Virus record (IMG/VR): IMGVR_UViG_3300036774_000066
Coordinates: 1 to 64,000 of that record
DNA: 64,000 nucleotides
Direction: 5' to 3' (one strand)
Source: a virus
Positions 1-64,000 of this stretch are shown piece by piece. How positions within the stretch are numbered: the first letter of the stretch is position 1; every line of letters begins with the position of its first letter. The translations under genes were made by a program, and so were the position numbers. A model generated the notes under the pieces. The model was not told the origin of the DNA and did no database searches. It saw only the letters and a program-made list of their open reading frames with translations.

Positions 1-126
1 ATAAGCATTAAGTCTCGCAGAAACACTCTCAGATGTTGTTGAGGTATCAAAAACACTTAACAAATAAGCATTAAGTCTCGCAGAAACACTCTCAGATGTT
101 GTTGAGGTATCAAAAACACTTACTGC
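1..126 (-). repeat. 63-bp tandem repeat inside the virion protein gene
   Basis: The sequence at 1-63 recurs at 64-120 almost unchanged (period 63 bp, 21 codons). A diverged third copy lies at about 121-185. The repeats keep the reading frame and encode a VFDTSTTSESVSARL-type unit. More copies probably lie beyond the left edge. Confidence 0.85.
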
Positions 127-1200
127 ACCGAGGTCTTCTCTTACTGTCAAACTCTCAGAGATTGTTGAGGAATCAAAGATGGAAGCAGAGAGATCAGTTA
201 CAATAGTTCCAGTAAAATCTATCAATTCCCACGAGCAAGTAGATGTAGATGTGCCCGTGTTACGCGCAATAGTTATGGTAGTAGTATTGGTAACGTCACA
301 AGTACAGGCATTCCTCTGAAACCCATTCGTTGCGTAGCTCGTAGCCGCACATGTCCCATACGCACCAAGGATATGCACCATCGTATTAGCTACAGTTATC
401 GAGGTTACAGTCGATGTAGCCGATGCGTTAGTGCCTAATGAGAGGGATGCCCTTTGTACAGCTATTGAATCTGTAAATGATACAACGTACAGCTTATGAT
501 AATGATTTCCATTACCTGAGTCTGACGGATTAACGTATGTGACTACAGTGGCACTTGTTAAGGCCCATCTACCTAAATTTTCTGGTGCATGTGGGTCATC
601 ATTCGCGTAGAAGGAATCAAACAGTAAAGTATGATCTTGAGTGACACTCGTTATTGTTTGTGTACCGCCAAGAGAATTATTACCTATTGTGGGAGAATAC
701 AAAGCAGCAGTACAATTATCATATTGTACCACCTGCCACTCCACCACGTTGCTTGATGCAGCACTACTTACCAAGGCCAAATTCGTCGTAGTTGTGATTG
801 AGGCTTGTATTCCTACATAAGCAGCAAGCCATGAAGCATCCGCTGTAGAGAACGTAACTATAGGCCAGGAATTAGCCGTTGTGACTGCCGTGATAGTCAC
901 ATTGGTAGTAGCCGTGCTGTGAGTAACCGAACCCCTCTGTACAGTTACTCCAGAAGAGAACTCTACAACCTCCCACTCTACCGTGATTGCTGTAGTTGTG
1001 GTATTGCGAGTAAAAGTCAGTGTCGTGGTATTAGTGATAGTACCACGTACTGCACCGACCGCATCTGTAGCAGAGGCAGTATTCCAACTGAAACGCAGAA
1101 AGGCATTCGCAGTAGTAATAGCTGTAATAGTGGCAGTGTTGGAGGCATTGCCAACAGCTATCGTTAAGGTTCCTGATTGTAAGGCTTTAAGTGCAGCCAT
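1..1200 (-). CDS. repetitive virion protein, 3' end outside the window
   Basis: Open for 400 codons from ATG at 1200 to the window edge with no stop, so the C terminus is missing. The protein is Thr/Ser/Ala/Val rich and beta-prone. It repeats modules of about 75-90 residues that contain VEWEVVEF/VEWQVVQY-like strands, GVTVQRGSVT and TITAVTTANSW-like segments. The last 60 residues visible are 21-residue tandem repeats containing VFDTSTTSESVSARL. This looks like an appendage or fibre-like structural protein, consistent with its place at the end of the tail-related genes. The exact function is unknown. Confidence 0.75.
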   Translation of the reverse strand, partial: MAALKALQSGTLTIAVGNASNTATITAITTANAFLRFSWNTASATDAVGAVRGTITNTTTLTFTRNTTTTAITVEWEVVEFSSGVTVQRGSVTHSTATTNVTITAVTTANSWPIVTFSTADASWLAAYVGIQASITTTTNLALVSSAASSNVVEWQVVQYDNCTAALYSPTIGNNSLGGTQTITSVTQDHTLLFDSFYANDDPHAPENLGRWALTSATVVTYVNPSDSGNGNHYHKLYVVSFTDSIAVQRASLSLGTNASATSTVTSITVANTMVHILGAYGTCAATSYATNGFQRNACTCDVTNTTTITIARNTGTSTSTCSWELIDFTGTIVTDLSASIFDSSTISESLTVREDLGAVSVFDTSTTSESVSARLNAYLLSVFDTSTTSESVSARLNAY

Positions 1201-1203
1201 AAA

Positions 1204-1542
1204 TTAAGGCATATCTACCCATGACAGAAGAGTATACCGTACCTCATATTTGGAGTTCATATCCTTAATCCAAGAGTAGACATTGCCCTTAACTATCACG
1301 GTTTGTAAAGAAAACTCCGTTATGCTTTCAGACTGAGTAACGAAAGTAACCAAGGAACGATTAGAAAAACTTTCATTCACATCAAATACACCCAAGAGCG
1401 CATACCGAACTCCTGAGTTAGAACCTTGACGTGAGAGAATCCACACAGAGGGGAGAACATCAATAGTCTCGTTGGAGAAAACTACATCGGAAAGTCCTCT
1501 TTGTGTAGAATATGCTATGAAATACTTCTTTCTTCGTGCCAT
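1204..1542 (-). CDS. hypothetical protein, structural region
   Basis: A 112-residue protein beginning MARRKKYFIAYSTQRG. The ATG at 1542 is chosen because GGAGG lies 5 bases upstream. An earlier in-frame codon would overlap the neighbouring gene and lacks a comparable site. The protein is rich in beta-prone residues and ends in WVDMP. It sits 3 bases before the repetitive virion protein, so it is probably co-translated with it and may be an accessory of the same structure. No family is recognised. Confidence 0.7.
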   Translation of the reverse strand: MARRKKYFIAYSTQRGLSDVVFSNETIDVLPSVWILSRQGSNSGVRYALLGVFDVNESFSNRSLVTFVTQSESITEFSLQTVIVKGNVYSWIKDMNSKYEVRYTLLSWVDMP

Positions 1543-1555
1543 TGTGACCTCCGTT

Positions 1556-2278
1556 TTAGTAAGGGAGAAATCCATTGAACACTTGCTGCTCAATCACTTT
1601 GTATTGCATTCCATTGAGAACTACCCTGCTGTCTGCCGGGATAGTCCATTCCCCGCAATTATCCAGGCTATTGAATACCATAGGAATCGAACATACTCCG
1701 TTTACAATCGTGATAGTCAGCTTTGCACTTCTTCCAGGGAGACGAACATCAAGAGAGTCAGTAAAATTAGCTGTAATATCTATCGTTTTCTTGTCTGGAA
1801 GAAGGATATTGAAAGCAACAAGAATAGCAGGGGCAACAACAGACCAATTCACACTTGACTTGGAAGGAGTTGAATCAGAGGCTACTTGACATTGAACTAC
1901 GGAATTGTCCTTAAAAACAAGATCACCTTGAACGAAAGATTCTTTCGGATCACCTGTAGGAATCTTTACCTTGGCAATGTCCACTGAATTGAGTGTTACC
2001 TTAATGGCTTGTGTGGTTAATGTAACACTCAGCCAACCTTTTGCATCCTCAATACTAAAATCCAGAGCAACAATCTTATCCCCGTCCCACTTCAAAATAA
2101 ACTCATCTCCGTTATCTACTCGCACTTCTTCCTCTGCTGTCAACTGATAGATAATGTAATCCTCCGGCGCACCGCCATAATTGATGGCTACCGCCTTCAG
2201 AAATTCACTGTCCATCGTCTGATCGGTTGGAGGAATTACCACTACCTGATCTTTGATTCGGGCCACTAAGTTAAGCAT
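1556..2278 (-). CDS. hypothetical structural protein, paralogue of the next gene upstream
   Basis: A 240-residue protein beginning MLNLVARIKDQVVV. It aligns by eye with the protein at 2294-3094: both have a V-x-RI-x-DQVV start, then (Y/F)GG-x-P-x-DY-x-(I/V)Y, a DEF-x(3)-W-x(2)-(D/G) stretch and a LDF-x(2)-ED motif in the same order, and a late IPADS/IPNKY segment. The pair looks like a duplication of a virion protein gene. AGGACAGG precedes the ATG. The function is unknown; a tail or baseplate role is inferred only from position. Confidence 0.7.
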   Translation of the reverse strand: MLNLVARIKDQVVVIPPTDQTMDSEFLKAVAINYGGAPEDYIIYQLTAEEEVRVDNGDEFILKWDGDKIVALDFSIEDAKGWLSVTLTTQAIKVTLNSVDIAKVKIPTGDPKESFVQGDLVFKDNSVVQCQVASDSTPSKSSVNWSVVAPAILVAFNILLPDKKTIDITANFTDSLDVRLPGRSAKLTITIVNGVCSIPMVFNSLDNCGEWTIPADSRVVLNGMQYKVIEQQVFNGFLPY

Positions 2279-2293
2279 ACCCTGTCCTTTCGG

Positions 2294-3094
2294 TTAAAGG
2301 TCCATTAGTGCATTTATGTCAAGAACTTCCTCATCCGTTATCTTGATATGCTGGTCTTTGAATTTGTACTTGTTAGGAATATTCCAAACCCCATACTCCA
2401 AAGTTTTGAATCTCTTAGTAGCTATGCCATTTACAAAGGCGGTCTTGATGTACGCCTGCTTTTTGTCAGGATTTATGATAGGTATTTGCAGACTCTCGTT
2501 GAAAGTAGTATCAATGGCAGACAGTCCTGCTACCCATATAGATGCTGTTATGTCAACATAATCCACACCGTTAGCTGTCAAAGTATCGTTCACATTACCA
2601 TTCTCGTCCCGAGGCTCAAAGCGCATAATCCGGTAAGAATCTTCCGGTGTAAAGTCAAGTCCGGTTATCACCCCATTATTCCACACAGGGACAAACTCAT
2701 CCTCTGCCATTACTCTCTTTGCTTCGATACTATCATCAGAATTTACATACACAAAATAATCATTGGGAACTCCACCAAATCTGTTTGGGTTGGCTAAATC
2801 ATTTCTAAGATCGTCCGTTATCTTTGCATTGGCAGAAGTGCTATACGAGTTTACAAGATTAGATTCAAGTACAAGGGTACTCCCTTTCACTTCCTTTACA
2901 ATCCCATACTCCTTGTTATTATCATCAGATATTTCTATCTGTCTCCCCAGATTCCAATTACTCATGTCTTGAGTAAAAACTAATCTGTTCTGATTCGCTC
3001 CAGCATTGGAGTAAAGAAGTACAGAAAAAGGCTCATTTCGGAGTCCCTTCTCAAGCACAACCTGATCCGCAATTCTTCCGACTACATAAAACAT
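2294..3094 (-). CDS. hypothetical structural protein, paralogue of the next gene downstream
   Basis: A 266-residue protein starting MFYVVGRIADQVV. The ATG at 3094 has AAAGGAG 5 bases upstream; the longer ORF start seven codons earlier has no such site. It shares the RI-x-DQVV, GG-x-P-x-DY and LDF-x(2)-ED landmarks with the protein at 1556-2278, plus an insertion of about 60 residues (roughly 25-85) that the paralogue lacks. An intrinsic terminator lies just upstream, so this gene probably has its own promoter in the 3095-3185 interval or depends on read-through. Confidence 0.7.
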   Translation of the reverse strand: MFYVVGRIADQVVLEKGLRNEPFSVLLYSNAGANQNRLVFTQDMSNWNLGRQIEISDDNNKEYGIVKEVKGSTLVLESNLVNSYSTSANAKITDDLRNDLANPNRFGGVPNDYFVYVNSDDSIEAKRVMAEDEFVPVWNNGVITGLDFTPEDSYRIMRFEPRDENGNVNDTLTANGVDYVDITASIWVAGLSAIDTTFNESLQIPIINPDKKQAYIKTAFVNGIATKRFKTLEYGVWNIPNKYKFKDQHIKITDEEVLDINALMDL

Positions 3095-3111
3095 AAATTC
3101 TCCTTTGTAAA

Positions 3112-3147
3112 ACAAAAAGGGGAAAGGGAAGTCAATTCCCTCTCCCC
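3112..3147 (-). terminator. intrinsic terminator after the glycosyltransferase-like gene
   Basis: On the minus strand a 12-bp stem (GGGGAGAGGGAA with TTCCCTTTCCCC, one G-U pair) encloses a 5-base loop and is followed by TTTTTG. It lies about 40 bp past the glycosyltransferase stop. A second, 7-bp hairpin (TTCTCAG/CTGAGAA) sits at 3148-3170. Confidence 0.85.
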
Positions 3148-3185
3148 TTCTCAGGTATTTCTACTGAGAAGACAGAACCTCTACG

Positions 3186-3947
3186 TCAAGGATACTGTCT
3201 TCCAGTTTGTCGGCAAATATGCTTGCAAAATATAGATGTATCACATAAAACAGGCCACTCCTTTTTACCGATCTTTTTCCATCCGGTTTTCTCAAATACC
3301 TTATTCTCTAATAGTCTATCAAAAAAGTACAAATCCTGTGTCCCGTTCATTCTCGAATATCCACCACTCTCAGGGTCATAAAAGGTATGCTGCGGGGAAA
3401 CAAACACCCTTCGCAAAGAAGTTCCATCTGGTGCCTTGTAATCCTCCGTATGGTCCCACATATACTTCAAAATAGACGTATGTATCAACAAACATCCCAT
3501 TCCCGTACCATCACACCAAACTTTGTCACCGGGCTTGAAATCTGTAAAGGCCCCATTTCCCCTGCCCCTAAAAATCAAGGGAAGAGTAGGACTTGCTTTC
3601 AAGTAATAAAGACCTGAAACTATAGGAATCGTTTTCTTCTTCTGGTACTCCCAAAGTCTAACAAACAAGTCACCCGGAATCAATACATCATCCTCAATAG
3701 TAACCAACCACTCCACTCCCAATTCAAGTGCCTTCTTCACAATCAAGTTATACGCATCGTCAATCTGATACCCAACAGCGGTATACGATATGTCAAAACC
3801 CTGAGAAGACCAATTCATCGGGACAATCTGAGAAAATCTCGCGTGCGCCCACTCGTAGCGTATCCAACCTTCTGTTGGGGTTGATACCAGGGTATGCTGC
3901 TTAAATTGCCTTCTGCAAATTCCAATCAACTGACGCTCTTTAGGCAT
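3186..3947 (-). CDS. glycosyltransferase-like protein (GT-A fold, probable)
   Basis: A 253-residue protein. Residues 80-90 read WLVTIEDDVLI: a hydrophobic strand ending in an acidic EDD triad, where GT-A glycosyltransferases carry their DxD metal/nucleotide-sugar site. This is followed by a helix and GTGMGCLLIHTSIL at 147-160, typical of the second half of such folds. Known relatives transfer sugars from nucleotide sugars. In phages they modify DNA, virion proteins or host glycans; the acceptor here is unknown. Neighbours are a methyltransferase and structural genes, so virion decoration is possible. AAAGG precedes the ATG, inside the small zinc-binding gene upstream. Confidence 0.65.
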   Translation of the reverse strand: MPKERQLIGICRRQFKQHTLVSTPTEGWIRYEWAHARFSQIVPMNWSSQGFDISYTAVGYQIDDAYNLIVKKALELGVEWLVTIEDDVLIPGDLFVRLWEYQKKKTIPIVSGLYYLKASPTLPLIFRGRGNGAFTDFKPGDKVWCDGTGMGCLLIHTSILKYMWDHTEDYKAPDGTSLRRVFVSPQHTFYDPESGGYSRMNGTQDLYFFDRLLENKVFEKTGWKKIGKKEWPVLCDTSIFCKHICRQTGRQYP

Positions 3948-4093
3948 GACTCTAACCTTTCCATAGCAGGGATAGCCTTGATAATCTTCTCAATGTCCTT
4001 TTCCGTTACACAATCACTGCAAACAAATTTCCCTAAAGCAAGAGGACTGTTCTTGCTTATCGGCGAAGTCTTGCCACACCTAACACAACTCAC
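3926..4093 (-). CDS. small zinc-binding protein
   Basis: A 55-residue reading frame with GTG start that overlaps the methyltransferase stop (GTGA) and ends just inside the glycosyltransferase start. It has one CVRC and one CSDC pair about 24 residues apart, the layout of a treble-clef or zinc-ribbon mini-protein, followed by a charged helix. The ribosome binding site is weak, so it is probably translated by coupling. The function is unknown. Confidence 0.55.
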   Translation of the reverse strand: MSCVRCGKTSPISKNSPLALGKFVCSDCVTEKDIEKIIKAIPAMERLESCLKSVS

Positions 4094-4593
4094 TCTGCCA
4101 ACTTTCTAAAACAAACTTCCATGTTTGCTTGATACTGCCAAGACACTTCTCTATCAAGTTTCCACGGCTTCGGAGTATAAATTTCGTAGAGATTATGTCC
4201 CTTCACAAAGTAAAAGGGAGTAGCCTCATTCCAGGGGGAGCAATGGGTAGGGTCTTGGTAGTAACCAAACGATGTAGCGTAGGGGGTCGCTATCATCAGC
4301 AAGCCGTCAACTTCCATCACCCGCCATAACTCATTCATCATATCCAGTTGGAGCCACGGCTTAATATGCTCCACTACATGACTCATCATAATAACAGAAC
4401 AACAACCGTCAGGAATAGGCCACGGAAAGACCTCAATATCATGTACTACGTCAACACCTTCAACGTCCCTCTTATCAACACCAATAAACCCAACTTGCTT
4501 ATTACGACCACACCCAATATCTAACCGAATACCTTGCTTTTTTCTTAGATCATCCACCGACAACTTCTGCTGTTTTGATTTTGTCACAGACAT
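4090..4593 (-). CDS. SAM-dependent methyltransferase (class I, type 11-like)
   Basis: A 167-residue protein. LDIGCGR at 24-30 is motif I (SAM binding), VGVD/FIGVDKRD near 36-43 supplies the acidic residue of motif II, and SHVVEHI at 71-77 is the motif IV/post-IV pattern of Methyltransf_11 enzymes, followed by ELWRVM and DGLLMIATPY. The family methylates small molecules, sugars or proteins; nothing shows the substrate. It is short for the family. The start MSVTKSK at 4593 has AAGGAC upstream; an upstream in-frame ATG would give a longer overlap with the previous gene. It forms a row with the zinc protein and glycosyltransferase, which suggests joint modification of a glycan. Confidence 0.75.
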   Translation of the reverse strand: MSVTKSKQQKLSVDDLRKKQGIRLDIGCGRNKQVGFIGVDKRDVEGVDVVHDIEVFPWPIPDGCCSVIMMSHVVEHIKPWLQLDMMNELWRVMEVDGLLMIATPYATSFGYYQDPTHCSPWNEATPFYFVKGHNLYEIYTPKPWKLDREVSWQYQANMEVCFRKLAE

Positions 4594-4873
4594 GAATTGA
4601 TAGTCCTTGAGACGTGGAAAACGATTGTGGCATATCAGACCCGTCATCATCCTCACTATCAATACGTAAACCCTTGCCCAAACGGTAAGCCTTATTCATC
4701 ATATCAAGGAAAACTATAGTATCCTTCTCCTGCAAACAAAATTTCTTTCCAAAAGGTTTCCCTTGAAAAGTAAATTGCTTTATAGGAGAAAACGGACTTT
4801 GCAAAAAAGAAAACGGAGAAACTAAGTCTCCGTTTTCTTTTACAATCTTTTCGGAAGAAGAGCCAGTAGACAT
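4550..4873 (-). CDS. hypothetical protein
   Basis: A 107-residue protein that starts on the TAATG overlap with the preceding gene and runs about 40 bases into the methyltransferase gene in another frame. It is Ser/Phe/Lys rich (FSFLQSPFSPIKQF near 21-34) with an acidic DSEDDDGSD stretch around 72-80. No domain is recognised. It is probably expressed by coupling to the upstream gene. Confidence 0.55.
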   Translation of the reverse strand: MSTGSSSEKIVKENGDLVSPFSFLQSPFSPIKQFTFQGKPFGKKFCLQEKDTIVFLDMMNKAYRLGKGLRIDSEDDDGSDMPQSFSTSQGLSIHVCDKIKTAEVVGG

Positions 4874-5364
4874 TAAGAGAACCTTAACTGATACGTGGCA
4901 CTGACGGCTTGGTTACTGTTCCATGTACTCGTTGCAAACGTATTGCCCGCACACAGGGTCGCATTGCTCGTTGTCGCATTGAACAGGCCAAGGTTCTGCA
5001 CTGCGGGAGTACCACCGGGATGATCGCTGGAAGCCCACGAAGCGGTCATCTGAAGGGTCTTGGACGAGACAGTGGTATTGGTTGTTGCCTTGCGTGTACC
5101 TGTCTCACCGCTAAGCGTAGTGTCTGTAACAGCGGGAGCAGCACCCGTACCGATACCCATGTACCCAATTTGCTTACTTCCTGCCACCGCTCCAATGGAA
5201 GCACAGATGTAATCTTGGAATCCCAAGTTGACAATCGTATTCTGCTGCCAACCCGAATCCCCGACCACAACAGTCTTTCCATTCCTCACCTCTCCGAGTT
5301 TAACGCGGAAGAATCCGCGAACTTGAGTCTCGGAGACAACCGCGCTTTCTTTTGACTTTCTCAT
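4873..5364 (-). CDS. putative phage structural protein, beta-rich
   Basis: A 163-residue protein. After a charged N terminus it is Thr/Ser/Ala/Gly rich with alternating beta-strand pattern: YMGIGTGAAP near 68-77, then SGETGTRK and QNLGLFNATTS, a layout I associate with phage tail-fibre-associated proteins. The ATG at 5364 is preceded by GGGGAG; a GTG two codons earlier is also open. It lies between the duplicated-module protein and the glycan-modification genes. A virion role is inferred. Confidence 0.65.
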   Translation of the reverse strand: MRKSKESAVVSETQVRGFFRVKLGEVRNGKTVVVGDSGWQQNTIVNLGFQDYICASIGAVAGSKQIGYMGIGTGAAPAVTDTTLSGETGTRKATTNTTVSSKTLQMTASWASSDHPGGTPAVQNLGLFNATTSNATLCAGNTFATSTWNSNQAVSATYQLRFS

Positions 5365-5422
5365 ACGCACTCCCCAATTGTTTCAGGTTGTCCCTTGTTT
5401 ATGCTAATCTATACCAGACAGA

Positions 5423-6400
5423 TTATGCGTTTGCCGATACCACATTCAGTTCAAGTTCCGCACTGGCAGAAGCCGCCATCGCTGAAATTCTCACAGTATT
5501 AAAAAGTCTTCCGTTAATAGCAACATTTACTTCACCGCCGTTTGCCACAACAACAGAGGCAGCAGCAGGAATACCCGCATCATCACCGCCAACGTAATTG
5601 TCAAGACCTGAGATTGCAGTTGTAGTCAAAGTACCCGCAGAAACATCTGTCAACGCAGCGGAAGCAGCTTTTCCAATAACTCCCCATGCAACTCCAGTAA
5701 CTCCACCTGCCGCAGCAATTACCTGTGCAACAGTCGAAGTAGCTGCCTTGGAAATAGTAACATCATTCTTTGTCCAAACAATCGTCTCAGAACCCGCTGA
5801 AACGGTATTCTGCATAATAACCTTATACTCATTGTAAACCTTACCACCATACAAAGCAGTAACCGAAACCTTGTTTTTCTCCCCGTATGCCATAGAAGGA
5901 ACAAAGCCATTCTTGCTTTGCGCAATAGCAACAGTCACATTTCCCCCTGTAAAATGTCGGAACATAAACACAGGGTTAATAGGAAATCCACTTCCCCCCT
6001 CTTTTACCAAACTGAGATCAAGAGAAGAAGGAGCCGAACCAAGAATCGCACCGGGCATAAAACGGATTGCAGTCAATGGCATCGCTGCAACCGTTGTACT
6101 CCCCGCAGCAATCGCAGCCAAAGTTCCCCATGCAGTTCCCGTCACTCCACCAGCAGCCGCAAGCACCTGAGTAATCGTGGACACACCGCCCTGCACATTG
6201 ATTGTCAAACGATTAGGTGTCCATACAAGAGTCTCCGCACCCGCAGTAACGGTATTCAAAATCTCCACTCCAAAGTCATTCTGCATTTCCCCAACATCAA
6301 TCGCGGTAATGCTCATCTGATTTGCAGTAGGAATCTGACCATACACCTTAACACCAGTGAAAACGGGAGCCTGAAGAATCTTGCGAATAGCGGAAACCAT
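5423..6400 (-). CDS. putative virion protein with internal duplication
   Basis: A 325-residue protein with AGGAGGA before the ATG. Residues about 41-115 and 190-265 are duplicates: each has LNTV/QNTV-(T/S)AG-(A/S)ET-(L/I)VWT, then a Thr/Val strand region, then (L/I)AAAGGVTG-(T/V)AWG. It is Ala/Gly/Val/Thr rich with almost no cysteine, as in decoration, head-fibre or tail-surface proteins. The strong ribosome site and composition suggest an abundant structural protein. I see no match to a major capsid fold that I would defend. Confidence 0.65.
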   Translation of the reverse strand: MVSAIRKILQAPVFTGVKVYGQIPTANQMSITAIDVGEMQNDFGVEILNTVTAGAETLVWTPNRLTINVQGGVSTITQVLAAAGGVTGTAWGTLAAIAAGSTTVAAMPLTAIRFMPGAILGSAPSSLDLSLVKEGGSGFPINPVFMFRHFTGGNVTVAIAQSKNGFVPSMAYGEKNKVSVTALYGGKVYNEYKVIMQNTVSAGSETIVWTKNDVTISKAATSTVAQVIAAAGGVTGVAWGVIGKAASAALTDVSAGTLTTTAISGLDNYVGGDDAGIPAAASVVVANGGEVNVAINGRLFNTVRISAMAASASAELELNVVSANA

Positions 6401-6421
6401 AAGTTCCTCCTGTGAGTAATG

Positions 6422-6907
6422 TTATTTCAATTCTTTTGCGATATTAGAAACTATGAAAGGCAAAGTATACAAAGCATTGTCAAGATGCTTACAGACTGTT
6501 CCATCCAAATTCGGGTTTCTAATCTTCGGTAATCTCTTTTCTTTTCTGCCAACCACCGAATCAAGCTGTGTCATGATATATCGGTAGCCCCAATACAAAA
6601 ATGCAGGACAATTACATTCGACCTTCAAGTCACCATACACAGCCAACCGTACTCTATCAATCAACTTTAACTTACTATCAGGTATATCTAAAGCAACAGG
6701 TAAATCAATCAGCTTAATTCTTTGTTTCCACTTTAACCCTGTTCCGGGGTGCGTCTGGGACTCTGTGGAAAAAACCAAAACTCCATTTCTTTTATCGAAC
6801 TTTGTAAACTTAGTTCCCGAAGGAAGTCTCTTAGACTTTGCTCTTACCTTAGACTGAACTGCTCCACGTAAATCACTGTATGTAAACTCCAACAACGACC
6901 TGTGCAT
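6422..6907 (-). CDS. SWIM-like zinc-binding phage protein
   Basis: A 161-residue protein with a C-terminal half that has ECNCPAFLYWGYRY (about 97-110) and later CKHLDNAL (about 139-146): a C-x-C ... C-x-H zinc pattern as in SWIM domains, with the aromatic YWGYRY insertion. I recall this combination from conserved unknown proteins of large phages. GGAGGG is 6 bases before the ATG. The function is unknown; SWIM-type sites bind DNA or protein. Confidence 0.65.
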   Translation of the reverse strand: MHRSLLEFTYSDLRGAVQSKVRAKSKRLPSGTKFTKFDKRNGVLVFSTESQTHPGTGLKWKQRIKLIDLPVALDIPDSKLKLIDRVRLAVYGDLKVECNCPAFLYWGYRYIMTQLDSVVGRKEKRLPKIRNPNLDGTVCKHLDNALYTLPFIVSNIAKELK

Positions 6908-6952
6908 CCATCACCCTCCATTCAGTCTATCCTTTCAAACCTACTGCCTCCC

Positions 6953-7162
6953 CTATACCAAAACCAACACTGCCTTTGTAGGCTTTACATGCAACTCATC
7001 AATCAAATCACCCAATCTTTCTACCCCCAAAACATCAGGTATTGTCGGAATTACCACACCGTCAGGACACACATCAAACACCCACGCGGACGGACGGGAA
7101 CCACAGCCAAAATCCTCACAAACAATTGCCTTATGACTATTAACATATACTGTCTGTTTCAC
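6953..7162 (-). CDS. hypothetical small protein
   Basis: A 69-residue protein starting with GTG that shares a base with the upstream TAG. It contains CEDFGCG near 15-21 and an Asp/Val-rich middle. No family is recognised. Tight packing with neighbours on both sides supports it as a gene. Confidence 0.5.
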   Translation of the reverse strand: MKQTVYVNSHKAIVCEDFGCGSRPSAWVFDVCPDGVVIPTIPDVLGVERLGDLIDELHVKPTKAVLVLV

Positions 7163-7413
7163 TATTCCCTATCCTCCACAAGCCTAAAGTGCTTCTGTGT
7201 TGGGTGAAATCCTTCTTTATGAATCAACTTCAACATCCACTCAGAATTTCTAAACTCAATTTTATTGACAGGGTGACAAATACCATTAACTACAGTAAAC
7301 CAAATAGCCTTGTAATCATCCTCCAACCCGTGTATAAAAATATGAATAACCGCTGTCTCCGACTCCCATATTCTGAAGTAGTCGAGATGCTCCTTGGTAT
7401 ACACAGGATTCAT
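7162..7413 (-). CDS. hypothetical protein
   Basis: An 83-residue protein whose ATG overlaps the preceding TGA (ATGA). It is rich in aromatic residues and histidine (HIFIHGLEDD, KEGFHPTQKHF). No recognised domain. It belongs to a run of four overlapping small genes with the membrane protein upstream. Confidence 0.6.
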   Translation of the reverse strand: MNPVYTKEHLDYFRIWESETAVIHIFIHGLEDDYKAIWFTVVNGICHPVNKIEFRNSEWMLKLIHKEGFHPTQKHFRLVEDRE

Positions 7414-7739
7414 TTTCCATACTTTCCTGCTAATCTTTGCACATTAACATTCAAGGTCTTTATACTATTGTTAAGTGAATCAATCCCAACCTTATCTTTT
7501 TCGTACTGTATCCTTACAAAAGACACATCCTTACCAACACCCTCTAACTTATACTCTATAGCAGTTGTTCTACCTTGCACATTCCACGTAATAGTTACTG
7601 CCACTGTAAGAAGAACGGCCACAAATCCAATAAAGATTGCCATTCCCTTCTCATACGTTATGAACTGAGTCTTACAAATCTCCAACACGTCAGACTTACG
7701 ACGACAGGGATGATCTATGACAGAAATCTCTCCGTCCAT
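7410..7739 (-). CDS. small membrane protein with coiled coil
   Basis: A 109-residue protein. Residues about 33-52 (AIFIGFVAVLLTVAVTITW) form one transmembrane segment. The N-terminal part is basic; after the segment comes a heptad-like charged stretch to the end (KLEGVGKDVSF, SLNNSIKTLNVNVQRL). One TM helix plus a soluble coiled coil matches XhlA-like holin accessories or inner-membrane spanins, but no lysis gene is next to it, so this stays a suggestion. GAGG precedes the ATG. Confidence 0.6.
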   Translation of the reverse strand: MDGEISVIDHPCRRKSDVLEICKTQFITYEKGMAIFIGFVAVLLTVAVTITWNVQGRTTAIEYKLEGVGKDVSFVRIQYEKDKVGIDSLNNSIKTLNVNVQRLAGKYGK

Positions 7740-7749
7740 ACTACAAACC

Positions 7750-8520
7750 TCACACTCTAATACTTCTTGCTCTTGAAATACCAGACTCTACTTCAGTCAA
7801 ATCAGACAAGTATAGCCCACCTATTCTATCCAATTCCTTCAAAACTGCAACACCTATCTTATTTTGTAACGGAGTGTTTAGAAACTTCATGGCTTTTCTT
7901 GTCAACTCTACTTCTAACTGCTTAATTCCTGCCTTGTCAAGAAAAGTATTGTTATCAATAACCAGAAAATTAGTATCCCCAAACAAAGACTGAAATTTCC
8001 CAATATTACCTTGAGCGTCGTGCCACGCCTGAGTAACCACTTCTTCTGGAACTTTTCTCTCCCTCTCTCTGTTCCTCTGTAAAGAAACTTCCAAAGAAGT
8101 GTTTACAAAAACCATAGAAGTATCATAACCTACATAACCCAACAATTCCGACTGAGACTGAATCTTATCATAATTTTTCCCTGTTCCATCAATAACCAAA
8201 GGCAACATCCCGTTTATCCAATGCAAAAATCTACTCTTTGTCATTCTCTTTGCAGCTTCTCTCTTAGACATCTGTTTTACATAAATTTCTTTATTAGAAC
8301 TATCAATAGTAAAAGGAAGATCGGATTTCTTCATCAACCTCTGAAACAAAAGATCAGAGTTTACAAACTGAATAGGCAACCCCGCAAACATCAATTCAGA
8401 AAGAAAGGTCTTTCCAGAACCTCCCCCACCTGCCATAAAGCAAGACTTGAAAAGGTACTTGTCGTGAATACTCTCATCAAGTACCCTTTCGTAAATGTCT
8501 GCCAAAATCCCGTTGCTCAT
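7750..8520 (-). CDS. P-loop kinase-like (zeta-toxin-like) protein with N-terminal IYE tag
   Basis: A 256-residue protein. GGGGSGKT at 31-38 is a Walker A loop; NSD at 54-56, LVIDGTGKNYD at 108-118 and MVFVNTSLEVSLQRN at 136-150 follow the order of zeta-toxin/polynucleotide-kinase-like enzymes known from T4-like phages, which phosphorylate a nucleotide, sugar or nucleic-acid end. The N terminus, GILADIYE at residues 4-11, is the short tag found on the proteins at 13.0-22.2 kb. If the tag directs packaging, this enzyme would be carried in the capsid. The ATG overlaps the stop of the fibre-like gene. Confidence 0.75.
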   Translation of the reverse strand: MSNGILADIYERVLDESIHDKYLFKSCFMAGGGGSGKTFLSELMFAGLPIQFVNSDLLFQRLMKKSDLPFTIDSSNKEIYVKQMSKREAAKRMTKSRFLHWINGMLPLVIDGTGKNYDKIQSQSELLGYVGYDTSMVFVNTSLEVSLQRNRERERKVPEEVVTQAWHDAQGNIGKFQSLFGDTNFLVIDNNTFLDKAGIKQLEVELTRKAMKFLNTPLQNKIGVAVLKELDRIGGLYLSDLTEVESGISRARSIRV

Positions 8521-10709
8521 GGTGTCGCATCTCGTCCAATAAGTACCGTAACCATTGAATCTGTAGAAGGATGAGCATTGCTGAAAAATAGCTTATCAGG
8601 CGTTGCTCCCATCAAAGCAATCATTCCCTGACCCGCGAACATCTGCATAGAGTCAAGAGCAATTGACGGATTGGTATTCAGGTGTGCTTTGTAAGACAAT
8701 CCTGAAGGATACACATTCGCCTTAACAGACACGACCTTTATTGCAGCAACATTCCCCTGAAACAAATCAACCTCCAAGTCAACAGAACCATGCGGGACTG
8801 AGATAACTACTTTGTCAACAGCCTCACAAACAATACTTCCCTGTTCTGACAAAGACGAATCTCCAAGAACCTGTGCCTGCTGTGAAACCGTAATCGTGTT
8901 AAACATAAGAAGCATTCTCCTTCTTTTTTCGGTACATGATGATCCTCTATATACTATGCCATTGATCGTACATTCTGCACCAGGGTAAAGGTCACAATCT
9001 CCATTCGCCGGAGGAATGCCATTTACTCCTACAAACTCCCCAACCAAAGAACCATTCTTGGCAAAATGTACGTCTTTCTTTACCTCTGCAACAGTAGTAG
9101 TTCTGTAATTCCCCGCATAATCAACACCAAGCACGGTACACGTCTCCCCTTCAAGAAGACTATCATCGCCATGAGAAGGAGGAGTATTAACATCCTCTCC
9201 CATGTACTCCCCTTCAAGTAACGCAGACGGACCATGCATAACACCGTGCTTAACTTCTTCTTTTGGTACAGTTCTGTAAAGTGGAGTAATTAGACTTTGC
9301 GCTGCACCATAGGGAGGAAGAGTATCATCTACAAAATTAGGATCAGGATAAGACACATTGGCAGTCACAACTCTTGGCATTGTGACTCCATTAGTAGTTA
9401 ATATCGCACCGTTATTCGCAAGAATAAGGACTGTATTTGCATCAAAAGTCAATTCAGTGGCGGGGTCAAAGATAGTATGTACTCCATTGACAACAACAAC
9501 TGCACCATTCCAAATTCTTATTCCTCCAAAATTAGCATTTCCATTGATAAATACTGTAAGACCCGTCCAATCAATAGGAAATTGGGTCTGGTCTTTATAC
9601 GTCCCATCAACAAGTAACGGAGGCGTTATTGTCACACCACCTGTAGGAGATGCTATTGTCAAATCCCAAAAATGTAATCCGTTGGAATTAACATTACCAG
9701 GGGCAACAACAGTAAATAAACTTGTACCATGATCCCACGTCCAAAGTGGTTTGAAAAATATGTCTCCTGCAACAAAAACTTGCGCAGAATCCATGTATAC
9801 CTGACCTAAAGTATACGGGGTTGAGTAAGGATACCCAGAAAATAATGTGCAATGTATTATAGAAGACCTAAAATGAAAAGAACTGTCCGCAGAACTAGCC
9901 CAAAAACGAAACCTTCCATTGCACGTTATATTATATCCCGCAGTATCAAATACGCAAGCATTTTCTAATTCAAAAGGAATATCAAAATTCCCACACTGAA
10001 TAGCTCCCCCAAGGTAAACGGCATAATTGCTTGCCCCAACAACATGAATGTATATATCGTTTGTTGTATTTATTGCAGGTATTGTAGTAGATGCCCCACC
10101 AGAAGCAGGATAAAAAACAATCTGCTGATACCCTGCAATAACAGCCCCAACACCCAAGACAAGATGTGGGCCTAACCCTAACATCCTAACTACTAAAGAA
10201 GAAGAAAGAAGAAGAACGCTTGCAGTGTTCTCAAAGATAACTTTATTTCCCCCTGAATATTCAGTACCAACGAAGGTAACACTACATCCGCTCTTGAAAA
10301 TAAGCTGCTTCCAATAAATATTGTCATTCTTATCTTCGTCAAGTATTACTCCTGTTCCCGCTATCTCAAAATTACAATTCGATCTTGTCATTGTTCCAAC
10401 ACTATTACCCACATGACACACGGCCCCATTATTGGTCACTATCAATCTTGTTCCTTGAATCCAATTTCCCGAATGGTCAATACTAAATCCATTCCTATGA
10501 GTTATTTCATATCCAGTATAGTCTATATATCCCAAAAACCCAGATGTTGTAGTTAAGGATAACACATCAAGATTAGCAGATGCAATTGCATTAACGCTTC
10601 CACTATCGAAAAGAATATCATCCGTGGAAAGAAGAGGGCCACTGCCACCATAATTTAATGGGTTATTAAGGTCTGTATCAACAGAGCCGGACCATATTCG
10701 TGTAGGCAT
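8517..10709 (-). CDS. large beta-structured tail-fibre-like protein
   Basis: A 730-residue protein. Residues 1-470 are a long run of short strands with Gly/Asn/Asp turns and stacked hydrophobics, typical of a parallel beta-helix appendage (start MPTRIWSGSVDTDLNNPLNY). Around 475-595 two related repeats of about 50 residues appear, each with a VK-x(3)-V lead, L-x-GE, a P-x(2)-GD step and C-x(2)-(L/N)G-x(2)-Y-x-G. The C-terminal 130 residues are a compact beta-rich domain. Such proteins bind or degrade host surface glycans. GGAG overlaps the upstream stop. No catalytic residues can be assigned. Confidence 0.7.
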   Translation of the reverse strand: MPTRIWSGSVDTDLNNPLNYGGSGPLLSTDDILFDSGSVNAIASANLDVLSLTTTSGFLGYIDYTGYEITHRNGFSIDHSGNWIQGTRLIVTNNGAVCHVGNSVGTMTRSNCNFEIAGTGVILDEDKNDNIYWKQLIFKSGCSVTFVGTEYSGGNKVIFENTASVLLLSSSLVVRMLGLGPHLVLGVGAVIAGYQQIVFYPASGGASTTIPAINTTNDIYIHVVGASNYAVYLGGAIQCGNFDIPFELENACVFDTAGYNITCNGRFRFWASSADSSFHFRSSIIHCTLFSGYPYSTPYTLGQVYMDSAQVFVAGDIFFKPLWTWDHGTSLFTVVAPGNVNSNGLHFWDLTIASPTGGVTITPPLLVDGTYKDQTQFPIDWTGLTVFINGNANFGGIRIWNGAVVVVNGVHTIFDPATELTFDANTVLILANNGAILTTNGVTMPRVVTANVSYPDPNFVDDTLPPYGAAQSLITPLYRTVPKEEVKHGVMHGPSALLEGEYMGEDVNTPPSHGDDSLLEGETCTVLGVDYAGNYRTTTVAEVKKDVHFAKNGSLVGEFVGVNGIPPANGDCDLYPGAECTINGIVYRGSSCTEKRRRMLLMFNTITVSQQAQVLGDSSLSEQGSIVCEAVDKVVISVPHGSVDLEVDLFQGNVAAIKVVSVKANVYPSGLSYKAHLNTNPSIALDSMQMFAGQGMIALMGATPDKLFFSNAHPSTDSMVTVLIGRDATP

Positions 10710-10713
10710 TATC

Positions 10714-10956
10714 TTACTCCGCTGGCTTCAAACCTTTATCAACAAGTGCCTTATTCACCGCGTCTTCTGCTACTTTCTTCATATCCTCTGCACGCTTCGC
10801 TTCAAGAAGATTTGGTGCCTGCTCCAACGCATTGACTTCCGCATCAGCACGAGATAAGTTACCCTCAACATTGACAGGTACAACATCTTCTGCGTCTTTC
10901 ACATGAAAATGAGATATTCCCGAAACCGGATTATGATGATAATGCGTTATTTCCAT
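10714..10956 (-). CDS. hypothetical small protein
   Basis: An 80-residue protein. It has a His-rich start (ITHYHHNPVSGISHFHVKD) and an Ala/Glu/Lys helical C-terminal half. ATG at 10956 is used; the frame also opens at a TTG overlapping the ligase stop. It sits directly before the fibre-like gene, a place where small fibre chaperones or connectors are often encoded, but there is no sequence proof of that. Confidence 0.6.
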   Translation of the reverse strand: MEITHYHHNPVSGISHFHVKDAEDVVPVNVEGNLSRADAEVNALEQAPNLLEAKRAEDMKKVAEDAVNKALVDKGLKPAE

Positions 10957-10958
10957 CG

Positions 10959-12356
10959 TCAATTTTCCTCTGTCTGCAAAGACAAAAACTTGCCAATCTT
11001 CTTTATTCGATTAGGAATTGACCCACGATAATCTGTAGATAAAAAATCAAAACTTGGCCGATAATACAATTTCTCAAAATCAACTTGGTCAACCTTATCA
11101 TACACTCGATCAACTGCCTCTTTTAGTGTATCCCCTGCTGCTGTCATTGCTCCAAAAAAGTCCATTCCGGCAACACTAACAATACCATCTTTACCCTTCT
11201 TTACACGGTACAAGAACAGATTATTCTCAACGGATTTATCCCACACCAAGGGCAAGTCACCCTTGGATTCTCTTGTCTCTTCGGCCTTTCCCTCTATGTT
11301 AAACAAGCGAACTGCCACACCAAACTTATTTCTTACAGGGCTTTTGCCTTTCATTATGTCCTCAAAATAAGCCCCAACAAAAGGCTTTCCTTCATCTCTC
11401 AAAACTACCTCAGAAAATATTCCATCGAAGCCGTAGCGCATTCCGCAAAATTCTGTAAAGTAAAAGTCCTTTCCATCAAACATCAAACCAGCATCATACA
11501 CAGACAATCCTGGCTGCTTACTTGCCAACTTGTAAACTATCTCTGGAAAAGCTATCTTATTTAGCTCACAGTCAAGAGGAGTAACCACGCTCGCTACTAA
11601 ATTCCCACCCTTCTGAATACCAATATTCCCGGCACCAAACTCCTTGCACTCAAACTCAGCAATGGAATAAATAGGCTCCCCATTCCAAAAAACCAGCACC
11701 GGACAAACCTCATAAGCATCCGGTATCTTTACCTCAAGGGTATACCCGCCTGATTCATAATCACTCTTGTACTTTGTCAAAGTATCAATAATCTGTTTTT
11801 TCGCAATCTCTACATCGTCTGTCTTAGGAACAACAGTCTTTCCAAGAGTTCCGTTGCTTTTCAAAACCCAAACTGTATCTTTTGAATCTTGTATGTGCTT
11901 AATTCCTTCTGGTACTTTCTCAAAAGTAAAGTATTCCGCGACTTTCACCTTTTTAGGATCGTAAAACTTCTGCACTACCTTCTTTCCAAGTTCCCGCTCC
12001 TTTTCAAGACGGTAATACAGGCTCGTGGGAAACATGCCATTACGGTATCCGAGTTTCAAAACCTCCTCAACAATGTTATGCGCGTCATTATGCTCAAAGA
12101 AAAGAAAATGATCGTCTTTGTCCTCTGCCTTACTCAGATAATCCATAACCTCTTTTTGAGTTTTCTTTTCCAACATCCCATCGCAGCATTCTAACCTGTT
12201 CTTTCTGTCCTCGGGAGACTCGGATATTTTCAATCCGTCAACTTTCAAGTCCTTGACTTTCTCCACCATTCCTATAATAACTTCATTTCCCTCAGACTTT
12301 AGCTGTAAAGCAAGGGGAAACGCATAATGGTCATAGAGAAAAAATACGTATTTCAT
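10959..12356 (-). CDS. ATP-grasp ligase, PurD-like
   Basis: A 465-residue protein resembling glycinamide ribonucleotide synthetase-type ATP-grasp enzymes. It has an N-terminal Rossmann-like part (MKYVFFLYDHYAFPLALQL), an ATP-grasp core (WVLKSNGTLGKTVV, SIAEFECKEFGAG, FYFTEFCGMRYG) and a C-terminal segment with GAMTAAGDTLKEAVDRVY and YYRPSFD that matches the end of PurD. The family joins a carboxylate to an amine using ATP. No other purine gene is present. It is followed upstream by an Asp/Glu racemase with a 4-base gap, so an amino-acid substrate is plausible. The substrate is unknown. Confidence 0.7.
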   Translation of the reverse strand: MKYVFFLYDHYAFPLALQLKSEGNEVIIGMVEKVKDLKVDGLKISESPEDRKNRLECCDGMLEKKTQKEVMDYLSKAEDKDDHFLFFEHNDAHNIVEEVLKLGYRNGMFPTSLYYRLEKERELGKKVVQKFYDPKKVKVAEYFTFEKVPEGIKHIQDSKDTVWVLKSNGTLGKTVVPKTDDVEIAKKQIIDTLTKYKSDYESGGYTLEVKIPDAYEVCPVLVFWNGEPIYSIAEFECKEFGAGNIGIQKGGNLVASVVTPLDCELNKIAFPEIVYKLASKQPGLSVYDAGLMFDGKDFYFTEFCGMRYGFDGIFSEVVLRDEGKPFVGAYFEDIMKGKSPVRNKFGVAVRLFNIEGKAEETRESKGDLPLVWDKSVENNLFLYRVKKGKDGIVSVAGMDFFGAMTAAGDTLKEAVDRVYDKVDQVDFEKLYYRPSFDFLSTDYRGSIPNRIKKIGKFLSLQTEEN

Positions 12357-12360
12357 ATTA

Positions 12361-13005
12361 TTACACCCAATCTTTCAAAACTTCTTGAATAGCAACTAAG
12401 CCAGCGTCAACTATCCAAGGCTCTTTTCTCCTCAAAACTAACGGTATTTCTGTACATCCGAGAATAACCTTCTTCACAGGGTTATCTCGCAATCTCAAAG
12501 AAACCGCAACCGCATACATTCTTTCCTCGTCTAATTCTGAAATCTCCCCTGAAATCGCATGTTCAATTGCCTCATTCACATACCCCTGTTCACGATCTGT
12601 TACAAACAACCCACCCGAATACACACTCCTTGCTGTCCGAGAACACAGCACACCAAAAGAATCTCCTCCACAAGAATCAATTGCACACTTTGGCATGTTT
12701 ACTAAAATACCACCAGACTTTTCATAGAAATAATCAAAGTAAACATGCGCTGTATTACATGCAAGCAAGATAGAACTTACACTATTCCGGGTAAGTAAAC
12801 AAATTCCATTCAAGACATCATTCTTCAACACACTCTCATCTATTTCACCCGTCTCACTTATGCCATAAGAAGACATATTGTAAATAATAATCTCAGGGAA
12901 ATCCCCGTCCCTCCTGCATCCCATCTTCTGACATTCCTTAACAATAGTGTCATAAAAGTAAACACCAGCGGCAGCACCCATTCCTGCCAAAATACCAATT
13001 CTCAC
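12361..13005 (-). CDS. aspartate/glutamate racemase family protein
   Basis: A 214-residue protein. GILAGMGAAAG at 4-14, ACNTAH at 82-87 and GCTEIP at 183-188 are the signature blocks of Asp/Glu racemases. Both catalytic cysteines (C83 and C184) are present, so the enzyme should be active. The family interconverts L- and D-amino acids. It overlaps the preceding tagged gene by four bases and is followed by the ATP-grasp ligase, which suggests the two act on the same amino acid. Why a phage carries this is not evident. Confidence 0.8.
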   Translation of the reverse strand: MRIGILAGMGAAAGVYFYDTIVKECQKMGCRRDGDFPEIIIYNMSSYGISETGEIDESVLKNDVLNGICLLTRNSVSSILLACNTAHVYFDYFYEKSGGILVNMPKCAIDSCGGDSFGVLCSRTARSVYSGGLFVTDREQGYVNEAIEHAISGEISELDEERMYAVAVSLRLRDNPVKKVILGCTEIPLVLRRKEPWIVDAGLVAIQEVLKDWV

Positions 13006-13175
13006 AGTGCGGCAATCCTTTCAATCACCTTATCAATTGACATATCAGAAGGAACACACGACCAAAGAGCATCCTTTACAGGAGGTATCCTTTTGCCGCT
13101 GCCCTTCCCCCCGTCATCAACATCGTCCTCATTTTCATGGGACTTTACTTCATATATTCTTGACAGAAGATTCAT
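13002..13175 (-). CDS. small protein with N-terminal RIYE tag
   Basis: A 57-residue protein starting MNLLSRIYEVKS. The ATG at 13175 has GAGG 6 bases upstream and produces the tag shared by the cluster. The rest is an acidic/Gly linker (NEDDVDDGGKGSGK) followed by a short helical tail. It is the last gene of the tag cluster before the racemase. The function is unknown; a capsid-internal protein is inferred from the tag. Confidence 0.7.
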   Translation of the reverse strand: MNLLSRIYEVKSHENEDDVDDGGKGSGKRIPPVKDALWSCVPSDMSIDKVIERIAAL

Positions 13176-13176
13176 G

Positions 13177-13950
13177 TCACGCCTCTTTGACGTAGTATTC
13201 TGTCGCTCCAAAAACCTTCGACTCTTTCTTAGACATTCCAAGAGACTTCACAGCACCCATAGCAATCTGCTCATTCTCCGTTGTCCAAACCACACCATCC
13301 TTATCCGCACCACGCTTCCAATTCGCCTCGATTCCCCCAAGGGTAACTTTCGTCATCACGTCAGTCATTCCCCGAAGGTGCCACGTATCGTCCTTCTTGT
13401 AAATCTCAACCAAACCACCGCCCTGCTCATTGACTGTCTGCTCTTTCATGTCAGACATCTTGGTTACGTTCTTTACCTGAGTAAGGTCCAATTCCTTTTT
13501 TCCTCGAATCATAAACCAATCTGTATCCTTTGCAGTACCCGTAGAAAACTTCTGCTGATAAGCATAAGTATCCTCTGGAACTTTGCCCACAAACTGCATC
13601 AATTCCTTCTTTGATCCAACAGAAACAGTTGCACTATCAAGGCTCTTGATAGCATTCTTTATCTCACTGTCAGACATTCCTTTTGCTTCGTCAATCCTTG
13701 TGTCCTCATACATCCGAGTCATCAAAGGCCCACGGAAAGACTCGCTCTTCACATTCGCCGCTCCCAAGGCACGCTTCAAAGCAGTAACCGTTTTGGTATC
13801 CTCTTTCTCAGGTGCCTCCAACTTTGTCAACACACTCATAAGCATCTCAAAAGGAAGTCCCTCTGTCTTCTTATCTGTCATCCTGCTTGTCACAACGGAC
13901 AGCAAAGCATGGAGAGCCGCATTCTCTTTCGGGGTAATGGTAACATTCAT
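13177..13950 (-). CDS. hypothetical protein with internal RMYE motif
   Basis: A 257-residue protein. The N-terminal 70 residues are helical and Lys/Ala rich; GPLMTRMYEDT at 74-84 is an internal copy of the cluster tag, so cleavage after E82 would release an N-terminal piece. The C-terminal part (DTDWFMIRGKKELDL, DDTWHLRGMTDVM, DGVVWTTENEQ) looks like a small beta domain. GGAGG precedes the ATG, which overlaps the upstream TGA. Confidence 0.65.
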   Translation of the reverse strand: MNVTITPKENAALHALLSVVTSRMTDKKTEGLPFEMLMSVLTKLEAPEKEDTKTVTALKRALGAANVKSESFRGPLMTRMYEDTRIDEAKGMSDSEIKNAIKSLDSATVSVGSKKELMQFVGKVPEDTYAYQQKFSTGTAKDTDWFMIRGKKELDLTQVKNVTKMSDMKEQTVNEQGGGLVEIYKKDDTWHLRGMTDVMTKVTLGGIEANWKRGADKDGVVWTTENEQIAMGAVKSLGMSKKESKVFGATEYYVKEA

Positions 13951-14255
13951 CAAAAGCCTCCAGGGTTATGTGATGCAGCATACGCCGCTGATGATCTCTT
14001 TGGAAATTGATCCATTGCCGTATAGTCAAACTCGGTATTTATCTTCTTTGTCTTGTACATCTTCTGAAGCAAAGACTCCCCAATCTGACTCGTCTTATAG
14101 TCCAAATTTGCTACTCTAATTTTCAAGATATTCTTACCGTTAATAGTAGGCTGACCATGCTTGTCCTTGCCAACCTCCTTGACTGTTATACGTTTATTCT
14201 TAAACTTCCCAACGTATACGGTATCTCCCACCTCAATTGGCAGTATTATTGGCAT
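13950..14255 (-). CDS. KOW-like small protein with internal KMYK motif
   Basis: A 101-residue protein. Residues 8-30 (VGDTVYVGKFKNKRITVKEV) form a KOW/SH3-like strand pair, followed by GQPTINGKNILKIR. I recall this arrangement from conserved proteins of T4-like phages. At 61-68 SLLQKMYK matches the cluster tag except that Lys replaces Glu. The remaining 33 residues are basic and Ser/Ala rich. The function is unknown. Confidence 0.65.
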   Translation of the reverse strand: MPIILPIEVGDTVYVGKFKNKRITVKEVGKDKHGQPTINGKNILKIRVANLDYKTSQIGESLLQKMYKTKKINTEFDYTAMDQFPKRSSAAYAASHNPGGF

Positions 14256-14258
14256 AAA

Positions 14259-14885
14259 TCACTTCTTGAGAAGATCAGTAATATCAGAATATCCTTTAGA
14301 TGATTTCACACGATACTTCGCAAGTGCCTTCTGCTCAACATCCCCGTAGTCATTACCCTCTGCTATCTGAACTACCTTGGGACCGTACCCAATTCTCCCG
14401 TAGGCATTCGCAGCAACAAACCCGTTTCCCTTTGCAAATATCGCAAAGTAATGATACTTGTTAGAACTTCCTTCTTGAAAGACAAGAAATCTAAACCATT
14501 TTGGGATTCCTGTAACGTCTAACTGCTTTCTCATTGTCTCAACAATTCCCGCAAAGTGCTTTCGAGAAGGCTCTAAGTATGCCATCTCCTCATTAACAGA
14601 GCTAACAGGCTTAACAGGCTTAACAGGCTCAACAGAATTTATACTCTCCTCAATACCGGATATAGCCTTCAAACCTTCCTTCAACTTTGTCACGTCTTTA
14701 TCTGAAATTGCCAGACTTGTCAAGATAGAAGTCATCCTGCTATCTGCCTGTGGATGCTCCGCAGCAAGAGAAGCAACAGCAAGTAGATACTGCGCTTGCT
14801 TTTTAGTCATGTTAAGAGACGCTTCCTGCAAACTTCCCTCTTGCACAGGTTGACTCTTTCCGTACATATCCTGAAAGAGACTCAT
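14259..14885 (-). CDS. WGR-domain protein with N-terminal tag
   Basis: A 208-residue protein. It starts MSLFQDMYGKS, the cluster tag with Gly in place of Glu. Residues 30-85 are helical, 86-96 a Pro-Val-Lys linker (EPVKPVKPVSS), and 131-200 form a WGR-like domain: strands ending in AYGRIGYGPK (161-170), then an ALAKYRVKSSKGY helix. WGR domains bind nucleic acid, for example in PARP and MolR proteins. The tag plus this domain suggest a DNA-contacting internal head protein. Confidence 0.7.
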   Translation of the reverse strand: MSLFQDMYGKSQPVQEGSLQEASLNMTKKQAQYLLAVASLAAEHPQADSRMTSILTSLAISDKDVTKLKEGLKAISGIEESINSVEPVKPVKPVSSVNEEMAYLEPSRKHFAGIVETMRKQLDVTGIPKWFRFLVFQEGSSNKYHYFAIFAKGNGFVAANAYGRIGYGPKVVQIAEGNDYGDVEQKALAKYRVKSSKGYSDITDLLKK

Positions 14886-14887
14886 GG

Positions 14888-15445
14888 CTACTCCTTATCC
14901 GACTTACTATCTGTCAATTCTTTGAGAACTTTCGTCAGGATTTCCTGGTACGCTTTCATTAAAGCCTTCGCCTGTGGTCCACCCTTCTTCATTATCTTGT
15001 AAACTTCCATTGTAAATTTCAATTCTATTCGTGTACCCTTACGTACACAATCAACTCTCGCATCATCCATCTTACTAAACAACTTATCATACTTCGGCTC
15101 TTGCGTCTCATAGTTTACATAGTACGCAATATCCTCTGGATTCACTTCTTCCGGCACGTCACGAATAACAGCACCAGCAAATCCCCAATCGGATTTCTTT
15201 ACTTCTACACTCTCTGTAACCTTCCCTGTTGACGGACTAATATGATCGAATACAAACTGTGAAGCCCACTCCTTTGCCCTCTCATAATTCCCGCCAAAAG
15301 AAGACTTGAACTTTGACGCTACCAAGTCACGCATGGTATTAACATTCGCATCAGGCTTACGGTCAACCATGCCCTTCAAATAGTCAATTGCGTCTATCTC
15401 AAGGTCAGCAACTCTTGACTCATACATTTCCTGTAGTAAACTCAT
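14888..15445 (-). CDS. tagged protein, N-terminal EMYE
   Basis: A 185-residue protein starting MSLLQEMYESRV, identical in the first nine residues to the next gene downstream in coordinate (15448). The body is unrelated: a helical region with many Asp/Glu and Lys, KKSDWGFAGAVIRDV near the middle, and a Lys-rich helical tail ending LTDSKSDKE. AAGGAGTA-type sites precede this and neighbouring genes. The function is unknown. Confidence 0.7.
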   Translation of the reverse strand: MSLLQEMYESRVADLEIDAIDYLKGMVDRKPDANVNTMRDLVASKFKSSFGGNYERAKEWASQFVFDHISPSTGKVTESVEVKKSDWGFAGAVIRDVPEEVNPEDIAYYVNYETQEPKYDKLFSKMDDARVDCVRKGTRIELKFTMEVYKIMKKGGPQAKALMKAYQEILTKVLKELTDSKSDKE

Positions 15446-15447
15446 GG

Positions 15448-15852
15448 TTACTCTCTTTCTCCAACTAATCCTTGCTTCTCTGCCATCTTTAGCAACTTAA
15501 CTACCCAAGACTTGATATTCTCCTTATCAGAAGAATCCAATTTCTCCCCCGTGACAATCTTCTTCCATTCACCAAGAGTAAATGACAAATCTCTTACCGA
15601 AGCCTGAATAATCCCTGATTTTGTCATCGCCGGATCATACATCAAATAAGTATCTGGTGCATCGGCCTCAAAATACACCTTCACAATCTTCGCCCAATAC
15701 TTCTTACCAACAGAAGGATCAATCTTCTTGTACTCACCATCCTGCAAACGCTCTACTGCATTGTAAACATCGTCTTTAACATCTTTCAAAAACATTGCAG
15801 TGTCAGCGTCATACTCTTGTGTCTTTTCATACATTTCCTGTAGTAAACTCAT
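15448..15852 (-). CDS. tagged protein, N-terminal EMYE
   Basis: A 134-residue protein starting MSLLQEMYEKTQ. After the tag it has a helical segment (FLKDVKDDVYNAVERLQDGEY), a beta-rich middle (YWAKIVKVYFEADAPDTYL) and LGEWKKIVTGEKLD. The KKIVTGEKLD region resembles KKIITKEKLD in the tagged protein at 17840-18058, so the two bodies may be distant relatives. The function is unknown. Confidence 0.7.
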   Translation of the reverse strand: MSLLQEMYEKTQEYDADTAMFLKDVKDDVYNAVERLQDGEYKKIDPSVGKKYWAKIVKVYFEADAPDTYLMYDPAMTKSGIIQASVRDLSFTLGEWKKIVTGEKLDSSDKENIKSWVVKLLKMAEKQGLVGERE

Positions 15853-15854
15853 GG

Positions 15855-16025
15855 CTATCCCCTTTTCAAAGTCTTCTTACTCAAAGCACTCTGGCAATGC
15901 TTCATCTTTGCAACATCCCCACGCATCCTTGCCTTATTCAACTGCTCACGCGCACGAGCTAACTTATCCGTTCGCTTCATAGCGGACAGTGGTGAAGCCT
16001 CATACATTCTTTGTAGTAAAGTCAT
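15855..16025 (-). CDS. small basic tagged protein, N-terminal RMYE
   Basis: A 56-residue protein starting MTLLQRMYEASP at 16025 and stopping at 15855. After the tag it is strongly basic and helical (RTDKLARAREQLNKARMRG, then many Lys and one Cys). It fits exactly between two other tagged genes. A short basic body would suit a DNA-bound internal head protein. Confidence 0.7.
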   Translation of the reverse strand: MTLLQRMYEASPLSAMKRTDKLARAREQLNKARMRGDVAKMKHCQSALSKKTLKRG

Positions 16026-16028
16026 TGC

Positions 16029-16328
16029 CTACCTCAAAGACACAAACACAGGAACACCCTTAACTAACTTGTATATAGCATCTATTCCATCCTTACCATC
16101 AGAATAATCTTCAAAGTAAAGTAAAAACCTAAATTCATTCCCTGAACTTTTTGTCACATTAAGAACCTGTGCCCACCACCCCTCCTTATCTTTCTTATCT
16201 ATAGGATGCTGCGCATTTATTGATATTTCGTTGTCATAGGCTTTACGAATCTTCTCCTCTGTATATGGACCCTTCATTGTCTTTATATTGCCCTTACTCT
16301 TTTCATAAATCTTACTAAGTAAACCCAT
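16029..16328 (-). CDS. tagged protein, N-terminal KIYE
   Basis: A 99-residue protein starting MGLLSKIYEKSKG. The body has GPYTEEKIRKAY, an aromatic strand region (GWWAQVLNVTKSSGNEFRFL) and ends FVSLR. GWWAQVLNV resembles KYWAKIVKV in the 15448-15852 protein, so a shared small beta domain is possible. The function is unknown. Confidence 0.7.
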   Translation of the reverse strand: MGLLSKIYEKSKGNIKTMKGPYTEEKIRKAYDNEISINAQHPIDKKDKEGWWAQVLNVTKSSGNEFRFLLYFEDYSDGKDGIDAIYKLVKGVPVFVSLR

Positions 16329-16339
16329 ATCTAACCTCC

Positions 16340-17542
16340 TTATGATAGATAAACCGTTATCTCATACCGTCCGGTATCATGCTTGTACCACGTAAGCACA
16401 AGCACACAATTGTCAATCTCACCTTGGGCATTTTTCAGGCTAATTGTGGTTCTTCCTTCTCGTCCAGTAATAAACCCTTCCCACTCATTACCATCCTCAT
16501 CAATAGGAATCACCCCTTCTTTCTTACAAGCATCAAAAATCTGCTTCAAAGGAAAGTCACTATGCAACTTTGTACTAAGATCACGAAGAGTATCATTTAT
16601 CCTTGACCTTATAGCAGGTCCAATGGTGTTCTTTTTTGCTGCTTCGTCAAGACCTTCTGTGATTTTGCTCTTTGCCAAAGCCTTCTTGAACAAGGTAGTA
16701 AAAGGCTCCCCTTCATAGTGATTGTCAATAGCCTTCTCTGGGCTAATACCTTTGTCAATATCCTTAATCACAAGGTCAATATTGACTGTTGTAAGCCTTA
16801 CCATGTTAGGATTATGATAGTATCTCGAACTCTTTAATGACTTTGCATAAAGTTTCTTGTCATAGTCATCCAAAGCAGCAACCAACACTTCTCGTACTTT
16901 CTTAGAATCAACACTCTCATGTATGGAACTCAAAAGATTTCTGAGATATGCAACCGCCTGAGTCAAAGGACCGTCAAAAATCTTCCTGCTTCCCTTAAAC
17001 AAAGCAACTGTACCGTCCGCTGCTGCCCTTGATCTCTCAATCGGAGTTACCTTATCAGAATATTTACTTACTAAATCGTCAAGCTCTTTGGAAGTATCCC
17101 AATTCTTAGCCTCAATTACTCTATTCCCCTTGCCCATCTTCACATCTCTTTTCTTTCTTTTTTCCTCTGGGTCAATGGAGTCGGTCGAAGGATAGTAAAA
17201 CATCTTCCCGGCTGGACCCACGGAAGCACTCGTTGTAAGCTCATAGAATCTTGCCAACAACGGACCCACGTACCTTTCATCTTTCTCTCCCCGCGCCTTC
17301 TCGAACGCAATTGGAGAGTAGTCATGCGCCTTCAGCCACGCTTTAGCCTCTGAGGGGCTAAATTTGTCCGCTGAGAAGCGAATAGAGGCCACGGCGGTCC
17401 TTCCCCCTCTCTCACCCTTCTTTGCCCTCAGACCGTACAAAACACTGATCCCCGGCTTAAACTCATCAGTTGCCCAACGATAGCCTTTGAACTTGGAATT
17501 GTCTATCTTAGCAGAATGATAATTCACGAATCCACGGGGCAT
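16340..17542 (-). CDS. 400-residue protein with internal RFYE motif
   Basis: Residues 50-80 (ASIRFSADKFSPSEAKAWL then KAHDY) match a short module, F-S-x-x-EAKAWLKEHGY, that I know from the start of several phage head proteases and head-associated proteins. LLARFYELTTS at 95-105 is the cluster tag in an internal place, so cleavage after E101 would remove the module. The remaining 300 residues are mostly helical, with a beta-rich end (CVLVLTWYKHDTGRYEITVYL). No Ser/His protease site can be named. Confidence 0.65.
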   Translation of the reverse strand: MPRGFVNYHSAKIDNSKFKGYRWATDEFKPGISVLYGLRAKKGERGGRTAVASIRFSADKFSPSEAKAWLKAHDYSPIAFEKARGEKDERYVGPLLARFYELTTSASVGPAGKMFYYPSTDSIDPEEKRKKRDVKMGKGNRVIEAKNWDTSKELDDLVSKYSDKVTPIERSRAAADGTVALFKGSRKIFDGPLTQAVAYLRNLLSSIHESVDSKKVREVLVAALDDYDKKLYAKSLKSSRYYHNPNMVRLTTVNIDLVIKDIDKGISPEKAIDNHYEGEPFTTLFKKALAKSKITEGLDEAAKKNTIGPAIRSRINDTLRDLSTKLHSDFPLKQIFDACKKEGVIPIDEDGNEWEGFITGREGRTTISLKNAQGEIDNCVLVLTWYKHDTGRYEITVYLS

Positions 17543-17553
17543 ACTTACCTCTT

Positions 17554-17823
17554 CTAATCCTTGTAGTAATATGCCTTAACAGGGCCAATACCGTTCCACT
17601 TTTTCTTCTCAACTTTCAAAACCCCAGAAGCAACCAACTTCTTCAGAACTGCAACTTGCTCCTTGTTCCACTGCCCAATATCGGGAATACCACGAAACTT
17701 ATCCCCAAGAAAAGTATAAACCTCACTAAAACCTTCCTCCCACTTATCCAAACCAACACCCCTCATCAAATTTACAACTTCAGAATTGTCACCTTCGTAC
17801 AGGTCAATCAGTAGATTTTTCAT
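17554..17823 (-). CDS. tagged protein, N-terminal DLYE
   Basis: An 89-residue protein starting MKNLLIDLYEGDN. The ATG at 17823 has GAGGAG 7 bases upstream; an earlier start has no such site. The body is helix-rich with WEEGFSEVYTFLGDKF and a C-terminal KVEKKKWNGIGPVKAYYYKD, like a small winged-helix or ribosomal-like fold, but this is only an impression. Confidence 0.7.
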   Translation of the reverse strand: MKNLLIDLYEGDNSEVVNLMRGVGLDKWEEGFSEVYTFLGDKFRGIPDIGQWNKEQVAVLKKLVASGVLKVEKKKWNGIGPVKAYYYKD

Positions 17824-17839
17824 TACACAACTCCTCAAG

Positions 17840-18058
17840 TTACTTACTGTTTATCTCATACTTCCCAGATTGCTTTTCTTGGTCAAGTTTCTCTTTTGTG
17901 ATGATCTTCTTGATTGACTTGCCGGAAATCGGAAACACATAAGTCACAGCGTATTTACCATCACTACGAGGATGATTGTTTATATAAAGAATAGAATTTC
18001 CTGTGGGAGCATCACCAAAACCCTCATACATTCTACAAAATAAACTCGCATGGAACAT
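17840..18058 (-). CDS. tagged protein, N-terminal RMYE
   Basis: A 72-residue protein starting MFHASLFCRMYEGFG, with AGAGGGG 5 bases before the ATG. The tag here has three extra residues before the SLFCRMYE core. The body (YAVTYVFPISGKSIKKI, then ITKEKLDQEKQSGKYEI) is a small beta sheet followed by a helix and strand, resembling the end of the protein at 15448-15852. Confidence 0.7.
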   Translation of the reverse strand: MFHASLFCRMYEGFGDAPTGNSILYINNHPRSDGKYAVTYVFPISGKSIKKIITKEKLDQEKQSGKYEINSK

Positions 18059-18059
18059 A

Positions 18060-18440
18060 CTAACCCCTCTGGTCTTTCCTTTTCATCATAATCTTCGCTG
18101 GCTGACATCTCTTACACATAGGAGTATTCATCTTACCCCAACCCACTACTTCTGTTCCTCCACACCGAGGACACGGCTCAAATTCCCCTTCAACCTTTTT
18201 CTCGTATATTCTACAAAGTAAACTCATATCCGACTGCTCTACTTTCTCAACCTTCGAGTTTACAAGTCTTAATTCTGTCATCGGAACATCAGGGGCCTCT
18301 TTGAAAACATAGTACCAATCTGACCCTATTGCATCCGTTGTCACCTTATCAACAGTAAGGACACCCTTCTTTACAGTATAGGGAAATAAGAGTCTGTCTC
18401 CTTTGTTATACAACGGCTTCTTTTTAGGGGCATCAACCAT
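18060..18440 (-). CDS. zinc-ribbon protein with internal RIYE tag
   Basis: A 126-residue protein from ATG 18440 (a TTG at 18470, overlapping the upstream stop, is also possible). Residues 1-70 form a small beta domain (YNKGDRLLFPYTVKKGVL). MSLLCRIYEKK at 72-82 is a complete cluster tag with its own ATG (at 18227), followed by a zinc ribbon (CPRCGG and CKRC). Either one fused protein is made and cut, or a 55-residue tagged zinc protein is also translated from the inner ATG. Confidence 0.65.
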   Translation of the reverse strand: MVDAPKKKPLYNKGDRLLFPYTVKKGVLTVDKVTTDAIGSDWYYVFKEAPDVPMTELRLVNSKVEKVEQSDMSLLCRIYEKKVEGEFEPCPRCGGTEVVGWGKMNTPMCKRCQPAKIMMKRKDQRG

Positions 18441-18466
18441 ATCCCCCCAAAGATTCTTAATCTTTA

Positions 18467-18781
18467 TCAAAAAGCCCCGTTCACCTTGTCATAATCTTCC
18501 GGGGAAAGTATCTTCTTTGCCTTCTCCATAGCCACAAGAGCAAACTCTTCTCTGGCTCTCTTTGCACCCTCAGACAAGTGACCCCAATAATCAGAAATTG
18601 TCTCTATTGCGTCAAGAGCCTTGACCATTTTTGCATCCTTCAAAATCTCCTTTGCCAAAATCTTCAGACTTTCCGTGTGAAAATTTTGGTCCGTAGCCTT
18701 TGCAATCTTCTTAACAACCGCGTCAACACTCAGACTCTTAGAAACTGCTTCGTTCAAAAACAAATCTGATTGATAGCTCAT
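18467..18781 (-). CDS. helical protein with degenerate tag
   Basis: A 104-residue protein. The start MSYQSDLFLNEAVSKSLSVD is nearly the same as that of the next upstream gene (MSRQSDLFLDEAVSKGLLVD), but the YE of the tag is replaced by AVV. The rest is all-helical with many Ala/Lys/Glu. It may be a paralogue that lost the cleavage site and stays uncut. Confidence 0.65.
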   Translation of the reverse strand: MSYQSDLFLNEAVSKSLSVDAVVKKIAKATDQNFHTESLKILAKEILKDAKMVKALDAIETISDYWGHLSEGAKRAREEFALVAMEKAKKILSPEDYDKVNGAF

Positions 18782-18822
18782 AAGAAATCTCCTACTTGTC
18801 CAATTTGAGAGTAGAAACCCAC

Positions 18823-19500
18823 TTAATCTTCATCATAGTCACTACGAAACTTTTTCTTCCTCTCATCCCAATAATCATTTATGTAGTCCTCAATATCATG
18901 CATAGCATCTGAAAAGTCAGGATCATCCACAGATTTCTGACTGCTCAACGCTTTCCTAATAAAAGCCTTCACTTTCTTCATATCTCCAAAATCTTTTACA
19001 AGCCTCTTCGCCACAGATTCATAATTCTGTAACCCATAAGAAGATTTTTTCATGTACTTATCTTCAATGGGCGTGTAAGACTCTTCTGACTTCTTTTTCT
19101 CTGCCTTCTCAACATAGCTATCTATAAAAGAAACAATTTTCTTTACAGCAGATAACAAGTCCTCTTGGGTAAAAGAGATGTTATCTATTTCCTTCAGGGC
19201 ACCTTTCCCTGAATCTTCTATGATACAGTTAATCCTAAAAGTATCTTCCTTCGGTTTATGTTCAGTTGTGCTATGAACTACCAAATCCCAATCAAACCTA
19301 ATTCTCCACTTACCCTTTGTAGCGTCAGGTCTACCTCCCCAACTACTTGAATTAACTTTCCAACCAAGACCCTTCAAATAATCAAAGGACGGCTTTAAGT
19401 AAGGAAGAATAGTACGTTTATCATCCTTTACCTCATACAAATCAACCAAAAGACCCTTAGAAACTGCTTCGTCTAAAAACAAATCTGATTGACGGCTCAT
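18823..19500 (-). CDS. tagged protein with extended N terminus
   Basis: A 225-residue protein. The tag LLVDLYE is at 17-23, after a 16-residue lead shared with the 18467-18781 protein. The body has an alpha/beta region (KWRIRFDWDLVVHSTTE, then FRINCIIEDSG), a helical segment, and a charged C terminus (IEDYINDYWDERKKKFRSD). No family is recognised. Confidence 0.7.
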   Translation of the reverse strand: MSRQSDLFLDEAVSKGLLVDLYEVKDDKRTILPYLKPSFDYLKGLGWKVNSSSWGGRPDATKGKWRIRFDWDLVVHSTTEHKPKEDTFRINCIIEDSGKGALKEIDNISFTQEDLLSAVKKIVSFIDSYVEKAEKKKSEESYTPIEDKYMKKSSYGLQNYESVAKRLVKDFGDMKKVKAFIRKALSSQKSVDDPDFSDAMHDIEDYINDYWDERKKKFRSDYDED

Positions 19501-19516
19501 ACAGAACTCCTCATGC

Positions 19517-19723
19517 TTATTTTGAAAGCATTGCTTGTATCTCTTTTGCTGACATCAGGGTTACTTTACCCTTCCCGATAACATTGTAATGCGTCTCTCC
19601 ATCAATAACCTGAGAAGAACTAAAGTCAATCTTCATTCCACGCTTCTGCAACAAATCTTGAGCCTTATCAAGAGTCAGCCGTGAGCGAGGACCAACCTCA
19701 TAAATTTTCCTAAGTAAACTCAC
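19517..19723 (-). CDS. tagged protein, N-terminal KIYE (GTG start)
   Basis: A 68-residue protein. GTG at 19723 gives MSLLRKIYEVGPRSR, which matches the family exactly; the longer open frame upstream would bury the tag. The body (LDKAQDLLQKRGMKIDFSSS, then THYNVIGKGKVTLMSAKEI) looks like a small alpha-beta domain similar to the next gene, where IIPKGKKKMI and SSDQLAQWV occupy matching places. Confidence 0.7.
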   Translation of the reverse strand: MSLLRKIYEVGPRSRLTLDKAQDLLQKRGMKIDFSSSQVIDGETHYNVIGKGKVTLMSAKEIQAMLSK

Positions 19724-19724
19724 C

Positions 19725-20003
19725 CTATTTATCCAGTTTGAGAGTGGAAACCCACTGCGCCAACTGGTCACTACTCATAAGGGGAGAACTCTTTATCATC
19801 TTCTTCTTTCCCTTTGGAATTATCTTATATCCAGGGGCACCAGCAGCATCTACAGGCTTAATCATGAATGCATTTCCAGCATCCGTCTTTACATTCACAC
19901 TCTTATATGACATAAGAGCATCAAATATCTCTGCGGCATCACCAGACAAATCATAGTCTTTTGCAGTAGGTCTTGACTCGTACATTTTCCTAAGTAAACT
20001 CAT
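19725..20003 (-). CDS. tagged protein, N-terminal KMYE
   Basis: A 92-residue protein starting MSLLRKMYESRP, with AGGAGGT 5 bases before ATG 20003. The body has SGDAAEIFDALMSYKSVNVK, a strand pair around GNAFMIKPVD and YKIIPKGKKKMIKS, and an end SSDQLAQWVSTLKLDK. It is probably a paralogue of the protein at 19517-19723. The function is unknown. Confidence 0.7.
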   Translation of the reverse strand: MSLLRKMYESRPTAKDYDLSGDAAEIFDALMSYKSVNVKTDAGNAFMIKPVDAAGAPGYKIIPKGKKKMIKSSPLMSSDQLAQWVSTLKLDK

Positions 20004-20013
20004 TACGCACCTC

Positions 20014-20301
20014 CTACGCCATAGCCACAGCCGCGCCTCTTCTTGCCCTTGCATCTGCAAATTCCTGACGCATATCAGCTAACCGTGTCTTAGCCTCATC
20101 ATAACTTCTTGCCAAAAAGGTAGACTTTGTTATTCTATCTGTAAACGTAAATTGCTTTAGGTCTTCCCACCAGCCATTGAAAATAACACCCAACTTATCA
20201 GCAATACTCTTTCCTTGCTTCCTAAGATCATCAGGAAGAAGGGACTCCTCAATAAACCCAAAGTCAGTACCCGTCTCGTACATATCCCTAAGTAAAGTCA
20301 T
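20014..20301 (-). CDS. tagged protein, N-terminal DMYE
   Basis: A 95-residue protein starting MTLLRDMYETGTD at ATG 20301 with GGAAAG upstream, overlapping the end of the preceding tagged gene by 14 bases. The body contains LGVIFNGWWEDLKQFTFTDR and a basic Ala/Arg helix at the C terminus (QEFADARARRGAAVAMA). The function is unknown. Confidence 0.7.
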   Translation of the reverse strand: MTLLRDMYETGTDFGFIEESLLPDDLRKQGKSIADKLGVIFNGWWEDLKQFTFTDRITKSTFLARSYDEAKTRLADMRQEFADARARRGAAVAMA

Positions 20302-20956
20302 ACACTTTCCATTCAGGATTTTTGCCTTCAAAATCAGTAACCAACCTTATTTTTCTCCAATCCCCACGCCTTGAAATATTGTTCGCTTCAATCACAATTC
20401 CTTTAGGGTCACGAGGAGTTAGCTTCTTAGGCTCCACAGTCACGTAGTAACTAACAGTCTCAGAATCTTTATTGTGCGGAATAGTCTGTGATTTTCCAAT
20501 AGATAGTATCTTATCCCATTTACTCTTTATTATTGGTAAAGCATATTTTAGTAGATCAACCATCACTTTCTTTACTTGTGAAACTGACAACGGCTCATAC
20601 TGTTCCACCGTTGTCTTCCCATACGGCGCATACGCCGATCCACCAAGCCCCACTGACGTTGTACCTGTTCCCACAAACCCACTCTTTTGTTTGTCTGCTT
20701 GACTATAATCAAATCCGGCAACTTTCTTAGAAAAATCTGTTCTTTTTCCATCACTATAAGCCGAAACTATCTTCCCATCCTTACCTCTTGCCGAAGAAAC
20801 AGCATACGTCCCATCCTGAAACTCATAGACATAAACATCCTTAACAAAACCAACACTTGACTCCCTTGCCTTAGAATCAGCATCGTTCTTATTCTTGAAT
20901 CCTGTCAAGAACAATTCAGAACCAGCAGCCTCGTATATGTCAACAAGAACACCCAA
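20288..20956 (-). CDS. tagged protein, N-terminal DIYE (TTG start)
   Basis: A 222-residue protein. TTG at 20956 has AGGAG 8 bases upstream and gives MGVLVDIYEAAGS. The longer open frame to 20998 overlaps a terminator-like hairpin (20978-21005), so the internal TTG is the better start. The body has YVYEFQDGTYAVSSARGKDG, a Gly-rich loop (FVGTGTTSVGLGGSAYAPYG), a helical stretch, and a beta-rich C terminus (SYYVTVEPKKL). No family is recognised. Confidence 0.7.
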   Translation of the reverse strand: MGVLVDIYEAAGSELFLTGFKNKNDADSKARESSVGFVKDVYVYEFQDGTYAVSSARGKDGKIVSAYSDGKRTDFSKKVAGFDYSQADKQKSGFVGTGTTSVGLGGSAYAPYGKTTVEQYEPLSVSQVKKVMVDLLKYALPIIKSKWDKILSIGKSQTIPHNKDSETVSYYVTVEPKKLTPRDPKGIVIEANNISRRGDWRKIRLVTDFEGKNPEWKVYDFT

Positions 20957-20975
20957 ACTATCTTTCTCCTGTTTG

Positions 20976-21005
20976 AAAAGCAGGGCACGTCTCCGCACCC
21001 TGCTT
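20976..21005 (-). terminator. terminator-like hairpin
   Basis: On the minus strand AAGCAGGG pairs with CCCTGCTT (8 bp) around a 12-base loop and is followed by a short T tract (CTTTTC). It lies between the gene at 21045-21257 and the tagged gene that starts at 20956. The T tract is weak, so termination may be partial. Confidence 0.6.
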
Positions 21006-21044
21006 CAATATCCCCCTTGCCCGGAACCTTATTGCCCCAGACAG

Positions 21045-21257
21045 TTACGGATTGATCTTGATTGCACCTGACGCAGCTATCGCAGCCTGCAAGGTATTCA
21101 TAGCATCCGTTACGTCAGAAGCCAATCCCTGCACCGCGCCAAGAGTCAACGTGCTGATCGAAACAGTCACCATGTCAACCCCAACAGCACTGTCAATCAA
21201 CTGTGTCTTGGTGTAATCATTCGCTTCCTTGACACTCGGGTATAGTCCTCCAGCCAT
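21045..21257 (-). CDS. hypothetical small protein
   Basis: A 70-residue protein with AGGAGG 5 bases before the ATG. It is Ala/Val/Thr/Asp rich with a long hydrophilic helix (VQGLASDVTDAMNTLQAAIA) and no tag. The composition resembles small virion or scaffold-like proteins. The strong ribosome site and the terminator behind it suggest separate, possibly high, expression. Confidence 0.65.
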   Translation of the reverse strand: MAGGLYPSVKEANDYTKTQLIDSAVGVDMVTVSISTLTLGAVQGLASDVTDAMNTLQAAIAASGAIKINP

Positions 21258-21278
21258 AGAAGCCTCCTCAGTTAAAGT

Positions 21279-21671
21279 TTACTTTGGCTCAATCTCTTCC
21301 CATTCCCCAGACTTCTTCAAGGCATCCATAACTGATCTTGCTTTCGCAGACAGTTTTGGGTTTTGCTTTACATTCCAACGCTCTATGTTCATTATGGCTT
21401 TCGCCATTGCAGACTTCCCCTTACTCTTAGCAATCTTGATGAAATGGGAAACCAAATCCTTCACACCCCACTCATCCCATGCACCATCCGGCAACTCAGT
21501 AATACCCGGATGTTTTGACTTAACCATTACCTTCTCAGAAAGAGTAGGCTCTTCTGAAAGATCAAACTTTCCCCAAACATCAACAAGAGAATCAAGACAC
21601 TCAAGAAGTTTCTTGATGTAACCAGAGCCACACTCTCGAATTACTTTTGCTCTTGTAGAAAATCGGGACAT
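21279..21671 (-). CDS. hypothetical helical protein
   Basis: A 130-residue protein starting MSRFSTRAKVIRECG. It is Lys/Ser/Glu rich, with DGAWDEWGVKDLVSHFIKIA near 63-82 and a basic helical region (AKAIMNIERWNVKQNPKLS). GGACAGGA lies before the ATG. It has no tag, although it is inside the tag cluster. Confidence 0.65.
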   Translation of the reverse strand: MSRFSTRAKVIRECGSGYIKKLLECLDSLVDVWGKFDLSEEPTLSEKVMVKSKHPGITELPDGAWDEWGVKDLVSHFIKIAKSKGKSAMAKAIMNIERWNVKQNPKLSAKARSVMDALKKSGEWEEIEPK

Positions 21672-21689
21672 AACACTTTCCTGTCCTGC

Positions 21690-21742
21690 AAATATAAAAA
21701 TAGGCTACCAAGGAATTGCACAAAGTCAACTCCTTAATAGCC
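21690..21742 (-). terminator. intrinsic terminator after the acidic tagged gene
   Basis: On the minus strand GGCTA-TT-AAGGA pairs with TCCTT-GG-TAGCC (two 5-bp stems with a small internal loop) and is followed by TATTTTTATATTT. It lies just past the stop at 21756. Confidence 0.7.
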
Positions 21743-21755
21743 CAAAACCACCTCC

Positions 21756-22232
21756 CTAATCCTTGTCGTCTTCCCCGCCCTCATCGTCTTCCCCGCCCTC
21801 ATCGTCTTCCCCGCCCTCATCGTCAGAACCTTCCCCTGCTGTCCAATCCACATACTTCCCCATCATCTCAACTGCGGCAGCTTCGACCTCTTCAATCGTT
21901 TCAACGCTTACGCCCTCGTCAACATCATCTCCAGAGTTTGCATCAACAGCGTAAACGTCAACTGCCCCTTCATACGCTTCAATGATGATGGAAATATCCT
22001 CAGACGAATCTGAGAACAGCACCAAGAAAGGCTCTTCCCCGTCATCGCGATCCCCAACAGACCAACCATTTTCAGTAGCCAAACCTTCCGCTTTGTCAAA
22101 CCACTCTACCAAAGCATCGGCCTCAAGCTGCTCACATACGCCCTCTTTGGGTTTCTTCTTTTTCGCTTCGTCAAGAATGTCAGAAGGTTGCCCTCCTGCA
22201 TCCTCGTATATATCAGAAAACAAGGATGACAT
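21756..22232 (-). CDS. acidic tagged protein, N-terminal DIYE
   Basis: A 158-residue protein starting MSSLFSDIYEDAGG, with GGAGG before ATG 22232. A basic AKKKKPKEG patch follows at about 23-31, then a mostly acidic alpha/beta body (PFLVLFSDSSEDISIIIEAY) and a C-terminal run of DEGGED repeats (three exact 18-bp units at 21766-21819). The strong negative charge suggests a DNA mimic or a binder of basic proteins. It is followed by a terminator. Confidence 0.7.
   Translation of the reverse strand: MSSLFSDIYEDAGGQPSDILDEAKKKKPKEGVCEQLEADALVEWFDKAEGLATENGWSVGDRDDGEEPFLVLFSDSSEDISIIIEAYEGAVDVYAVDANSGDDVDEGVSVETIEEVEAAAVEMMGKYVDWTAGEGSDDEGGEDDEGGEDDEGGEDDKD
21766..21819 (-). repeat. three 18-bp tandem repeats encoding DEGGED
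   Basis: Three identical 18-bp units (tcgtcttccccgccctca on the plus strand) follow each other without interruption at the 3' end of the acidic tagged gene and keep frame. Confidence 0.9.
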
Positions 22233-22258
22233 AACTTCCTCCGTTGGCAGATTTTGAG

Positions 22259-22621
22259 TCAGGTGAGAGTAGAATTTTCCTTCAACCACACTAACGCTTT
22301 ACCGGGGGAGACAGTCATCATTTCCTGAAACTTGCGTGCAAACTCTTCTATCCCAATATCTTTAGGGGCAACATGAAAAGAACGGCCACTTACCTTCCAA
22401 AGTAAATGACCGTCCTGAATCTCCATGCCCGCAAGGGAAAGTCCCTCTGCTTCAGCAATCTCTTTTGTTAATCCTCTGATAGCTTCGTACCATTCGTTAG
22501 AAATTTGTCCTGTTTCTCTCTCAAGAAATAGACAAATTTCGCGAACGATCCATGAGTCATCATTGGCTTTTGGATTGCCTTTACGGGATGCAATGATCGT
22601 TGCACGCTTGGACAGGTTCAC
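22259..22621 (-). CDS. hypothetical protein
   Basis: A 120-residue protein. GTG at 22621 is chosen because GGGAG lies 6 bases upstream and because the frame further upstream runs through a perfect 14-bp hairpin; a TTG at 22666 is the alternative. The protein has a Trp/Glu-rich helical region (DDSWIVREICLFLERETG, then NEWYEAIRGLTKEIAEAEG) and a small beta part (GHLLWKVSGRSFHV). It has no tag and no recognised family. Confidence 0.55.
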   Translation of the reverse strand: MNLSKRATIIASRKGNPKANDDSWIVREICLFLERETGQISNEWYEAIRGLTKEIAEAEGLSLAGMEIQDGHLLWKVSGRSFHVAPKDIGIEEFARKFQEMMTVSPGKALVWLKENSTLT

Positions 22622-22640
22622 AACTCTCTCCCAAACGAGG

Positions 22641-22676
22641 TGAAGGGAACTTGAACCGTCGCTCAAGTTCCCTTCA
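22641..22676. other. perfect 14-bp inverted repeat between genes
   Basis: TGAAGGGAACTTGA at 22641-22654 and its exact complement at 22663-22676 flank an 8-base loop. No T tract follows on either strand, so it may be an RNA processing or stability element, or a weak terminator, rather than a classical one. Confidence 0.75.
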
Positions 22677-22685
22677 TGTTCCTAA

Positions 22686-23372
22686 TCAGTCTTCGCTACC
22701 TTCACCGCTCTCACTGCCAACTTCTTCAGCAACTTCGTCAAGATACTCACAGTACGAGTCAAGATACTCCTCGTCCCGTTCGTCAATCTTTCCCTTCTTG
22801 TCACCTTCACGCGCCATTACAGACTCAACAACCTGCATAACAGGGGCAATATCGTTCAGGACAATTGCGTACAACTCGTCACTCTCCAAACCATCAGCGA
22901 CACACTCATTGAGGTGAACCATCAGGTTATCCTTGATGTCCTGATAGCCCTCATCCGTGAGTACCATGCTCTCAGCAGACATAACATCTTCCAAAACCGA
23001 TCTTACCTTGTCAATTGCACTCTCGCCATAACGACGTTTGCGGGTCTTCAGGGCACGCTTCGCCCGGAGACGCAGCTTGGACTTCGGAGTACGCCGCATT
23101 GCCTTCTTCACTGCACGCGCAAGAGCACGGCTCTTGTAAATGCCACGCCCACGACGACGAGCAGCAAGACGACGCTTCCGACGCTCAGAGGCAGTCGGCT
23201 TACGCCCCAACGCCTCATCCAGACCGTCCGACCCTTCATCCATCCGGCCCGCGCCTGCATCCGCTCCTGCACCCGCTCCTACACCCACACCCGCGCCTGC
23301 ATCCACACCCGCGCCCGCGCGTGCATTGGCAAGGGACTCAAGAATCGCGGCTTCCGTAGACTTTCCACTCAT
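22686..23372 (-). CDS. tripartite protein: Ala/Gly-rich, very basic middle, acidic tail
   Basis: A 228-residue protein from ATG 23372 (GGAGG 8 bases upstream). Residues 18-42 are almost only Ala, Gly, Val and Asp. Residues 57-115 are strongly basic with many Arg/Lys (RRKRRLAARRRGRG, AKRALKTRKRR), like histone-tail or protamine sequences. From about 120 the chain is helical and acidic, ending in a Ser/Glu/Gly tail. The basic part would bind DNA. It may be a scaffold-like or genome-condensing internal protein. Confidence 0.65.
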   Translation of the reverse strand: MSGKSTEAAILESLANARAGAGVDAGAGVGVGAGAGADAGAGRMDEGSDGLDEALGRKPTASERRKRRLAARRRGRGIYKSRALARAVKKAMRRTPKSKLRLRAKRALKTRKRRYGESAIDKVRSVLEDVMSAESMVLTDEGYQDIKDNLMVHLNECVADGLESDELYAIVLNDIAPVMQVVESVMAREGDKKGKIDERDEEYLDSYCEYLDEVAEEVGSESGEGSED

Positions 23373-23405
23373 ACAAGTATCCTCCATGAAAAGGGTTTTT
23401 GAAAA

Positions 23406-25883
23406 CTACTTTCGATCTTCGGCACTCAGAAAGACACCCTTCAAGAAATTCACGGCACCAACTTTCCGTCCTTCAAAAAGATTGCCCATCTTCTCATAAG
23501 TTAATGACCTAAAAACATTGAGAGATGGAACCCTTCTGAGGTCATTTTCTTTGACCACCCTACTGAGGCAGGAACTAAAAGCAAGAACCGCTTTGTTGAA
23601 GTCAAGATTCTCAGGCAAAAGTTTCCGAATATTCTTATGCAAATCTGTCCGCTTGACTACTTCCATTCGCAAATTATCAAGTATATCAGCAGACAAAACC
23701 TTCTTAGCTACGTCCTCGTAATACTCAGGGGTTGCCTGTTCACAAACATCAACAGGGGTCAAACTTCTATCATACATTTCAGTGATAAACGCAGAAATCT
23801 CTTCATGGTCCTTCTGAGACAAAGAAAGATTCCTTGCTCGCATGGTATTCAAAGCGGCGTAAAAATCTGGATACAACTCGACTAATCGAGTATATAGAGA
23901 CTTACACAAATTACTCTCAGACAGTTTGTCAATTTCAACCAATAAAGGACTAATAGCACAAAGAGTAGCATCATCAAGTTTTGAAAACTCTTCAGCAACA
24001 TCCTTCAAATTCAAGACATATTTCTTTACATTTGCTACAAGAGTAGTCTTATCAGCACTTCCAAACTTATGTATCAAAGCATTCTCAATAATAGCTGGAA
24101 TATTTGGATTCCTTGTCAACAAGGCTTCCGCAATCTCCATCCCACGGAACTCTACTCCAAATCGTTTACAAGACTCAGTTAGTTTCTCACTAACCTTATC
24201 GTGATTATCTTCATTGATAGGAGTACCATTCAAAAGATTCAATACTTCAACAACAGCAGAGTCATAAGGAACACATTCTTCCGCTTGTAAAGAAGAAAAT
24301 CCACACCGACCACACTTCCCACCACCAAACCCTTCCCCACCGCAGCGAGGACACATCATACCTCTCACACCGTTTCCAGAGGAAAGAACCTGCTCAAGGT
24401 CATACCCACACTCAATACAATGCTTCGGGTAACGTCCGCGATACTTCGGAATAAGCATCCCACAAACAGGACACTGACTCTTGTACTTTATCTTGTCAAA
24501 AGCAGATTGCATCCCCGGAGTCATACCATTGCCCTGCTCATCAACAGAATCAAAAGCCGCTTCATCAGCATCCTCAAAGACCTGCTCATTCTTTTCTTTT
24601 TTAAGAGCATTCAAAATCTCAGAATTTTCAATGTACGCAGTAAAACGATTAGTCTTAATACTTGTCACAACACAGTAACTCTTGTCTCCCATCACTTTCT
24701 CAATTACCCAATCCTGACCAATATACTTAAACTTCTGCCCAACCTTTACTCCGCTGCTCTCGTCAAGTGCCTGCTCATCCGTCTCAGGGACATCCTCACC
24801 GTGGCTCGCAAGTGCTCTCTGAAAACGATCTGCTTTCTTTGCACACTCTTTACACAGTACACCAACATTCTTGTCAACAGCAAATCCAGGCTTACCACAC
24901 TTCACACATTTCTTATCAGAGGCTTCTTCGATCTGTTCCCAATTCATATTATTTGCAATGTACTGAGTGTAAAGACTATTCACTGCCTTCATATCTGAAA
25001 TATCAAACTGCTGAGAAAACTGAATCAGCGTCTTACTCAAGGTCAAGTCTTGATGGTCCTTAAACCAATCAAACATTTTTCGAGTAATATTCACACCAGA
25101 TTCATTTACTTGCTCCACTTTCTTATCCATTGGAATAACAGCATCAATTCTTATTCCCGTAGGAGGTCTTTCCCTTTTAGCAATGAAACAAAACCCCTTA
25201 TTATGTGGGTCTTTCCACGAAATAATACCCTTTGGCAACCTGCCTATCAACCCTTCCATTGTCTTACACGACACTGAATATGTGTCACCATCCTCAAGAT
25301 TCTTAATCATCTGATCCAAGTCAGCAACAGCCTCAAGCACAATAACCTTACCCATATTTTCTTCCTTTACTGGCGGCATATTTGCCCCTAACGTATCACC
25401 ACACTCCGGGCAAAACTTGGGATACCTACCAGGGTATGCCGGAATAACAAAACCACATCCCTCACACTTCCTCCAAACCTTACCCTTAGAGATATGCCCA
25501 TTTACAGCCTTGCCCATCCCCGGAGTCATCTGCTCATTCAACTTATCAAGAACAATCTCAGCTACTTGACAAATAGTAGCAGCCTCATTGGTTGAAACAC
25601 CAGAGGTCATGTACTTTCGGAAAAGGGAATCAAGAAAAATTCCCAAATCGGAAATACCGGAAACGGTATCCTTATTTGTTCCCTTGACTTTCTTCAGCAA
25701 GTCAAGGATACCCTTAGAAACTTCTTTGGCTTGGGCTTTTACTTCGGAGGGAAAATCGACAACAAAATCTCCAAGTGCCTTTAGAAATTCGGCACCCTTT
25801 TCAAGATCGGAGATTGACTGAACATACTTGGAAGGAATCGTCTGGGAAACAGCATCCTCAAACACGGTGCGCGTTGCGGACAT
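23406..25883 (-). CDS. 825-residue head-region protein with four zinc ribbons
   Basis: It follows the portal gene and overlaps it by 26 bases. Four CxxC...CxxC zinc sites lie at about 140-161, 326-347, 471-492 and 511-527. The first and third are near copies (IPAYPGRYPKFC and IPKYRGRYPKHC), each preceded by MTPGM, so that region is duplicated. The ribbons are separated by helical or Glu-rich stretches. AFITEMYDRSL at 698-708 resembles the cluster tag, with Asp in place of Glu. In T4 the gene after the portal is the prohead protease, but I see no protease motif here. Confidence 0.65.
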   Translation of the reverse strand: MSATRTVFEDAVSQTIPSKYVQSISDLEKGAEFLKALGDFVVDFPSEVKAQAKEVSKGILDLLKKVKGTNKDTVSGISDLGIFLDSLFRKYMTSGVSTNEAATICQVAEIVLDKLNEQMTPGMGKAVNGHISKGKVWRKCEGCGFVIPAYPGRYPKFCPECGDTLGANMPPVKEENMGKVIVLEAVADLDQMIKNLEDGDTYSVSCKTMEGLIGRLPKGIISWKDPHNKGFCFIAKRERPPTGIRIDAVIPMDKKVEQVNESGVNITRKMFDWFKDHQDLTLSKTLIQFSQQFDISDMKAVNSLYTQYIANNMNWEQIEEASDKKCVKCGKPGFAVDKNVGVLCKECAKKADRFQRALASHGEDVPETDEQALDESSGVKVGQKFKYIGQDWVIEKVMGDKSYCVVTSIKTNRFTAYIENSEILNALKKEKNEQVFEDADEAAFDSVDEQGNGMTPGMQSAFDKIKYKSQCPVCGMLIPKYRGRYPKHCIECGYDLEQVLSSGNGVRGMMCPRCGGEGFGGGKCGRCGFSSLQAEECVPYDSAVVEVLNLLNGTPINEDNHDKVSEKLTESCKRFGVEFRGMEIAEALLTRNPNIPAIIENALIHKFGSADKTTLVANVKKYVLNLKDVAEEFSKLDDATLCAISPLLVEIDKLSESNLCKSLYTRLVELYPDFYAALNTMRARNLSLSQKDHEEISAFITEMYDRSLTPVDVCEQATPEYYEDVAKKVLSADILDNLRMEVVKRTDLHKNIRKLLPENLDFNKAVLAFSSCLSRVVKENDLRRVPSLNVFRSLTYEKMGNLFEGRKVGAVNFLKGVFLSAEDRK

Positions 25884-27822
25884 AAATTCTCTTTGCCCTT
25901 TCCTGTAATGCAGGAATCTTCAAGTCCCTATGGGAAGGACGGACCTGATCTGTAATCCAAAATCCTTGGCCCACAAGGTTTCGGATTTTATTGGCTCTGT
26001 CTTTGGCAATACCGTTGCCATTACCGTTGGAGCCATTACCTTCCTCTTGTAGTGTATCAAAATCTAAATCCTCTGTCCCTTCACCTTCCTTGGCACCAAA
26101 AGCAGAACTCGAAGTACCCGTGACCGCTCCCGGCAACACTGCCTTTTTCTTGACTACCCTCTTAAACAACTTATCAAGGTCCAAATCAGGAAATGCAAAT
26201 AGCTGTTTGAAAATGTACTCAAGATAAACTGCCTTATCAACGATCCCTTCCATCTCACCAGACAATCCAAGCATGGAGGTAGCAATACCAATCTTTCTCT
26301 CCATGTATTCCAGACGCGAATCCTCTTCCGCAGACGAAATAGGAACCATCCCAATTGTCAAATCTTCAACACTGATATTCTGACCGTACTTATACGACAA
26401 GTGAATTTGGAACAGACGATACATGCCTTCAATCAAAGCCCTCTGTACTTTCTTGACCATACGGGCATATCGTATGTCAAGACGGGTAAGTGTTTGTGAA
26501 CCTGCAAACCCCGGTATTGACTCGGACATTCCTAAAAATGCCCCAGGTATTCTTATGGCTGCAAGCAACTTGTCTCGAATATACTCAATGTCAACAATGT
26601 CCTTGATATTCACATCACCGCCAACAGTCTCAACCCGCATGTCTCCTTTTGTGCCAGTGTAAGGAATGAAAACTTCATCGTTGTACTGCAAAGGATTGTA
26701 CTTCATCCGATAGAAATTCACCGGAATATCAATTGCCTTCTTCTGCATGAATTTCTGCTCAAGGTCACGGATAAGTTCTTTTCTTTCGTCCTTTGTCATC
26801 CCTTCCGTATTGACATAAAAAACTCGAATCAAAGGGGAACGAGCCAAACGCGCAAGGGCAAGGGATACTTCCAACAAGTTCAAGATACGGTAGATCAATC
26901 TTGCATTCTGTAAAACTGAAGTACCGTACATGGAAGTAAGAATCCGCTCAACCATCTTTCTCTGACCCGGCGCAATTCCTCCCCCCGGCTGTCTATTCAT
27001 GTCAATCATGTGACGAGAGGGAGACTTCTGAGGATCACCTGCATCTACGTCATAAGTAGCCTTGTCATACGGGGCAGTGTCTCTTGTTTTATCTCCATAC
27101 TCCGCAGGCTGTCCATCTTCATCTGGCTTCTTCCCATTTTCCGACTTCTTGACAGAATCTTCCCAAAGTTTCACCTTTACAGATTCAAAATTGGGTTTGA
27201 AATTGTTGATAAAATGGACATACCCAGACGAATCCATTATCTCTTCTTTACGTGTGGAAGTATCCTTCTTAATAAAGCAAGCAAGTTTTCCATCAATGTC
27301 AACACGGTATACACTCTTCGGATGCTCAGACTCACGAATATTGGATATTCCAACTCCCTGCTCAGGGAATACCCTCAAAAAGAAATCCCCGTACTTAGCA
27401 ATGTTGTATGTCCATCCCCAGACTTTATTCTCAAAATCAATCATTGACAAAAACTCATGCAACTCCTCTTGATACTTGTGCTTCCCACCAACTCCACCAA
27501 CCCACAAAGTCGCATTCATCTCATGCGAATACTGTGTCGCATCGTCCACAATCAACTCAAGGGCAGAGGAAATAATCGGGTCTTCTTCCATCTGGTCATA
27601 ATCTGAATACCGAGATTCACGGTCTTTCTCCAATCGCGTAGCCGCTGAAAATAGCTCCCACAATCTCCCCTCATTCATCAATACCTTAACAGTATCCGTT
27701 GCCTTATCGTCAACAACATAAACATCATTAGACCTTCCACCTTGGGCATCAGCCTGAAGTGCCTCAAGAATCATATTATCATTGACCCTTGAGTCACCCT
27801 TTTGAAATAAGCGAACTGACAT
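25858..27822 (-). CDS. portal protein, T4 gp20-like
   Basis: A 654-residue protein. RYSDYDQMEEDPIISSALEL at 71-90 is the N-terminal signature of T4-type portals, followed by VWGWTYNIAKYGDFFLRVFP, a YRILNLLEVSLALARLARSP helix, and IPGAFLGMSE with RLDIRYARMVKKVQ, all in the expected order. The portal forms the dodecameric ring through which DNA is packaged and released and to which the tail attaches. It is longer than T4 gp20 (about 520 residues) because of insertions near 215-280 (Asp/Lys/Pro rich) and a C-terminal Gly/Asn/Ser linker (GNGSNGNGNG). Confidence 0.9.
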   Translation of the reverse strand: MSVRLFQKGDSRVNDNMILEALQADAQGGRSNDVYVVDDKATDTVKVLMNEGRLWELFSAATRLEKDRESRYSDYDQMEEDPIISSALELIVDDATQYSHEMNATLWVGGVGGKHKYQEELHEFLSMIDFENKVWGWTYNIAKYGDFFLRVFPEQGVGISNIRESEHPKSVYRVDIDGKLACFIKKDTSTRKEEIMDSSGYVHFINNFKPNFESVKVKLWEDSVKKSENGKKPDEDGQPAEYGDKTRDTAPYDKATYDVDAGDPQKSPSRHMIDMNRQPGGGIAPGQRKMVERILTSMYGTSVLQNARLIYRILNLLEVSLALARLARSPLIRVFYVNTEGMTKDERKELIRDLEQKFMQKKAIDIPVNFYRMKYNPLQYNDEVFIPYTGTKGDMRVETVGGDVNIKDIVDIEYIRDKLLAAIRIPGAFLGMSESIPGFAGSQTLTRLDIRYARMVKKVQRALIEGMYRLFQIHLSYKYGQNISVEDLTIGMVPISSAEEDSRLEYMERKIGIATSMLGLSGEMEGIVDKAVYLEYIFKQLFAFPDLDLDKLFKRVVKKKAVLPGAVTGTSSSAFGAKEGEGTEDLDFDTLQEEGNGSNGNGNGIAKDRANKIRNLVGQGFWITDQVRPSHRDLKIPALQERAKRIYVRNAHRV

Positions 27823-27855
27823 AGAAAGTCCTCTTTTTTGTTAGCTCAAATTAAC

Positions 27856-28089
27856 TTAACTAATAGGATTCAAATTCACACTCAACGTAGTGTCCAAGTA
27901 ATTCAAAACCCGAAGCATCGCACTCTGCTCAGAAAAGGTCAACAACATCGCACCACCAGCAATATTTATCAGCTTGATATTCAAATTTTCCACTTTGTAA
28001 GCAATCACATTATTCAAATCAACTCGCAAGCCGGACAAAATACTATTCTCTGCCTCGGAGTCAACAACTATCCTAACAAACTGTGCCAT
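27856..28089 (-). CDS. hypothetical small protein between terminase and portal
   Basis: A 77-residue protein of alternating hydrophobic and polar residues (FVRIVVDSEAENSILSGL, then AGGAMLLTFSEQSAML), probably a small alpha/beta fold. Its place between the terminase and portal genes suggests a packaging or head-assembly role, but nothing in the sequence identifies one. Confidence 0.7.
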   Translation of the reverse strand: MAQFVRIVVDSEAENSILSGLRVDLNNVIAYKVENLNIKLINIAGGAMLLTFSEQSAMLRVLNYLDTTLSVNLNPIS

Positions 28090-28098
28090 AACTGCCTC

Positions 28099-30222
28099 CT
28101 ATATTGACGAAAAAAGACCGTAATCTATTCCATTTCTTTCAGTGTCATCAAGAACCCGCACAAGTTTCAATTTCCTTCCATCTTTGCTGTAATTAGCAGG
28201 AACAAGCCAACTCTCATCCTTCTTTTCCTCGGGCCTCATCCCAATAGTAAACACAATATCATTGACAACCTCACTATTTGTTCTCGCTGTTACATAAGAC
28301 GGTTCTGCCTCAACAGCGTTAGCAATAGACCCAACGAGAGCATCACTTACTCCTTTATCACCTTTTGAACCGTCTTCATTTACATCAGGGTGATCTACCT
28401 TTTTTGCATCTGTAAAGTGATTAAGGTTAAACCACTCCCTCTCCAAAATCGAGTATGTGTACATTACAAGTCTATCTTCATAAATCAAATCTACTGCCAA
28501 AAGATAGGCCGAATCGTCTTTATCGACGGACCTCCTTGCTGCATTAAATTGATTGGCAGTAAATATTTGAATTGTGTCTTCACTTTGAAATTGGTCCAGG
28601 GTGATCTTCCCAAACCTCATTCCCATCAGGCGCAACATAAAGAAAAACTCTCGTATCTTTGCAAAAGAGATTCTATCTGGATTCTTAGGAGCAATTATCG
28701 AAAGCACAATATCCGTCTCTATCTTCGGTATCCTTAACAAAGTATTAGGGTCTTCTATCATTTCTGAAATATGCACAATGGCAAGCCCTAACGTATCTCC
28801 TGTTGTTGCATAATCAAGGTGTGCATATCTCAAGGCTTCCGGGTGCCTCTTCAAACCACGATATACTTTTCTTCCCTCTTCTATCGTCTCATTAAACAAA
28901 ATATCGGGCTTAAAATAATCCGATAGATGTTGTTGGGTCTTCAAAGAAATAGTGAATGTCTCTTTAGTAAACGGATGCTGTATATCAGAGGAAATACACT
29001 TCTGCCACGCAAACTTAGAGGAAAACAACTTACCAGAAGGAGAAATCGACACACCACCAATGTTTCTTAATGCTCCGTAAATATCATCACGGAAGTTCTG
29101 CTTAAAATCCTTGGGAACAGAGATAAAATTGTCAACAAACTTCAATGGTAACTCAGACATTACTCTGCTAATAGCAACATCCGTATTTATGTCTACACCA
29201 GCGGCGACCAACTTATCCCTTGTCTCAAGTACCTTTATCCTAACACTATCCGAACCCATTGTTATCAGGTCATTGACAGATTCAATAAGAAAGGCATCCT
29301 CTTTCTCCGTTCCTTTGAACACATAAAATCTTTCCTCAGAATAATTCCCCGGCTTTACATCCCACAAAGTTGTGATGTAGATAGTCGCCGTATTATACTG
29401 AGTTGCTTGACGTATACGTGAAGATACAAAGGAAGACTGAATTGACGCAGATGAAATAATAGCAGAAAATCCGGGGTCATATCCTTTCATCATAAAACGA
29501 GACATACGACGGTCAGTTACTTCTCTGTAAATCTTAGATGCTTTGTTAGCATCCCCAACCGTTGCAGCACCAGACCCACCTCTGCGGTAAAAGTCTGCCT
29601 CGTCCATGATGCAGCCGAACAAGTTAGTTGATATAACGGAGAGGTTATCAGAACCGGGGAGAATAGCAATGCGCTGTGGAAATTTCAAAACAGACTTGAA
29701 TGTTCTGTCTCGTGGAAACTCTTTTCGGAAGTACGGTATCGAATCCACCATTGACCGGAACTGCCCAAACCCCACCCTTTCCGCATGTGTCATGTTAATA
29801 GACAAATAAGCAAACACTATGTCCGTCATATCGGACAAACCAAATAACCTCTGCGGAAAATCATAACATGACAACTCATACAGCTTTCTCAGCCAACATA
29901 CAAAAGCGAATGTAGTCTTGCCTGCCCCGATGCTTCCTGACAAAATTAGTTCTGGTTTCTTAGAATTTATATACCTCGGCAATGCCTCTTTCCAATAGGG
30001 GTACAAGTCCTTTGCAAGAGAACCCAAGAAGTATGTATAGTTTACCCAATTGTCAATCGGGACCATCTCTTTAACTTGGGTCGCTGTTAAAACACCAGAC
30101 TCTTGAGAAATAGCACTGCCAAGCAAGTTCTCAATTGCTGAAAACTGATCGTCTGGAACACCCTCAAAAAACTTGAGAGTGTCCGCAGAAATCTTCTCCG
30201 ACAAGTCTTCTTTTTTATTCAT
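28099..30222 (-). CDS. terL: terminase large subunit
   Basis: A 707-residue protein. GSIGAGKTT at 96-104 is the Walker A loop of the packaging ATPase; CIMDEADF at 204-211 is Walker B with the catalytic Glu. The C-terminal nuclease domain starts around 465 with AHLDYATTGDTLGLAIVHI, where D470 is the first RNase H-like metal ligand. The enzyme cuts concatemeric DNA and pumps it through the portal encoded just downstream. The ATG overlaps the stop of a 42-residue gene. No small subunit is recognised, although that tiny acidic protein sits in its usual place. Confidence 0.9.
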   Translation of the reverse strand: MNKKEDLSEKISADTLKFFEGVPDDQFSAIENLLGSAISQESGVLTATQVKEMVPIDNWVNYTYFLGSLAKDLYPYWKEALPRYINSKKPELILSGSIGAGKTTFAFVCWLRKLYELSCYDFPQRLFGLSDMTDIVFAYLSINMTHAERVGFGQFRSMVDSIPYFRKEFPRDRTFKSVLKFPQRIAILPGSDNLSVISTNLFGCIMDEADFYRRGGSGAATVGDANKASKIYREVTDRRMSRFMMKGYDPGFSAIISSASIQSSFVSSRIRQATQYNTATIYITTLWDVKPGNYSEERFYVFKGTEKEDAFLIESVNDLITMGSDSVRIKVLETRDKLVAAGVDINTDVAISRVMSELPLKFVDNFISVPKDFKQNFRDDIYGALRNIGGVSISPSGKLFSSKFAWQKCISSDIQHPFTKETFTISLKTQQHLSDYFKPDILFNETIEEGRKVYRGLKRHPEALRYAHLDYATTGDTLGLAIVHISEMIEDPNTLLRIPKIETDIVLSIIAPKNPDRISFAKIREFFFMLRLMGMRFGKITLDQFQSEDTIQIFTANQFNAARRSVDKDDSAYLLAVDLIYEDRLVMYTYSILEREWFNLNHFTDAKKVDHPDVNEDGSKGDKGVSDALVGSIANAVEAEPSYVTARTNSEVVNDIVFTIGMRPEEKKDESWLVPANYSKDGRKLKLVRVLDDTERNGIDYGLFSSI

Positions 30223-30347
30223 GACAATGCAACGCTTGTCGTATCGTCAAGATCACTATAATCAGCAGGAGGTTCTGGCTCCTTAATGTGATCCTCTATA
30301 TTGACAACATCCTCGGCAGAAGCAGACAAATTCTCTTGATCTTCCAT
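30219..30347 (-). CDS. 42-residue acidic protein upstream of terminase
   Basis: Starts at ATG 30347 with AAGGAG 6 bases upstream and ends on the terminase ATG (ATGA overlap). It is almost entirely acidic and polar (MEDQENLSASAEDVVNIEDH at the start) and likely unstructured alone. Tight coupling to terL suggests that it binds or regulates the terminase. Confidence 0.6.
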   Translation of the reverse strand: MEDQENLSASAEDVVNIEDHIKEPEPPADYSDLDDTTSVALS

Positions 30348-30350
30348 GTG

Positions 30351-30527
30351 TTACTCCTTTGTTAATGTTCTCTTCAGCAGTTTATCTTGTAAAGTTTTCA
30401 AGTGTTCGTCTGGCTCTACCATCTTCCCCGGCTTTACCTCTTCCACTGGAGGAGTCTTCCATGCCCCGTCACAACAAGGCTTACTTACACCCATGCCATG
30501 TGTACGCATCGGATTGTCCCTATTCAT
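30351..30527 (-). CDS. hypothetical small protein
   Basis: A 58-residue protein from ATG 30527 (AAAGG 8 bases upstream; an in-frame GTG at 30536 is also open). It is Pro/Lys/Met rich with one CC pair (GVSKPCCDGAWKTPP). It ends 3 bases before the acidic protein in front of terL. No family is recognised. Confidence 0.55.
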   Translation of the reverse strand: MNRDNPMRTHGMGVSKPCCDGAWKTPPVEEVKPGKMVEPDEHLKTLQDKLLKRTLTKE

Positions 30528-30532
30528 ACTGC

Positions 30533-30943
30533 TCACCTTTCCAGTAAATCGTCTTCGTTAAGGCCACACTGCGGACACTTGTTTACAGGCACTAACCCGC
30601 AAACAGAACAAAGCCACTTCAAGTCTGAAGTAATCTTTGCTTTTTCAATACTATCACCAGATTCTTCTACAAGGCCAGAAATAAATCCTTCGTCATGATC
30701 GACATGATGGATATTGTAAACTTCAATTTCCAGCAGGGTGAAATTGAGTACAATGAGGGTAAAGGAGAACCGTGGGTTATGATCCCCCTTGTAAACATCC
30801 AACTTTACGGAAAAGTCACAAAAATCTATGCCGTCTCTAAAGTCCCGCACCAAATAAAAAGCCGCAATCTCAAAGGCATAGTTTTTACTGACCTTTTTGC
30901 TTAGACACAACAATTTTCTTCCCTTGATCTTTACACTTGCCAT
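30533..30943 (-). CDS. hypothetical protein with C-terminal zinc ribbon
   Basis: About 136 residues. The middle is beta-rich (FCDFSVKLDVYKGD, RFSFTLIVLNFTLLEIEVYN), then HHVDHDEG, and the C terminus has CSVCG...CPQCG. The frame is certain but the start is not: ATG 30943 lacks a good ribosome site, while TTG 30925 has AAGGGA about 6 bases upstream. It overlaps the end of the previous small gene. Confidence 0.5.
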   Translation of the reverse strand: MASVKIKGRKLLCLSKKVSKNYAFEIAAFYLVRDFRDGIDFCDFSVKLDVYKGDHNPRFSFTLIVLNFTLLEIEVYNIHHVDHDEGFISGLVEESGDSIEKAKITSDLKWLCSVCGLVPVNKCPQCGLNEDDLLER

Positions 30944-31040
30944 ACTTCTCTGAGCAAACCCAACGATGCTTATGAAAAGTCTCACAATCGCAAGGCTTTC
31001 CAAGATTTTTCATTGTTGATTTTCGGTTGCACTCACGCAT
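30885..31040 (-). CDS. small cysteine-rich protein
   Basis: A 51-residue protein from ATG 31040, which overlaps the preceding TAA (TAATG); AAGGAGG is 11 bases upstream. It contains CDCETFHKHRWVC, a plausible zinc site, and a Lys-rich C terminus. Confidence 0.5.
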   Translation of the reverse strand: MRECNRKSTMKNLGKPCDCETFHKHRWVCSEKYGKCKDQGKKIVVSKQKGQ

Positions 31041-31612
31041 TAAAGCAACTGCCTCCTTGGAGCACCACACTGAACTTCACAAATTCTACTCTCCTTAACA
31101 CACCAACATTCCAATGGTACTGCGTGCCTACAAACTATAACCGCAGACTTCTCTCCCAAATCTTCAAAATTTCGTTCTTGAAAAGTCTGTCCTTGTGGAT
31201 ACAAACCATACCCTTTTCCAAATCCTCTTCTCTTAGGCAAAGCACTACACTCTAAAAATTCCTTCATAGTTTGTTGAGAATGTAAAGATTCTCCGCTTTG
31301 CGCATCTACACACCTATCCCCGTTTCTCAATCTCTTATCCCCAGGAACCCACCTTAACTTTGTACGACTCAAATCCTCAATGTCAAGGCTTCCCTCTTCA
31401 ATACACCTACCACGACTGTCATACAATCTGAACCGCAATCTTTTCTTTGCTTCCTCTGAACTCTGCTGAAATATCTTCATTCCCGCGCATTCTTTACACT
31501 TTTTCTTGTCATCATTGTGATACACTGTAACCCAATGACCATCATGATCCAAAACGTCAAGCGTCCAAGACTTGTTTCTGCTGTCCCATACAAACCCATG
31601 CATCCCCCTCAT
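31040..31612 (-). CDS. hypothetical cysteine- and basic-rich protein
   Basis: A 190-residue protein. KKKCKECAG near 37-45 and several scattered Cys late in the chain (IVCRHAVPLECWCVKES, then CEVQCG) suggest metal binding. It has several WxxD/DxxG beta-type turns (WDSRNKSWTLDVLDHDGHW). It overlaps both neighbours by 3 bases or fewer. No family is recognised. Confidence 0.6.
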   Translation of the reverse strand: MRGMHGFVWDSRNKSWTLDVLDHDGHWVTVYHNDDKKKCKECAGMKIFQQSSEEAKKRLRFRLYDSRGRCIEEGSLDIEDLSRTKLRWVPGDKRLRNGDRCVDAQSGESLHSQQTMKEFLECSALPKRRGFGKGYGLYPQGQTFQERNFEDLGEKSAVIVCRHAVPLECWCVKESRICEVQCGAPRRQLL

Positions 31613-31788
31613 ACTTCTTCTCCCTCACCTTCACAAGCAGACAATCTTACTAATCTTGGATAAAACGTCCTGTGATACACAGACTGAATATACCTCGTGC
31701 AATGATGAGGCATCTTACTCTCTGGAAAGTTTTCTGTCCCACTCTCTTTCGGAGTAAGATTCTCACAATTCTCTTTACAAAACTTCAC
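31609..31788 (-). CDS. small Cys/His-rich phage protein
   Basis: A 59-residue protein with a GTG start overlapping the ACP stop (GTGA). The layout is FCKENC-x-NLTPKE, a polar spacer, then PHHCTRYIQSVYHRTFYPRL with a final C. This C-x(3)-C ... H-x-C ... C pattern is one I recognise from many small conserved phage proteins of unknown function; it probably binds zinc. Confidence 0.65.
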   Translation of the reverse strand: MKFCKENCENLTPKESGTENFPESKMPHHCTRYIQSVYHRTFYPRLVRLSACEGEGEEV

Positions 31789-32027
31789 TTCACATGCTTT
31801 TCCAAATAGTCAATTGCGTCTTTTACAGACTTGATACTTTCCCAAGCCTCATCAGGTATTTCTATGTCAAAGGTATCCTCAAAATCCATCACAACTTCTA
31901 CTATGTCAAGGGAGTCTGCACCAAGATCACCTTCAAAAAGCATCTCCTCTTGAATCTTCGACCGAGTTACTCCGAGTTTCTTCTCCAACGTCTCAAACAC
32001 CTTCTCTTTAATTACTGCCCTTTCCAT
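31785..32027 (-). CDS. acyl carrier protein
   Basis: An 80-residue protein of standard length. GADSLD at 36-41 is the phosphopantetheine attachment site (S39). The surrounding helix II pattern (DIVEVVMDFEDTFDIEIPDE) and overall acidity match bacterial AcpP closely. Once modified by a host AcpS-type transferase it would carry acyl chains. No fatty-acid or polyketide gene is in the window, so it either intercepts host acyl groups or acts on a host partner. The small GTG-start gene downstream overlaps its stop. Confidence 0.9.
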   Translation of the reverse strand: MERAVIKEKVFETLEKKLGVTRSKIQEEMLFEGDLGADSLDIVEVVMDFEDTFDIEIPDEAWESIKSVKDAIDYLEKHVK

Positions 32028-32044
32028 GCGATTCTTCCTTTCTT

Positions 32045-32449
32045 CTATATGTCAACCTCAAACACTCCTAACCTTCCAATAACAGGGATAGGTTTTTCAA
32101 GTTTTTCTATATTATTCAAAAATAAACCAAACCTTCTTGTCTTCTCACAGTCAATCATAGCCGCCTTTGAATGCTCACCCTCCAACCAACCTACCTTATA
32201 CACCCATGCAGTACAGAGGATAACTCCGCGAAGATCAAGGTACTCTAACGAGTTAATTACCCCTGCTATTGTAGTATATGGCAAAGCAAGACTTCCTGCA
32301 CGAGTATCAATCTTCTTTGTGGAACAAATAGCAATCCTCTGATCCACAAGACCTCTGAATCTGCTATGTGTCCGTGTCTCAATTGTCTTAAACCCTTCCG
32401 CAATCCACGAGGCCCAAGGTTGATAAATAGAAATAGCTTTGTACTTCAT
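32045..32449 (-). CDS. ASCH-domain protein
   Basis: A 134-residue protein. ISIYQPWASWIAEGFKTIE at 7-25 followed by R and a CST pair is the start of an ASCH domain, a PUA-like beta barrel that binds RNA or modified nucleotides (some members hydrolyse N4-acetylcytidine). The end, PIPVIGRLGVFEV, matches the closing strand. An RNA-related role fits, but the substrate is unknown. It overlaps the preceding stop by 4 bases. Confidence 0.75.
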   Translation of the reverse strand: MKYKAISIYQPWASWIAEGFKTIETRTHSRFRGLVDQRIAICSTKKIDTRAGSLALPYTTIAGVINSLEYLDLRGVILCTAWVYKVGWLEGEHSKAAMIDCEKTRRFGLFLNNIEKLEKPIPVIGRLGVFEVDI

Positions 32450-32778
32450 TGCCTAATCTTCCCCTCTAACGTCTCACATGCATCCTCACACTCTTTCCTT
32501 GACCCGTAGTAAAACGGAACAAAGTCAGAACATCTTTCTGGTGTCTTTGCATTCCCCAACAACATCTCGGTATTCGTATTCACTGCCTCACCCAATGTCT
32601 CTATGTGAAATGCCTTCTGTGAAGCAGAATATTCAGCAAGGCAAATAGGAAAGGCCAACAACTTCTCTTTCAAAGCGTTCCAGATTCTACACACATCGTC
32701 ATGCACCTGTCCAGGCAACTCCAATGCAAGACATCGAACACACTTCTCCATCTCATCAAGTTCTGGCATAGTGCCCAT
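32446..32778 (-). CDS. hypothetical protein
   Basis: A 110-residue protein from ATG 32778 (GAGGAG 5 bases upstream). It is helical with six cysteines spread through it (KCVRCLALELPG near the start, CEDACETLEG at the end). No family is recognised. Confidence 0.55.
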   Translation of the reverse strand: MGTMPELDEMEKCVRCLALELPGQVHDDVCRIWNALKEKLLAFPICLAEYSASQKAFHIETLGEAVNTNTEMLLGNAKTPERCSDFVPFYYGSRKECEDACETLEGKIRQ

Positions 32779-32780
32779 AC

Positions 32781-32966
32781 TCACTCCTCTGTCAACTCAG
32801 AGTGCATCTTCTTGATATGTCGCCGGAGTAACCGTAAAGCCTCACCAGCAGTAAATCCATGCTCTCGGTCTTTTCCAATCATCACCTTAAACTCCCGACA
32901 CACAGCACAATGAAGCAAGTACCCGATACGGTCATCCCCAAAAACTTCCCCTATCTTCTTTGCCAT
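32781..32966 (-). CDS. small C2H2-like zinc protein
   Basis: A 61-residue protein. CAVC at 20-23 and H-x(4)-H (HIKKMH) near 50-55 with an amphipathic helix between (TAGEALRLLRRHIKKMH) match a C2H2-type finger with a longer spacing. GGGAG precedes the ATG. It may bind DNA. Confidence 0.6.
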   Translation of the reverse strand: MAKKIGEVFGDDRIGYLLHCAVCREFKVMIGKDREHGFTAGEALRLLRRHIKKMHSELTEE

Positions 32967-32993
32967 CGGACTTCTCCCTCAATTTCCTTTCCT

Positions 32994-33011
32994 CGCGTGC
33001 GTGCGCGTGCG
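32994..33011. other. alternating purine-pyrimidine tract
   Basis: Eighteen bases of unbroken CG/TG alternation lie between two small genes. Such tracts can adopt Z-DNA under negative supercoiling. Nothing else distinguishes the site. Confidence 0.5.
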
Positions 33012-33012
33012 C

Positions 33013-33390
33013 CTACATGCGAACGTCTGCGCGGGTAAGGTCTTCACACCCCTGCTTCATCCGCTTCCCTACAAGCCTTTCCCGTGGTCCATCCGGTTTC
33101 TTATCGGGAGAGGAAGAAGACCCCTGTGCCTTCACAGAATCACTGGTTGTTCCTTCCTCAAAAGGAAACCCCTCTCTTCTTATCCACGTCAAAGGGTCAA
33201 CAACATCTTTATCTTTTTTGTAAGCTGGATTATTTGCCCCACAGCGAATACAAAATTTCTTATTCTCATAGGTATAATACTGAGCATCCTCATAACCTCG
33301 AAACGCATTCAAAACTCTTTTCGTCTCTCCAGTATAAGCCTTGACAACAAACCTATGACCAAACAACAGACAAATCAGCTTTGTCAACAT
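33013..33390 (-). CDS. DUF1660-like phage protein
   Basis: A 125-residue protein. MLTKLICLLFGHRFVVK at the start and KFCIRCGANNP near 45-55 match the short DUF1660-type phage proteins (Leu-rich LFGH start, then one CxxC). The remaining 70 residues are polar, Pro/Ser/Lys rich, and probably disordered. The function is unknown. Confidence 0.6.
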   Translation of the reverse strand: MLTKLICLLFGHRFVVKAYTGETKRVLNAFRGYEDAQYYTYENKKFCIRCGANNPAYKKDKDVVDPLTWIRREGFPFEEGTTSDSVKAQGSSSSPDKKPDGPRERLVGKRMKQGCEDLTRADVRM

Positions 33391-33410
33391 AAAATCACCT
33401 TTCTGATATG

Positions 33411-33644
33411 CTACTCCAAATCAAGCGTTGTCTGCTTTTTCATGTACTCTTCAATACGCTTTTTTCTCTCTATCCTCTCTGCTTTCCGATCTTCTTTGTC
33501 CTTCTTCGCCAGTGCCTTCAAATCCTCCACATTGACAGGACGGTCATTCTTGTAATCCCAAATATACTCAGTTACCTTTCCATCTGCACCCCTGAAACGT
33601 ATTCCTCCATACGCTTTGCATATCATCCTAAGTCCTGCACCCAT
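33411..33644 (-). CDS. hypothetical small protein
   Basis: A 77-residue protein from the second of two adjacent ATGs (AGGAGG 4 bases upstream). It has a short beta start (GGIRFRGADGKVTEYIWDY) and a highly charged helix (KDKEDRKAERIERKKRIEEY) likely to be a coiled coil. Confidence 0.6.
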   Translation of the reverse strand: MGAGLRMICKAYGGIRFRGADGKVTEYIWDYKNDRPVNVEDLKALAKKDKEDRKAERIERKKRIEEYMKKQTTLDLE

Positions 33645-33988
33645 CATTCCTCCTCATAAAAATCTCTGCGCGGACTCCCAAGGGCAGGGACAAGATACCG
33701 AGTACAGCTATCACAAAAGATATTCAAAAACTTGCATTTTGTAACCCGTGTGTCACACACAACAGGCGAAGCAATCCTCTCTGTCAACTTGTCAACTAAC
33801 TCCACCCAATTGTACGCTGGTGAACCTGAACCATCACTAACCCAAATACCAGGAGGAACTTCTTGTCCCACAGGAATACCCTTAATGTCCAGACGTTCCG
33901 CGATTTTTGCCAAGTATGCGCCAAAAACTGTCAAAACGCTCTCCGGGTATTCTGGTCCGGCAACTGTAATGACACTGTGATTTGTCAT
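33644..33988 (-). CDS. hypothetical protein
   Basis: A 114-residue protein from ATG 33988, which overlaps the preceding TGA, with AGGGA upstream. It has an IPVGQEVPPGIWV segment and a C-terminal CKFLNIFCDSC cluster that may bind a metal. It shares an ATGATG junction with the next gene. Confidence 0.55.
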   Translation of the reverse strand: MTNHSVITVAGPEYPESVLTVFGAYLAKIAERLDIKGIPVGQEVPPGIWVSDGSGSPAYNWVELVDKLTERIASPVVCDTRVTKCKFLNIFCDSCTRYLVPALGSPRRDFYEEE

Positions 33989-34176
33989 CCCTGCTGTCCC
34001 TTCTTTTTCTCTTCCCATGCCGCCTTAACAATACGTAATGCATCATCACGAATAATAGTCCTATATGCCCGAACCCCCTTGGCAACCTCTTTGTCAATTT
34101 CCCGTGCGTGCTCCCCACAATACTTCTGAAAGCAGACGCATCCGCAGATTACGCACTTCTTGGACATCTTAGCCAT
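33985..34176 (-). CDS. small zinc-binding protein
   Basis: A 63-residue protein. CVICGCVCFQKYCGEH at 8-23 gives a CxxC...CxxH site, followed by a basic helix (DKEVAKGVRAYRTIIRDDAL). Such mini-proteins are common in this region and presumably bind nucleic acid or protein. Confidence 0.6.
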   Translation of the reverse strand: MAKMSKKCVICGCVCFQKYCGEHAREIDKEVAKGVRAYRTIIRDDALRIVKAAWEEKKKGQQG

Positions 34177-34191
34177 AGAAACACCTTCTTA

Positions 34192-34383
34192 CTACTCACT
34201 ATGTCTATCCGCAGTTGGACCTTCTGTATGAGGATTATACATCTCCCACTGGTCAGTCCTTCGGTTATACCTTGACAAACCGACAACATTTTGCGGTTGC
34301 CGTCTCTCAAGATTCTGCTTGCTGTAGGTATAATCACCAATGCGGACAGAATCACCGATTACATGAAACTGCAATTCAGACAT
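34192..34383 (-). CDS. hypothetical small protein
   Basis: A 63-residue protein with a short beta start (ELQFHVIGDSVRIGDYTYS) and an Asn/Arg/Gln-rich polar end. The ATG overlaps the upstream gene's tail, with GGAAG upstream. No family is recognised. Confidence 0.55.
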   Translation of the reverse strand: MSELQFHVIGDSVRIGDYTYSKQNLERRQPQNVVGLSRYNRRTDQWEMYNPHTEGPTADRHSE

Positions 34384-34384
34384 A

Positions 34385-34669
34385 TCAATAGCTTCCTGTC
34401 AATCTACGAAAAAGATCAACGTCCTTTGGTCTTGACTTGACCTTCAAAGTAAAAGACTCCCCTCCTAAACTCACTTGGTCAAACGTAACCATTTCCCCGT
34501 TATGCATCTTGAATGTATCTCGATAATTACTCACACTTCCAGCAGAGACAAGTATCTTTCTTCCTGAAGGGTCAAGTGTTCTTCTCATTGCAGAATGTTC
34601 CGTAACATCAGGAAATATGAAAAGGTCTTCCGGCGCATTCTCCGAGTCCTTAAAAACAATGTATTTCAT
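34385..34669 (-). CDS. conserved small phage protein
   Basis: A 94-residue protein starting MKYIVFKDSENAPEDLFIFP at ATG 34669 (GGAGG 5 bases upstream). The beginning, with F-P and H-S-x-M and the later VSAGSVS, resembles a small conserved family I have seen in large phages. It is a compact beta-rich protein. The function is unknown. Confidence 0.6.
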   Translation of the reverse strand: MKYIVFKDSENAPEDLFIFPDVTEHSAMRRTLDPSGRKILVSAGSVSNYRDTFKMHNGEMVTFDQVSLGGESFTLKVKSRPKDVDLFRRLTGSY

Positions 34670-34681
34670 GTCAACCTCCAA

Positions 34682-35071
34682 TCAAAATACCCTTGCCTCT
34701 GCACTATTTGGAGACACAGCCGTTTGCTTCTTTCTTCGCATCTTTACAACTTTTAGACCATACTCTTCGGCTATGTTATTCATCAGGGTTTTCAGGTCTT
34801 CCACTTTATTCGGGTCTTTCGACCAATGCCCCGCATGTCCCAACACATACGCTGTATTCCCACCAACCAAAAGCATTCGGTATCCGTCTGCATGATGAGA
34901 TTCTATTGCTGTTGCTGCATTGCAATGATTCCCCGAAGATATATCTACTGGTCTTCCTCGTGTCGTCTGTAAATGCAAGACTGCCTCGTATACCTTCTTT
35001 CCAAACTCCGGGTCATCTCGGATCAGGTGCAAGGCATCATTCAAAACCAGCAACGTAGAGTTGAATCCCAT
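34682..35071 (-). CDS. conserved phage protein of unknown function
   Basis: A 129-residue protein. VLNDALHLIRDDPEFGKKV at 8-26, then DISSGNHCNAATAIESHHAD at 43-62 and GGNTAYVLG near 70-78, form a well-known unknown family from phages of many hosts. The conserved His cluster (NHCNAA, ESHHAD) could bind a metal. A basic KMRRKKQT patch is near the end. Confidence 0.65.
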   Translation of the reverse strand: MGFNSTLLVLNDALHLIRDDPEFGKKVYEAVLHLQTTRGRPVDISSGNHCNAATAIESHHADGYRMLLVGGNTAYVLGHAGHWSKDPNKVEDLKTLMNNIAEEYGLKVVKMRRKKQTAVSPNSAEARVF

Positions 35072-35074
35072 AAA

Positions 35075-35416
35075 TCAATCCTTCCGTCTTAAAAAATTTG
35101 AGTGAGTATCATCAGAACAATCACGGCACTTGTTTGAGATAGCCCGGCGAACCTCCTCCGGTGCAGAACCAAGATAATGACACTCCACACACTCACCCTT
35201 ACGTGTAGGCTTTTTCCTTCTGTTCCACACTTCCCTAAATGTCAATCCCTCTCGGGAAAACCTTGTAGAGTCTGAAAACCATATCCCACACTGACGACAC
35301 GAGATTCCATAACCTCTGTCATCAAGGTCCGTACTTCCACACAAAGGGCAAGGCTCTAAAGCCTCCCGTACAGAACTACCCGATTCCTTCTTCCTGTCTA
35401 TCAGTTTCTTTGTCAC
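35075..35416 (-). CDS. Lar-like zinc-ribbon protein
   Basis: A 113-residue protein. GTG at 35416 is chosen because AGGAG lies 6 bases upstream. Residues 22-62 (CPLCGS...CRQCG...WNRR) follow the restriction-alleviation (Lar) layout: two CxxC pairs and a final W-N-R-R. A second zinc site (CVECH, CRDCSDD) follows. Lar-type proteins modulate host restriction, but many similar ribbons have unknown roles. Confidence 0.6.
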   Translation of the reverse strand: MTKKLIDRKKESGSSVREALEPCPLCGSTDLDDRGYGISCRQCGIWFSDSTRFSREGLTFREVWNRRKKPTRKGECVECHYLGSAPEEVRRAISNKCRDCSDDTHSNFLRRKD

Positions 35417-35870
35417 AATCCTCTCCTTCTGAAAACGCATCCTCGTAGTCTATTGACATACAAAAAGCCGCAAACTGTTCCCACCACTCCCCATAAGGCA
35501 TCTTCTCGGGAAAACGCTCTGGAGTCTTTTTCTGCTCGGCCTTCCAGTAATGCACAAACCGCATCAAGTCATCCTGCTCACCCTCTATGAATTTCCCCAA
35601 ATCAATCTCATTCTCCTCCGGTGGACTCTCCGATTGTGTCCACTCATTCCACGCCAATATCGCTGCTACCTCAGACGTTGTTCCAGTTTCAGGACCAGAC
35701 CAGCAATGCCTTTTGTCACATCCGCACACGTAAACACCCTCACTGTACTCCTGCACACTGGCAGAACCACCACAGCGTTTACACCTCAGAATCTCGGGCG
35801 GCAGTGTATTCTTTGCTCTCATACTAATCTCGCTCGGTGAAACCATTCGGTTAATTGACCTGTCGGGCAT
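35376..35870 (-). CDS. Lar-like zinc-ribbon protein with acidic C-terminal domain
   Basis: A 164-residue protein. CKRCGG...CGCDKRHC at 29-56 and AILAWNEW near 71-78 reproduce the Lar pattern, as in the adjacent gene, so the two may be paralogues with different tails. The second half is acidic and aromatic (MPYGEWWEQFAAFCMSIDYE) and looks like a separate small helical domain. GGAG precedes the ATG. Confidence 0.65.
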   Translation of the reverse strand: MPDRSINRMVSPSEISMRAKNTLPPEILRCKRCGGSASVQEYSEGVYVCGCDKRHCWSGPETGTTSEVAAILAWNEWTQSESPPEENEIDLGKFIEGEQDDLMRFVHYWKAEQKKTPERFPEKMPYGEWWEQFAAFCMSIDYEDAFSEGEDCDKETDRQEEGIG

Positions 35871-35872
35871 AG

Positions 35873-36184
35873 TTATGCTCCTTCGGAGTACAGCAATTTA
35901 CACCTCTTCACATCCGCTTCCATTTCCTCTCGAATTATCTTCCTCGCTGCAACCAACCCATCAAATACTTTTTCTTCTTTACTTAAATTCTCAATCGCAA
36001 TGTTGATCCTGTTAATGATCCTTCCAAGACAAGACCAAGGAACAAACTCTTCCTTCTTGTCAGGAATTTCTTGGGCTTGTGTGTTCTTGTCCAACGCCTC
36101 TGTCAAAGTCTGAATTGAACTCACCAAACAGTCAAGATGACGTGACGCATTTTCACCAAAATGTATCTCTGTTGAATCAGCCAT
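35873..36184 (-). CDS. hypothetical helical protein
   Basis: A 103-residue protein from ATG 36184 (AGGAG 7 bases upstream). It has long amphipathic helices (VSSIQTLTEALDKNTQAQE, then IINRINIAIENLSKEEKVFD) typical of a coiled-coil dimer. No family is recognised. Confidence 0.6.
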   Translation of the reverse strand: MADSTEIHFGENASRHLDCLVSSIQTLTEALDKNTQAQEIPDKKEEFVPWSCLGRIINRINIAIENLSKEEKVFDGLVAARKIIREEMEADVKRCKLLYSEGA

Positions 36185-36383
36185 TGTGGTTCTCCTTAGA
36201 CAACAAGTTGGACTTCTCCTCTGTAAACTCCACCTCTTCGGCATTACCCTTCCATCTCTTCACGGGTGCTTGATGTTTAAGAAAACTTGCAGGAATACCA
36301 ACGGCAAGGGCAACCCTGTCTGCCATCTGGTTAATAATCCTGTCAAAGTCGATATTCCCGTATGTCATCCACACATTCAGCAT
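36177..36383 (-). CDS. hypothetical small protein
   Basis: A 68-residue protein. It has a helix (FDRIINQMADRVALAVGIPA) and a charged C terminus. GGAGGG precedes the ATG, and its end overlaps the next gene's start by 8 bases. Confidence 0.6.
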   Translation of the reverse strand: MLNVWMTYGNIDFDRIINQMADRVALAVGIPASFLKHQAPVKRWKGNAEEVEFTEEKSNLLSKENHNG

Positions 36384-36385
36384 AG

Positions 36386-36601
36386 TTACCCTCCCACATC
36401 CTCTATTTTCTCAGACTCAAGAAGTTCGTGGACCCCAACACCAATCTGCACCCCGCATTCAACCGCGTCCTCAATACACCCCTGAATCTCGTAGTAGTAT
36501 GACGTAAACTTCTTCACAAACCCCGTAGTATCATTCCACCTGTCAAACAAGTTCAAGGCGCGTCTCTTTGCAAAGTCTACTTCGCCTTTGGTGCAACCCA
36601 T
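36386..36601 (-). CDS. hypothetical small protein
   Basis: A 71-residue protein with GGAGGA before the ATG. It has a basic helical start (AKRRALNLFDRWNDTTGFV) and a Cys pair in a Gly/Val-rich stretch (CIEDAVECGVQIGVGV). No family is recognised. Confidence 0.6.
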   Translation of the reverse strand: MGCTKGEVDFAKRRALNLFDRWNDTTGFVKKFTSYYYEIQGCIEDAVECGVQIGVGVHELLESEKIEDVGG

Positions 36602-36604
36602 AAA

Positions 36605-36820
36605 CTATTCCTCCACCTTATCCCATTCATCCGCGTCCATCAACGCCTTCATGACTGCCCTCTTGGTTTCTCTCCGGGCTTCATTGTATCCCTTTTCAAA
36701 GCAAAACTGCTGCTCTGAATGTAAACCACCAGTTCCAACTCTGGGTAACGTCCGTGGCTTCTTGACCTTCGCGTTCTTAATAATCCTGTAGATTTTCCTC
36801 ATGTCCTTGATTGTCACCAT
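36605..36820 (-). CDS. hypothetical basic small protein
   Basis: A 71-residue protein with GGAGTGACTT before the ATG. It is basic in the first half (RKIYRIIKNAKVKKPRTLPR) and helical in the second (EARRETKRAVMKALMDADEW). It may bind nucleic acid. Confidence 0.6.
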   Translation of the reverse strand: MVTIKDMRKIYRIIKNAKVKKPRTLPRVGTGGLHSEQQFCFEKGYNEARRETKRAVMKALMDADEWDKVEE

Positions 36821-37074
36821 AAGTCACTCCTCTTTACAAACTTCGCATTCATCTCCTCCCACACAGCTTTGCAGCAATCACATCCGTTCTTATCCGGTGC
36901 AAACTGGCACACAAACTTCGCCGGACAGTCTTGACACTTAACAGTATTTTCTTGTTTCTTCGGCTCTGATTTTTTCTTGCTCATACTATCTACTTCCTTT
37001 GGTTTTTCACACTCTCCACAGTTAATACAATGTAATATTCTCGGTGCCTTGACACACCAGATTCTATTTGCCAT
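36814..37074 (-). CDS. small cysteine-rich zinc protein
   Basis: An 86-residue protein from ATG 37074 (GAGGAGG 9 bases upstream). It has one CINCGEC cluster near 16-22 and a second set, CQDCPAKFVCQFAPDKNGCD, near 47-66, giving eight cysteines in two probable zinc sites. An alternative start (MSKKKSEP) lies 30 codons further in. Confidence 0.55.
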   Translation of the reverse strand: MANRIWCVKAPRILHCINCGECEKPKEVDSMSKKKSEPKKQENTVKCQDCPAKFVCQFAPDKNGCDCCKAVWEEMNAKFVKRSDLW

Positions 37075-37088
37075 ATTGAACAACCTCC

Positions 37089-37238
37089 TCACTTCCAAGC
37101 AATAACAAGATGTCCACACAAAACAAGTTTACAAACAATAAAACAGACTACCCACACCGGAATAAACGTCAGACAAAACACCTTAAATTGTCTTCTTCGC
37201 TCGTATTTCTCCCATGCTGCCCAACGGACTCTTAGCAT
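37089..37238 (-). CDS. 49-residue membrane protein
   Basis: Starts at ATG 37238 with GAGG 7 bases upstream and ends just before the ribosome site of the next gene. A basic head (WEKYERRRQFK) is followed by one hydrophobic segment of about 20 residues (FCLTFIPVWVVCFIVCKLVL). A single-pass inner-membrane peptide with a cytoplasmic N terminus is likely. The function is unknown. Confidence 0.6.
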   Translation of the reverse strand: MLRVRWAAWEKYERRRQFKVFCLTFIPVWVVCFIVCKLVLCGHLVIAWK

Positions 37239-37240
37239 AG

Positions 37241-37648
37241 TTAATCCTCACACAAAGGAAACATGCCTAAGTGCAGATTCAGCTTTTCAAGATGTTCTTT
37301 CAACTCCACCATACTTTTCTTCCCAAACCCAAAATTAAAACGACGTAAATCCCATTCTGTGTGTCTTACCAAATCAAAATACGTGACAATTCCAAGGTTG
37401 TGAAAAAGAACATAGTGTCTTACGCGCAATTCGTTAGTGTCTATCTTCTTTTTAAGCAACTCACACATATCAGACTTAATATCACACTCTGCAACCGTAG
37501 CATCATCTCTCGCCCTCTTTTCCTCCTCTACCAACCTATCAAACTCCTTCAAAGCAACTTGATACATAAAGCCCAAGACATCATCTGGAATAGTAGAATC
37601 TACTTTTCGTATCCGCACATAAGCATTAGCAATGTCGGACCTCTTCAT
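37241..37648 (-). CDS. RNA polymerase alpha-CTD-like protein
   Basis: A 135-residue protein. The last 60 residues resemble the C-terminal domain of bacterial RpoA: L-x(3)-LGIVTYFDLVRHTEWDLRRF (near 82-104) corresponds to the first helix-hairpin-helix half, and GFGKKSMVELKEHLEKLNLH at 107-126 to the RpoA stretch that contacts UP elements and activators. The first 60 residues are a separate helical domain unlike the alpha N-terminal domain. It could bind promoter DNA, or compete with host alpha for sigma or activators. GGGAG precedes the ATG. Confidence 0.75.
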   Translation of the reverse strand: MKRSDIANAYVRIRKVDSTIPDDVLGFMYQVALKEFDRLVEEEKRARDDATVAECDIKSDMCELLKKKIDTNELRVRHYVLFHNLGIVTYFDLVRHTEWDLRRFNFGFGKKSMVELKEHLEKLNLHLGMFPLCED

Positions 37649-37659
37649 AACATGCTCCC

Positions 37660-37836
37660 TTACTCAGAAACACCAAAGGTTACATCAAACTGACCAAGGG
37701 AATCAGGGTGTTCTCCCCACCACTCAACATTGCACTCCTCTAATTTACAATCGGCCTTTCCGTCCGGGTAAACGCGCACGCACTTGTTACACCAGACACA
37801 AGCCTTCTTTAGATGATTTTCTCTGGCTTTACTCAC
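37660..37836 (-). CDS. small zinc-binding protein
   Basis: A 58-residue protein with GTG start 9 bases after GGAGG. CVWCNKC near 13-19 and CKLEEC near 30-35 form a compact zinc site, then WWGEHPDSLGQFDVTFGVSE. It fills the gap between the alpha-CTD-like gene and the gene at 37838. Confidence 0.6.
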   Translation of the reverse strand: MSKARENHLKKACVWCNKCVRVYPDGKADCKLEECNVEWWGEHPDSLGQFDVTFGVSE

Positions 37837-37837
37837 T

Positions 37838-38098
37838 TCACATTTCCTCCAACAAACCTTCCTGCACAGTATTGGTTTTCACAAACAGCTTTCTCTCCAA
37901 GGCAATTACTCTCACCCCGACACCTTTCTTAATTGACAATGCTGCGGCTTCCCTTACAGCGTCATCATAGTTTGACATCCCGCCCAATGATTTTTCAATT
38001 GCCTCTTTGTAATTTGATGGCACCGGGTAGCTTGGCGCGGGAATAGCCTTTATCTCAATAGACTTTTCATCTTCTGTTACCAAAAAATACTCTTTCAT
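37838..38098 (-). CDS. hypothetical small protein
   Basis: An 86-residue protein starting MKEYFLVTEDEKSIEIKAIP with AAGGAG before the ATG. It looks like a small alpha/beta fold (strand, Pro-rich turn, Ala-rich helix, strand GVGVRVIALERKLFV). No family is recognised. Confidence 0.65.
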   Translation of the reverse strand: MKEYFLVTEDEKSIEIKAIPAPSYPVPSNYKEAIEKSLGGMSNYDDAVREAAALSIKKGVGVRVIALERKLFVKTNTVQEGLLEEM

Positions 38099-38110
38099 AG
38101 TTGGGCTCCT

Positions 38111-38551
38111 TTACTTTACAACAATGCATCCACGGCAAATCACCTCAGACCACGGGGCTTTTATTCCACACGCAACAGGTACTTTCTCTATTAACCTGTA
38201 AACATGAGTAATACCCAAGTATTTCATCTCATTCACCGCGTTTTTCAAAACTTCTGCGTGTATTTCCGGGTCGTTTGACATTGGAGATTTACACCGGAAA
38301 CTAAGTTTCCACGTTATGCACTGCCTCGGTACAGTCTTTCCTTCTGCCGCAACTGCAAATAGCGACGTATGTACTTTCACAAAATCAGCAGGCACAATCA
38401 AGTCCCTTTCAATTTTCTCTTCATCCGTCTCCGTCCAACCGTTTTTCTTAGCTTCTTCTATTATCAATGCAAGTCCAAAGGACATATCTTCAATTCCTTC
38501 CTGTAAATCTGAATCCGGTCGTCTTGGCGCATCATAGCAAAACTCACTCAT
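38111..38551 (-). CDS. hypothetical protein
   Basis: A 146-residue protein with GGAGG before the ATG. It has a helical, acidic start and a second half of alternating strands (CITWKLSFRCKSPM, VYRLIEKVPVACGIKAPWSE) with several cysteines. No family is recognised. Confidence 0.6.
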   Translation of the reverse strand: MSEFCYDAPRRPDSDLQEGIEDMSFGLALIIEEAKKNGWTETDEEKIERDLIVPADFVKVHTSLFAVAAEGKTVPRQCITWKLSFRCKSPMSNDPEIHAEVLKNAVNEMKYLGITHVYRLIEKVPVACGIKAPWSEVICRGCIVVK

Positions 38552-38702
38552 CTTTTCCTCCGGTTTTCTCTTGTTGTATCTTCTCTGTTAGTTCTTTCTT
38601 TGAATACATCCCATCACAGACTTGACAAACCATCCATTTCTTTCCAACATTTACCATTGACCTTTCATATACCCACTTTCCACAACAATCACATGGCTCC
38701 AT
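38544..38702 (-). CDS. small zinc-ribbon protein
   Basis: A 52-residue protein from ATG 38702, with AAGGAG upstream; its stop overlaps the next ATG. CDCC at 4-7 and CQVC at 26-29 form a zinc ribbon, followed by a Lys/Glu helix. Confidence 0.6.
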   Translation of the reverse strand: MEPCDCCGKWVYERSMVNVGKKWMVCQVCDGMYSKKELTEKIQQEKTGGKDE

Positions 38703-38713
38703 AGCTTCTCTCC

Positions 38714-39028
38714 TTATTCTCCCTGTTCATCGACCCACTTTACAAAGTCATGTAATACCCAATTAGGCGTATCCTTATTCGCGTCGATATACCTTCTTAC
38801 AAGGGCAGGCAATACTTCTTTTAGTGGCTTTTCCAGTTTTGCAAAGCATCTCTCAGCTTCTTCTACTCTTGCTTTAATAAGCCTCAAGTGTGACTCTAAG
38901 GCCGACCGTTCATCTAACTGCTCTTCTTTTTTCTCTGTAGATATTAAAGGTATTCTCACTTCTCCAAACTCATGCGTAACTGATAGACCGGCCTTTCCCG
39001 CCTTGATAATATCATCCATTGTCAACAT
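38714..39028 (-). CDS. hypothetical helical protein
   Basis: A 104-residue protein with GAGGGA before the ATG. The middle is a long charged coiled-coil-like helix (LESHLRLIKARVEEAERCFA) and the end, NWVLHDFVKWVDEQGE, is a second amphipathic helix. No family is recognised. Confidence 0.6.
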   Translation of the reverse strand: MLTMDDIIKAGKAGLSVTHEFGEVRIPLISTEKKEEQLDERSALESHLRLIKARVEEAERCFAKLEKPLKEVLPALVRRYIDANKDTPNWVLHDFVKWVDEQGE

Positions 39029-39429
39029 AGTTCCCTCAATCTACGGACAACAAACGACATCTCAACAGGCTCACCAACCCCTTGACCAACAACAATACTA
39101 TCAACAAGGGCGGCAATCTCAGCCTTTAGCTTGTTGGTTGACGTGGAGGGAGAGGCTACCGCCTTCTCAGCGGTAGCAACCGCCTTTGACAAATAAACGG
39201 CTGATCGTTTGCCCGATCCTCCGCATAAGTCACACCGTCCGTTATTACGACGATAGGTACTATTCAATATAATCCCATCACCGTTGCACTTAGGGCAAAT
39301 GTCTGCCTTGCGTTGTTCGCGATAACCAGCAGCAGGTTCCACATCCTCCAGCGCGGCATCCTCCAGCGCGGCATCCTCTGCGTGCAACCACTCCCCCTCG
39401 GTAATCATCTCTCCGTTGTATTCAGACAC
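39022..39429 (-). CDS. DnaJ-type zinc-finger protein
   Basis: A 135-residue protein, GTG start with GGAG 5 bases upstream. CPKCNGDG near 45-52 and CDLCGGSG near 66-73 are one pair of the CxxCxGxG motifs found in the DnaJ zinc domain, which binds unfolded protein. No J domain is present. A 15-bp direct repeat at 39343-39372 duplicates AALED near the N terminus. Confidence 0.65.
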   Translation of the reverse strand: MSEYNGEMITEGEWLHAEDAALEDAALEDVEPAAGYREQRKADICPKCNGDGIILNSTYRRNNGRCDLCGGSGKRSAVYLSKAVATAEKAVASPSTSTNKLKAEIAALVDSIVVGQGVGEPVEMSFVVRRLRELC

Positions 39430-39494
39430 AAAAGCTCCTTTGTTAAGCCGCGCCTATATGTAAAAATTCAACGCAGCATTTACCACAACGTCCG

Positions 39495-39917
39495 CTAAAC
39501 GGCTGACAGTTGCCGCAAATCAGCAATAATATCAACATATAAATACGGCTCTTTGTTCGTGTCGCACGCACTTACCATCCTATCGGCTATTGCGGCAATT
39601 TTATCTTTTAACTGCTGTACGTCTATGGAAGGAATCTCAGGCATTTCTCCAATCCTGTGACTTTCCAGACACTTCTTTACACACTGCCATCTTTCAATTA
39701 TCTCTCCCCAACCGCGCTGCTTCACAAAAATATCCAGATAATCCACCGCACTTGCAAGTTCTTTCTTTTCTTGGTCAACTACCTTTGGTCTATCCGCAAT
39801 CGGCTCAATTGGTGTAAACACCGCTTCTCCACCAAAACCCTTTACTGCCTCATGTAAACGTGGCAAGTCCCGAACTGGTATCCCGTCCTTAAACATCACT
39901 ACCATTTTCACAGGCAT
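39495..39917 (-). CDS. hypothetical protein
   Basis: A 140-residue protein from ATG 39917 (AAGGAGAAGTT upstream). A short beta start (VKMVVMFKDGIPVRD) is followed by helices (IIERWQCVKKCLESHRIG) and LKDKIAAIADRMVSACD. The end (YVDIIADLRQLSAV) resembles the end of the 39022 protein (VEMSFVVRRLRELC), so they may share a short C-terminal element. Confidence 0.6.
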   Translation of the reverse strand: MPVKMVVMFKDGIPVRDLPRLHEAVKGFGGEAVFTPIEPIADRPKVVDQEKKELASAVDYLDIFVKQRGWGEIIERWQCVKKCLESHRIGEMPEIPSIDVQQLKDKIAAIADRMVSACDTNKEPYLYVDIIADLRQLSAV

Positions 39918-39959
39918 AACTTCTCCTTTATCCCCAAACCCGTCGCGCTTCAAATCCAA

Positions 39960-40159
39960 TTCTCTCAGGTCTTACAAACCCCTCCAAAAAATTCCCTCTT
40001 CCACCTCTCCCTAACTGGTTCTTTACTTCTTTTTCCCCAACTTTTTTCTTCCCCCCGCCTTCACCTTCTGACTTCTCCGAATCCCCAACGCAACGGCTTC
40101 ATCCACTCTACTCTATACGCCCAAACCCCTCTTTTTCAATAGATGCATCATACAAACCC
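39960..40159. other. intergenic stretch, one possible micro-ORF
   Basis: No well-supported gene. The plus strand is pyrimidine-rich. A minus-strand frame at 40024-40107 (GTG start, 27 residues, MDEAVALGIRRSQKVKAGG then Lys-rich) is possible but has no clear ribosome site. A 12-codon frame follows GAGGG at about 40145. A leader or regulatory role for this stretch cannot be excluded. Confidence 0.3.
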
Positions 40160-40471
40160 TCATTTCACATTCACACTCCTCGTAACCCTGCACCGCGTTG
40201 TACACGTACTCCCCGTTATGGCGCACATCCTCCCCTTCAAGTCCTCATGTGCCGCGCACGGCTCCATGTTCCTAATCCCCTCTTCCAACTCCTCTAATCG
40301 CACTCCCATAACTTCTCGCACCTGCCCCATTAACTCACGTCCAATCTTCACACACCTCTCCGAATCAAAATTCCCCGCACTATCAAGGCTATCCCAACAC
40401 ATAGACACAGCACCCAAAGCCATAAAAATCTCCGACTCCAAAACCCTCATCTCATTATCCATATCCATCAT
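40160..40471 (-). CDS. hypothetical small protein
   Basis: A 103-residue protein from ATG 40471 (GAGGAGG 6 bases upstream), Met-rich at the start (MMDMDNEMRVLESEIFMAL). It is helical, with cysteines near the end (CAITGSTCTTRCRV). No family is recognised. Confidence 0.55.
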   Translation of the reverse strand: MMDMDNEMRVLESEIFMALGAVSMCWDSLDSAGNFDSERCVKIGRELMGQVREVMGVRLEELEEGIRNMEPCAAHEDLKGRMCAITGSTCTTRCRVTRSVNVK

Positions 40472-40591
40472 ATCAAACCTCCTCAATCTGAAAGATGAAA
40501 GATAAAAGATTAGCCTCCAAACCACCCCACTCACTATACGCTCAATACCTCAAAATTCAACATCAATTCTCCACCCGGCAAATTTTGCCTA

Positions 40592-40990
40592 CTACCTTTC
40601 AAAATTTATCACAAATTTTTTCTCCCCCAAACCCAAAAACCAATCAGGGTACTCACCCTCCCAAATTTTTATAGCCTCCTTCTTCCGCTTCCTTTCCCTC
40701 CAATCCCCACGACACCCCTTGAACAACGAAGACCTCGGCGATACCCTCTCCTCTAACTCATCCAGCAATTCCCCCAATAACCCCTCCTGTAAAAGCTCCT
40801 CCACCCTCTTCCTCTCAAACCCACTCGGCTCATTTAACACCTTAAAATCACTTAGATTCACGCAAGCCCGAATTTGGACCATATTCGCCAGCCCTTTTCC
40901 AGTCGCCCCTCCGAATGGCCCCCAAGGGGTAGTCGTCTCTGTAAATTTCTCCTCTAAGTCAACCGTGTAGGATATTCTATGGTATGTCAA
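40592..40990 (-). CDS. hypothetical protein, related start to its upstream neighbour
   Basis: A 132-residue frame beginning with TTG directly after the preceding stop. MTYHRISYTVDLEEKF resembles the start of the upstream gene (MRRYRIIYIDFNDCW), which supports this start despite no clear ribosome site; an ATG 36 codons in is the alternative. It has a Gly/Pro turn (TTPWGPFGGATGKG), a Leu/Glu helix (ELLQEGLLGELLDELEERV) and a basic WRERKRKKEAIKIWEG region. Confidence 0.5.
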   Translation of the reverse strand: MTYHRISYTVDLEEKFTETTTPWGPFGGATGKGLANMVQIRACVNLSDFKVLNEPSGFERKRVEELLQEGLLGELLDELEERVSPRSSLFKGCRGDWRERKRKKEAIKIWEGEYPDWFLGLGEKKFVINFER

Positions 40991-41155
40991 TCAATAGACA
41001 GGCGAGGGGATCATCTCAATAGATATAACACACTTTACACCGGGGAGTAATTCAATCCATCCCTCCCGTACCAAGTTCTGAATAGAGGAACTTTCCTGTT
41101 CTGCAACTCTCCAACAGTCATTAAAGTCTATATAGATTATCCTATACCTTCGCAT
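40991..41155 (-). CDS. 54-residue protein, paralogue-like start
   Basis: Starts at ATG 41155 with AGGAGG 6 bases upstream and ends directly before the next gene. The protein MRRYRIIYIDFNDCWRV... is a short strand, helix and strand; its first 15 residues resemble those of the downstream protein. The function is unknown. Confidence 0.65.
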   Translation of the reverse strand: MRRYRIIYIDFNDCWRVAEQESSSIQNLVREGWIELLPGVKCVISIEMIPSPVY

Positions 41156-41158
41156 CTG

Positions 41159-41359
41159 TCACCTCCTATGGGGAATAATATCAATATGACCTCTCTCGCA
41201 TTCGGGGATTTTATGCTCCTTAATATCTAACAGGAAAATCTCACTTGCTGATTTCCCTTTGCCAATGAACCAATTCTCCGCTGCCTCTTTCAGACAATCA
41301 GGGCACCATACATCATCAACGCCTACCCCTTGCCACTTGTGTTTACGACAGTAGACCAT
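41159..41359 (-). CDS. small zinc-binding protein
   Basis: A 66-residue protein. CRKH at 4-7 and CPDC near 19-22 form a zinc site, followed by a helical stretch and CERGH near the end. GGGGAAG lies upstream, at the end of the HD gene. Confidence 0.6.
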   Translation of the reverse strand: MVYCRKHKWQGVGVDDVWCPDCLKEAAENWFIGKGKSASEIFLLDIKEHKIPECERGHIDIIPHRR

Positions 41360-41362
41360 CCT

Positions 41363-41977
41363 TTACTTCTTCCCCTTTCCCTTGACATATCCAAACATAT
41401 ACCCCGACATAAGATCAGCACTATGCACCAGGGTTGACAACTTGCTCATTCCCCCTCCATCAGAGGAGTACGAATATACACTTGACAAATTAGTAGAAAA
41501 ACCACCATGATGATGACTTACCGCCTCTATTTGCTGGTCTGTCAAGATCAATCCGTGCTTCGCGCAAAGCTGCGTGACCTTCGCACTTTCATCAGGATAA
41601 AAAATATCGTCTGCCACTTCCCATATCTGTCCACCATACTTCTCCTGTCTGCGATAATCACCAGCAGGCATATCTTTGTATCTGTAAAGTTTGTCCAAGT
41701 CATGCACATAGCAGACTATAATAACATCGTCTTGTGTAAAGTCAATGGCAGTAGGAGTTACAGGAACTATCATCTTGTATAGACCTATTCCTAACATCAC
41801 CACTTCCTTGACGTGATCGGCATATCCCCCTACCCACGCATGATGTCGCCTTCGGGATGCAGGCCAATATTCTATCCTACTCTGTAAAGACAAGTGCATC
41901 GCCGCCAACTTCTCCCGGTCTGCCTCGCCCTGGATCATCATAAGCATCTGGGAAATCTGCTCATAACTGGTAGTCAT
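41363..41977 (-). CDS. HD-domain phosphohydrolase-like protein
   Basis: A 204-residue protein. H55 in GYADHVKEVV, the HD pair at 92-93 (VHDLDKL), HHHGG at 155-159 and HSAD at 185-188 follow the metal-binding order of HD hydrolases, which cleave phosphoester bonds of nucleotides or nucleic acids. The substrate is unknown; dNTP or cyclic-nucleotide hydrolysis are options. GGGAGG precedes the ATG. Confidence 0.8.
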   Translation of the reverse strand: MTTSYEQISQMLMMIQGEADREKLAAMHLSLQSRIEYWPASRRRHHAWVGGYADHVKEVVMLGIGLYKMIVPVTPTAIDFTQDDVIIVCYVHDLDKLYRYKDMPAGDYRRQEKYGGQIWEVADDIFYPDESAKVTQLCAKHGLILTDQQIEAVSHHHGGFSTNLSSVYSYSSDGGGMSKLSTLVHSADLMSGYMFGYVKGKGKK

Positions 41978-42003
41978 TTAACGCCTCCCGTTTCAGCCCA
42001 AGT

Positions 42004-42288
42004 TTAAGCCCCTGACCTCTGTTCCCCCGATCCCCTGACTGTACGCCACGCAACCCTCAATTCCTCAGTCCTACTCAATCCTACCCGTCCCACTTGCCCC
42101 TGAATCCCCGCTCCACCCCGGCTCCGACTTCTGAGTCCTCCCATTAAAGCACCCTTTCTAACAGGCTTTCCCCGTCTTCTCCTGGGCTTCCCCTGGGGAA
42201 GAATCCCTGGAGCACCTGGGTTCCAAACCGATTCCTCACAGTGCATTATTAGACTTTCCGGCCCGTGGAAGAAGTAGCCTGCCATCAC
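42004..42288 (-). CDS. possible basic protein
   Basis: A 94-residue frame, very Arg/Gly rich (GKPRRRRGKPVRKGALMGGL). AAGGAT precedes the second ATG (42285). The composition differs from its neighbours (more G and C), so it may be a real basic protein or a chance frame in unusual sequence. Confidence 0.35.
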   Translation of the reverse strand: MMAGYFFHGPESLIMHCEESVWNPGAPGILPQGKPRRRRGKPVRKGALMGGLRSRSRGGAGIQGQVGRVGLSRTEELRVAWRTVRGSGEQRSGA

Positions 42289-42331
42289 GTCTTATCCTTG
42301 AGAGTCTGACTCTTGCAACAGCGTCTCACTC

Positions 42332-42550
42332 CTACCTACAAGACCTTCTTCTTGCGCTCACTCGAAACTGTGGCCCACCCGTACTGTCTGCCGTCCTCAA
42401 AACCCTCACTTCCCGCACGCACTCGTACTGAATACCCTTATTTCCTAAAGTCTCTGGGTCAAGACGGTTTACAACAACGATAGTAGAACAACCTACAATA
42501 AACGTACCTGTAAACAACGCAAGAAACACACCCCTTAGACGTATCATCAT
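42332..42550 (-). CDS. small lipoprotein
   Basis: A 72-residue protein. A basic start (MMIRLRG) precedes a hydrophobic stretch ending in FIVGC at 17-21, a lipobox, so C21 should be lipidated after cleavage. The mature part is about 50 residues (STIVVVNRLDPETLGNKG, then Arg-rich). Small phage lipoproteins often act as outer-membrane spanins or superinfection factors; no lysis gene is adjacent. GAGGG precedes the ATG. Confidence 0.65.
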   Translation of the reverse strand: MMIRLRGVFLALFTGTFIVGCSTIVVVNRLDPETLGNKGIQYECVREVRVLRTADSTGGPQFRVSARRRSCR

Positions 42551-42561
42551 GGCTCACCCTC

Positions 42562-42672
42562 CATGACTTTTACCCATACAGGGACGGAAACCTTCACCCC
42601 AAAACCAATGCACCTATCAGCCTATCCAGCAGTGGTACACATTCATCACTTTTGCCCCGGAGGGACGGAAAC
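42562..42672 (+). repeat. pair of CRISPR-repeat-like sequences
   Basis: Two imperfect copies of about 30 bp at 42562-42591 and 42644-42672. Both read CAT-G/C-ACTTTT-A/G-CCC, a few differing bases, then AGGGACGGAAAC. The CCC...GGG centre is a short palindrome, and the GGGACGGAAAC end is like many CRISPR repeats. Only two copies occur, 81-82 bp apart, with no cas gene. They could be a relic mini-array or a paired regulatory site. Confidence 0.5.
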
Positions 42673-42779
42673 TTTTCCTTTGCATCAGAGATTAACTAAT
42701 CGGAATTTAATGGGTGCCCACTCAACCGACTGAAAAATCTCATATTTACAACAAGATAATCCCGTTTGTAGACCACCCA

Positions 42780-43427
42780 TTATAGCCTTCCTTGCCCTTC
42801 CTCGAAGTCATCAATCGAAACGCCTCTATTACCCTTAGAATCACTTTCACTTGTGCCTGTTCTTGCTTTCTTGACTTGTCCCAACAACTCTTTCACCGCC
42901 TTTAATCCTTCGGCATCCAAACTTCGCACCAGGTTTACCAACTCATCTCGCTCTGGGTCAATGATTATGTCCTTTGACTCAATAGAAAATCTCCGTGCAA
43001 ACTCCAAGAAATCCTGTACCGTGTTTTTTAATCTATTATGTGTGGTCATCAATTGCGCATCAGACAATCCAGCGAAACTTTTATTGACAAATAATCTTTC
43101 CTCTATGTCCTGTAACTGAGTCATCATCGAATTGAGACTTCCAAATCGCTGTATTATCATGTACGCAATATAGTAGCCCATCTTATTGCTTATGTCAGCC
43201 ATCATCTTTGCCAGCCTCGCGGGTGGAACCGTCATGTCACCCTTCATCCACGCAAAAATATCCGCTGGTATAGCATTTCCATCAGGCTTTTTCTCATCTT
43301 TTGGCGGCTCCTCCCTCGGCAAAGGCATCTTCCCCTTCGTCGCATCCCCTACCAAGTTAGTAATCCCCTTAGACGCTTCTAAAAATCGTGGCCCCGGTAT
43401 CTTCTTCTTGATAGGCGGCAATGGCAT
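42780..43427 (-). CDS. hypothetical protein
   Basis: A 215-residue protein with GAGG before the ATG. The first 50 residues are Pro/Lys rich and probably disordered; 55-185 is helical (ARLAKMMADISNKMGYYIAY, then LDAEGLKAVKELLGQVKKA); the end is Ser/Gly/Asp rich. No family is recognised. Confidence 0.65.
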   Translation of the reverse strand: MPLPPIKKKIPGPRFLEASKGITNLVGDATKGKMPLPREEPPKDEKKPDGNAIPADIFAWMKGDMTVPPARLAKMMADISNKMGYYIAYMIIQRFGSLNSMMTQLQDIEERLFVNKSFAGLSDAQLMTTHNRLKNTVQDFLEFARRFSIESKDIIIDPERDELVNLVRSLDAEGLKAVKELLGQVKKARTGTSESDSKGNRGVSIDDFEEGQGRL

Positions 43428-43504
43428 ATTCTACCTCAGATAAGTTTACATGAAAGAATTTCGGGCAGGGTATTCAACACACTGAAATAACTTACTTTAC
43501 AAAG

Positions 43505-44095
43505 CTATACTACTCCTACCAGACCATCCGATTCAGGTTGCTCCTCTTTTACATCAGGGAAATCTTCGGTTTCCTTGTTGTTTGCCTGAAATAACTCCCT
43601 AAATTGCTTCATGCAAGTGTCAACCTTGTCGCTTATCTTCTTCAAATCCTCCACCGACTTATGAAATTTCTTAGACGCACCTAAATACGTCCGCTCTGTA
43701 AAGTCTCCCTCCTTCAAATACAAGTACACCATAGAAAATTTCTTCAGCTTCAGCAAGTATCTTATGTCCGGCACCTTCACCGCTGCCCCATTAAACATTG
43801 ACAGGAATAGAATTGTCTCCCTGCCAAACAAGCTGTACAGCCTAACATAAAAATCATTCTTAGAAAATCCTGCCAGCACCGAAACCAGTACAACTAATCC
43901 ATTGTTTGTCAAGTCAGTAGAAAAATTAAACAGCAGCTTGTTCTTTACAGATACAGAATCCTCCCTCACTATGTCCTCATTCGGGTCTTCCTCCATCCCT
44001 ACATCAGAATCCTTCACCTCTGCAAGCAACTGTTCTAATAAGTGCTGACTTGATGGAGAACCAATCGAATCCCGTCTTTCTCTGGTGTCGCTCAT
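43505..44095 (-). CDS. hypothetical protein overlapping the sigma-like gene
   Basis: A 196-residue protein from ATG 44095 (AAGGGG 10 bases upstream), whose first 90 bases lie inside the sigma-like gene in another frame. Residues about 60-120 (FGRETILFLSMFNGAAVKV, then PDIRYLLKLKKFSMVYLYL) have the length and helix pattern of a Mor-type DNA-binding region, which would suit a partner of the sigma-like protein. This is a weak resemblance only. The C terminus is acidic. Confidence 0.6.
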   Translation of the reverse strand: MSDTRERRDSIGSPSSQHLLEQLLAEVKDSDVGMEEDPNEDIVREDSVSVKNKLLFNFSTDLTNNGLVVLVSVLAGFSKNDFYVRLYSLFGRETILFLSMFNGAAVKVPDIRYLLKLKKFSMVYLYLKEGDFTERTYLGASKKFHKSVEDLKKISDKVDTCMKQFRELFQANNKETEDFPDVKEEQPESDGLVGVV

Positions 44096-44618
44096 GTTGA
44101 TTATTCCCCTTAGATTCTTTTGGAAAAAACGCCTCAACTTTACAAGTGCATATCCCTAACTCACCCAACCTCTCCGATACTTCTCCATAACAAATAGACA
44201 AATCTTCCATGATGTCAATGTCCTCTCCCTCATCATTCTCCCGCCTCACAAAATCAAAATCCTCCGGGTCCGTCAACCTCTCTCGCCTCAACTTCCTCAG
44301 ATAATTCCCTATCTCATTTCTCGCCGTAGAGTAAACTATCACAACCAAATCACACTTGGGGTTTATCCACCTCTCCTTCAACTTTGCGAAGGCTTTACAA
44401 TAGCCAAGTGAAAATAACTCCGATACATCAAGGTTAGGATGTCTCGGAAGAAAATGTCTCTTGATAACCACATTCACCACGTCCGAAATCGTCGCCTCAA
44501 GTAAATGCTTATCGAATTTCTCTCCCCTGACAAAGGAAGACAGATTAGTAGCAGAGATTCTTTTGGTCCAATGGGATTTTTTGCATTGACAAAATGAACC
44601 GACCATACCTATATCCAT
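44004..44618 (-). CDS. sigma-70 region 2-like transcription factor
   Basis: A 204-residue protein. Residues 62-112 (NLDVSELFSLGYCKAFAKL, then YSTARNEIGNYLRKLRRER) follow sigma region 2: the D-x-x-(D/E)L-x-x-GY lead and the helix that contacts RNA polymerase beta-prime and opens the -10 element. No clear region 4 helix-turn-helix is seen, and the last 55 residues are Cys/Arg rich and unusual. It may redirect RNA polymerase to phage promoters. AGGAG precedes the ATG, and a 550-bp non-coding region lies upstream. Confidence 0.6.
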   Translation of the reverse strand: MDIGMVGSFCQCKKSHWTKRISATNLSSFVRGEKFDKHLLEATISDVVNVVIKRHFLPRHPNLDVSELFSLGYCKAFAKLKERWINPKCDLVVIVYSTARNEIGNYLRKLRRERLTDPEDFDFVRRENDEGEDIDIMEDLSICYGEVSERLGELGICTCKVEAFFPKESKGNNQHERHQRKTGFDWFSIKSALIRTVACRGEGF

Positions 44619-45170
44619 AGATATTTACTCCTAACTCAGATGTGTCAACAAAAATTAAACCAGCAAAGTGTAGGGAATCGAGCAGATGCCTCCGCTCAGT
44701 TCCCGCTTAAAGCATCCTGTAAAGACAGGACTCGGTGAGGCAAAGCAACAGCAGGATTAACAAATCGTAGCCACTGATTTTTACATCAGACTTAATCGTT
44801 TTCTAATCACGTCAACCGTCATAGTTACACCAGAGAATGATCCACTTTTCAATTATTCGCAAAAGTTAAGCTGGAAGTAGGGTTTCAAGTGTAGGAAATG
44901 CTGCAACTCCCTTTTTTCTTTCTTTCCTGTAGAAATCTGTCTAAAAGTAAACTAAAAGCTAATAGAACCATCCATTACATCCGTCGTGTATGTAAAATAA
45001 GTAAATCAAACCAAACAGGCTATTCGATCCTCTCCAAACCGTATTAGAGCAAGCTATTGTTTCCTGATTCTTTGCTAATTTCATATTTATTCTGGCTATC
45101 ACTCCTGCCATGCTTAACAGGGTATAAATACAATTCTTAATACTTAAAGATACATTAAGAATAGACTATA
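44619..45170. other. 552-bp intergenic region with RNA-like structure
   Basis: No supported gene on either strand and no tRNA. On the plus strand 44673-44704 forms GGGAA-TC-GAGC / GCTC-AG-TTCCC, 44715-44730 forms TCCTGT-AAAG-ACAGGA, and TGCCTC in the first loop (44687-44692) can pair with GAGGCA at 44737-44742. The density suggests a small RNA or a 5'-leader element of the sigma-like gene. The rest is A/T rich with no other clear signal apart from the inverted repeat listed separately. Confidence 0.5.
45133..45162 (-). terminator. hairpin downstream of the 45171-45734 gene
   Basis: ATTCTTAAT and ATTAAGAAT form a 9-bp stem around a 12-base loop, 9 bases past the stop. It is A/T rich with a poor T tract, so it is a weak terminator at best. 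Confidence 0.45.
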
Positions 45171-45734
45171 CTAAGGCTCTTTTTTATTTCCGAAGAGGTG
45201 TCTATTTATTATGTCTGTCAATTTTTCTTTTTTCATTTTTCTTCCAGTTTGCCTCATTCGAGCAGTGCGTTTGGGGTCGGACTGTTTCGGAATTGTTGTG
45301 ATAATTCTATGTGTAAACGAATTTGCAACAGGAGAATCTATTGTTGTGGGAATGCTATCGGGGGATTTTGCGACGGGAAGTGTAGAAAATTCATAAGACG
45401 CCCTGTATACCCTTATGCGACGCTGCTCCCAATCCGCAACCAGACGTGTTAGCGCATCTATACCCTTTGTCCATTCCTTCTTCAAATCCAATAATGGAGG
45501 TTTAATTGCCGTTTGCATAGAATTTACATGAGGATAGTAACGAGGATAATGATACACAATCAAATTCCCGTCTTGCAGGGTATGAACTATTACCTCTTTA
45601 AGAACCCTCCCCGCCTTCACCCCGCCATCCCACACACTCAATTCCACAGAATTTTCTTCCCATTCTGTGAATTTACGATAAGACAATCCAGTAGAATTTG
45701 AGTCAGAGTCATCTATCACTTGTAAAATATACAT
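45171..45734 (-). CDS. hypothetical protein
   Basis: A 187-residue protein with AGGAC before the ATG. The first half is beta-rich (VWDGGVKAGRVLKEVIVHTL, then LIVYHYPRYYPHVN). A short helix with KGIDALTRLVADWEQRR follows, then a Pro/Thr/Ile-rich linker and a basic tail (KRTARMRQTGRKMKKEKL). The KGIDALTRLV segment resembles RGIDAVISLLRDE in the gene at 45792, so they may share a short helix. Confidence 0.6.
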   Translation of the reverse strand: MYILQVIDDSDSNSTGLSYRKFTEWEENSVELSVWDGGVKAGRVLKEVIVHTLQDGNLIVYHYPRYYPHVNSMQTAIKPPLLDLKKEWTKGIDALTRLVADWEQRRIRVYRASYEFSTLPVAKSPDSIPTTIDSPVANSFTHRIITTIPKQSDPKRTARMRQTGRKMKKEKLTDIINRHLFGNKKEP

Positions 45735-45791
45735 TGTTTTTTGTCCTAAATGTCAATAGATTACTTCCACCGCAACCATCAGGCTACTTTT

Positions 45792-47120
45792 TCAAATCCT
45801 GAGTTTCTGCGTGCAAAGATCTTTTTGAGCATTCTTACGCATTGACGATAGGGCTTTCATGAGCGCAGTATTAAAGTCACGCAACACCTTGGCCTTTCCA
45901 TCACTGCCGTCCTCAAACGCCTCCACCGCCTCATCCCTCAACAGGCTTATCACCGCATCAATCCCCCGGTAATACCCCTCTCGCCACTCTTCCATACTAT
46001 CTTTTTCGGGGATTTTTGTTTGCGCGTTTTTTGTAGGCTGTGCTTTGTTGCGCGTCTTAACCCAATACCTCTCCAGCGAAAGAAGCATATCTTGTAAATC
46101 AATTCGCGTATGTATAGTATTTATAGCAGGCATTACTTCGTGACTCTTAATCAACTTGACAATCTCCTTGCCCAACAGCTTAATAATAACCTCCCGCAAA
46201 TCCATCGTCACCACACTCCCATCACCAGATAAAAAGTCATCCAAGAACTTGAAACAAGTATCATACTCCCCCTCATAATCAGCTATCATCTTAGGAGTAG
46301 GAAAATCAACTACACCAGTATAAGGCACCCCAAACATCTTCCGCTCATTCTCGGACCTCTTGAACTTCTTCTCAGCTTCCACACTCTCCCTTACTTCCTT
46401 CGCCACACGCTTAGAAAAAGGAACACTGCATATCGCACACCTTGTCAAAGTACAACCCTCACACGGATTCTCCTTATCGTCAACAGCCTTCTCAGCAACC
46501 TTCCCCTCCACCTCCTCCTTCTTAATCCCCGCCATCCCACCCTCCCCTAACTTCGAGGATAACTTAGAAACATCAAGAGGCTTCTCATACTTCCCCTCTT
46601 GTATCTTCTCTTCTTGCTCCCCCGTCTCCTGTATCTGTGGCTGCTCCTTCTGCCCCTGTCCTTGCGGCTGCTCTGGCATATCCGTCTCCTGAATCTTCAT
46701 CCTCTTTTCAGAGGGATGCCAATAATCATACCCCTTACTGCACCCCTCTGGATGCTCACAATCACAAGACATACAAGCCTTAATCTGCTTATCAAGTGTT
46801 GCCTGTGGTAAACAATGAAACTTCCGGACTACCACACCATTACGCAAAATTTCCGAAGCAGGTATAGGCTTTAATGTCTTCGCGTCAAGCATTAGGTTAT
46901 TCTCCATTAAAAACTTTCCAATAGAACAATACAACTCAATCAACTGCTCCTTCGACATCCTATTAGGTCCGTCCGAAAGATACACCACCACGTCCCGACT
47001 CTTCTCTCCCTCATGTAAACCACACCAAGTAATATTCATAGATTTACCTTTCTGCAATTTACCGTTCGGACCATTGCCCCACCCATAATCGTGATACCCG
47101 TCCGGGCCATCAGTTATCAT
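45792..47120 (-). CDS. 442-residue cysteine-containing protein
   Basis: N-terminal part (1-130) with WCGLHEGEKSRDVVVYLSDG; a CMSCDCEHPEGC cluster near 116-127; a Gln/Glu/Pro-rich linker (about 145-175); a second cluster CEGCTLTRCAIC near 220-231; then helical domains to the C terminus, including EEWREGYYRGIDAVISLLRD. Two probable zinc sites flank a flexible linker. The function is unknown. GGAG precedes the ATG. Confidence 0.6.
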   Translation of the reverse strand: MITDGPDGYHDYGWGNGPNGKLQKGKSMNITWCGLHEGEKSRDVVVYLSDGPNRMSKEQLIELYCSIGKFLMENNLMLDAKTLKPIPASEILRNGVVVRKFHCLPQATLDKQIKACMSCDCEHPEGCSKGYDYWHPSEKRMKIQETDMPEQPQGQGQKEQPQIQETGEQEEKIQEGKYEKPLDVSKLSSKLGEGGMAGIKKEEVEGKVAEKAVDDKENPCEGCTLTRCAICSVPFSKRVAKEVRESVEAEKKFKRSENERKMFGVPYTGVVDFPTPKMIADYEGEYDTCFKFLDDFLSGDGSVVTMDLREVIIKLLGKEIVKLIKSHEVMPAINTIHTRIDLQDMLLSLERYWVKTRNKAQPTKNAQTKIPEKDSMEEWREGYYRGIDAVISLLRDEAVEAFEDGSDGKAKVLRDFNTALMKALSSMRKNAQKDLCTQKLRI

Positions 47121-47123
47121 CGC

Positions 47124-47387
47124 CTACTCCATTAAAACATCATACATATCTACCCAATACCTCCTACCAGTCAAACTCAATACACAAACCTTCTCATAAA
47201 ATTCGTCCTGTTCATCCACCGTACCCTTCATAACATGCCCGTTTTTCTTATATGTAATCTCAGAACCAACAGGATAAACTTCATTAAACGTCTTTACAAT
47301 GTCCCTCTGAGTCTGAGCCTTTAACGCCATCAATTCACCAATACGAGCAATCGCATACGCCCTATTGTCAATAGAAGAAGTTTCCAT
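47124..47387 (-). CDS. hypothetical small protein
   Basis: An 87-residue protein from ATG 47387 (GGAGG 9 bases upstream). A helical start (AYAIARIGELMALKAQTQRD) is followed by a small beta region with GSEITYKKNGHVMKGTV and RRYWVDMYDVLME. No family is recognised. Confidence 0.6.
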   Translation of the reverse strand: METSSIDNRAYAIARIGELMALKAQTQRDIVKTFNEVYPVGSEITYKKNGHVMKGTVDEQDEFYEKVCVLSLTGRRYWVDMYDVLME

Positions 47388-47405
47388 TTTACCACTCCTC
47401 CACAA

Positions 47406-47612
47406 CTATGTCAAGCCCTGCTTTTCCATCAACTTCTCAACTTGACTTCCACAAATCTGACAGATATTCTTCTCCCTTGCACACTTCTGACAAGATTGCT
47501 TTAGTTGCGTTCTGTAAAAAGAATATCGACCATGCTTCTCACACATGCCATCACCCATGCAGTCATGAAATAGACGCTTCTTTATCTTTTCACACTCTTT
47601 ACAAAGGTACAT
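47406..47612 (-). CDS. small protein with three CxxC pairs
   Basis: A 68-residue protein. CKEC near 4-7, C and H in DGMCEKHGRY, CQKCAREKN and CQICG make two zinc sites; the CxxCAxExNxCxxCG ending is one I recognise from small phage proteins. ATG 47612 is used; a GTG four codons earlier is open. The function is unknown. Confidence 0.65.
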   Translation of the reverse strand: MYLCKECEKIKKRLFHDCMGDGMCEKHGRYSFYRTQLKQSCQKCAREKNICQICGSQVEKLMEKQGLT

Positions 47613-47624
47613 AGTACATCTCAC

Positions 47625-47801
47625 TCAATAGGGAAATCCCGGCACACTCGTATCCAACTCACTCTCCAAAATCAACTCCTTTATCACTGCACGTCGCAAT
47701 TCCGGTATCCGCTCATTTACCTTCTTGATAATCTTCTGAGAACACTCCACACAAAACCTAACCGCACAGGCTTTCTTGCATATCTCACACTTGTTTTTCA
47801 T
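47625..47801 (-). CDS. small zinc-binding protein
   Basis: A 58-residue protein from ATG 47801. CEIC, C and CVEC in the first 20 residues form a zinc site; the rest is a charged helix (IIKKVNERIPELRRAVIKEL). Its stop overlaps the region just before the next small gene. The ribosome site is weak. Confidence 0.6.
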   Translation of the reverse strand: MKNKCEICKKACAVRFCVECSQKIIKKVNERIPELRRAVIKELILESELDTSVPGFPY

Positions 47802-47826
47802 GCTGCATTACCTGTAAAAACTTTAC

Positions 47827-47868
47827 AAAAAGAAAAAGGCACGTACCTATCTCTAAATACGTGCCCTT
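47827..47868 (-). terminator. strong intrinsic terminator after the SPFH-like gene
   Basis: On the minus strand GGCACGTA pairs with TACGTGCC (8 bp, extended by A-T pairs) around a 12-base loop and is followed by TTTTTCTTTTTG. It lies 18 bp past the stop at 47886 and closes the two-gene membrane operon. Confidence 0.9.
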
Positions 47869-47885
47869 TCCCCAAAACCACAAGA

Positions 47886-48701
47886 CTACTTTCCTATTAC
47901 CACTCCACCGGGCTGTCCATCAATAATGGTAAAGGAAACACCAGTATTCTTTGCAGCAATGTCCTTGTACGTATCATACTTCTTGAAAAGCATGTACTCA
48001 GGGTTACGCCGCAATGCCTTTCCAAGTGAGTCAATCGTGGCTACTTGCGCCAATGATGCCTGCTTCGCATTCTCCGCTGCCCAAACAGTTTCATCCTGCT
48101 TGATATTGGAGAACTTCGCATTCTGCATAAGCAACGGCACCCCGGACGCTTTGAACGATTCAATTGCCATTGCAGACCCTTTTGTGCTCGCCCCGTCCAT
48201 GTCTACAACAACAGAATTGTAATCAGGATACTTACTAAGAACAGACCGAACACCTGACCGAATATCCATCTTGGCAAACTGAGTGTAGATAGCGTCAATC
48301 GTTATCACCGACACACGATCCATACTGGTAGACTTTGGAGTCATCTGTGCAAAAACCGCATTGCGTGTGTCAAGGTCAGCAGCTACCGCGCACCTAACAT
48401 AAAAATCAACAGTACACGGTGTCTTATTGATTATCACCCGGTCATCCTCCCCGTTCCCTCCATCCTTCCCAAAATGTTCCTTGATAGCAACTGACGTAGC
48501 CTCAAGTATAACAAGTACGTTCTTTGTTCCGTTAGGATTACCTGTCCCAATGTCAACCATGCCCGCCTCACGAACTCCCTTTTCCCACCCTGTCGGAGTA
48601 AGAATCTTTCCGACATATCCAGCAGGAATTTGCCGATACTCTTCACATCCGAGAAACACAAACGCCATCAGGCAAACCAAACCAACCAATCCGTACCTCA
48701 T
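47886..48701 (-). CDS. SPFH/band-7-like lipoprotein
   Basis: A 271-residue protein. The start MRYGLVGLVCLMAFVFLGC is a lipoprotein signal with a lipobox before C19. After it, YRQIPAGYVGKILTPTGW and GMVDIG follow the beginning of a prohibitin/SPFH domain; later parts (FYVRCAVAADLDTRN, FAKMDIRSGVRSVLSKYPDY) and an Ala-rich helix (AAENAKQASLAQVATID) match its order. SPFH proteins form ring-shaped membrane scaffolds. It is the second gene of an operon that starts just below the pentamer tract and ends at a strong terminator. Confidence 0.75.
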   Translation of the reverse strand: MRYGLVGLVCLMAFVFLGCEEYRQIPAGYVGKILTPTGWEKGVREAGMVDIGTGNPNGTKNVLVILEATSVAIKEHFGKDGGNGEDDRVIINKTPCTVDFYVRCAVAADLDTRNAVFAQMTPKSTSMDRVSVITIDAIYTQFAKMDIRSGVRSVLSKYPDYNSVVVDMDGASTKGSAMAIESFKASGVPLLMQNAKFSNIKQDETVWAAENAKQASLAQVATIDSLGKALRRNPEYMLFKKYDTYKDIAAKNTGVSFTIIDGQPGGVVIGK

Positions 48702-49051
48702 TTCGCCTCCCCTTTGTTAGAGTTAGTAGAATTAAGAATACGTTGCTCATACGCCTTTTGCTGATCCAATACCTGACTCCGATCAATCACACCACGCGGA
48801 GTAGCATTGACGGACAGGGAAGACAGCAGGAACAAGGCGTAACCCACCCATGCAAGCCCGGCAATTGTCCACGCTACCCTCTTGACAAGTGCCTTGACCT
48901 TCATTTCATGCAATTCGTCATTGTCACCTTCGCCAAACAAGAACAACCGCCAGGAAAACCTACACACAACGGTCACAGCAACAAACAAGACAATCAACGC
49001 TATGACTAATCGCAATAGTGATGGACCATAGATTCTTAGCAGGTCAACCAT
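48698..49051 (-). CDS. two-TM membrane protein
   Basis: A 117-residue protein. Segments near 13-33 (LRLVIALIVLFVAVTVVCRF) and 62-81 (AGLAWVGYALFLLSSLS) are transmembrane helices; a Lys-rich loop lies between them and a polar tail follows. AAAGGAGG precedes the ATG, one of the strongest ribosome sites in the window. It is probably the membrane partner of the SPFH-like protein, with which it overlaps by 4 bases. Confidence 0.75.
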   Translation of the reverse strand: MVDLLRIYGPSLLRLVIALIVLFVAVTVVCRFSWRLFLFGEGDNDELHEMKVKALVKRVAWTIAGLAWVGYALFLLSSLSVNATPRGVIDRSQVLDQQKAYEQRILNSTNSNKGEAK

Positions 49052-49871
49052 TAAGAAACCTCCTTTGAAAAATGCGAAACAAAGCTACACTATACTTCAC
49101 CAAAACACCACGGCACAGGCTCCAACACCACCGCAACACCACCCAACGGTACGTTACTCTACCGTCACTCGACATAACGATTCCCAACTCAACCTCACCG
49201 CCGCAAGACAGAACCAAACTTCACCGAAACACTGCGGCACGGAACCAAACCCTACCACAACCGCGCCCTACTGAACATGACGCTACCGTCAAGGAACTTG
49301 ACCGCACAATACGTCACCACAACCAGACGTTAGCATACCGGACAAAACCCAACCCTACCATCACATCATGGCACGACACGATACCTCCACAGAACATAAC
49401 TTCACCACTACGCCACGAGACAATACTCTACCGTCACCCATCGGCACGATACTATACCAAAACGTGACTGCACCTTACCAAGACAAGACGTAACGGCACT
49501 ACACCTTACCACGACAGGACGTGATAGAACGTCACGTCACCTCACCAAGACACTATCTCACCTGACCGAACCAAGACGTTAGGATACCTCACTGCGCAAT
49601 ACTTAACCGTCCCCCAACATAACGATTCCAAACCCGACCTCACCGGAACACTACGCGACTGCACCCAACTCCACCACGACAATACCTCACCCTACCCCAC
49701 GTAACGATACCGTGACCAAACATCTCCCGACATTACAACACCAGAACATCACACTACGTCAAGGCACTCCACTTTACCACCACCAGAAAACACATAATGA
49801 AACGTAACCTCACCGAAACCGAAACCGGACCGCACTGTACCTAACCAATACAAACATTACCATTACGTTAT
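49052..49871. repeat. non-coding tract of degenerate pentamers (CNNNA on plus, TNNNG on minus)
   Basis: From about 49074 to 49868 nearly every base belongs to a five-base unit beginning with C and ending with A on the plus strand, for example cctca, ccgca, cataa, ctgca, cgtaa, caata. On the minus strand this is TNNNG. Six-base units ending in AA or GG occur every few units. No two stretches are identical, so it is not a simple repeat. Five-base periodicity shifts the reading frame and puts stops in all minus frames. It ends 20 bp before the start of the two-TM/SPFH operon and directly after the gene at 49872. Confidence 0.85.
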
Positions 49872-50546
49872 CTACTCAACCTTTGTCAAGGTATAGTCAA
49901 ACTTCCCATAGATACCAGAATTATGCCACTGACCAAAACCCTTGACATCGCGTGAATAGTCAAAAAGAAGACGCAGAATTTCCTCCGTTGCACAAAACTT
50001 CGGAATCTCATAGCAAGTAACCTGACACTCAAAAAAAGCACCCGCTTCAATCATCTCACTCCGAGCCAAGGAAACTCGTGGACCTTGCTTAGTCATAGCA
50101 CGAAGAGGACGCTCCAAAAATCCGATAGGTTTATCTGTAATCAAACGGATTCTGTGAGGATTGACAGCAACAGACTTGTCAATATTGGAGCGAAAGTTAG
50201 AAAGAGTCTCGTCAACCTCTTCTTCCTTCTTCATTTTCTTCTTGCCCGTAACAAAACCATTTAATGCCTCCGCTGACGCTTTCAAAACCCCCTTGACAAC
50301 ATAGCTGTAAAGAATGGGCATACCGTCAGTATCTCGATGAAAAACCGTTGTACCTTTCTCAACCTCTTCAGGGAGAGTACCCGTTTCTTCGATAATCGCA
50401 CTCGCCAAGGCAGGATTTTTCTCGATTGCCTTCTTCGTCAAGAACTCACTCGCCGGAGTATCCTTACCAGGAAGACTCCCCAAGATCGGCTCTACAAACA
50501 TCACTTTCAAATTGTACACACTACGGGCAAGAACAAGACCAGACAT
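49872..50546 (-). CDS. conserved phage protein of unknown function
   Basis: A 224-residue protein. MFVEPILGSLPGKD at 16-29, FHRDTDGMPILYSYVVKGVL near 69-88, and RPLRAMTKQGPRVSLARSE near 146-164 are landmarks of a phage family I recognise but whose role is not known. A Lys-rich KKKMKKEEE stretch lies in the middle. The ATG (50546) is followed by MSGLVLARSVYNL. Its stop borders the pentamer tract. Confidence 0.7.
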   Translation of the reverse strand: MSGLVLARSVYNLKVMFVEPILGSLPGKDTPASEFLTKKAIEKNPALASAIIEETGTLPEEVEKGTTVFHRDTDGMPILYSYVVKGVLKASAEALNGFVTGKKKMKKEEEVDETLSNFRSNIDKSVAVNPHRIRLITDKPIGFLERPLRAMTKQGPRVSLARSEMIEAGAFFECQVTCYEIPKFCATEEILRLLFDYSRDVKGFGQWHNSGIYGKFDYTLTKVE

Positions 50547-50581
50547 AACACACCCCTTTTGTTAGTAGTTAAAGCATCCTG

Positions 50582-50920
50582 TCAATCATCATCACAGTTC
50601 TTATCAGGATCAAGAATAGGTTCTACATCCCCCTCAAGGAAAATCTTTGTCTTCCCATTCTCAGCGTAAGGAGAGAAATTCATTAACTCGTCAAGGTCTT
50701 CCCTCGTTATATGTCTCTTTACGTAGAGCAACGAAACCAGCTTGGCACAAACCTTTCTTAATTCATTCAATTCCGATCTTAAAGACTCTATCTCTCCACT
50801 ACCAAAATCCATCCCCCTCATCACTCTATCAATATGCTCTTCAATAGGAGCAATATCAGTGACGTTAGTAAAGTACCCACGGGAAGTCTTAACAAGAACT
50901 TTGCGCCCGTTACATTCCAT
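50582..50920 (-). CDS. hypothetical protein
   Basis: A 112-residue protein with GAGG before the ATG. It has a beta start (GRKVLVKTSRGYFTNVTDI), a coiled-coil-like helix (IESLRSELNELRKVCAKL) and an acidic end. No family is recognised. Confidence 0.6.
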   Translation of the reverse strand: MECNGRKVLVKTSRGYFTNVTDIAPIEEHIDRVMRGMDFGSGEIESLRSELNELRKVCAKLVSLLYVKRHITREDLDELMNFSPYAENGKTKIFLEGDVEPILDPDKNCDDD

Positions 50921-51122
50921 AAGCTACCTCTTTTTGAGGATTCAGTAAACCACGCTTCTTGACTTCATCACATACCGCCCGAAAATACTTCTTCTCCTCC
51001 CCTTTCAATCCCTCTTCATTCCGTCCAATCCGTATCCAAATAATCATCTCATTAAGCAATACGTCATTACTCATCTCTTCTACAGGAATTGGAAGAATAT
51101 TCACCCCAACACCTTCACTCAT
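50910..51122 (-). CDS. hypothetical small protein
   Basis: A 70-residue protein with GAGG before the ATG. It is helical, with EEKKYFRAVCDEVKKRGLL near 42-60. It overlaps neighbours at both ends by a few bases. Confidence 0.6.
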   Translation of the reverse strand: MSEGVGVNILPIPVEEMSNDVLLNEMIIWIRIGRNEEGLKGEEKKYFRAVCDEVKKRGLLNPQKEVAYGM

Positions 51123-51319
51123 TCAGGCACCTCAGCCGTATCTGTCAACTGAGCACATACTATCTTAAAGCATTCATCACAAACTATGTCACACTGCGAC
51201 ACAGGAACACCAGGAAATAAGGCTTCCTTCTCCTCCAATGCCACTTCTTCGGAAACCTCTTTTTCAAAGATACCTCCACACATCGCACACTGAAATTCAT
51301 TGTCCTTCAAGTCCGGCAT
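51119..51319 (-). CDS. small zinc-ribbon protein
   Basis: A 66-residue protein. CAMCGGIFEKE near 11-21 and CDIVCDECFK near 43-52 form a zinc ribbon with an acidic loop between. AGAGGG precedes the ATG. Confidence 0.65.
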   Translation of the reverse strand: MPDLKDNEFQCAMCGGIFEKEVSEEVALEEKEALFPGVPVSQCDIVCDECFKIVCAQLTDTAEVPE

Positions 51320-51332
51320 ACTCTTTCCCTCT

Positions 51333-51653
51333 TTACATTTTAGGACGCAAGAAATAAATCATGCCAACATCAGCAGCAAAGACATTTACTTGTCGTTTAA
51401 TAGCAGAATCACCAAAGAAATCAATCAAGTCACAACGCAAAGGAAACCCGTTGAACGATACCATAACCGACTTAGTATCCTTTACAAACTGCTCACACTC
51501 CTGCAAGTCACCGTCTATCCTATCCTCTGAAATACCTCTACCAAACAATGACCGAAAAGAAGGTATGTCACCCTCTTTCTTATTAACTGCAAGAGCATCT
51601 ATCCAATATTTTGTGCCTAATCTTTTATCTACTAATTGCTGAATATCTGGCAT
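51333..51653 (-). CDS. hypothetical protein
   Basis: A 106-residue protein from ATG 51653 (GGAG 8 bases upstream), starting MPDIQQLVDKRLGTKYWID. It has an alpha/beta pattern (KSVMVSFNGFPLRCDLIDFF, then VNVFAADVGMIYFLRPKM). No family is recognised. Confidence 0.6.
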   Translation of the reverse strand: MPDIQQLVDKRLGTKYWIDALAVNKKEGDIPSFRSLFGRGISEDRIDGDLQECEQFVKDTKSVMVSFNGFPLRCDLIDFFGDSAIKRQVNVFAADVGMIYFLRPKM

Positions 51654-51658
51654 ACTCT

Positions 51659-51925
51659 TTACTCCATGTAAACAAACATCTTCTCCCGATTCATTGACTT
51701 CCACGTATATGTAAGAACTTTCAATTCCGGGCAATCCCTCACAATCTTTTCCAATTCATCAGGCTTCACCGCTGGCACCACGTTCTCCGATACCATCAAC
51801 GCTATCTGAAATACCAAATCCGTAAACTTCAAACCACCAGAAAAATCCTCCACGATCCTCATGATCGCAGTTTTTATCTGGGCTATCCTATCCTGATCCC
51901 TGTCATCATGTAATACGTCGGACAT
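51659..51925 (-). CDS. hypothetical small protein
   Basis: An 88-residue protein from ATG 51925 (AGGAG upstream), starting MSDVLHDDRDQDRIAQIKTA. The helical first half and a strand-turn-strand end (LKVLTYTWKSMNREKMFVYM) suggest a winged-helix-like fold, unproven. Confidence 0.6.
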   Translation of the reverse strand: MSDVLHDDRDQDRIAQIKTAIMRIVEDFSGGLKFTDLVFQIALMVSENVVPAVKPDELEKIVRDCPELKVLTYTWKSMNREKMFVYME

Positions 51926-51936
51926 ACCAAAACTCC

Positions 51937-52131
51937 TTAGACTGTTGCTATGTGATCGCTGGTAAGCACTGTAACACCGTCCTTTAGCACCTGAGTACGC
52001 TTTGCCACCTCTGCCTCTTCTAACCACCTCTCAACCTCATCTAACTCCCTACGGGCCTCCTCTGCATCAAGCCCACCCGCGTTAGTCATGTACAAAACCC
52101 TCTCCACAACCAACTTTGCTTTTTCAAACAT
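51937..52131 (-). CDS. hypothetical small helical protein
   Basis: A 64-residue protein, one long charged helix (AEEARRELDEVERWLEEAEV) with a short hydrophobic end. AAGGGA precedes the ATG. It is the last small gene after the large beta-helix gene. Confidence 0.6.
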   Translation of the reverse strand: MFEKAKLVVERVLYMTNAGGLDAEEARRELDEVERWLEEAEVAKRTQVLKDGVTVLTSDHIATV

Positions 52132-52146
52132 AGCAGTAAATCCCTT

Positions 52147-55100
52147 CTACACGATCCAGAGTCTCCCGAAATGCTCCTCTTTGCCTTCCTTGTCATCATA
52201 TTTAATCCCGTCGAACCACCGCAAACCGTAGTAATCCGTGCCTTCCCCGTCATCTTTACTTAGCATAATACTAAATGGCAATTGTGTAAACTTATCAGGT
52301 GGACCGTCAAGATTGATTAAGTCCCAAGGAATCTCTACGGAATAGGTAGTAACATAACTGTCCTTTTCACGGGTTATCAACCCTGTAAACTTGGACCCCT
52401 TTGAACTATACTCCCCAACAGGGTAATCCTTCTCGTTTGCCGTCTTGCAAAGACCCATAATCATCTGTCCATCATCAGAACGTAAGGCCATACCAATCAC
52501 CGCCGCCTTCCCACCAGGACTCATTACACCAATCTTCAATCCATCCTCACAATGTATCCGGTCCATTGTCCTCTGAAAAGCCCGGTGTATAGGGTGAACT
52601 GCAATCACCTTTACAATTAAGAATTTGTCATTGTACCACGCCCTCCATGCTGCTCTCAAAGTATGCTGAATATCCTCTGCCTTCTTCTTCAAAGTCTCAG
52701 GAAATACAGCGTAAGGAAATTCACCCATACTATACAAAGGAGAAGGCTCCCTCGAAGCACAAGCAAAACTCGCCATGAGGCTTCTCTTGATCGAAATATT
52801 ATCATCCGGTGAAGAAACATCAACAGAAATTTCACCTACTGTAAAATTGACAACACCAAAAGGTATGCTGACAATGTGAGTCTCGTGTCCACCAAAAAAT
52901 TCTTGTCTGTTAATAAGAAACCCATTCCCAGACAACGCTATGTTAATAGTCCTTGTATGATTCGCGTTACTGGCAATAGTAACAACTACCTCTTTCCCAT
53001 TTTGTATAGAAAGTTCTATCTTTCTTACCTCTAACAATTCTCCTACGTGAACAGGTACACACATCCATCCTATTCCGTTATGTAAAACAACAGAGTAATC
53101 TCCAGCAACCGTTCCTTCACGGGTAACAACTTCTATCCAACTATCCTTCAAAGTAACTTCGAGTTCTCTTCTTAATACCGACCAACCCTTCCCTATAACG
53201 GTAGAAAATTTTTGTCCTGCTGCCTGTGGTGGAATAGCTATCGAAGGCTGTACCTCTCCATCACAAAATCTCTTGTCTACCTCTTCCTCCCAAGTCAACT
53301 TACTGTTCCATCCAAAAATCCTTGTTGCAATACCGTGTGAATCTTTCCAAATCTGAATACCAGAAAAAGGACTCAGCCATACAGTACGAGATAAACTCCA
53401 ACCTTTCAAAGGGAAATTCACCAATCCAATCAATTCCTGCACGTCAACCAACTCAAAGGGTGTATGCCACTGGTAAAAATCCACATCTTCCAAAGCAATT
53501 CTCTCGCTCAATTCCCTCGGAGTACCTAAGTCAAAAATGGCAGAAACTACCATGCAAGAATTTAAGTCATTCCCACTCTTTGACCAATCAAGCAACTCTA
53601 CATCTCTGTCTCCACTGCCAGACAATCCTAACTTCCTTCCCGTAATAGAGTTTTCCCAAAGTAAACCAACATCAGACGAGTTCTCTAAATAAATCAACAC
53701 TGCCTTTCCATGATTCCAAAAAACATTATTATCACTCCAATTATCCTCACAGCGGGGCATTTCTGGCATTCGAGAAATCCCACCCTTACTGTTATTCACG
53801 AAGAAATTGTTGTAGATTTTATTGCCAGAAGTAGTAGTGTGGACACCAAGATACTTATACCTATGAAGTAAAGCACGTATCTTTACCCCGTACTGTGTTC
53901 CCTTTACAAAATTGCGAAAGAAGTGAGCATTGTTTCCATCATGTGTGTAAAATCCACACTCAGCAGCATCGCTTCCCTCTCTGGTATCAATGATTGTATT
54001 ACTGTCAATCATGACAGGACCATCAGACATTTCATGGAAAATGCCGTATGGCTTGCTGTCAACTATTAAGTTCTGTGTGATCCTGTCTCTTGCACAATCC
54101 CCATCCAGCCATATACCATAACAACACCGCTCAATCTTGTTTTTCTTTATCAAGCTATCATCAACAGCATGAAACTTAATACCACACTCCTCACACGTAC
54201 CTACCACCCCAGGCTTTATACAATTGTCAACAATTTCATTATACTCAATACCTAAGTCATGCGAATAAAATGCCACAATGCCCGAGATTCCATTATCATG
54301 AATCTTGTTTCCTCTCACCGTATGAAATCCCCCCACGGAATGTTCTTTTATCCACTTCACAAAGGCATATATGTAAGGCTCCCCGTACTCTCCCAAATCA
54401 AGCATAGATATATCTTTATTTACAATGGGAATATTCATCGCACTCTTCGCAAATCCACCCATTCCCAAATTAAGTCCTTGTGCATTACCGTAAGATATTT
54501 CACAGTTTTCAATGGTAAAGTTAGCTCCTGCGTTCACATCAACTACGGACAACTGATTGACAGAATGCCACGTCGGTCCTGCCCAAATCGGGGCACAGCC
54601 GCCAACAAACCTAATTCCAGAAACCTTGATATTTTCCAAGCCCCTGACAATAGGCACAAAACACTGCTGCCTTACTGACCTTTCAACTTTACACCTACCC
54701 GGATGATCTGGTAAACAAACATAAATGCGAGAATTATCTTCATCCACCCACATTGAGTACAGACACAACTTCTCCTTCTCTTTTACTTCTGTCAACAAAA
54801 CACTGTTGACAAAAATCTGCTCACATCCCACATTCGGAGTAATACGTACATAGTAGATATTACTTTCATCACGAAACCACTCAGAACTCCATTCGTCCAT
54901 TGCGCACACTACCGGGGGAACTTCATCTTGTGCTGCCTCAATAGAAATTTCAGAACAATATGGCTTTATACACTCTCTGTAAACCCCTTCATGAATTATT
55001 ATCCTATCGCCAGGAAGAGCACTCTCCACAGCACACCGAACAGTCTTTACAGGTGACTGAAAAGAGCCGATGTTCTTATCGCTCCCTCGCATACTTGACA

Positions 55101-55266
55101 CATGAAAAGCAATAGAAGTATGCTTTTGTTTTGTTGCAGAGGCCCAAGCAGCATAGCCTCTAATCAATTCATCGTCAGAAGATTCAATCACAGAAGATAA
55201 ACTAAAGGAAGGATGGGCCTTCCCCTGTCCTATCAATGTCAACATTCTAAGATCGGGTGTTATCAT
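52147..55266 (-). CDS. parallel beta-helix protein with C-terminal sugar-binding-like domain
   Basis: A 1039-residue protein. From about 60, GSFQSPVKTVRCAVESALPG and GDRIIIHEGVYRE are the usual entry of a pectate-lyase-like beta helix. Rungs with NCEISYGNAQGLNLG, GNKIHDNGISGIVAFY, YNEIVDNC and KIYNNFFVNNSKGGIS continue to about 500. The last 190 residues (MIMGLCKTANEKDY, YVTTYSVEIPWDLINLDG, LPFSIMLSKDDGEGTDYYG) resemble a CBM9/DOMON-type module. Such proteins bind or cleave polysaccharides. It is surprising in the replication region. It overlaps the next upstream gene by 4 bases. Confidence 0.8.
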   Translation of the reverse strand: MITPDLRMLTLIGQGKAHPSFSLSSVIESSDDELIRGYAAWASATKQKHTSIAFHVSSMRGSDKNIGSFQSPVKTVRCAVESALPGDRIIIHEGVYRECIKPYCSEISIEAAQDEVPPVVCAMDEWSSEWFRDESNIYYVRITPNVGCEQIFVNSVLLTEVKEKEKLCLYSMWVDEDNSRIYVCLPDHPGRCKVERSVRQQCFVPIVRGLENIKVSGIRFVGGCAPIWAGPTWHSVNQLSVVDVNAGANFTIENCEISYGNAQGLNLGMGGFAKSAMNIPIVNKDISMLDLGEYGEPYIYAFVKWIKEHSVGGFHTVRGNKIHDNGISGIVAFYSHDLGIEYNEIVDNCIKPGVVGTCEECGIKFHAVDDSLIKKNKIERCCYGIWLDGDCARDRITQNLIVDSKPYGIFHEMSDGPVMIDSNTIIDTREGSDAAECGFYTHDGNNAHFFRNFVKGTQYGVKIRALLHRYKYLGVHTTTSGNKIYNNFFVNNSKGGISRMPEMPRCEDNWSDNNVFWNHGKAVLIYLENSSDVGLLWENSITGRKLGLSGSGDRDVELLDWSKSGNDLNSCMVVSAIFDLGTPRELSERIALEDVDFYQWHTPFELVDVQELIGLVNFPLKGWSLSRTVWLSPFSGIQIWKDSHGIATRIFGWNSKLTWEEEVDKRFCDGEVQPSIAIPPQAAGQKFSTVIGKGWSVLRRELEVTLKDSWIEVVTREGTVAGDYSVVLHNGIGWMCVPVHVGELLEVRKIELSIQNGKEVVVTIASNANHTRTINIALSGNGFLINRQEFFGGHETHIVSIPFGVVNFTVGEISVDVSSPDDNISIKRSLMASFACASREPSPLYSMGEFPYAVFPETLKKKAEDIQHTLRAAWRAWYNDKFLIVKVIAVHPIHRAFQRTMDRIHCEDGLKIGVMSPGGKAAVIGMALRSDDGQMIMGLCKTANEKDYPVGEYSSKGSKFTGLITREKDSYVTTYSVEIPWDLINLDGPPDKFTQLPFSIMLSKDDGEGTDYYGLRWFDGIKYDDKEGKEEHFGRLWIV

Positions 55267-55832
55267 ACTGCCAATGGGTCATCCTCTCCTATTTCGGTAG
55301 ACATTTCAGGAACTATGTGAACATAGTCTGAAAATATTTCATCAATAATATTCTTTGTACTCTTCATGTCTTTCCAAACCTGCAACTCAGTCACTCGATT
55401 ATTACACTCTTTCGCGTCGTCGGGGTACTTATTATCCTTTGGCAATACTCCACACCCCAAAGAATCTAAGACTTTCCTCATAATACTCGCCGCATTATCC
55501 TCTGGTCCTATATTGACAACATGCTCATCTGGATTCAAAACAAACTCAGGAAACACTCTCTTTGCAAAGACAGGAGTTCCGTTACACAACTTTCTAAGAT
55601 AATAGTAATCCTTCATCATCCTGAAAAAATCAGCTTCCCGAACAGCAACGGGCTTCATGGAAAAGTCAAGTTCACTCACCATGTTCTGTATCAATGCCAA
55701 GTAAAGAAGATCACCAATTTCCGGCTTACCATAAAGTGTCTTTACAAGAAGCATCTTTTCATCAGCAACAACAGACACGTACTTCATGTCATACGAGAAA
55801 AATCTCTTCTTAAACAAAGCAACATCATTCAT
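55263..55832 (-). CDS. hypothetical protein
   Basis: A 189-residue protein from ATG 55832 (AAGG upstream; GTG two codons earlier is open). It is helical with aromatic residues (VREADFFRMMKDYYYLRKL, then MKSTKNIIDEIFSDYVHIVP). It overlaps the clamp-loader stop by a few bases. A partner role to the clamp loader is possible but unproven. Confidence 0.6.
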   Translation of the reverse strand: MNDVALFKKRFFSYDMKYVSVVADEKMLLVKTLYGKPEIGDLLYLALIQNMVSELDFSMKPVAVREADFFRMMKDYYYLRKLCNGTPVFAKRVFPEFVLNPDEHVVNIGPEDNAASIMRKVLDSLGCGVLPKDNKYPDDAKECNNRVTELQVWKDMKSTKNIIDEIFSDYVHIVPEMSTEIGEDDPLAV

Positions 55833-55834
55833 AG

Positions 55835-56941
55835 TCACCTTGCCATTCTATTTCTATCAACCAAAGAAGCAGTGTTTTGTGATGATCCACTCAAAACCGC
55901 TGCCCCACTTCGGAACTGATTGTAAATCAACCACAGCAAGGCTTGAACTGTCGTATCGTTCTTGAAAGAATTTACCGCCCAATCCTGCATCAGCATCATA
56001 AACAGCTTGAAAGAATCCTGACCCCACAACTCAATTGTTTTCTTGTAAAGATCCACAAAGTAACTTGAACTTGTCTTATTGGAAGAAATACTATAAATCA
56101 GATTATTCACAACAAGGTACATATCATTGCGAATTGACTCTATGACACACGAAGCCAAAGCAAATACTCTCTCTGTAACAGTCTTTTCATCCGCTGACTT
56201 CACCGCAATCAAATATTCAAGAACTTTACTTTCAGCAGACCTAATTGAGGCTACAAACTTCGACTTATCCTCCATCATCGCATAAAGGTCAAGCATCATC
56301 ACGGAATCCCGTACATGACCCTTTGACGTAATCGCTATGTAATACAAAATCTCCTCTGGTATCTCTAAATTCTCTGACTTTGCAATTCTCCTTAGATTCT
56401 CTATTATCTCCTCAATTGACAAAGTACGAAACACCAACTCAATTGACCGAGAACGAATTGTACTCTCTATACTCTCCACACTGGTAGAACAAAAAACAAT
56501 AAACATATTCTCAGGTATTGCTTCCAATGTTGTCAATAACTGCCCTTGGGCTTGCTTGGAAATCAAGTGACACTCATCAAAAACAACTACACGCCAATCA
56601 CAGACTGTAGAGGCTGTAAAGAAAATACCCTTCATTTCCTTGATAGCATCCACATTGCCAACATCACCCGAATCAAACTCCTGATAAAAAGGCACAAAGG
56701 ATAAGTCTGACTTGCATACGTCACAAACACCACAAGGCTTTTTCTCAATATGAGACTTACAATTCAACCCTCGCGCCAACAAACGAGCACTGGTAGTCTT
56801 ACCTGTGCCCCAATCACCACACATAATTATTGACCGGGGAGAATTAGTAGGATTCTTAATAATCGACTTCAATACTTCGGCGGGAGCCTCTTGACCGTAA
56901 AGCTGTTCAAACGTGCGAGAACGATACTCTTGTGTAAACAC
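55835..56941 (-). CDS. DnaX-like clamp-loader ATPase
   Basis: A 368-residue protein. GDWGTGKT at 42-49 is Walker A; C61, C70, C73 and C76 form the zinc module specific to DnaX; VVVFDECH at 118-125 is Walker B; the 150-170 stretch with TIRSRSIE matches the sensor/SRC region, with Ser in place of Cys. DnaX loads the sliding clamp onto primed DNA. It starts with GTG (AGGGAG 9 bases upstream). It is a short, gamma-like form without the tau C-terminal domains. The other clamp-loader subunits are not seen. Confidence 0.9.
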   Translation of the reverse strand: MFTQEYRSRTFEQLYGQEAPAEVLKSIIKNPTNSPRSIIMCGDWGTGKTTSARLLARGLNCKSHIEKKPCGVCDVCKSDLSFVPFYQEFDSGDVGNVDAIKEMKGIFFTASTVCDWRVVVFDECHLISKQAQGQLLTTLEAIPENMFIVFCSTSVESIESTIRSRSIELVFRTLSIEEIIENLRRIAKSENLEIPEEILYYIAITSKGHVRDSVMMLDLYAMMEDKSKFVASIRSAESKVLEYLIAVKSADEKTVTERVFALASCVIESIRNDMYLVVNNLIYSISSNKTSSSYFVDLYKKTIELWGQDSFKLFMMLMQDWAVNSFKNDTTVQALLWLIYNQFRSGAAVLSGSSQNTASLVDRNRMAR

Positions 56942-57267
56942 TATTGAAGTCTCCCTGTCAAGAAATTACTCTTTCTCCATCCTGCCTCTGATTTCCAACG
57001 AGTAAAGAAAACCACAAGATTAGCCTCCGACTTATACTTTACATAGTAGATTTTAATGTCACTCTGTCCTTTGTACTTTACAAAATGCCATACAGCGTCC
57101 TTACCTTGGACTTCTCTTTTCATTTCTGAAACGTACACAACCAAATCAGCCCCGGTAATATCGTCTGTAACATATACCAAGGCCACAGCTTCCGACTTGT
57201 ATTTACAGCAGTAAACATTCCCCGCAAAGGAAACACTGCACAAAAGAAGAACAAGAAGCGGCTTCAT
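56941..57267 (-). CDS. secreted DUF6150-like repeat protein
   Basis: A 108-residue protein. MKPLLVLLLCSVSFAGNVYCC is a signal peptide, so the mature protein is exported. The mature part is four short repeats of the type (C/V)-x-YKSEA-x-LVVY (CKYKSEAVALVYVT, GADLVVYVSE, VKYKGQSDIKIYYVKYKSEA, NLVVFFTRWKSEAGW), the DUF6150 pattern. Its role is unknown; export suggests an effect on the host envelope. Its stop overlaps the clamp-loader GTG. Confidence 0.7.
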   Translation of the reverse strand: MKPLLVLLLCSVSFAGNVYCCKYKSEAVALVYVTDDITGADLVVYVSEMKREVQGKDAVWHFVKYKGQSDIKIYYVKYKSEANLVVFFTRWKSEAGWRKSNFLTGRLQ

Positions 57268-57276
57268 AAACCACCC

Positions 57277-57591
57277 CTATAGTTTCCTTCCACACTCCGG
57301 GCAATACTTAAAATTCCATCTCTTTGACACAGAAACCCAACCACAATTGCTATCACACAACTCGCATTTAGGAATTACTTCATCTTTCGGTATCTTCTGC
57401 CCTTGAATATCCCTATCATTGACCCGTGCAATAGTAGCTATTCCATTCTCCTCACTCACAATGAAGGTCAACTTCACTTCATCCGCGCAATGAGAAAACA
57501 TATCCAAAGCAGAACCAGAAAGTCCGATTTTCTCTCCTACTTCGTAAACCGACTCGTCGCTCCCATGTACGTAGACATCTGCAAGTATCAT
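57277..57591 (-). CDS. zinc-binding small protein
   Basis: A 104-residue protein. CELCDSNC near 77-84 and CPEC near 97-100 form a zinc site at the C terminus; the first 70 residues are an acidic alpha/beta part (VKLTFIVSEENGIATIARVN). AAGGG precedes the ATG. Confidence 0.65.
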   Translation of the reverse strand: MILADVYVHGSDESVYEVGEKIGLSGSALDMFSHCADEVKLTFIVSEENGIATIARVNDRDIQGQKIPKDEVIPKCELCDSNCGWVSVSKRWNFKYCPECGRKL

Positions 57592-58004
57592 ACAACACCC
57601 TTCGGTGGAATTATTACAAAAGAGACAATCTCAATTTCTTGGAACTTCCCGCCCTCCCTCTTACCTCCAATAGCGCGAAAAGCACAACTCAACTTCTGAT
57701 CCTTAGAAAGTAAAGAAGAAACCAACCTTCCCATTGTAGTATCCAGAATTTCCATCCTCAAAGAGAAATCATCTCTAATCTCCTCAATCAACCCGGCTGC
57801 ATTTTTCAGGTCCATATCTCCCACAAAGCATACCGAGGAAAGCATCTCCTCTTTTATACGCTCCATAAACCGTTTTACAGCAGACCTAAGAACCTCCCCC
57901 GAAATAGGATACGGATTATCAATCTTTAGCTCTACATACCTCTTCGTTCCTTTGGAACTAATAGAATCTCGAATACCCTGCAAATCACTGAGAACATGAG
58001 CCAT
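57588..58004 (-). CDS. hypothetical protein
   Basis: A 138-residue protein from ATG 58004 (GGAGG 7 bases upstream), overlapping the QueC-like stop. It has helices (GEVLRSAVKRFMERIKEEML, EEIRDDFSLRMEILDTTMG) and a beta end (FQEIEIVSFVIIPPKG). No family is recognised. Confidence 0.6.
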   Translation of the reverse strand: MAHVLSDLQGIRDSISSKGTKRYVELKIDNPYPISGEVLRSAVKRFMERIKEEMLSSVCFVGDMDLKNAAGLIEEIRDDFSLRMEILDTTMGRLVSSLLSKDQKLSCAFRAIGGKREGGKFQEIEIVSFVIIPPKGVV

Positions 58005-58822
58005 CAATCTACCTCCACGTCCCTTTCAGAGGCAAGCTCCACTTCTTCATCTCTCTCCTCTACTTCTTCACTTGCCTTTATTACCTTACCCCACTGCGCT
58101 ACCTCTGCATCATCCTTCTCCTTTACACCACAATCCCTTTTTATGGAAAGTAGTTTTCTCTTAGCAGGCATCAAGGCATCGGCACATTTTTTCAAAAGAA
58201 CTCCCTCATTATCACTTACCCCATTCAAAGTCATCTCGAACTCTGCCACTTTCTTATTTCGACAAGGTATACAATTCCCGCACTCCCGCATAACACCGTC
58301 AGGGGTTTCACAGGTCCAACAAAATCTCTCCAAACCTAACCTACGAATCTCTTGTATGACTACATACTTTTTCATCCCCTGTAAAGGGAACTCGAAAGAA
58401 ACTTCTTTATGCATAGATTCTGCAATGTATCTTCGCACATAGTCAAACGTATGCCACGTCTGCCAATAATCATCACCCTTATGAAATCCAAAAAGGATTG
58501 TAGAGTCTTCAGGGGCAAGGTAAGCACAAAGAGGAACAAATAAAGCGGCCTGCATCGACCCATCACCGCCAGGATTTATCTCGTGCTTAAAATCAATAGA
58601 CTTATTTACAATTGTTACTTTCAACTCAGACTTAACAAACTCTGTAAACGCTTCTCGGCAAAGCCTCTCACTTTCCATTTTCTTTTCATCCAACCTATCC
58701 CACCTCAATGACCACGTTGAAACTACCTCTGTACGGTCATCCTTTGCTCTCTGCGCTTCCTTCCAGACCAAAAGAGTGCTATCATATCCCCCGGACCAAA
58801 ACACAATCCTACCCTTATGCAT
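58004..58822 (-). CDS. QueC-like PP-loop ATPase (7-cyano-7-deazaguanine synthase family), copy 1
   Basis: A 272-residue protein from ATG 58822 (AAGG 6 bases upstream). SGGYDST at 10-16 is the PP-loop ATP site. C168, C171, C181, C184 and C187 give the QueC zinc site. QueC turns 7-carboxy-7-deazaguanine into preQ0; in phages this feeds deazaguanine DNA modification, which protects from host nucleases. A tail of about 80 residues after the zinc site is Lys/Glu rich and not part of QueC. No queD, queE, folE or dpdA gene is in the window. A second, shorter PP-loop paralogue lies 1.3 kb upstream. Confidence 0.8.
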   Translation of the reverse strand: MHKGRIVFWSGGYDSTLLVWKEAQRAKDDRTEVVSTWSLRWDRLDEKKMESERLCREAFTEFVKSELKVTIVNKSIDFKHEINPGGDGSMQAALFVPLCAYLAPEDSTILFGFHKGDDYWQTWHTFDYVRRYIAESMHKEVSFEFPLQGMKKYVVIQEIRRLGLERFCWTCETPDGVMRECGNCIPCRNKKVAEFEMTLNGVSDNEGVLLKKCADALMPAKRKLLSIKRDCGVKEKDDAEVAQWGKVIKASEEVEERDEEVELASERDVEVD

Positions 58823-58824
58823 AA

Positions 58825-58998
58825 TCATCCTTTCTTAACAGGATTCATGTGGACATTTACGTGTCCACCCTTACAGTCAATCTCACATCTTTGCGTAACT
58901 ATACCAGAATCATCCACTGCCTCTATTACAACCTTCTCTGCCTTTCCTGCATAGCAAATTGAATCATCTTTCTCTGATTCGTAAAGAATAATCTGCAT
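58825..58998 (-). CDS. hypothetical small protein
   Basis: A 57-residue protein from ATG 58998 (GAGAG upstream), starting MQIILYESEKDDSICYAG. Its strands and one Cys pair (CEIDC) suggest a small beta fold. The longer frame upstream crosses a hairpin and is not preferred. Confidence 0.5.
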   Translation of the reverse strand: MQIILYESEKDDSICYAGKAEKVVIEAVDDSGIVTQRCEIDCKGGHVNVHMNPVKKG

Positions 58999-59039
58999 TG
59001 ACACACTCTCTAAATTGCCAATACAAGGGGCTGGTATCG

Positions 59040-59065
59040 GTAACACCTCACGCGCAAAGTGTTAC
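59040..59065. other. 7-bp inverted repeat downstream of the DUF932-like gene
   Basis: GTAACAC and GTGTTAC flank a 12-base loop about 40 bp past the stop at 59106; a GGTT/AACC hairpin is next to it. No T tract follows, so it is at most a weak terminator or a processing site. Confidence 0.45.
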
Positions 59066-59105
59066 GGGTTGTTTCAACCAAAAGCCCCCTGCATGGCATC
59101 ATTAC

Positions 59106-60065
59106 CTATGATAACCTGTTGCGACCCCAGGCATACGCTCCCTTTTCACAATTCTCCCGAACTGCAAAAAGAGTAGACGCTTGACACAAGAAGGTAAACA
59201 GATTGATCCAATTCCAAACCGTTTCCAACTGAGGTATGCCAACGTGTGCAAGGCTTTTCTCATTGGACTTCACCGCAACAGCCTCCACCCGCGCATCCCG
59301 AATAACACGGCGAGGGATAAACTTCTGCTCCTCTGCCTTATCACAAACAGCTTCCACCGTCTCGTCAACATGGTGAGAATCAGCATCCTCGACAAACTGC
59401 TTCATTCCAGCACCGTAAACATCACAATCCTTTGCACGAGCCTGTAAAACATCAGCAATAAACGTAGGAGTTGCATTCTTTGTGTCAATCTTGTAAGTCT
59501 GGCAATGTGTCGCGTTAATCAAGCCATTCTTACAAATAATACGGTATGTCATGAAATCAGAGCTAATCTTACCATAGTTGATATTCGATACTCGAATACG
59601 CTGACCCACAAACATATCTTCCCCATTCGGGTTAATCTCCATCGTCTTTGTCACAATACGAAGCGAATCATCCGTAATCGGACTGCCATAGACTTCCCAA
59701 ATCTTATCCTGAAAAGGCTTCACCAAATCATTGTATCTCAAGTACGGTTCCTGAATCGGCTGCATGAAAATAATCTGGTTCTGATCGTTAGGATTTCTGC
59801 CTACCCGAAACTTCGCATACGACCGACGTACAAACTGCTCCTGTACAAGCTGATTGAAAACAGGAAGCGTCAACTCCTTCATCAGGCTTTTGGGAATCCC
59901 CGACCAACGACCAAGATTCTTTGCCGCCCTGTCAGAAAGAACCCCAACCCCTTCGACAGCCATCAACCCTTCCGACTTGGTAAAGGACTTATTTGCAAAA
60001 TCCACTTCTGTCACACTGTCATCAATCTTCTCAATCGTGTCTGCAAACTCCTGACTGTAACCCAT
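59106..60065 (-). CDS. DUF932-like protein
   Basis: A 319-residue protein. The middle has IRVSNINYGKISSDFMTYRI then ICKNGL (about 165-195), which follows the DUF932 pattern of a conserved N-x-x-x-G-x-x-S and C-x-NG stretch. Earlier FANKSF and GVGVLSDRAAKNLGRWSGIP resemble the start. DUF932 proteins are common in phages and plasmids; their molecular role is unknown. It is flanked by the two QueC-like genes. Confidence 0.65.
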   Translation of the reverse strand: MGYSQEFADTIEKIDDSVTEVDFANKSFTKSEGLMAVEGVGVLSDRAAKNLGRWSGIPKSLMKELTLPVFNQLVQEQFVRRSYAKFRVGRNPNDQNQIIFMQPIQEPYLRYNDLVKPFQDKIWEVYGSPITDDSLRIVTKTMEINPNGEDMFVGQRIRVSNINYGKISSDFMTYRIICKNGLINATHCQTYKIDTKNATPTFIADVLQARAKDCDVYGAGMKQFVEDADSHHVDETVEAVCDKAEEQKFIPRRVIRDARVEAVAVKSNEKSLAHVGIPQLETVWNWINLFTFLCQASTLFAVRENCEKGAYAWGRNRLS

Positions 60066-60081
60066 AAGTCACTCCCTTATG

Positions 60082-60699
60082 TTAAGGTGTAATACCAGAA
60101 ATTCCAAGCCTTTCCTTCTCTTTGCATGTTCTACACTTCCCACACTCCTTAAAAAATCCAAACTCTGTTTTTATAGGTGTACGACAAGACCACGCCATAT
60201 CAATCAGACTTTTTGGCAAGATACTGACATAATCCCTTTTTGTCAAGGAAACTACCGGATAAATTCTCTGTACATCTGTATACAATTCCCAAAGTTTATC
60301 TGTCCTTTCTTTACATCTGACATAATACTCCGCTGTATTCCCATCATCATCCTTATTCTTTCCCGTAGCAACCATCTTTATCTGAGGGTAAAACAGGCAG
60401 ATATTCGCAGCTATAAACAGATACACGTCCTTGTCCCAAAACAAACTCTTTCCTATGTCAAAGGTACTTTCCGATGTGTAAAATTCACGAGGAACGTACC
60501 TTCGGAAATATTCATAGATATTTGCTGTTGCTATCCTCTCTGCTTCATTTCTATTCTCTCTGTTGATGAAGTTAATCCTATGAGAATGAATCACAAAATC
60601 ACTATACTGTGCATCGGTCAACAAATAGTAAAGAGCAGCAACAGAGTCTAACCCTCCCGAAAACATCAACAAAATCGTGGGCTTATCAACAAACTTCAT
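60082..60699 (-). CDS. QueC-like PP-loop ATPase, copy 2
   Basis: A 205-residue protein close to bacterial QueC in length. SGGLDS at 14-19 is the PP-loop and FSGGLDSVAALYYLL its surrounding helix. C172, C186, C189 and C192 form the zinc site. It differs strongly from the copy at 58004-58822, so this is not a recent duplication. One may make preQ0 and the other a modified derivative, as in phages with several deazaguanines, but the partner genes are not visible. Confidence 0.8.
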   Translation of the reverse strand: MKFVDKPTILLMFSGGLDSVAALYYLLTDAQYSDFVIHSHRINFINRENRNEAERIATANIYEYFRRYVPREFYTSESTFDIGKSLFWDKDVYLFIAANICLFYPQIKMVATGKNKDDDGNTAEYYVRCKERTDKLWELYTDVQRIYPVVSLTKRDYVSILPKSLIDMAWSCRTPIKTEFGFFKECGKCRTCKEKERLGISGITP

Positions 60700-61061
60700 T
60701 ACTTTTCTTCTTTTTGAGTATAGTCACATAGCGGGTAAGTAGTACATCCCCAAAAAGTCTCCTTTGACAACCTGTTTGTCCTCTGTGTCAAAAATCCCTT
60801 TTTGCATTTCGGACATGGAAAGGCAGTAGAACCTTTTAACCTCAACGCCTCTAAGTTAGTATACTCTACTCTGTTCCGTGCTCCAATTTCACGATACTTC
60901 TCATACTTTCCAGCGGCAATAACCTTCCTTGCCTGAAGAACAGAGGTACACACACCAAGGGCAACCAACTCCTTCTCTCTTTCCCGATCTTCCGTTCTCT
61001 CCCTCTCCCTTTGCTCCTCCTCCATCTCATTTTCCTTCTCTTCCCTTGACATCTGTTTCAT
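60699..61061 (-). CDS. topoisomerase-type zinc-finger protein
   Basis: A 120-residue protein from ATG 61061. The first 40 residues are a very charged coiled coil (EEEQRERERTEDREREKEL). From about 83, CPKCKKGFLTQRTN and, later, FWGCTTYPLCDYTQ match the C-terminal zinc finger of type IA topoisomerases and related DNA-binding proteins, giving a CxxC...C-x(5)-C site. It probably binds single-stranded DNA or acts as a nuclease accessory. Confidence 0.7.
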   Translation of the reverse strand: MKQMSREEKENEMEEEQRERERTEDREREKELVALGVCTSVLQARKVIAAGKYEKYREIGARNRVEYTNLEALRLKGSTAFPCPKCKKGFLTQRTNRLSKETFWGCTTYPLCDYTQKEEK

Positions 61062-61254
61062 TATCACGCTCTCCGGCAGGAAAAAATAGCGTATTCATTT
61101 CAGCTATAACACCCGCAGACGTAGTAATCTCACCAGACTCAATCTTGGCAACTACCCTCTCGGTATACTCTTTTGCTGTTTCCCTTGACAAACTATCTTC
61201 CGGCATCTCATCAAAAGCATACTTCACAGCATCAATCAAGGTCTTCTTATCCAT
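61027..61254 (-). CDS. hypothetical small helical protein
   Basis: A 75-residue protein with AAGGAG before the ATG. It is mostly helical (KTLIDAVKYAFDEMPEDSLS). It overlaps the zinc-finger gene by about 35 bases. The function is unknown. Confidence 0.6.
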   Translation of the reverse strand: MDKKTLIDAVKYAFDEMPEDSLSRETAKEYTERVVAKIESGEITTSAGVIAEMNTLFFPAGERDNETDVKGREGK

Positions 61255-61269
61255 CCCATTCTCCTTACA

Positions 61270-62112
61270 TTAAAAATCCAAAACCTCATCCGTAGTTTCA
61301 TCAACTACCCTATCAATACGCCTGTCTTCACTCACAACAATAGGCTTTTCTTTCACCTTCCCTCCCCACTTTATCTTACCTCTAATAACGGAAAATGACT
61401 TAGGTAATACTACTGGAAATTTACTTGTGCCAAAATCAAGTATGTCTGCTTTAACAAATACTCTTCGGTATTCCTCATGAGTAACACCCAATAACTTCAT
61501 TGCAGCACAAAAGGATACCACATCGGCACGCTGAAAAAGAGGAGCAATAACCCCATTCAAACGAATGTACTTTTTTCTTCGGTCACTCTCTCCGCACCAC
61601 ACCCCATAATCATAATTTGTAACCCTCTCTGCTATCTTTACCACAGTTTCTACATCCAACACCACTGCACCCTGAATAGACCTACAAATACCCTTCACCA
61701 TTTTCGGGATATTATCAAAACTGTTAGACAATCCCTTTACGTCATACGAGTATAAAATGTAAAATACCCTTGGTGACGTAAAAGGAAACTCATTCTTAAC
61801 CAGCCTTGAGTAAAACTGTATCTGAGTCAAATCTAACAAAGGAGCAGACTTATTTGATCCTTTACTTTCCCAAAGAACATCACTCTTGTTTTTTCTCTTT
61901 CTGCCCCAATCAATAACGTCAGGGTAACTCTCCCAATGCTCCGGCGCATTCTTTACTAATTCTCCCCCTGTAATAAGCGAAGTCACATACTCAAAAGTCT
62001 GCCCCACTATCGTCATTACCGCACCACGGCTGATAAAACGATGAATATGTACTTCATCCTCGTCAAACAACTTAGTCTGTAGAAAATCAGACATCCAAGA
62101 AGGATAGCCCAT
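61270..62112 (-). CDS. possible PD-(D/E)XK nuclease-like protein
   Basis: A 280-residue protein from ATG 62112 (AGGGA upstream). PD at 64-65 and ESK at 82-84 within SDVLWESKGS, followed by a Gln helix (LTQIQFYSRLVK at 95-106), match the layout of PD-(D/E)XK nucleases (acidic, E-x-K, then Q). The later part is alpha/beta with a basic end. A nuclease or recombination role would suit its neighbours (primase, topoisomerase finger). The match is by motif only. Confidence 0.5.
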   Translation of the reverse strand: MGYPSWMSDFLQTKLFDEDEVHIHRFISRGAVMTIVGQTFEYVTSLITGGELVKNAPEHWESYPDVIDWGRKRKNKSDVLWESKGSNKSAPLLDLTQIQFYSRLVKNEFPFTSPRVFYILYSYDVKGLSNSFDNIPKMVKGICRSIQGAVVLDVETVVKIAERVTNYDYGVWCGESDRRKKYIRLNGVIAPLFQRADVVSFCAAMKLLGVTHEEYRRVFVKADILDFGTSKFPVVLPKSFSVIRGKIKWGGKVKEKPIVVSEDRRIDRVVDETTDEVLDF

Positions 62113-62285
62113 CACTTTTCCCTACTATACAAACCAAACTCTACCTCAGATATTAACCGATAAGAAATTCCTGCTTTTGTCATAACAGGAACAAGAACAG
62201 GATTAACTGGAAAACGACATACTTTACACCTACCGTTTAATTCAATCTGAGAAGACTTACACAAAGGACAGGTATCATCGTGCAT
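62112..62285 (-). CDS. small zinc-ribbon protein
   Basis: A 57-residue protein from ATG 62285 (GAGGAG 10 bases upstream, in the end of the primase-like gene). CPLC at 6-9 and CKVC near 20-23 form a zinc ribbon. It may supply the zinc-binding domain missing from the short primase-like protein, which would make a split DnaG; this is a guess from adjacency. Confidence 0.55.
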   Translation of the reverse strand: MHDDTCPLCKSSQIELNGRCKVCRFPVNPVLVPVMTKAGISYRLISEVEFGLYSREK

Positions 62286-62982
62286 ACAACTTGATCTCCT
62301 CTATCAGTTGATCTCTCACCATACAGGTATCAGAATCGACCCCGTTTCTTGACACATGCTCAATCCAATCACCAGGGTCTTTATACGGCTGGCCCATACT
62401 GGTAACATGACAAGTAACATCATACCTTTTCAAGTTTTTAGTAGAAACTTCTGCTCCCTTACTTCCTGCCTCATCGTTATCCTTGAAGTAAACCACCTTA
62501 TTTGTAAACAAGGAAATCAGTTGCGCCTGATAGTCATTTATATGATTCGTCAAACAGGCGTAAGAAAAAGGCCAAACACATGACAAAGACTCTGCATCCA
62601 AAACTCCCTCAGAAAAAACCATAATCGTCCCATAAACAAACATCTCCCCCTTCATGGGACTCAGCATTGATCTAAGGGAACTGTATAGGTAAACCGAAGA
62701 ATAGGACAGCAGCATGAAATTCTTATCTGCCAACGACCGAAAAGCATACCCAAAAACCACCTGTCCAAAAGTCAACGGATACATCACGCAAGGACCAACA
62801 GACCGTATGAAATTTGCAATGTAAGAATCATCGTATTTAACATCAAAAGGAGTGACTACCTTCAGGTGATTCAAGTTAAAGGCTCGCGCCACAACTGCCC
62901 ACTTTGCATCAGCATTAAACTGAGACAGTAGCGGCAACCTGTCATAAGCCTCCTCAAAACGCTTTACAATCTCAAAACTCAT
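62275..62982 (-). CDS. TOPRIM primase-like protein
   Basis: A 235-residue protein. SEGVLDAES at 124-132 has the catalytic Glu of the TOPRIM fold, and VYFKDNDEAG at 164-173 the DxD pair that binds metal, followed by DPGDWI near 207-212, all in DnaG order. DnaG-type primases make RNA primers. The zinc-binding N-terminal domain is absent and the protein is short for DnaG (about 600 residues), so it is a minimal primase or a TOPRIM nuclease. No clear ribosome site precedes the ATG. Confidence 0.75.
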   Translation of the reverse strand: MSFEIVKRFEEAYDRLPLLSQFNADAKWAVVARAFNLNHLKVVTPFDVKYDDSYIANFIRSVGPCVMYPLTFGQVVFGYAFRSLADKNFMLLSYSSVYLYSSLRSMLSPMKGEMFVYGTIMVFSEGVLDAESLSCVWPFSYACLTNHINDYQAQLISLFTNKVVYFKDNDEAGSKGAEVSTKNLKRYDVTCHVTSMGQPYKDPGDWIEHVSRNGVDSDTCMVRDQLIEEIKLYAR

Positions 62983-62985
62983 AGG

Positions 62986-63369
62986 CTATTTTGCCATAAT
63001 TGAATCAATAGAGCGAATGAACTTGTCAAGATAGCTTCCAAACTCCCCATACAATTCCATCTCTCGCAAATCAGAAAGAAAAACCCAAGAAAATCCTTTC
63101 GTTTCCATGTTAGGAATAACATTCATCAACTGCTTATCTGGAAAATAGGGAAATATCTTTACACTATGAAACACCCTCGGAGTACCAATCCGTATCCCTA
63201 CCAAGGGTATACCCGTTTCTTCAAAAAATTCTCTCTTTGCACAAGACAAATCATCTTCATTTCCCTGTTTCCCTCCACCAAACAACCCAAAAGACCCGTC
63301 CTTCCTCTCTTGCACCATTATCTTCCCATTGTAAATAGGCACAACAAAGCAACCCTTAATCTTTTCCAT
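62986..63369 (-). CDS. Nudix hydrolase
   Basis: A 127-residue protein from ATG 63369 (GAGG 6 bases upstream). G32, E38, R46-E47, E50-E51 and G53 fulfil the Nudix box G-x5-E-x7-RE-U-x-EE-x-G-U exactly. Nudix enzymes hydrolyse nucleoside diphosphates linked to another group, such as damaged dNTPs, NADH or capped RNA. The substrate cannot be read from the sequence. It precedes the primase-like gene by 3 bases. Confidence 0.9.
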   Translation of the reverse strand: MEKIKGCFVVPIYNGKIMVQERKDGSFGLFGGGKQGNEDDLSCAKREFFEETGIPLVGIRIGTPRVFHSVKIFPYFPDKQLMNVIPNMETKGFSWVFLSDLREMELYGEFGSYLDKFIRSIDSIMAK

Positions 63370-63598
63370 TGTCAACCTCTTTCTTTTGAGACTTTTTTCT
63401 CAGACTTTGACCCTCAAGGCAGATACAAAAGTTCTTCTTGCCCCAAGGTTTATCGGAGGTATCTAATATTCCACTTCCCCCACAAAGAGTACAACTATCA
63501 ATACCACCATGAGAATAGTACAAATCCCAATACACCCATACAGTAAAGGCATCCCCTCCACTCTTCCTAAACTGCTCTCGTACATCAGAAATAATCAT
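63356..63598 (-). CDS. small zinc-finger protein
   Basis: An 80-residue protein. CTLCGGSG near 36-43 and CIC near 58-60 form a zinc site like half a DnaJ module. The C-terminal 20 residues are basic. It overlaps the Nudix gene by 14 bases. Confidence 0.55.
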   Translation of the reverse strand: MIISDVREQFRKSGGDAFTVWVYWDLYYSHGGIDSCTLCGGSGILDTSDKPWGKKNFCICLEGQSLRKKSQKKEVDNGKD

Positions 63599-63602
63599 AT
63601 CT

Positions 63603-63794
63603 TTAAGACTTACTTAACTTGTCAACTTCCACCCATTTTCTATCACCACCAAAAAGTTCTACAATAACGACACTCCCTCTCTCATTGTCAGAAATACCTG
63701 AATTTTCTATCCCTGCAACATGCCCTGTGTAAAGTGTTCCCATTCCATCCCGAAACTCAACAAGAAGACCTACCTTTACTTCTTCTTTTTTCAT
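63603..63794 (-). CDS. hypothetical small protein
   Basis: A 63-residue protein, GGGGAG before the ATG. It is beta-rich (VKVGLLVEFRDGMGTLYTGH, then SVVIVELFGGDRKWVEVDKL), like a small SH3-like barrel. No family is recognised. Confidence 0.65.
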   Translation of the reverse strand: MKKEEVKVGLLVEFRDGMGTLYTGHVAGIENSGISDNERGSVVIVELFGGDRKWVEVDKLSKS

Positions 63795-63988
63795 AATCTC
63801 CCCAATTTCTTGACAATTGCTTTACGGGTGCATAACTCACAAAACCGTGAATCATTCTGCTCATAAACATCAAAGTAGGTATGATTATTACACCCGGCTA
63901 CAGCACAAACTCCCAAACCTTCCCTGAAATACTTAATACGCTGACAAGAAAACTTCGTATAGACATCGAGAAACTTAATCCCGGTCAT
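63791..63988 (-). CDS. small zinc-binding protein, start near window edge
   Basis: A 65-residue frame from ATG 63988. CAVAGCNNH near 28-36 and CELC near 50-53 form a zinc site. No stop lies between the ATG and the window edge, and there is no ribosome site in the 12 bases available, so the true start may be outside the window. Confidence 0.5.
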   Translation of the reverse strand: MTGIKFLDVYTKFSCQRIKYFREGLGVCAVAGCNNHTYFDVYEQNDSRFCELCTRKAIVKKLGRL

Positions 63989-64000
63989 CGAAGATAGAAA

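Follow-up and report, generated by a model that had tools for sequence, protein, structure and literature searches.

Do the many small, otherwise unrelated genes that open with the same short peptide beside the portal gene of an uncultivated T4-like myovirus encode proteins destined for the phage head? The window, meaning the whole 64,000-base stretch analysed here, spans positions 1-64000 of a virus record 156,609 bp long (this phage is termed G0). The original prediction proposed that thirteen genes share an N-terminal tag for capsid targeting and processing, marking proteins that are packaged and possibly injected. The evidence assembled below makes it probable that the peptide is a T4-type capsid-targeting and processing sequence (CTS), written in a new dialect and carried by an unusually large and rapidly reshuffled set of cargo proteins (Table 1).

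Table 1. Tagged genes and head genes of G0, in window coordinates unless marked genome (outside the window); arrows mark the predicted point of cleavage or its equivalent.
Position	Strand	Feature	Tag or match
7750..8520	-	tagged zeta-toxin/PNK-like kinase	MSNGILADIYE↓R
13002..13175	-	tagged gene	MNLLSRIYE↓V
13177..13953	-	258-aa protein, internal tag	LMTRMYE↓D, residues 77-83 (13705-13725)
13950..14255	-	VGDTxxxGKFKNK small domain, then tag variant	LLQKMYK, residues 62-68 (14052-14072)
14259..14885	-	tag variant without Glu; weak WGR domain	MSLFQDMYG
14888..15445	-	tagged gene	MSLLQEMYE↓S
15448..15852	-	tagged gene	MSLLQEMYE↓K
15855..16025	-	tagged 56-aa gene	MTLLQRMYE↓A
16029..16328	-	tagged gene	MGLLSKIYE↓K
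16340..17542	-	400-aa protein, internal tag	LLARFYE↓L, residues 95-101 (17240-17260)
17554..17823	-	tagged gene	MKNLLIDLYE↓G
17840..18058	-	tagged gene	MFHASLFCRMYE↓G, tag from residue 6
18060..18470	-	N-domain, tag, then Zn-ribbon	LLCRIYE↓K, residues 84-90 (18201-18221)
18467..18781	-	second tag type	MSYQSDLFLNE↓AVSK
18823..19500	-	second tag type, then tag	MSRQSDLFLDE↓AVSK, LLVDLYE↓V
19517..19723	-	tagged gene, GTG start	MSLLRKIYE↓V
19725..20003	-	tagged gene	MSLLRKMYE↓S
20014..20301	-	tagged gene	MTLLRDMYE↓T
20288..20956	-	tagged gene, TTG start	MGVLVDIYE↓A
21756..22232	-	tagged acidic protein	MSSLFSDIYE↓D
23406..25883	-	825-aa multidomain protein adjoining portal	MSATRTVFE↓DAVS
25858-27822	-	gp20-type portal	PF07230 1.3e-46
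28099-30222		terminase-like protein, called from position and appearance
genome 150972-152441		gp23 capsid protein
genome 152417-153901		S77 (gp21-type) prohead protease

Distribution of the peptide

Re-reading of the sequence located the peptide in all 13 listed genes at the places originally given. With the starts chosen there it reads M-x-(L/V)-(L/F)-x-x-(M/I/L)-Y-E, the exceptions being 17554 and 21756 (genes are named by their lower coordinate), which have one additional residue ahead of the pattern, 17840, which has several, and 18823, where the tag begins at residue 17 behind a second N-terminal peptide, MSRQSDLFLDEAVSK, held in common with 18467. A profile scan for [LVI][LFM]xx[MIL]Y(E) was positive in 17 of the 20 called genes at 13.0-22.7 kb and in 1 of 200 elsewhere (Fisher p=2e-21), the single outside positive being the kinase at 7750, while 0.4 tag-positive genes were expected from a shuffled proteome. 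In six-frame translation, [LIVM][LFMIV]xx[MIL]YE occurred 15 times in the 9.75-kb cluster compared with 0.29 times in shuffled DNA (200 shuffles, maximum two matches). The tag is carried by about 18-20 otherwise unrelated proteins in G0.

Glu closes 33 of 34 strong copies, and nearly all of the 34 end in [MIL]-Y-E, matching the hydrophobic-x-Glu motif of gp21-type proteases; in a few weaker copies the last residue is G, K, D, T or V instead, 14259 and 13950 being among those in the window. Beyond the tag the residues share little, as originally described, with nearly all gene pairs lacking similarity outside it and a few showing weak self-similarity. The claim that the tag-giving starts are also those with good ribosome sites held by eye for many genes (AGGAGG before 16328 and 20003, GGAGG before 22232 and AGGAG before the TTG at 20956), but the sites before the GTG at 19723 and before 20301 are weak. 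The N-terminal placement of the tag was likewise borne out for most copies, but in at least five genes it does not stand at the extreme N-terminus.

Copies between domains and a second tag type

In four genes absent from the original list (13177, 13950, 16340 and 18060) the tag follows a domain of 60-95 residues. These upstream domains are 57-82% identical in a sister phage, G1 (IMG/VR 3300031772_000001, 167.7 kb, portal 84% identical), and are therefore very probably translated. Over its first approximately 88 residues, 16340 matches a domain that precedes the S78 protease in fused protease-capsid proteins (siphophages CRP-821 and S-CBS3), a hint that domains of this kind may belong to head assembly. 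The VGDTxxxGKFKNK domain of 13950 is also found in an unrelated contig, L146, and in Pelagibacter phage HTVC008M; other hydrophobic-Glu sequences (LANLLTE, FIMKYLE) stand at a comparable position behind it, and in HTVC008M the next gene encodes a homolog of the kinase.

The second tag type, MS(Y/R)QSDLFL(N/D)E↓AVSK, is confined to 18467 and 18823, and the G1 ortholog of 18467 starts with MSGLFAEMYT instead. By eye, this second type resembles MKTYQEFIAE↓A of T4. The copies without Glu may be packaged uncut, by analogy with T4 IPIII, in which Asp at position 10 stops processing and not targeting (PMC9026906); this would explain copies ending in MYD, MYK or MYG.

Head genes and the capsid processing site

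The cluster lies beside the portal gene, as originally stated; the protease and capsid genes are at 150.9-153.9 kb of the record. The lack of a head protease would have counted against the original prediction, but a gp21-type S77 protease is encoded in the genome together with gp23 (PF03420 3.9e-11, phrog_207 1.3e-32, PF07068 1.1e-45). The protease has a long C-terminal part of coiled-coil appearance. The terminase-like protein had no Pfam or PHROG match.

In T4, gp21 cleaves gp23 after Glu65, the propeptide comprising 65 residues (PMC5694885). In an alignment of 61 gp23 homologs with the T4 Glu65 column as reference, [LIVMF]xE fell within two residues of that column in 60. When the entire capsid protein (~470 heptamers) was scanned with the tag profile, the best heptamer in both G0 and G1 was FFKRMDE↓T at E66, which is aligned to T4 Glu65 and is to be compared with the tag LLxRMYE↓, although P2 is Asp at the capsid site and Tyr in the tag and the absolute score in G0 is modest (1.9 bits). 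In L146, which has six or seven tagged genes reading MKKSELKQIIRE↓E, the profile of the contig's own tag (KQIIRE), run along the capsid protein, likewise placed ARQLIRE↓A first, at E62, the equivalent of T4 Glu65. The capsid site ranked third in Streptococcus phage GXN1 (QLLE↓S; four MRLxRLxE genes), as it did in a T4 control using the IPII/IPIII tag profile (FLTE↓A). Rank within the protein was relied upon because ranking of own against foreign capsid sites, considered as a statistic for L146, was weak, most marine gp23 sites being nearly alike. Many different residues follow the tag Glu (K, R, L, V, A, S, T, D); at most capsid sites the residue in this position is small, and some tags may therefore escape cleavage.

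In other phages, across 843 genes close to the capsid gene, heptamers resembling the phage's own capsid site fell within residues 1-30 in 66 genes and within residues 31-60 in 36 (18 and 5, respectively, at a strict threshold), which is modest support, since the N-terminal matches include some apparent protease or scaffold proteins and may owe something to base composition around start codons. The presence of such protease- or scaffold-like proteins fits T4.

Rearrangement at the tag in a sister phage

About 20 tagged candidates were found in G1. One G1 gene begins MNLLSRIYEKS (cf. 13002), a further five tagged genes are situated 5-10 kb away from the capsid gene, and two small proteins (20820-21074 and 162156-162404) have the tag at the C-terminus. 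The G1 protein at 19403-19855 corresponds to residues 1-90 of 18060 joined to 17840 from residue 6, with the alignments meeting at the tag; the Zn-ribbon cassette of 18060, which lies between the two halves, is absent from this G1 protein. Similarly, G1 20222-20830 combines residues 1-128 of 20288 with the body of 20014, which matches the untagged C-terminal part of the G1 protein and in the window stands alone as a gene bearing a tag of its own. A weaker case of domain splitting is G1 18521, in which an untagged C-terminal stretch of 33 residues resembles the body of the separately tagged 15855 (42% identity). Relative to G1, 13177 has an 84-aa insert directly after the tag, 40% identical to part of a 996-aa G1 protein that likewise adjoins the portal; the latter is the homolog of the 825-aa protein adjoining the portal and has domains in common with 13177 and 16340. 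Between 14888 and its G1 partner the tag and body are kept, with G1 lacking approximately 65 aa right after the tag.

These rearrangements indicate that each polypeptide calls for a tag of its own and that the tag also serves as a recombination joint. Where a domain has been split off as a separate gene, it has acquired its own tag, and the cargo set is rapidly reshuffled, with modules joined, split and swapped at the tag.

Predicted functions and other phages

Only the product of 7750-8520 could be assigned confidently to a family, being predicted as a zeta-toxin/polynucleotide-kinase-like P-loop kinase (PF13671 9.2e-11 and PF06414 4e-9, both above the curated cut-off). Its gene lies downstream of the cluster in G0 and upstream of the terminase in G1, and is tagged in both; it has a second site, VLDE↓S, whose Glu, just ahead of the kinase domain, is invariant in four phages. 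No other confident match was obtained when 47 tagged and neighbouring proteins were searched against Pfam, PHROGs, NCBIfam and PADLOC. Matches to WGR (0.0043) and Lar (0.036) were sub-threshold, and functions were not assigned from them. The AlphaFold model of 20288 was too low in confidence for use (pLDDT 37), and that of 14888 (pLDDT 70) had no significant fold match in PDB or BFVD.

Related phages were searched for similar tags, as suggested with the original prediction. Analogous tags in other spellings occur near head genes in other T4-like phages. There was no such cluster in the related portal loci from viral contigs, most of which are short, nor a comparable one in the stretches read of L102 and L104, whose capsid sites are closest to that of G0. 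A tblastn search with a 21-residue tag of another dialect found nothing, the query probably being too short. Equivalent clusters were seen in two cultured phages, GXN1 with its MRLxRLxE genes and Flavobacterium phage immuto with MKKSQLRQIIKE. The 'conserved N-terminal motif' of Klebsiella phage RaK2 was rejected as a parallel, as it concerns tail spikes and not head proteins.

Proposed mechanism and alternative explanations

A role in capsid targeting and processing is favoured by the presence of the head protease, the match to the capsid site, the retention of the tag in G1 and the analogues in other phages, but as originally framed it is incomplete, with copies also lying between domains and, in G1, at C-termini, and with some lacking the Glu. 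Each protein would dock on the prohead core during head assembly through its amphipathic LLxx[MI]Y segment, and the gp21-like S77 protease would, judging from the sequence match, cleave behind the Glu of [MIL]-Y-E just as it would behind FFKRMDE in the capsid protein. The freed cargo would then stay with the DNA and be ejected at infection, as in T4 and P1. A domain preceding the tag could be either a long propeptide or a second cargo freed by the same cut, and comparison with G1 shows that cargo turns over through recombination at the tag, which leaves each separately translated domain with its own label. Packaging and cleavage of the tagged proteins are strongly implied by their sequences, injection with the DNA is inferred by analogy, and anti-defence or host-takeover roles are speculation from T4 and P1 precedents. 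A more general proposal, which we hold only tentatively and lean slightly against, is that the CTS is a position-independent packaging-and-cutting module, with polyprotein cargos, recombination at the tag that can load any domain, and a spelling that co-evolves with the capsid site; if true, the virion cargo of any T4-like phage would be readable from its genome.

The tag might instead serve for docking only, bringing proteins into the prohead or protease-scaffold without general cleavage, with the likeness to the capsid site reflecting a shared binding groove. The absence of the P1 Glu from several copies, the unconstrained residues after it and the many unprocessed head proteins of SPN3US (PMC10052503) are consistent with this. 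However, the Glu is retained in all but one of the strong copies, as expected of gp21 P1, and the tag lines up with the capsid cleavage site, so that docking alone appears unlikely. That match to the capsid site also argues against a paralogous family or set of mobile cassettes whose N-terminus is simply the least diverged part, a very improbable account even though some neighbouring genes have near-identical tags (14888/15448) and some pairs are faintly alike past the tag; unrelated sequence follows the tag in nearly every pair, and the tag is also found behind unrelated domains, at C-termini and on the distant P-loop kinase.

Most copies stand at gene starts with good ribosome sites, as would a translation-initiation or regulatory DNA element (leader, ribosome-binding site or promoter), but every copy differs in nucleotides. 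The 17 tag copies are 17 distinct nucleotide versions with free synonymous change (Leu TTA/TTG/CTT/CTA/CTG, Tyr TAT/TAC, Glu GAG/GAA), indicating selection on the peptide and not on the DNA, and the internal DTGLLVKMYE of G1 19403-19855 has no start codon before the tag. This explanation was rejected on the codon variation and retains scarcely any credibility. Short amphipathic N-terminal helices also serve as addresses in bacterial microcompartments, and the peptide might accordingly target the host membrane or a phage-made intracellular compartment, its match to the capsid site being coincidental; this is highly improbable, as the match is found in two tag dialects and tags lie beside head genes in three phage groups.

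Comparison with known systems

Injected internal head proteins act ahead of any phage gene expression, and their detection is difficult, conservation being limited to the tag. The internal proteins of T4 have only the CTS in common and have been described as defence proteins of high diversity (PMC3012670); the few of known action, T4 IPI and P1 Dar, counter host restriction, no target having been assigned to T4 IPIII (PMC9391042). In G0 and G1 the tag names about 18-20 and about 20 candidates, respectively, nearly all without known relatives, and probably predicts a set of uncharacterised proteins delivered into bacteria with the viral DNA. The match to the capsid site further offers a rule for T4-like genomes, namely to take the gp23 cleavage site and seek its likeness near N-termini. 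In the literature searched there were no reports of a tag on so many proteins, between domains or acting as a recombination joint, nor of a match between tag and capsid site across phages, although such absence is no proof of novelty.

In phiKZ and SPN3US, the protease removes N-terminal regions from inner-body and ejection proteins, some of more than 100 residues, which parallels the 60-95-residue domains described here; however, no short common tag has been described there and the protease motif is of A/S-x-E type. An N-terminal signal within 30 residues also sends P1 DarB, which belongs to an anti-restriction system and is thought to be injected, to the head, but the Dar proteins have no sequence in common (PMC9024508) and the P1 protease is HK97-like and not T4-type.

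The closest likeness is to the CTS of T4 IPI, IPII, IPIII and Alt, which is similarly a short peptide across unrelated proteins, ends in a gp21-type hydrophobic-x-Glu motif, resembles the phage's own gp23 site and is the only part conserved between relatives. In the IPIII CTS, mutagenesis tied residues 4 and 7 to targeting and residues 8 and 10 to processing (PMC9026906), and the hydrophobic pair spaced i,i+3 (Y4/F7 in T4) is present here as L4/M7, the window tags having Leu/Phe and Met/Ile/Leu at these positions. In contrast, the letters differ (MKTYQEFIAE in T4, MSLLQEMYE here), the carriers number three internal proteins and Alt in T4 against about 18-20 here, clustered beside the portal, and copies here also stand between domains and, in G1, at C-termini; T4 Alt is itself processed at the C-terminus too (PMC9026906). 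As a review has already suggested that the CTS may be the route by which T4-like phages pack varied proteins (PMC9026906), the principle is known, and what appears to be new in this phage is the dialect and the scale.

Tag-like N-termini near the capsid genes

In the stretch of the same viral record that lies beyond the window and carries the capsid and prohead protease genes (L005), as in the capsid-side stretch of the sister phage (L019), a basic protein near the capsid genes combines a Gly-rich hydrophobic segment with a very basic C-terminus. The sister-phage protein bears the tag MFQRIYE, and in the window's phage the tag is degenerate (MMFFYE/G; slash, putative cut). The 862-aa protein, possibly a head-core protein, contains two near-identical copies of a Lys/Arg-rich stretch of about 100 residues.

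Features outside the tagged cluster
Feature	Location	Details
Basic protein, window's phage	L005 4827-5720	near capsid genes
Basic protein, sister phage	L019 9739-10776	near capsid genes
862-aa protein	L005 7058-9646	tag-like N-terminus MFQVMNE/V
QueC-like protein 1	window 58004-58828	PF06508, 1.4e-6
QueC-like protein 2	window 60082-60699	PF06508, 4.4e-5
ATP-grasp-like protein and adjoining Asp/Glu racemase family protein	window 10959-13005	GARS domains; PF01177, 1.4e-16
Portal ORF, sister phage	L006 10001-13234	1077 aa
Six to seven MKKSELxxIIKEE-starting genes, consecutive or nearby	L146 3015-8608	between portal and capsid
Four ORFs, MRLxRLxE at or near start	L011 9514-22144	around portal and capsid genes

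Other genes and the portal

The tagged cluster directly precedes the ATP-grasp-like/racemase pair, in which the GARS domain matches are under curated cut-offs. The two QueC-like proteins suggest, from their domain matches, deazaguanine metabolism and perhaps modified DNA. At the very start of the window, positions 1-122 hold 1.9 tandem copies of a 63-bp unit, and the repeat is perfect. The sister-phage portal ORF looks to be interrupted by an intein/endonuclease insert, with the candidate sequence (CLRGNTGIRLCDG...) lying after GAFLGM; the window's portal lacks such an insert.

Tag dialects in other phages

The MRLxRLxE ORFs of Streptococcus phage GXN1 (L011) are absent from the annotation of its record. 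The MKKSELxxIIKEE genes of an unrelated T4-like phage (L146) carry a second tag dialect.
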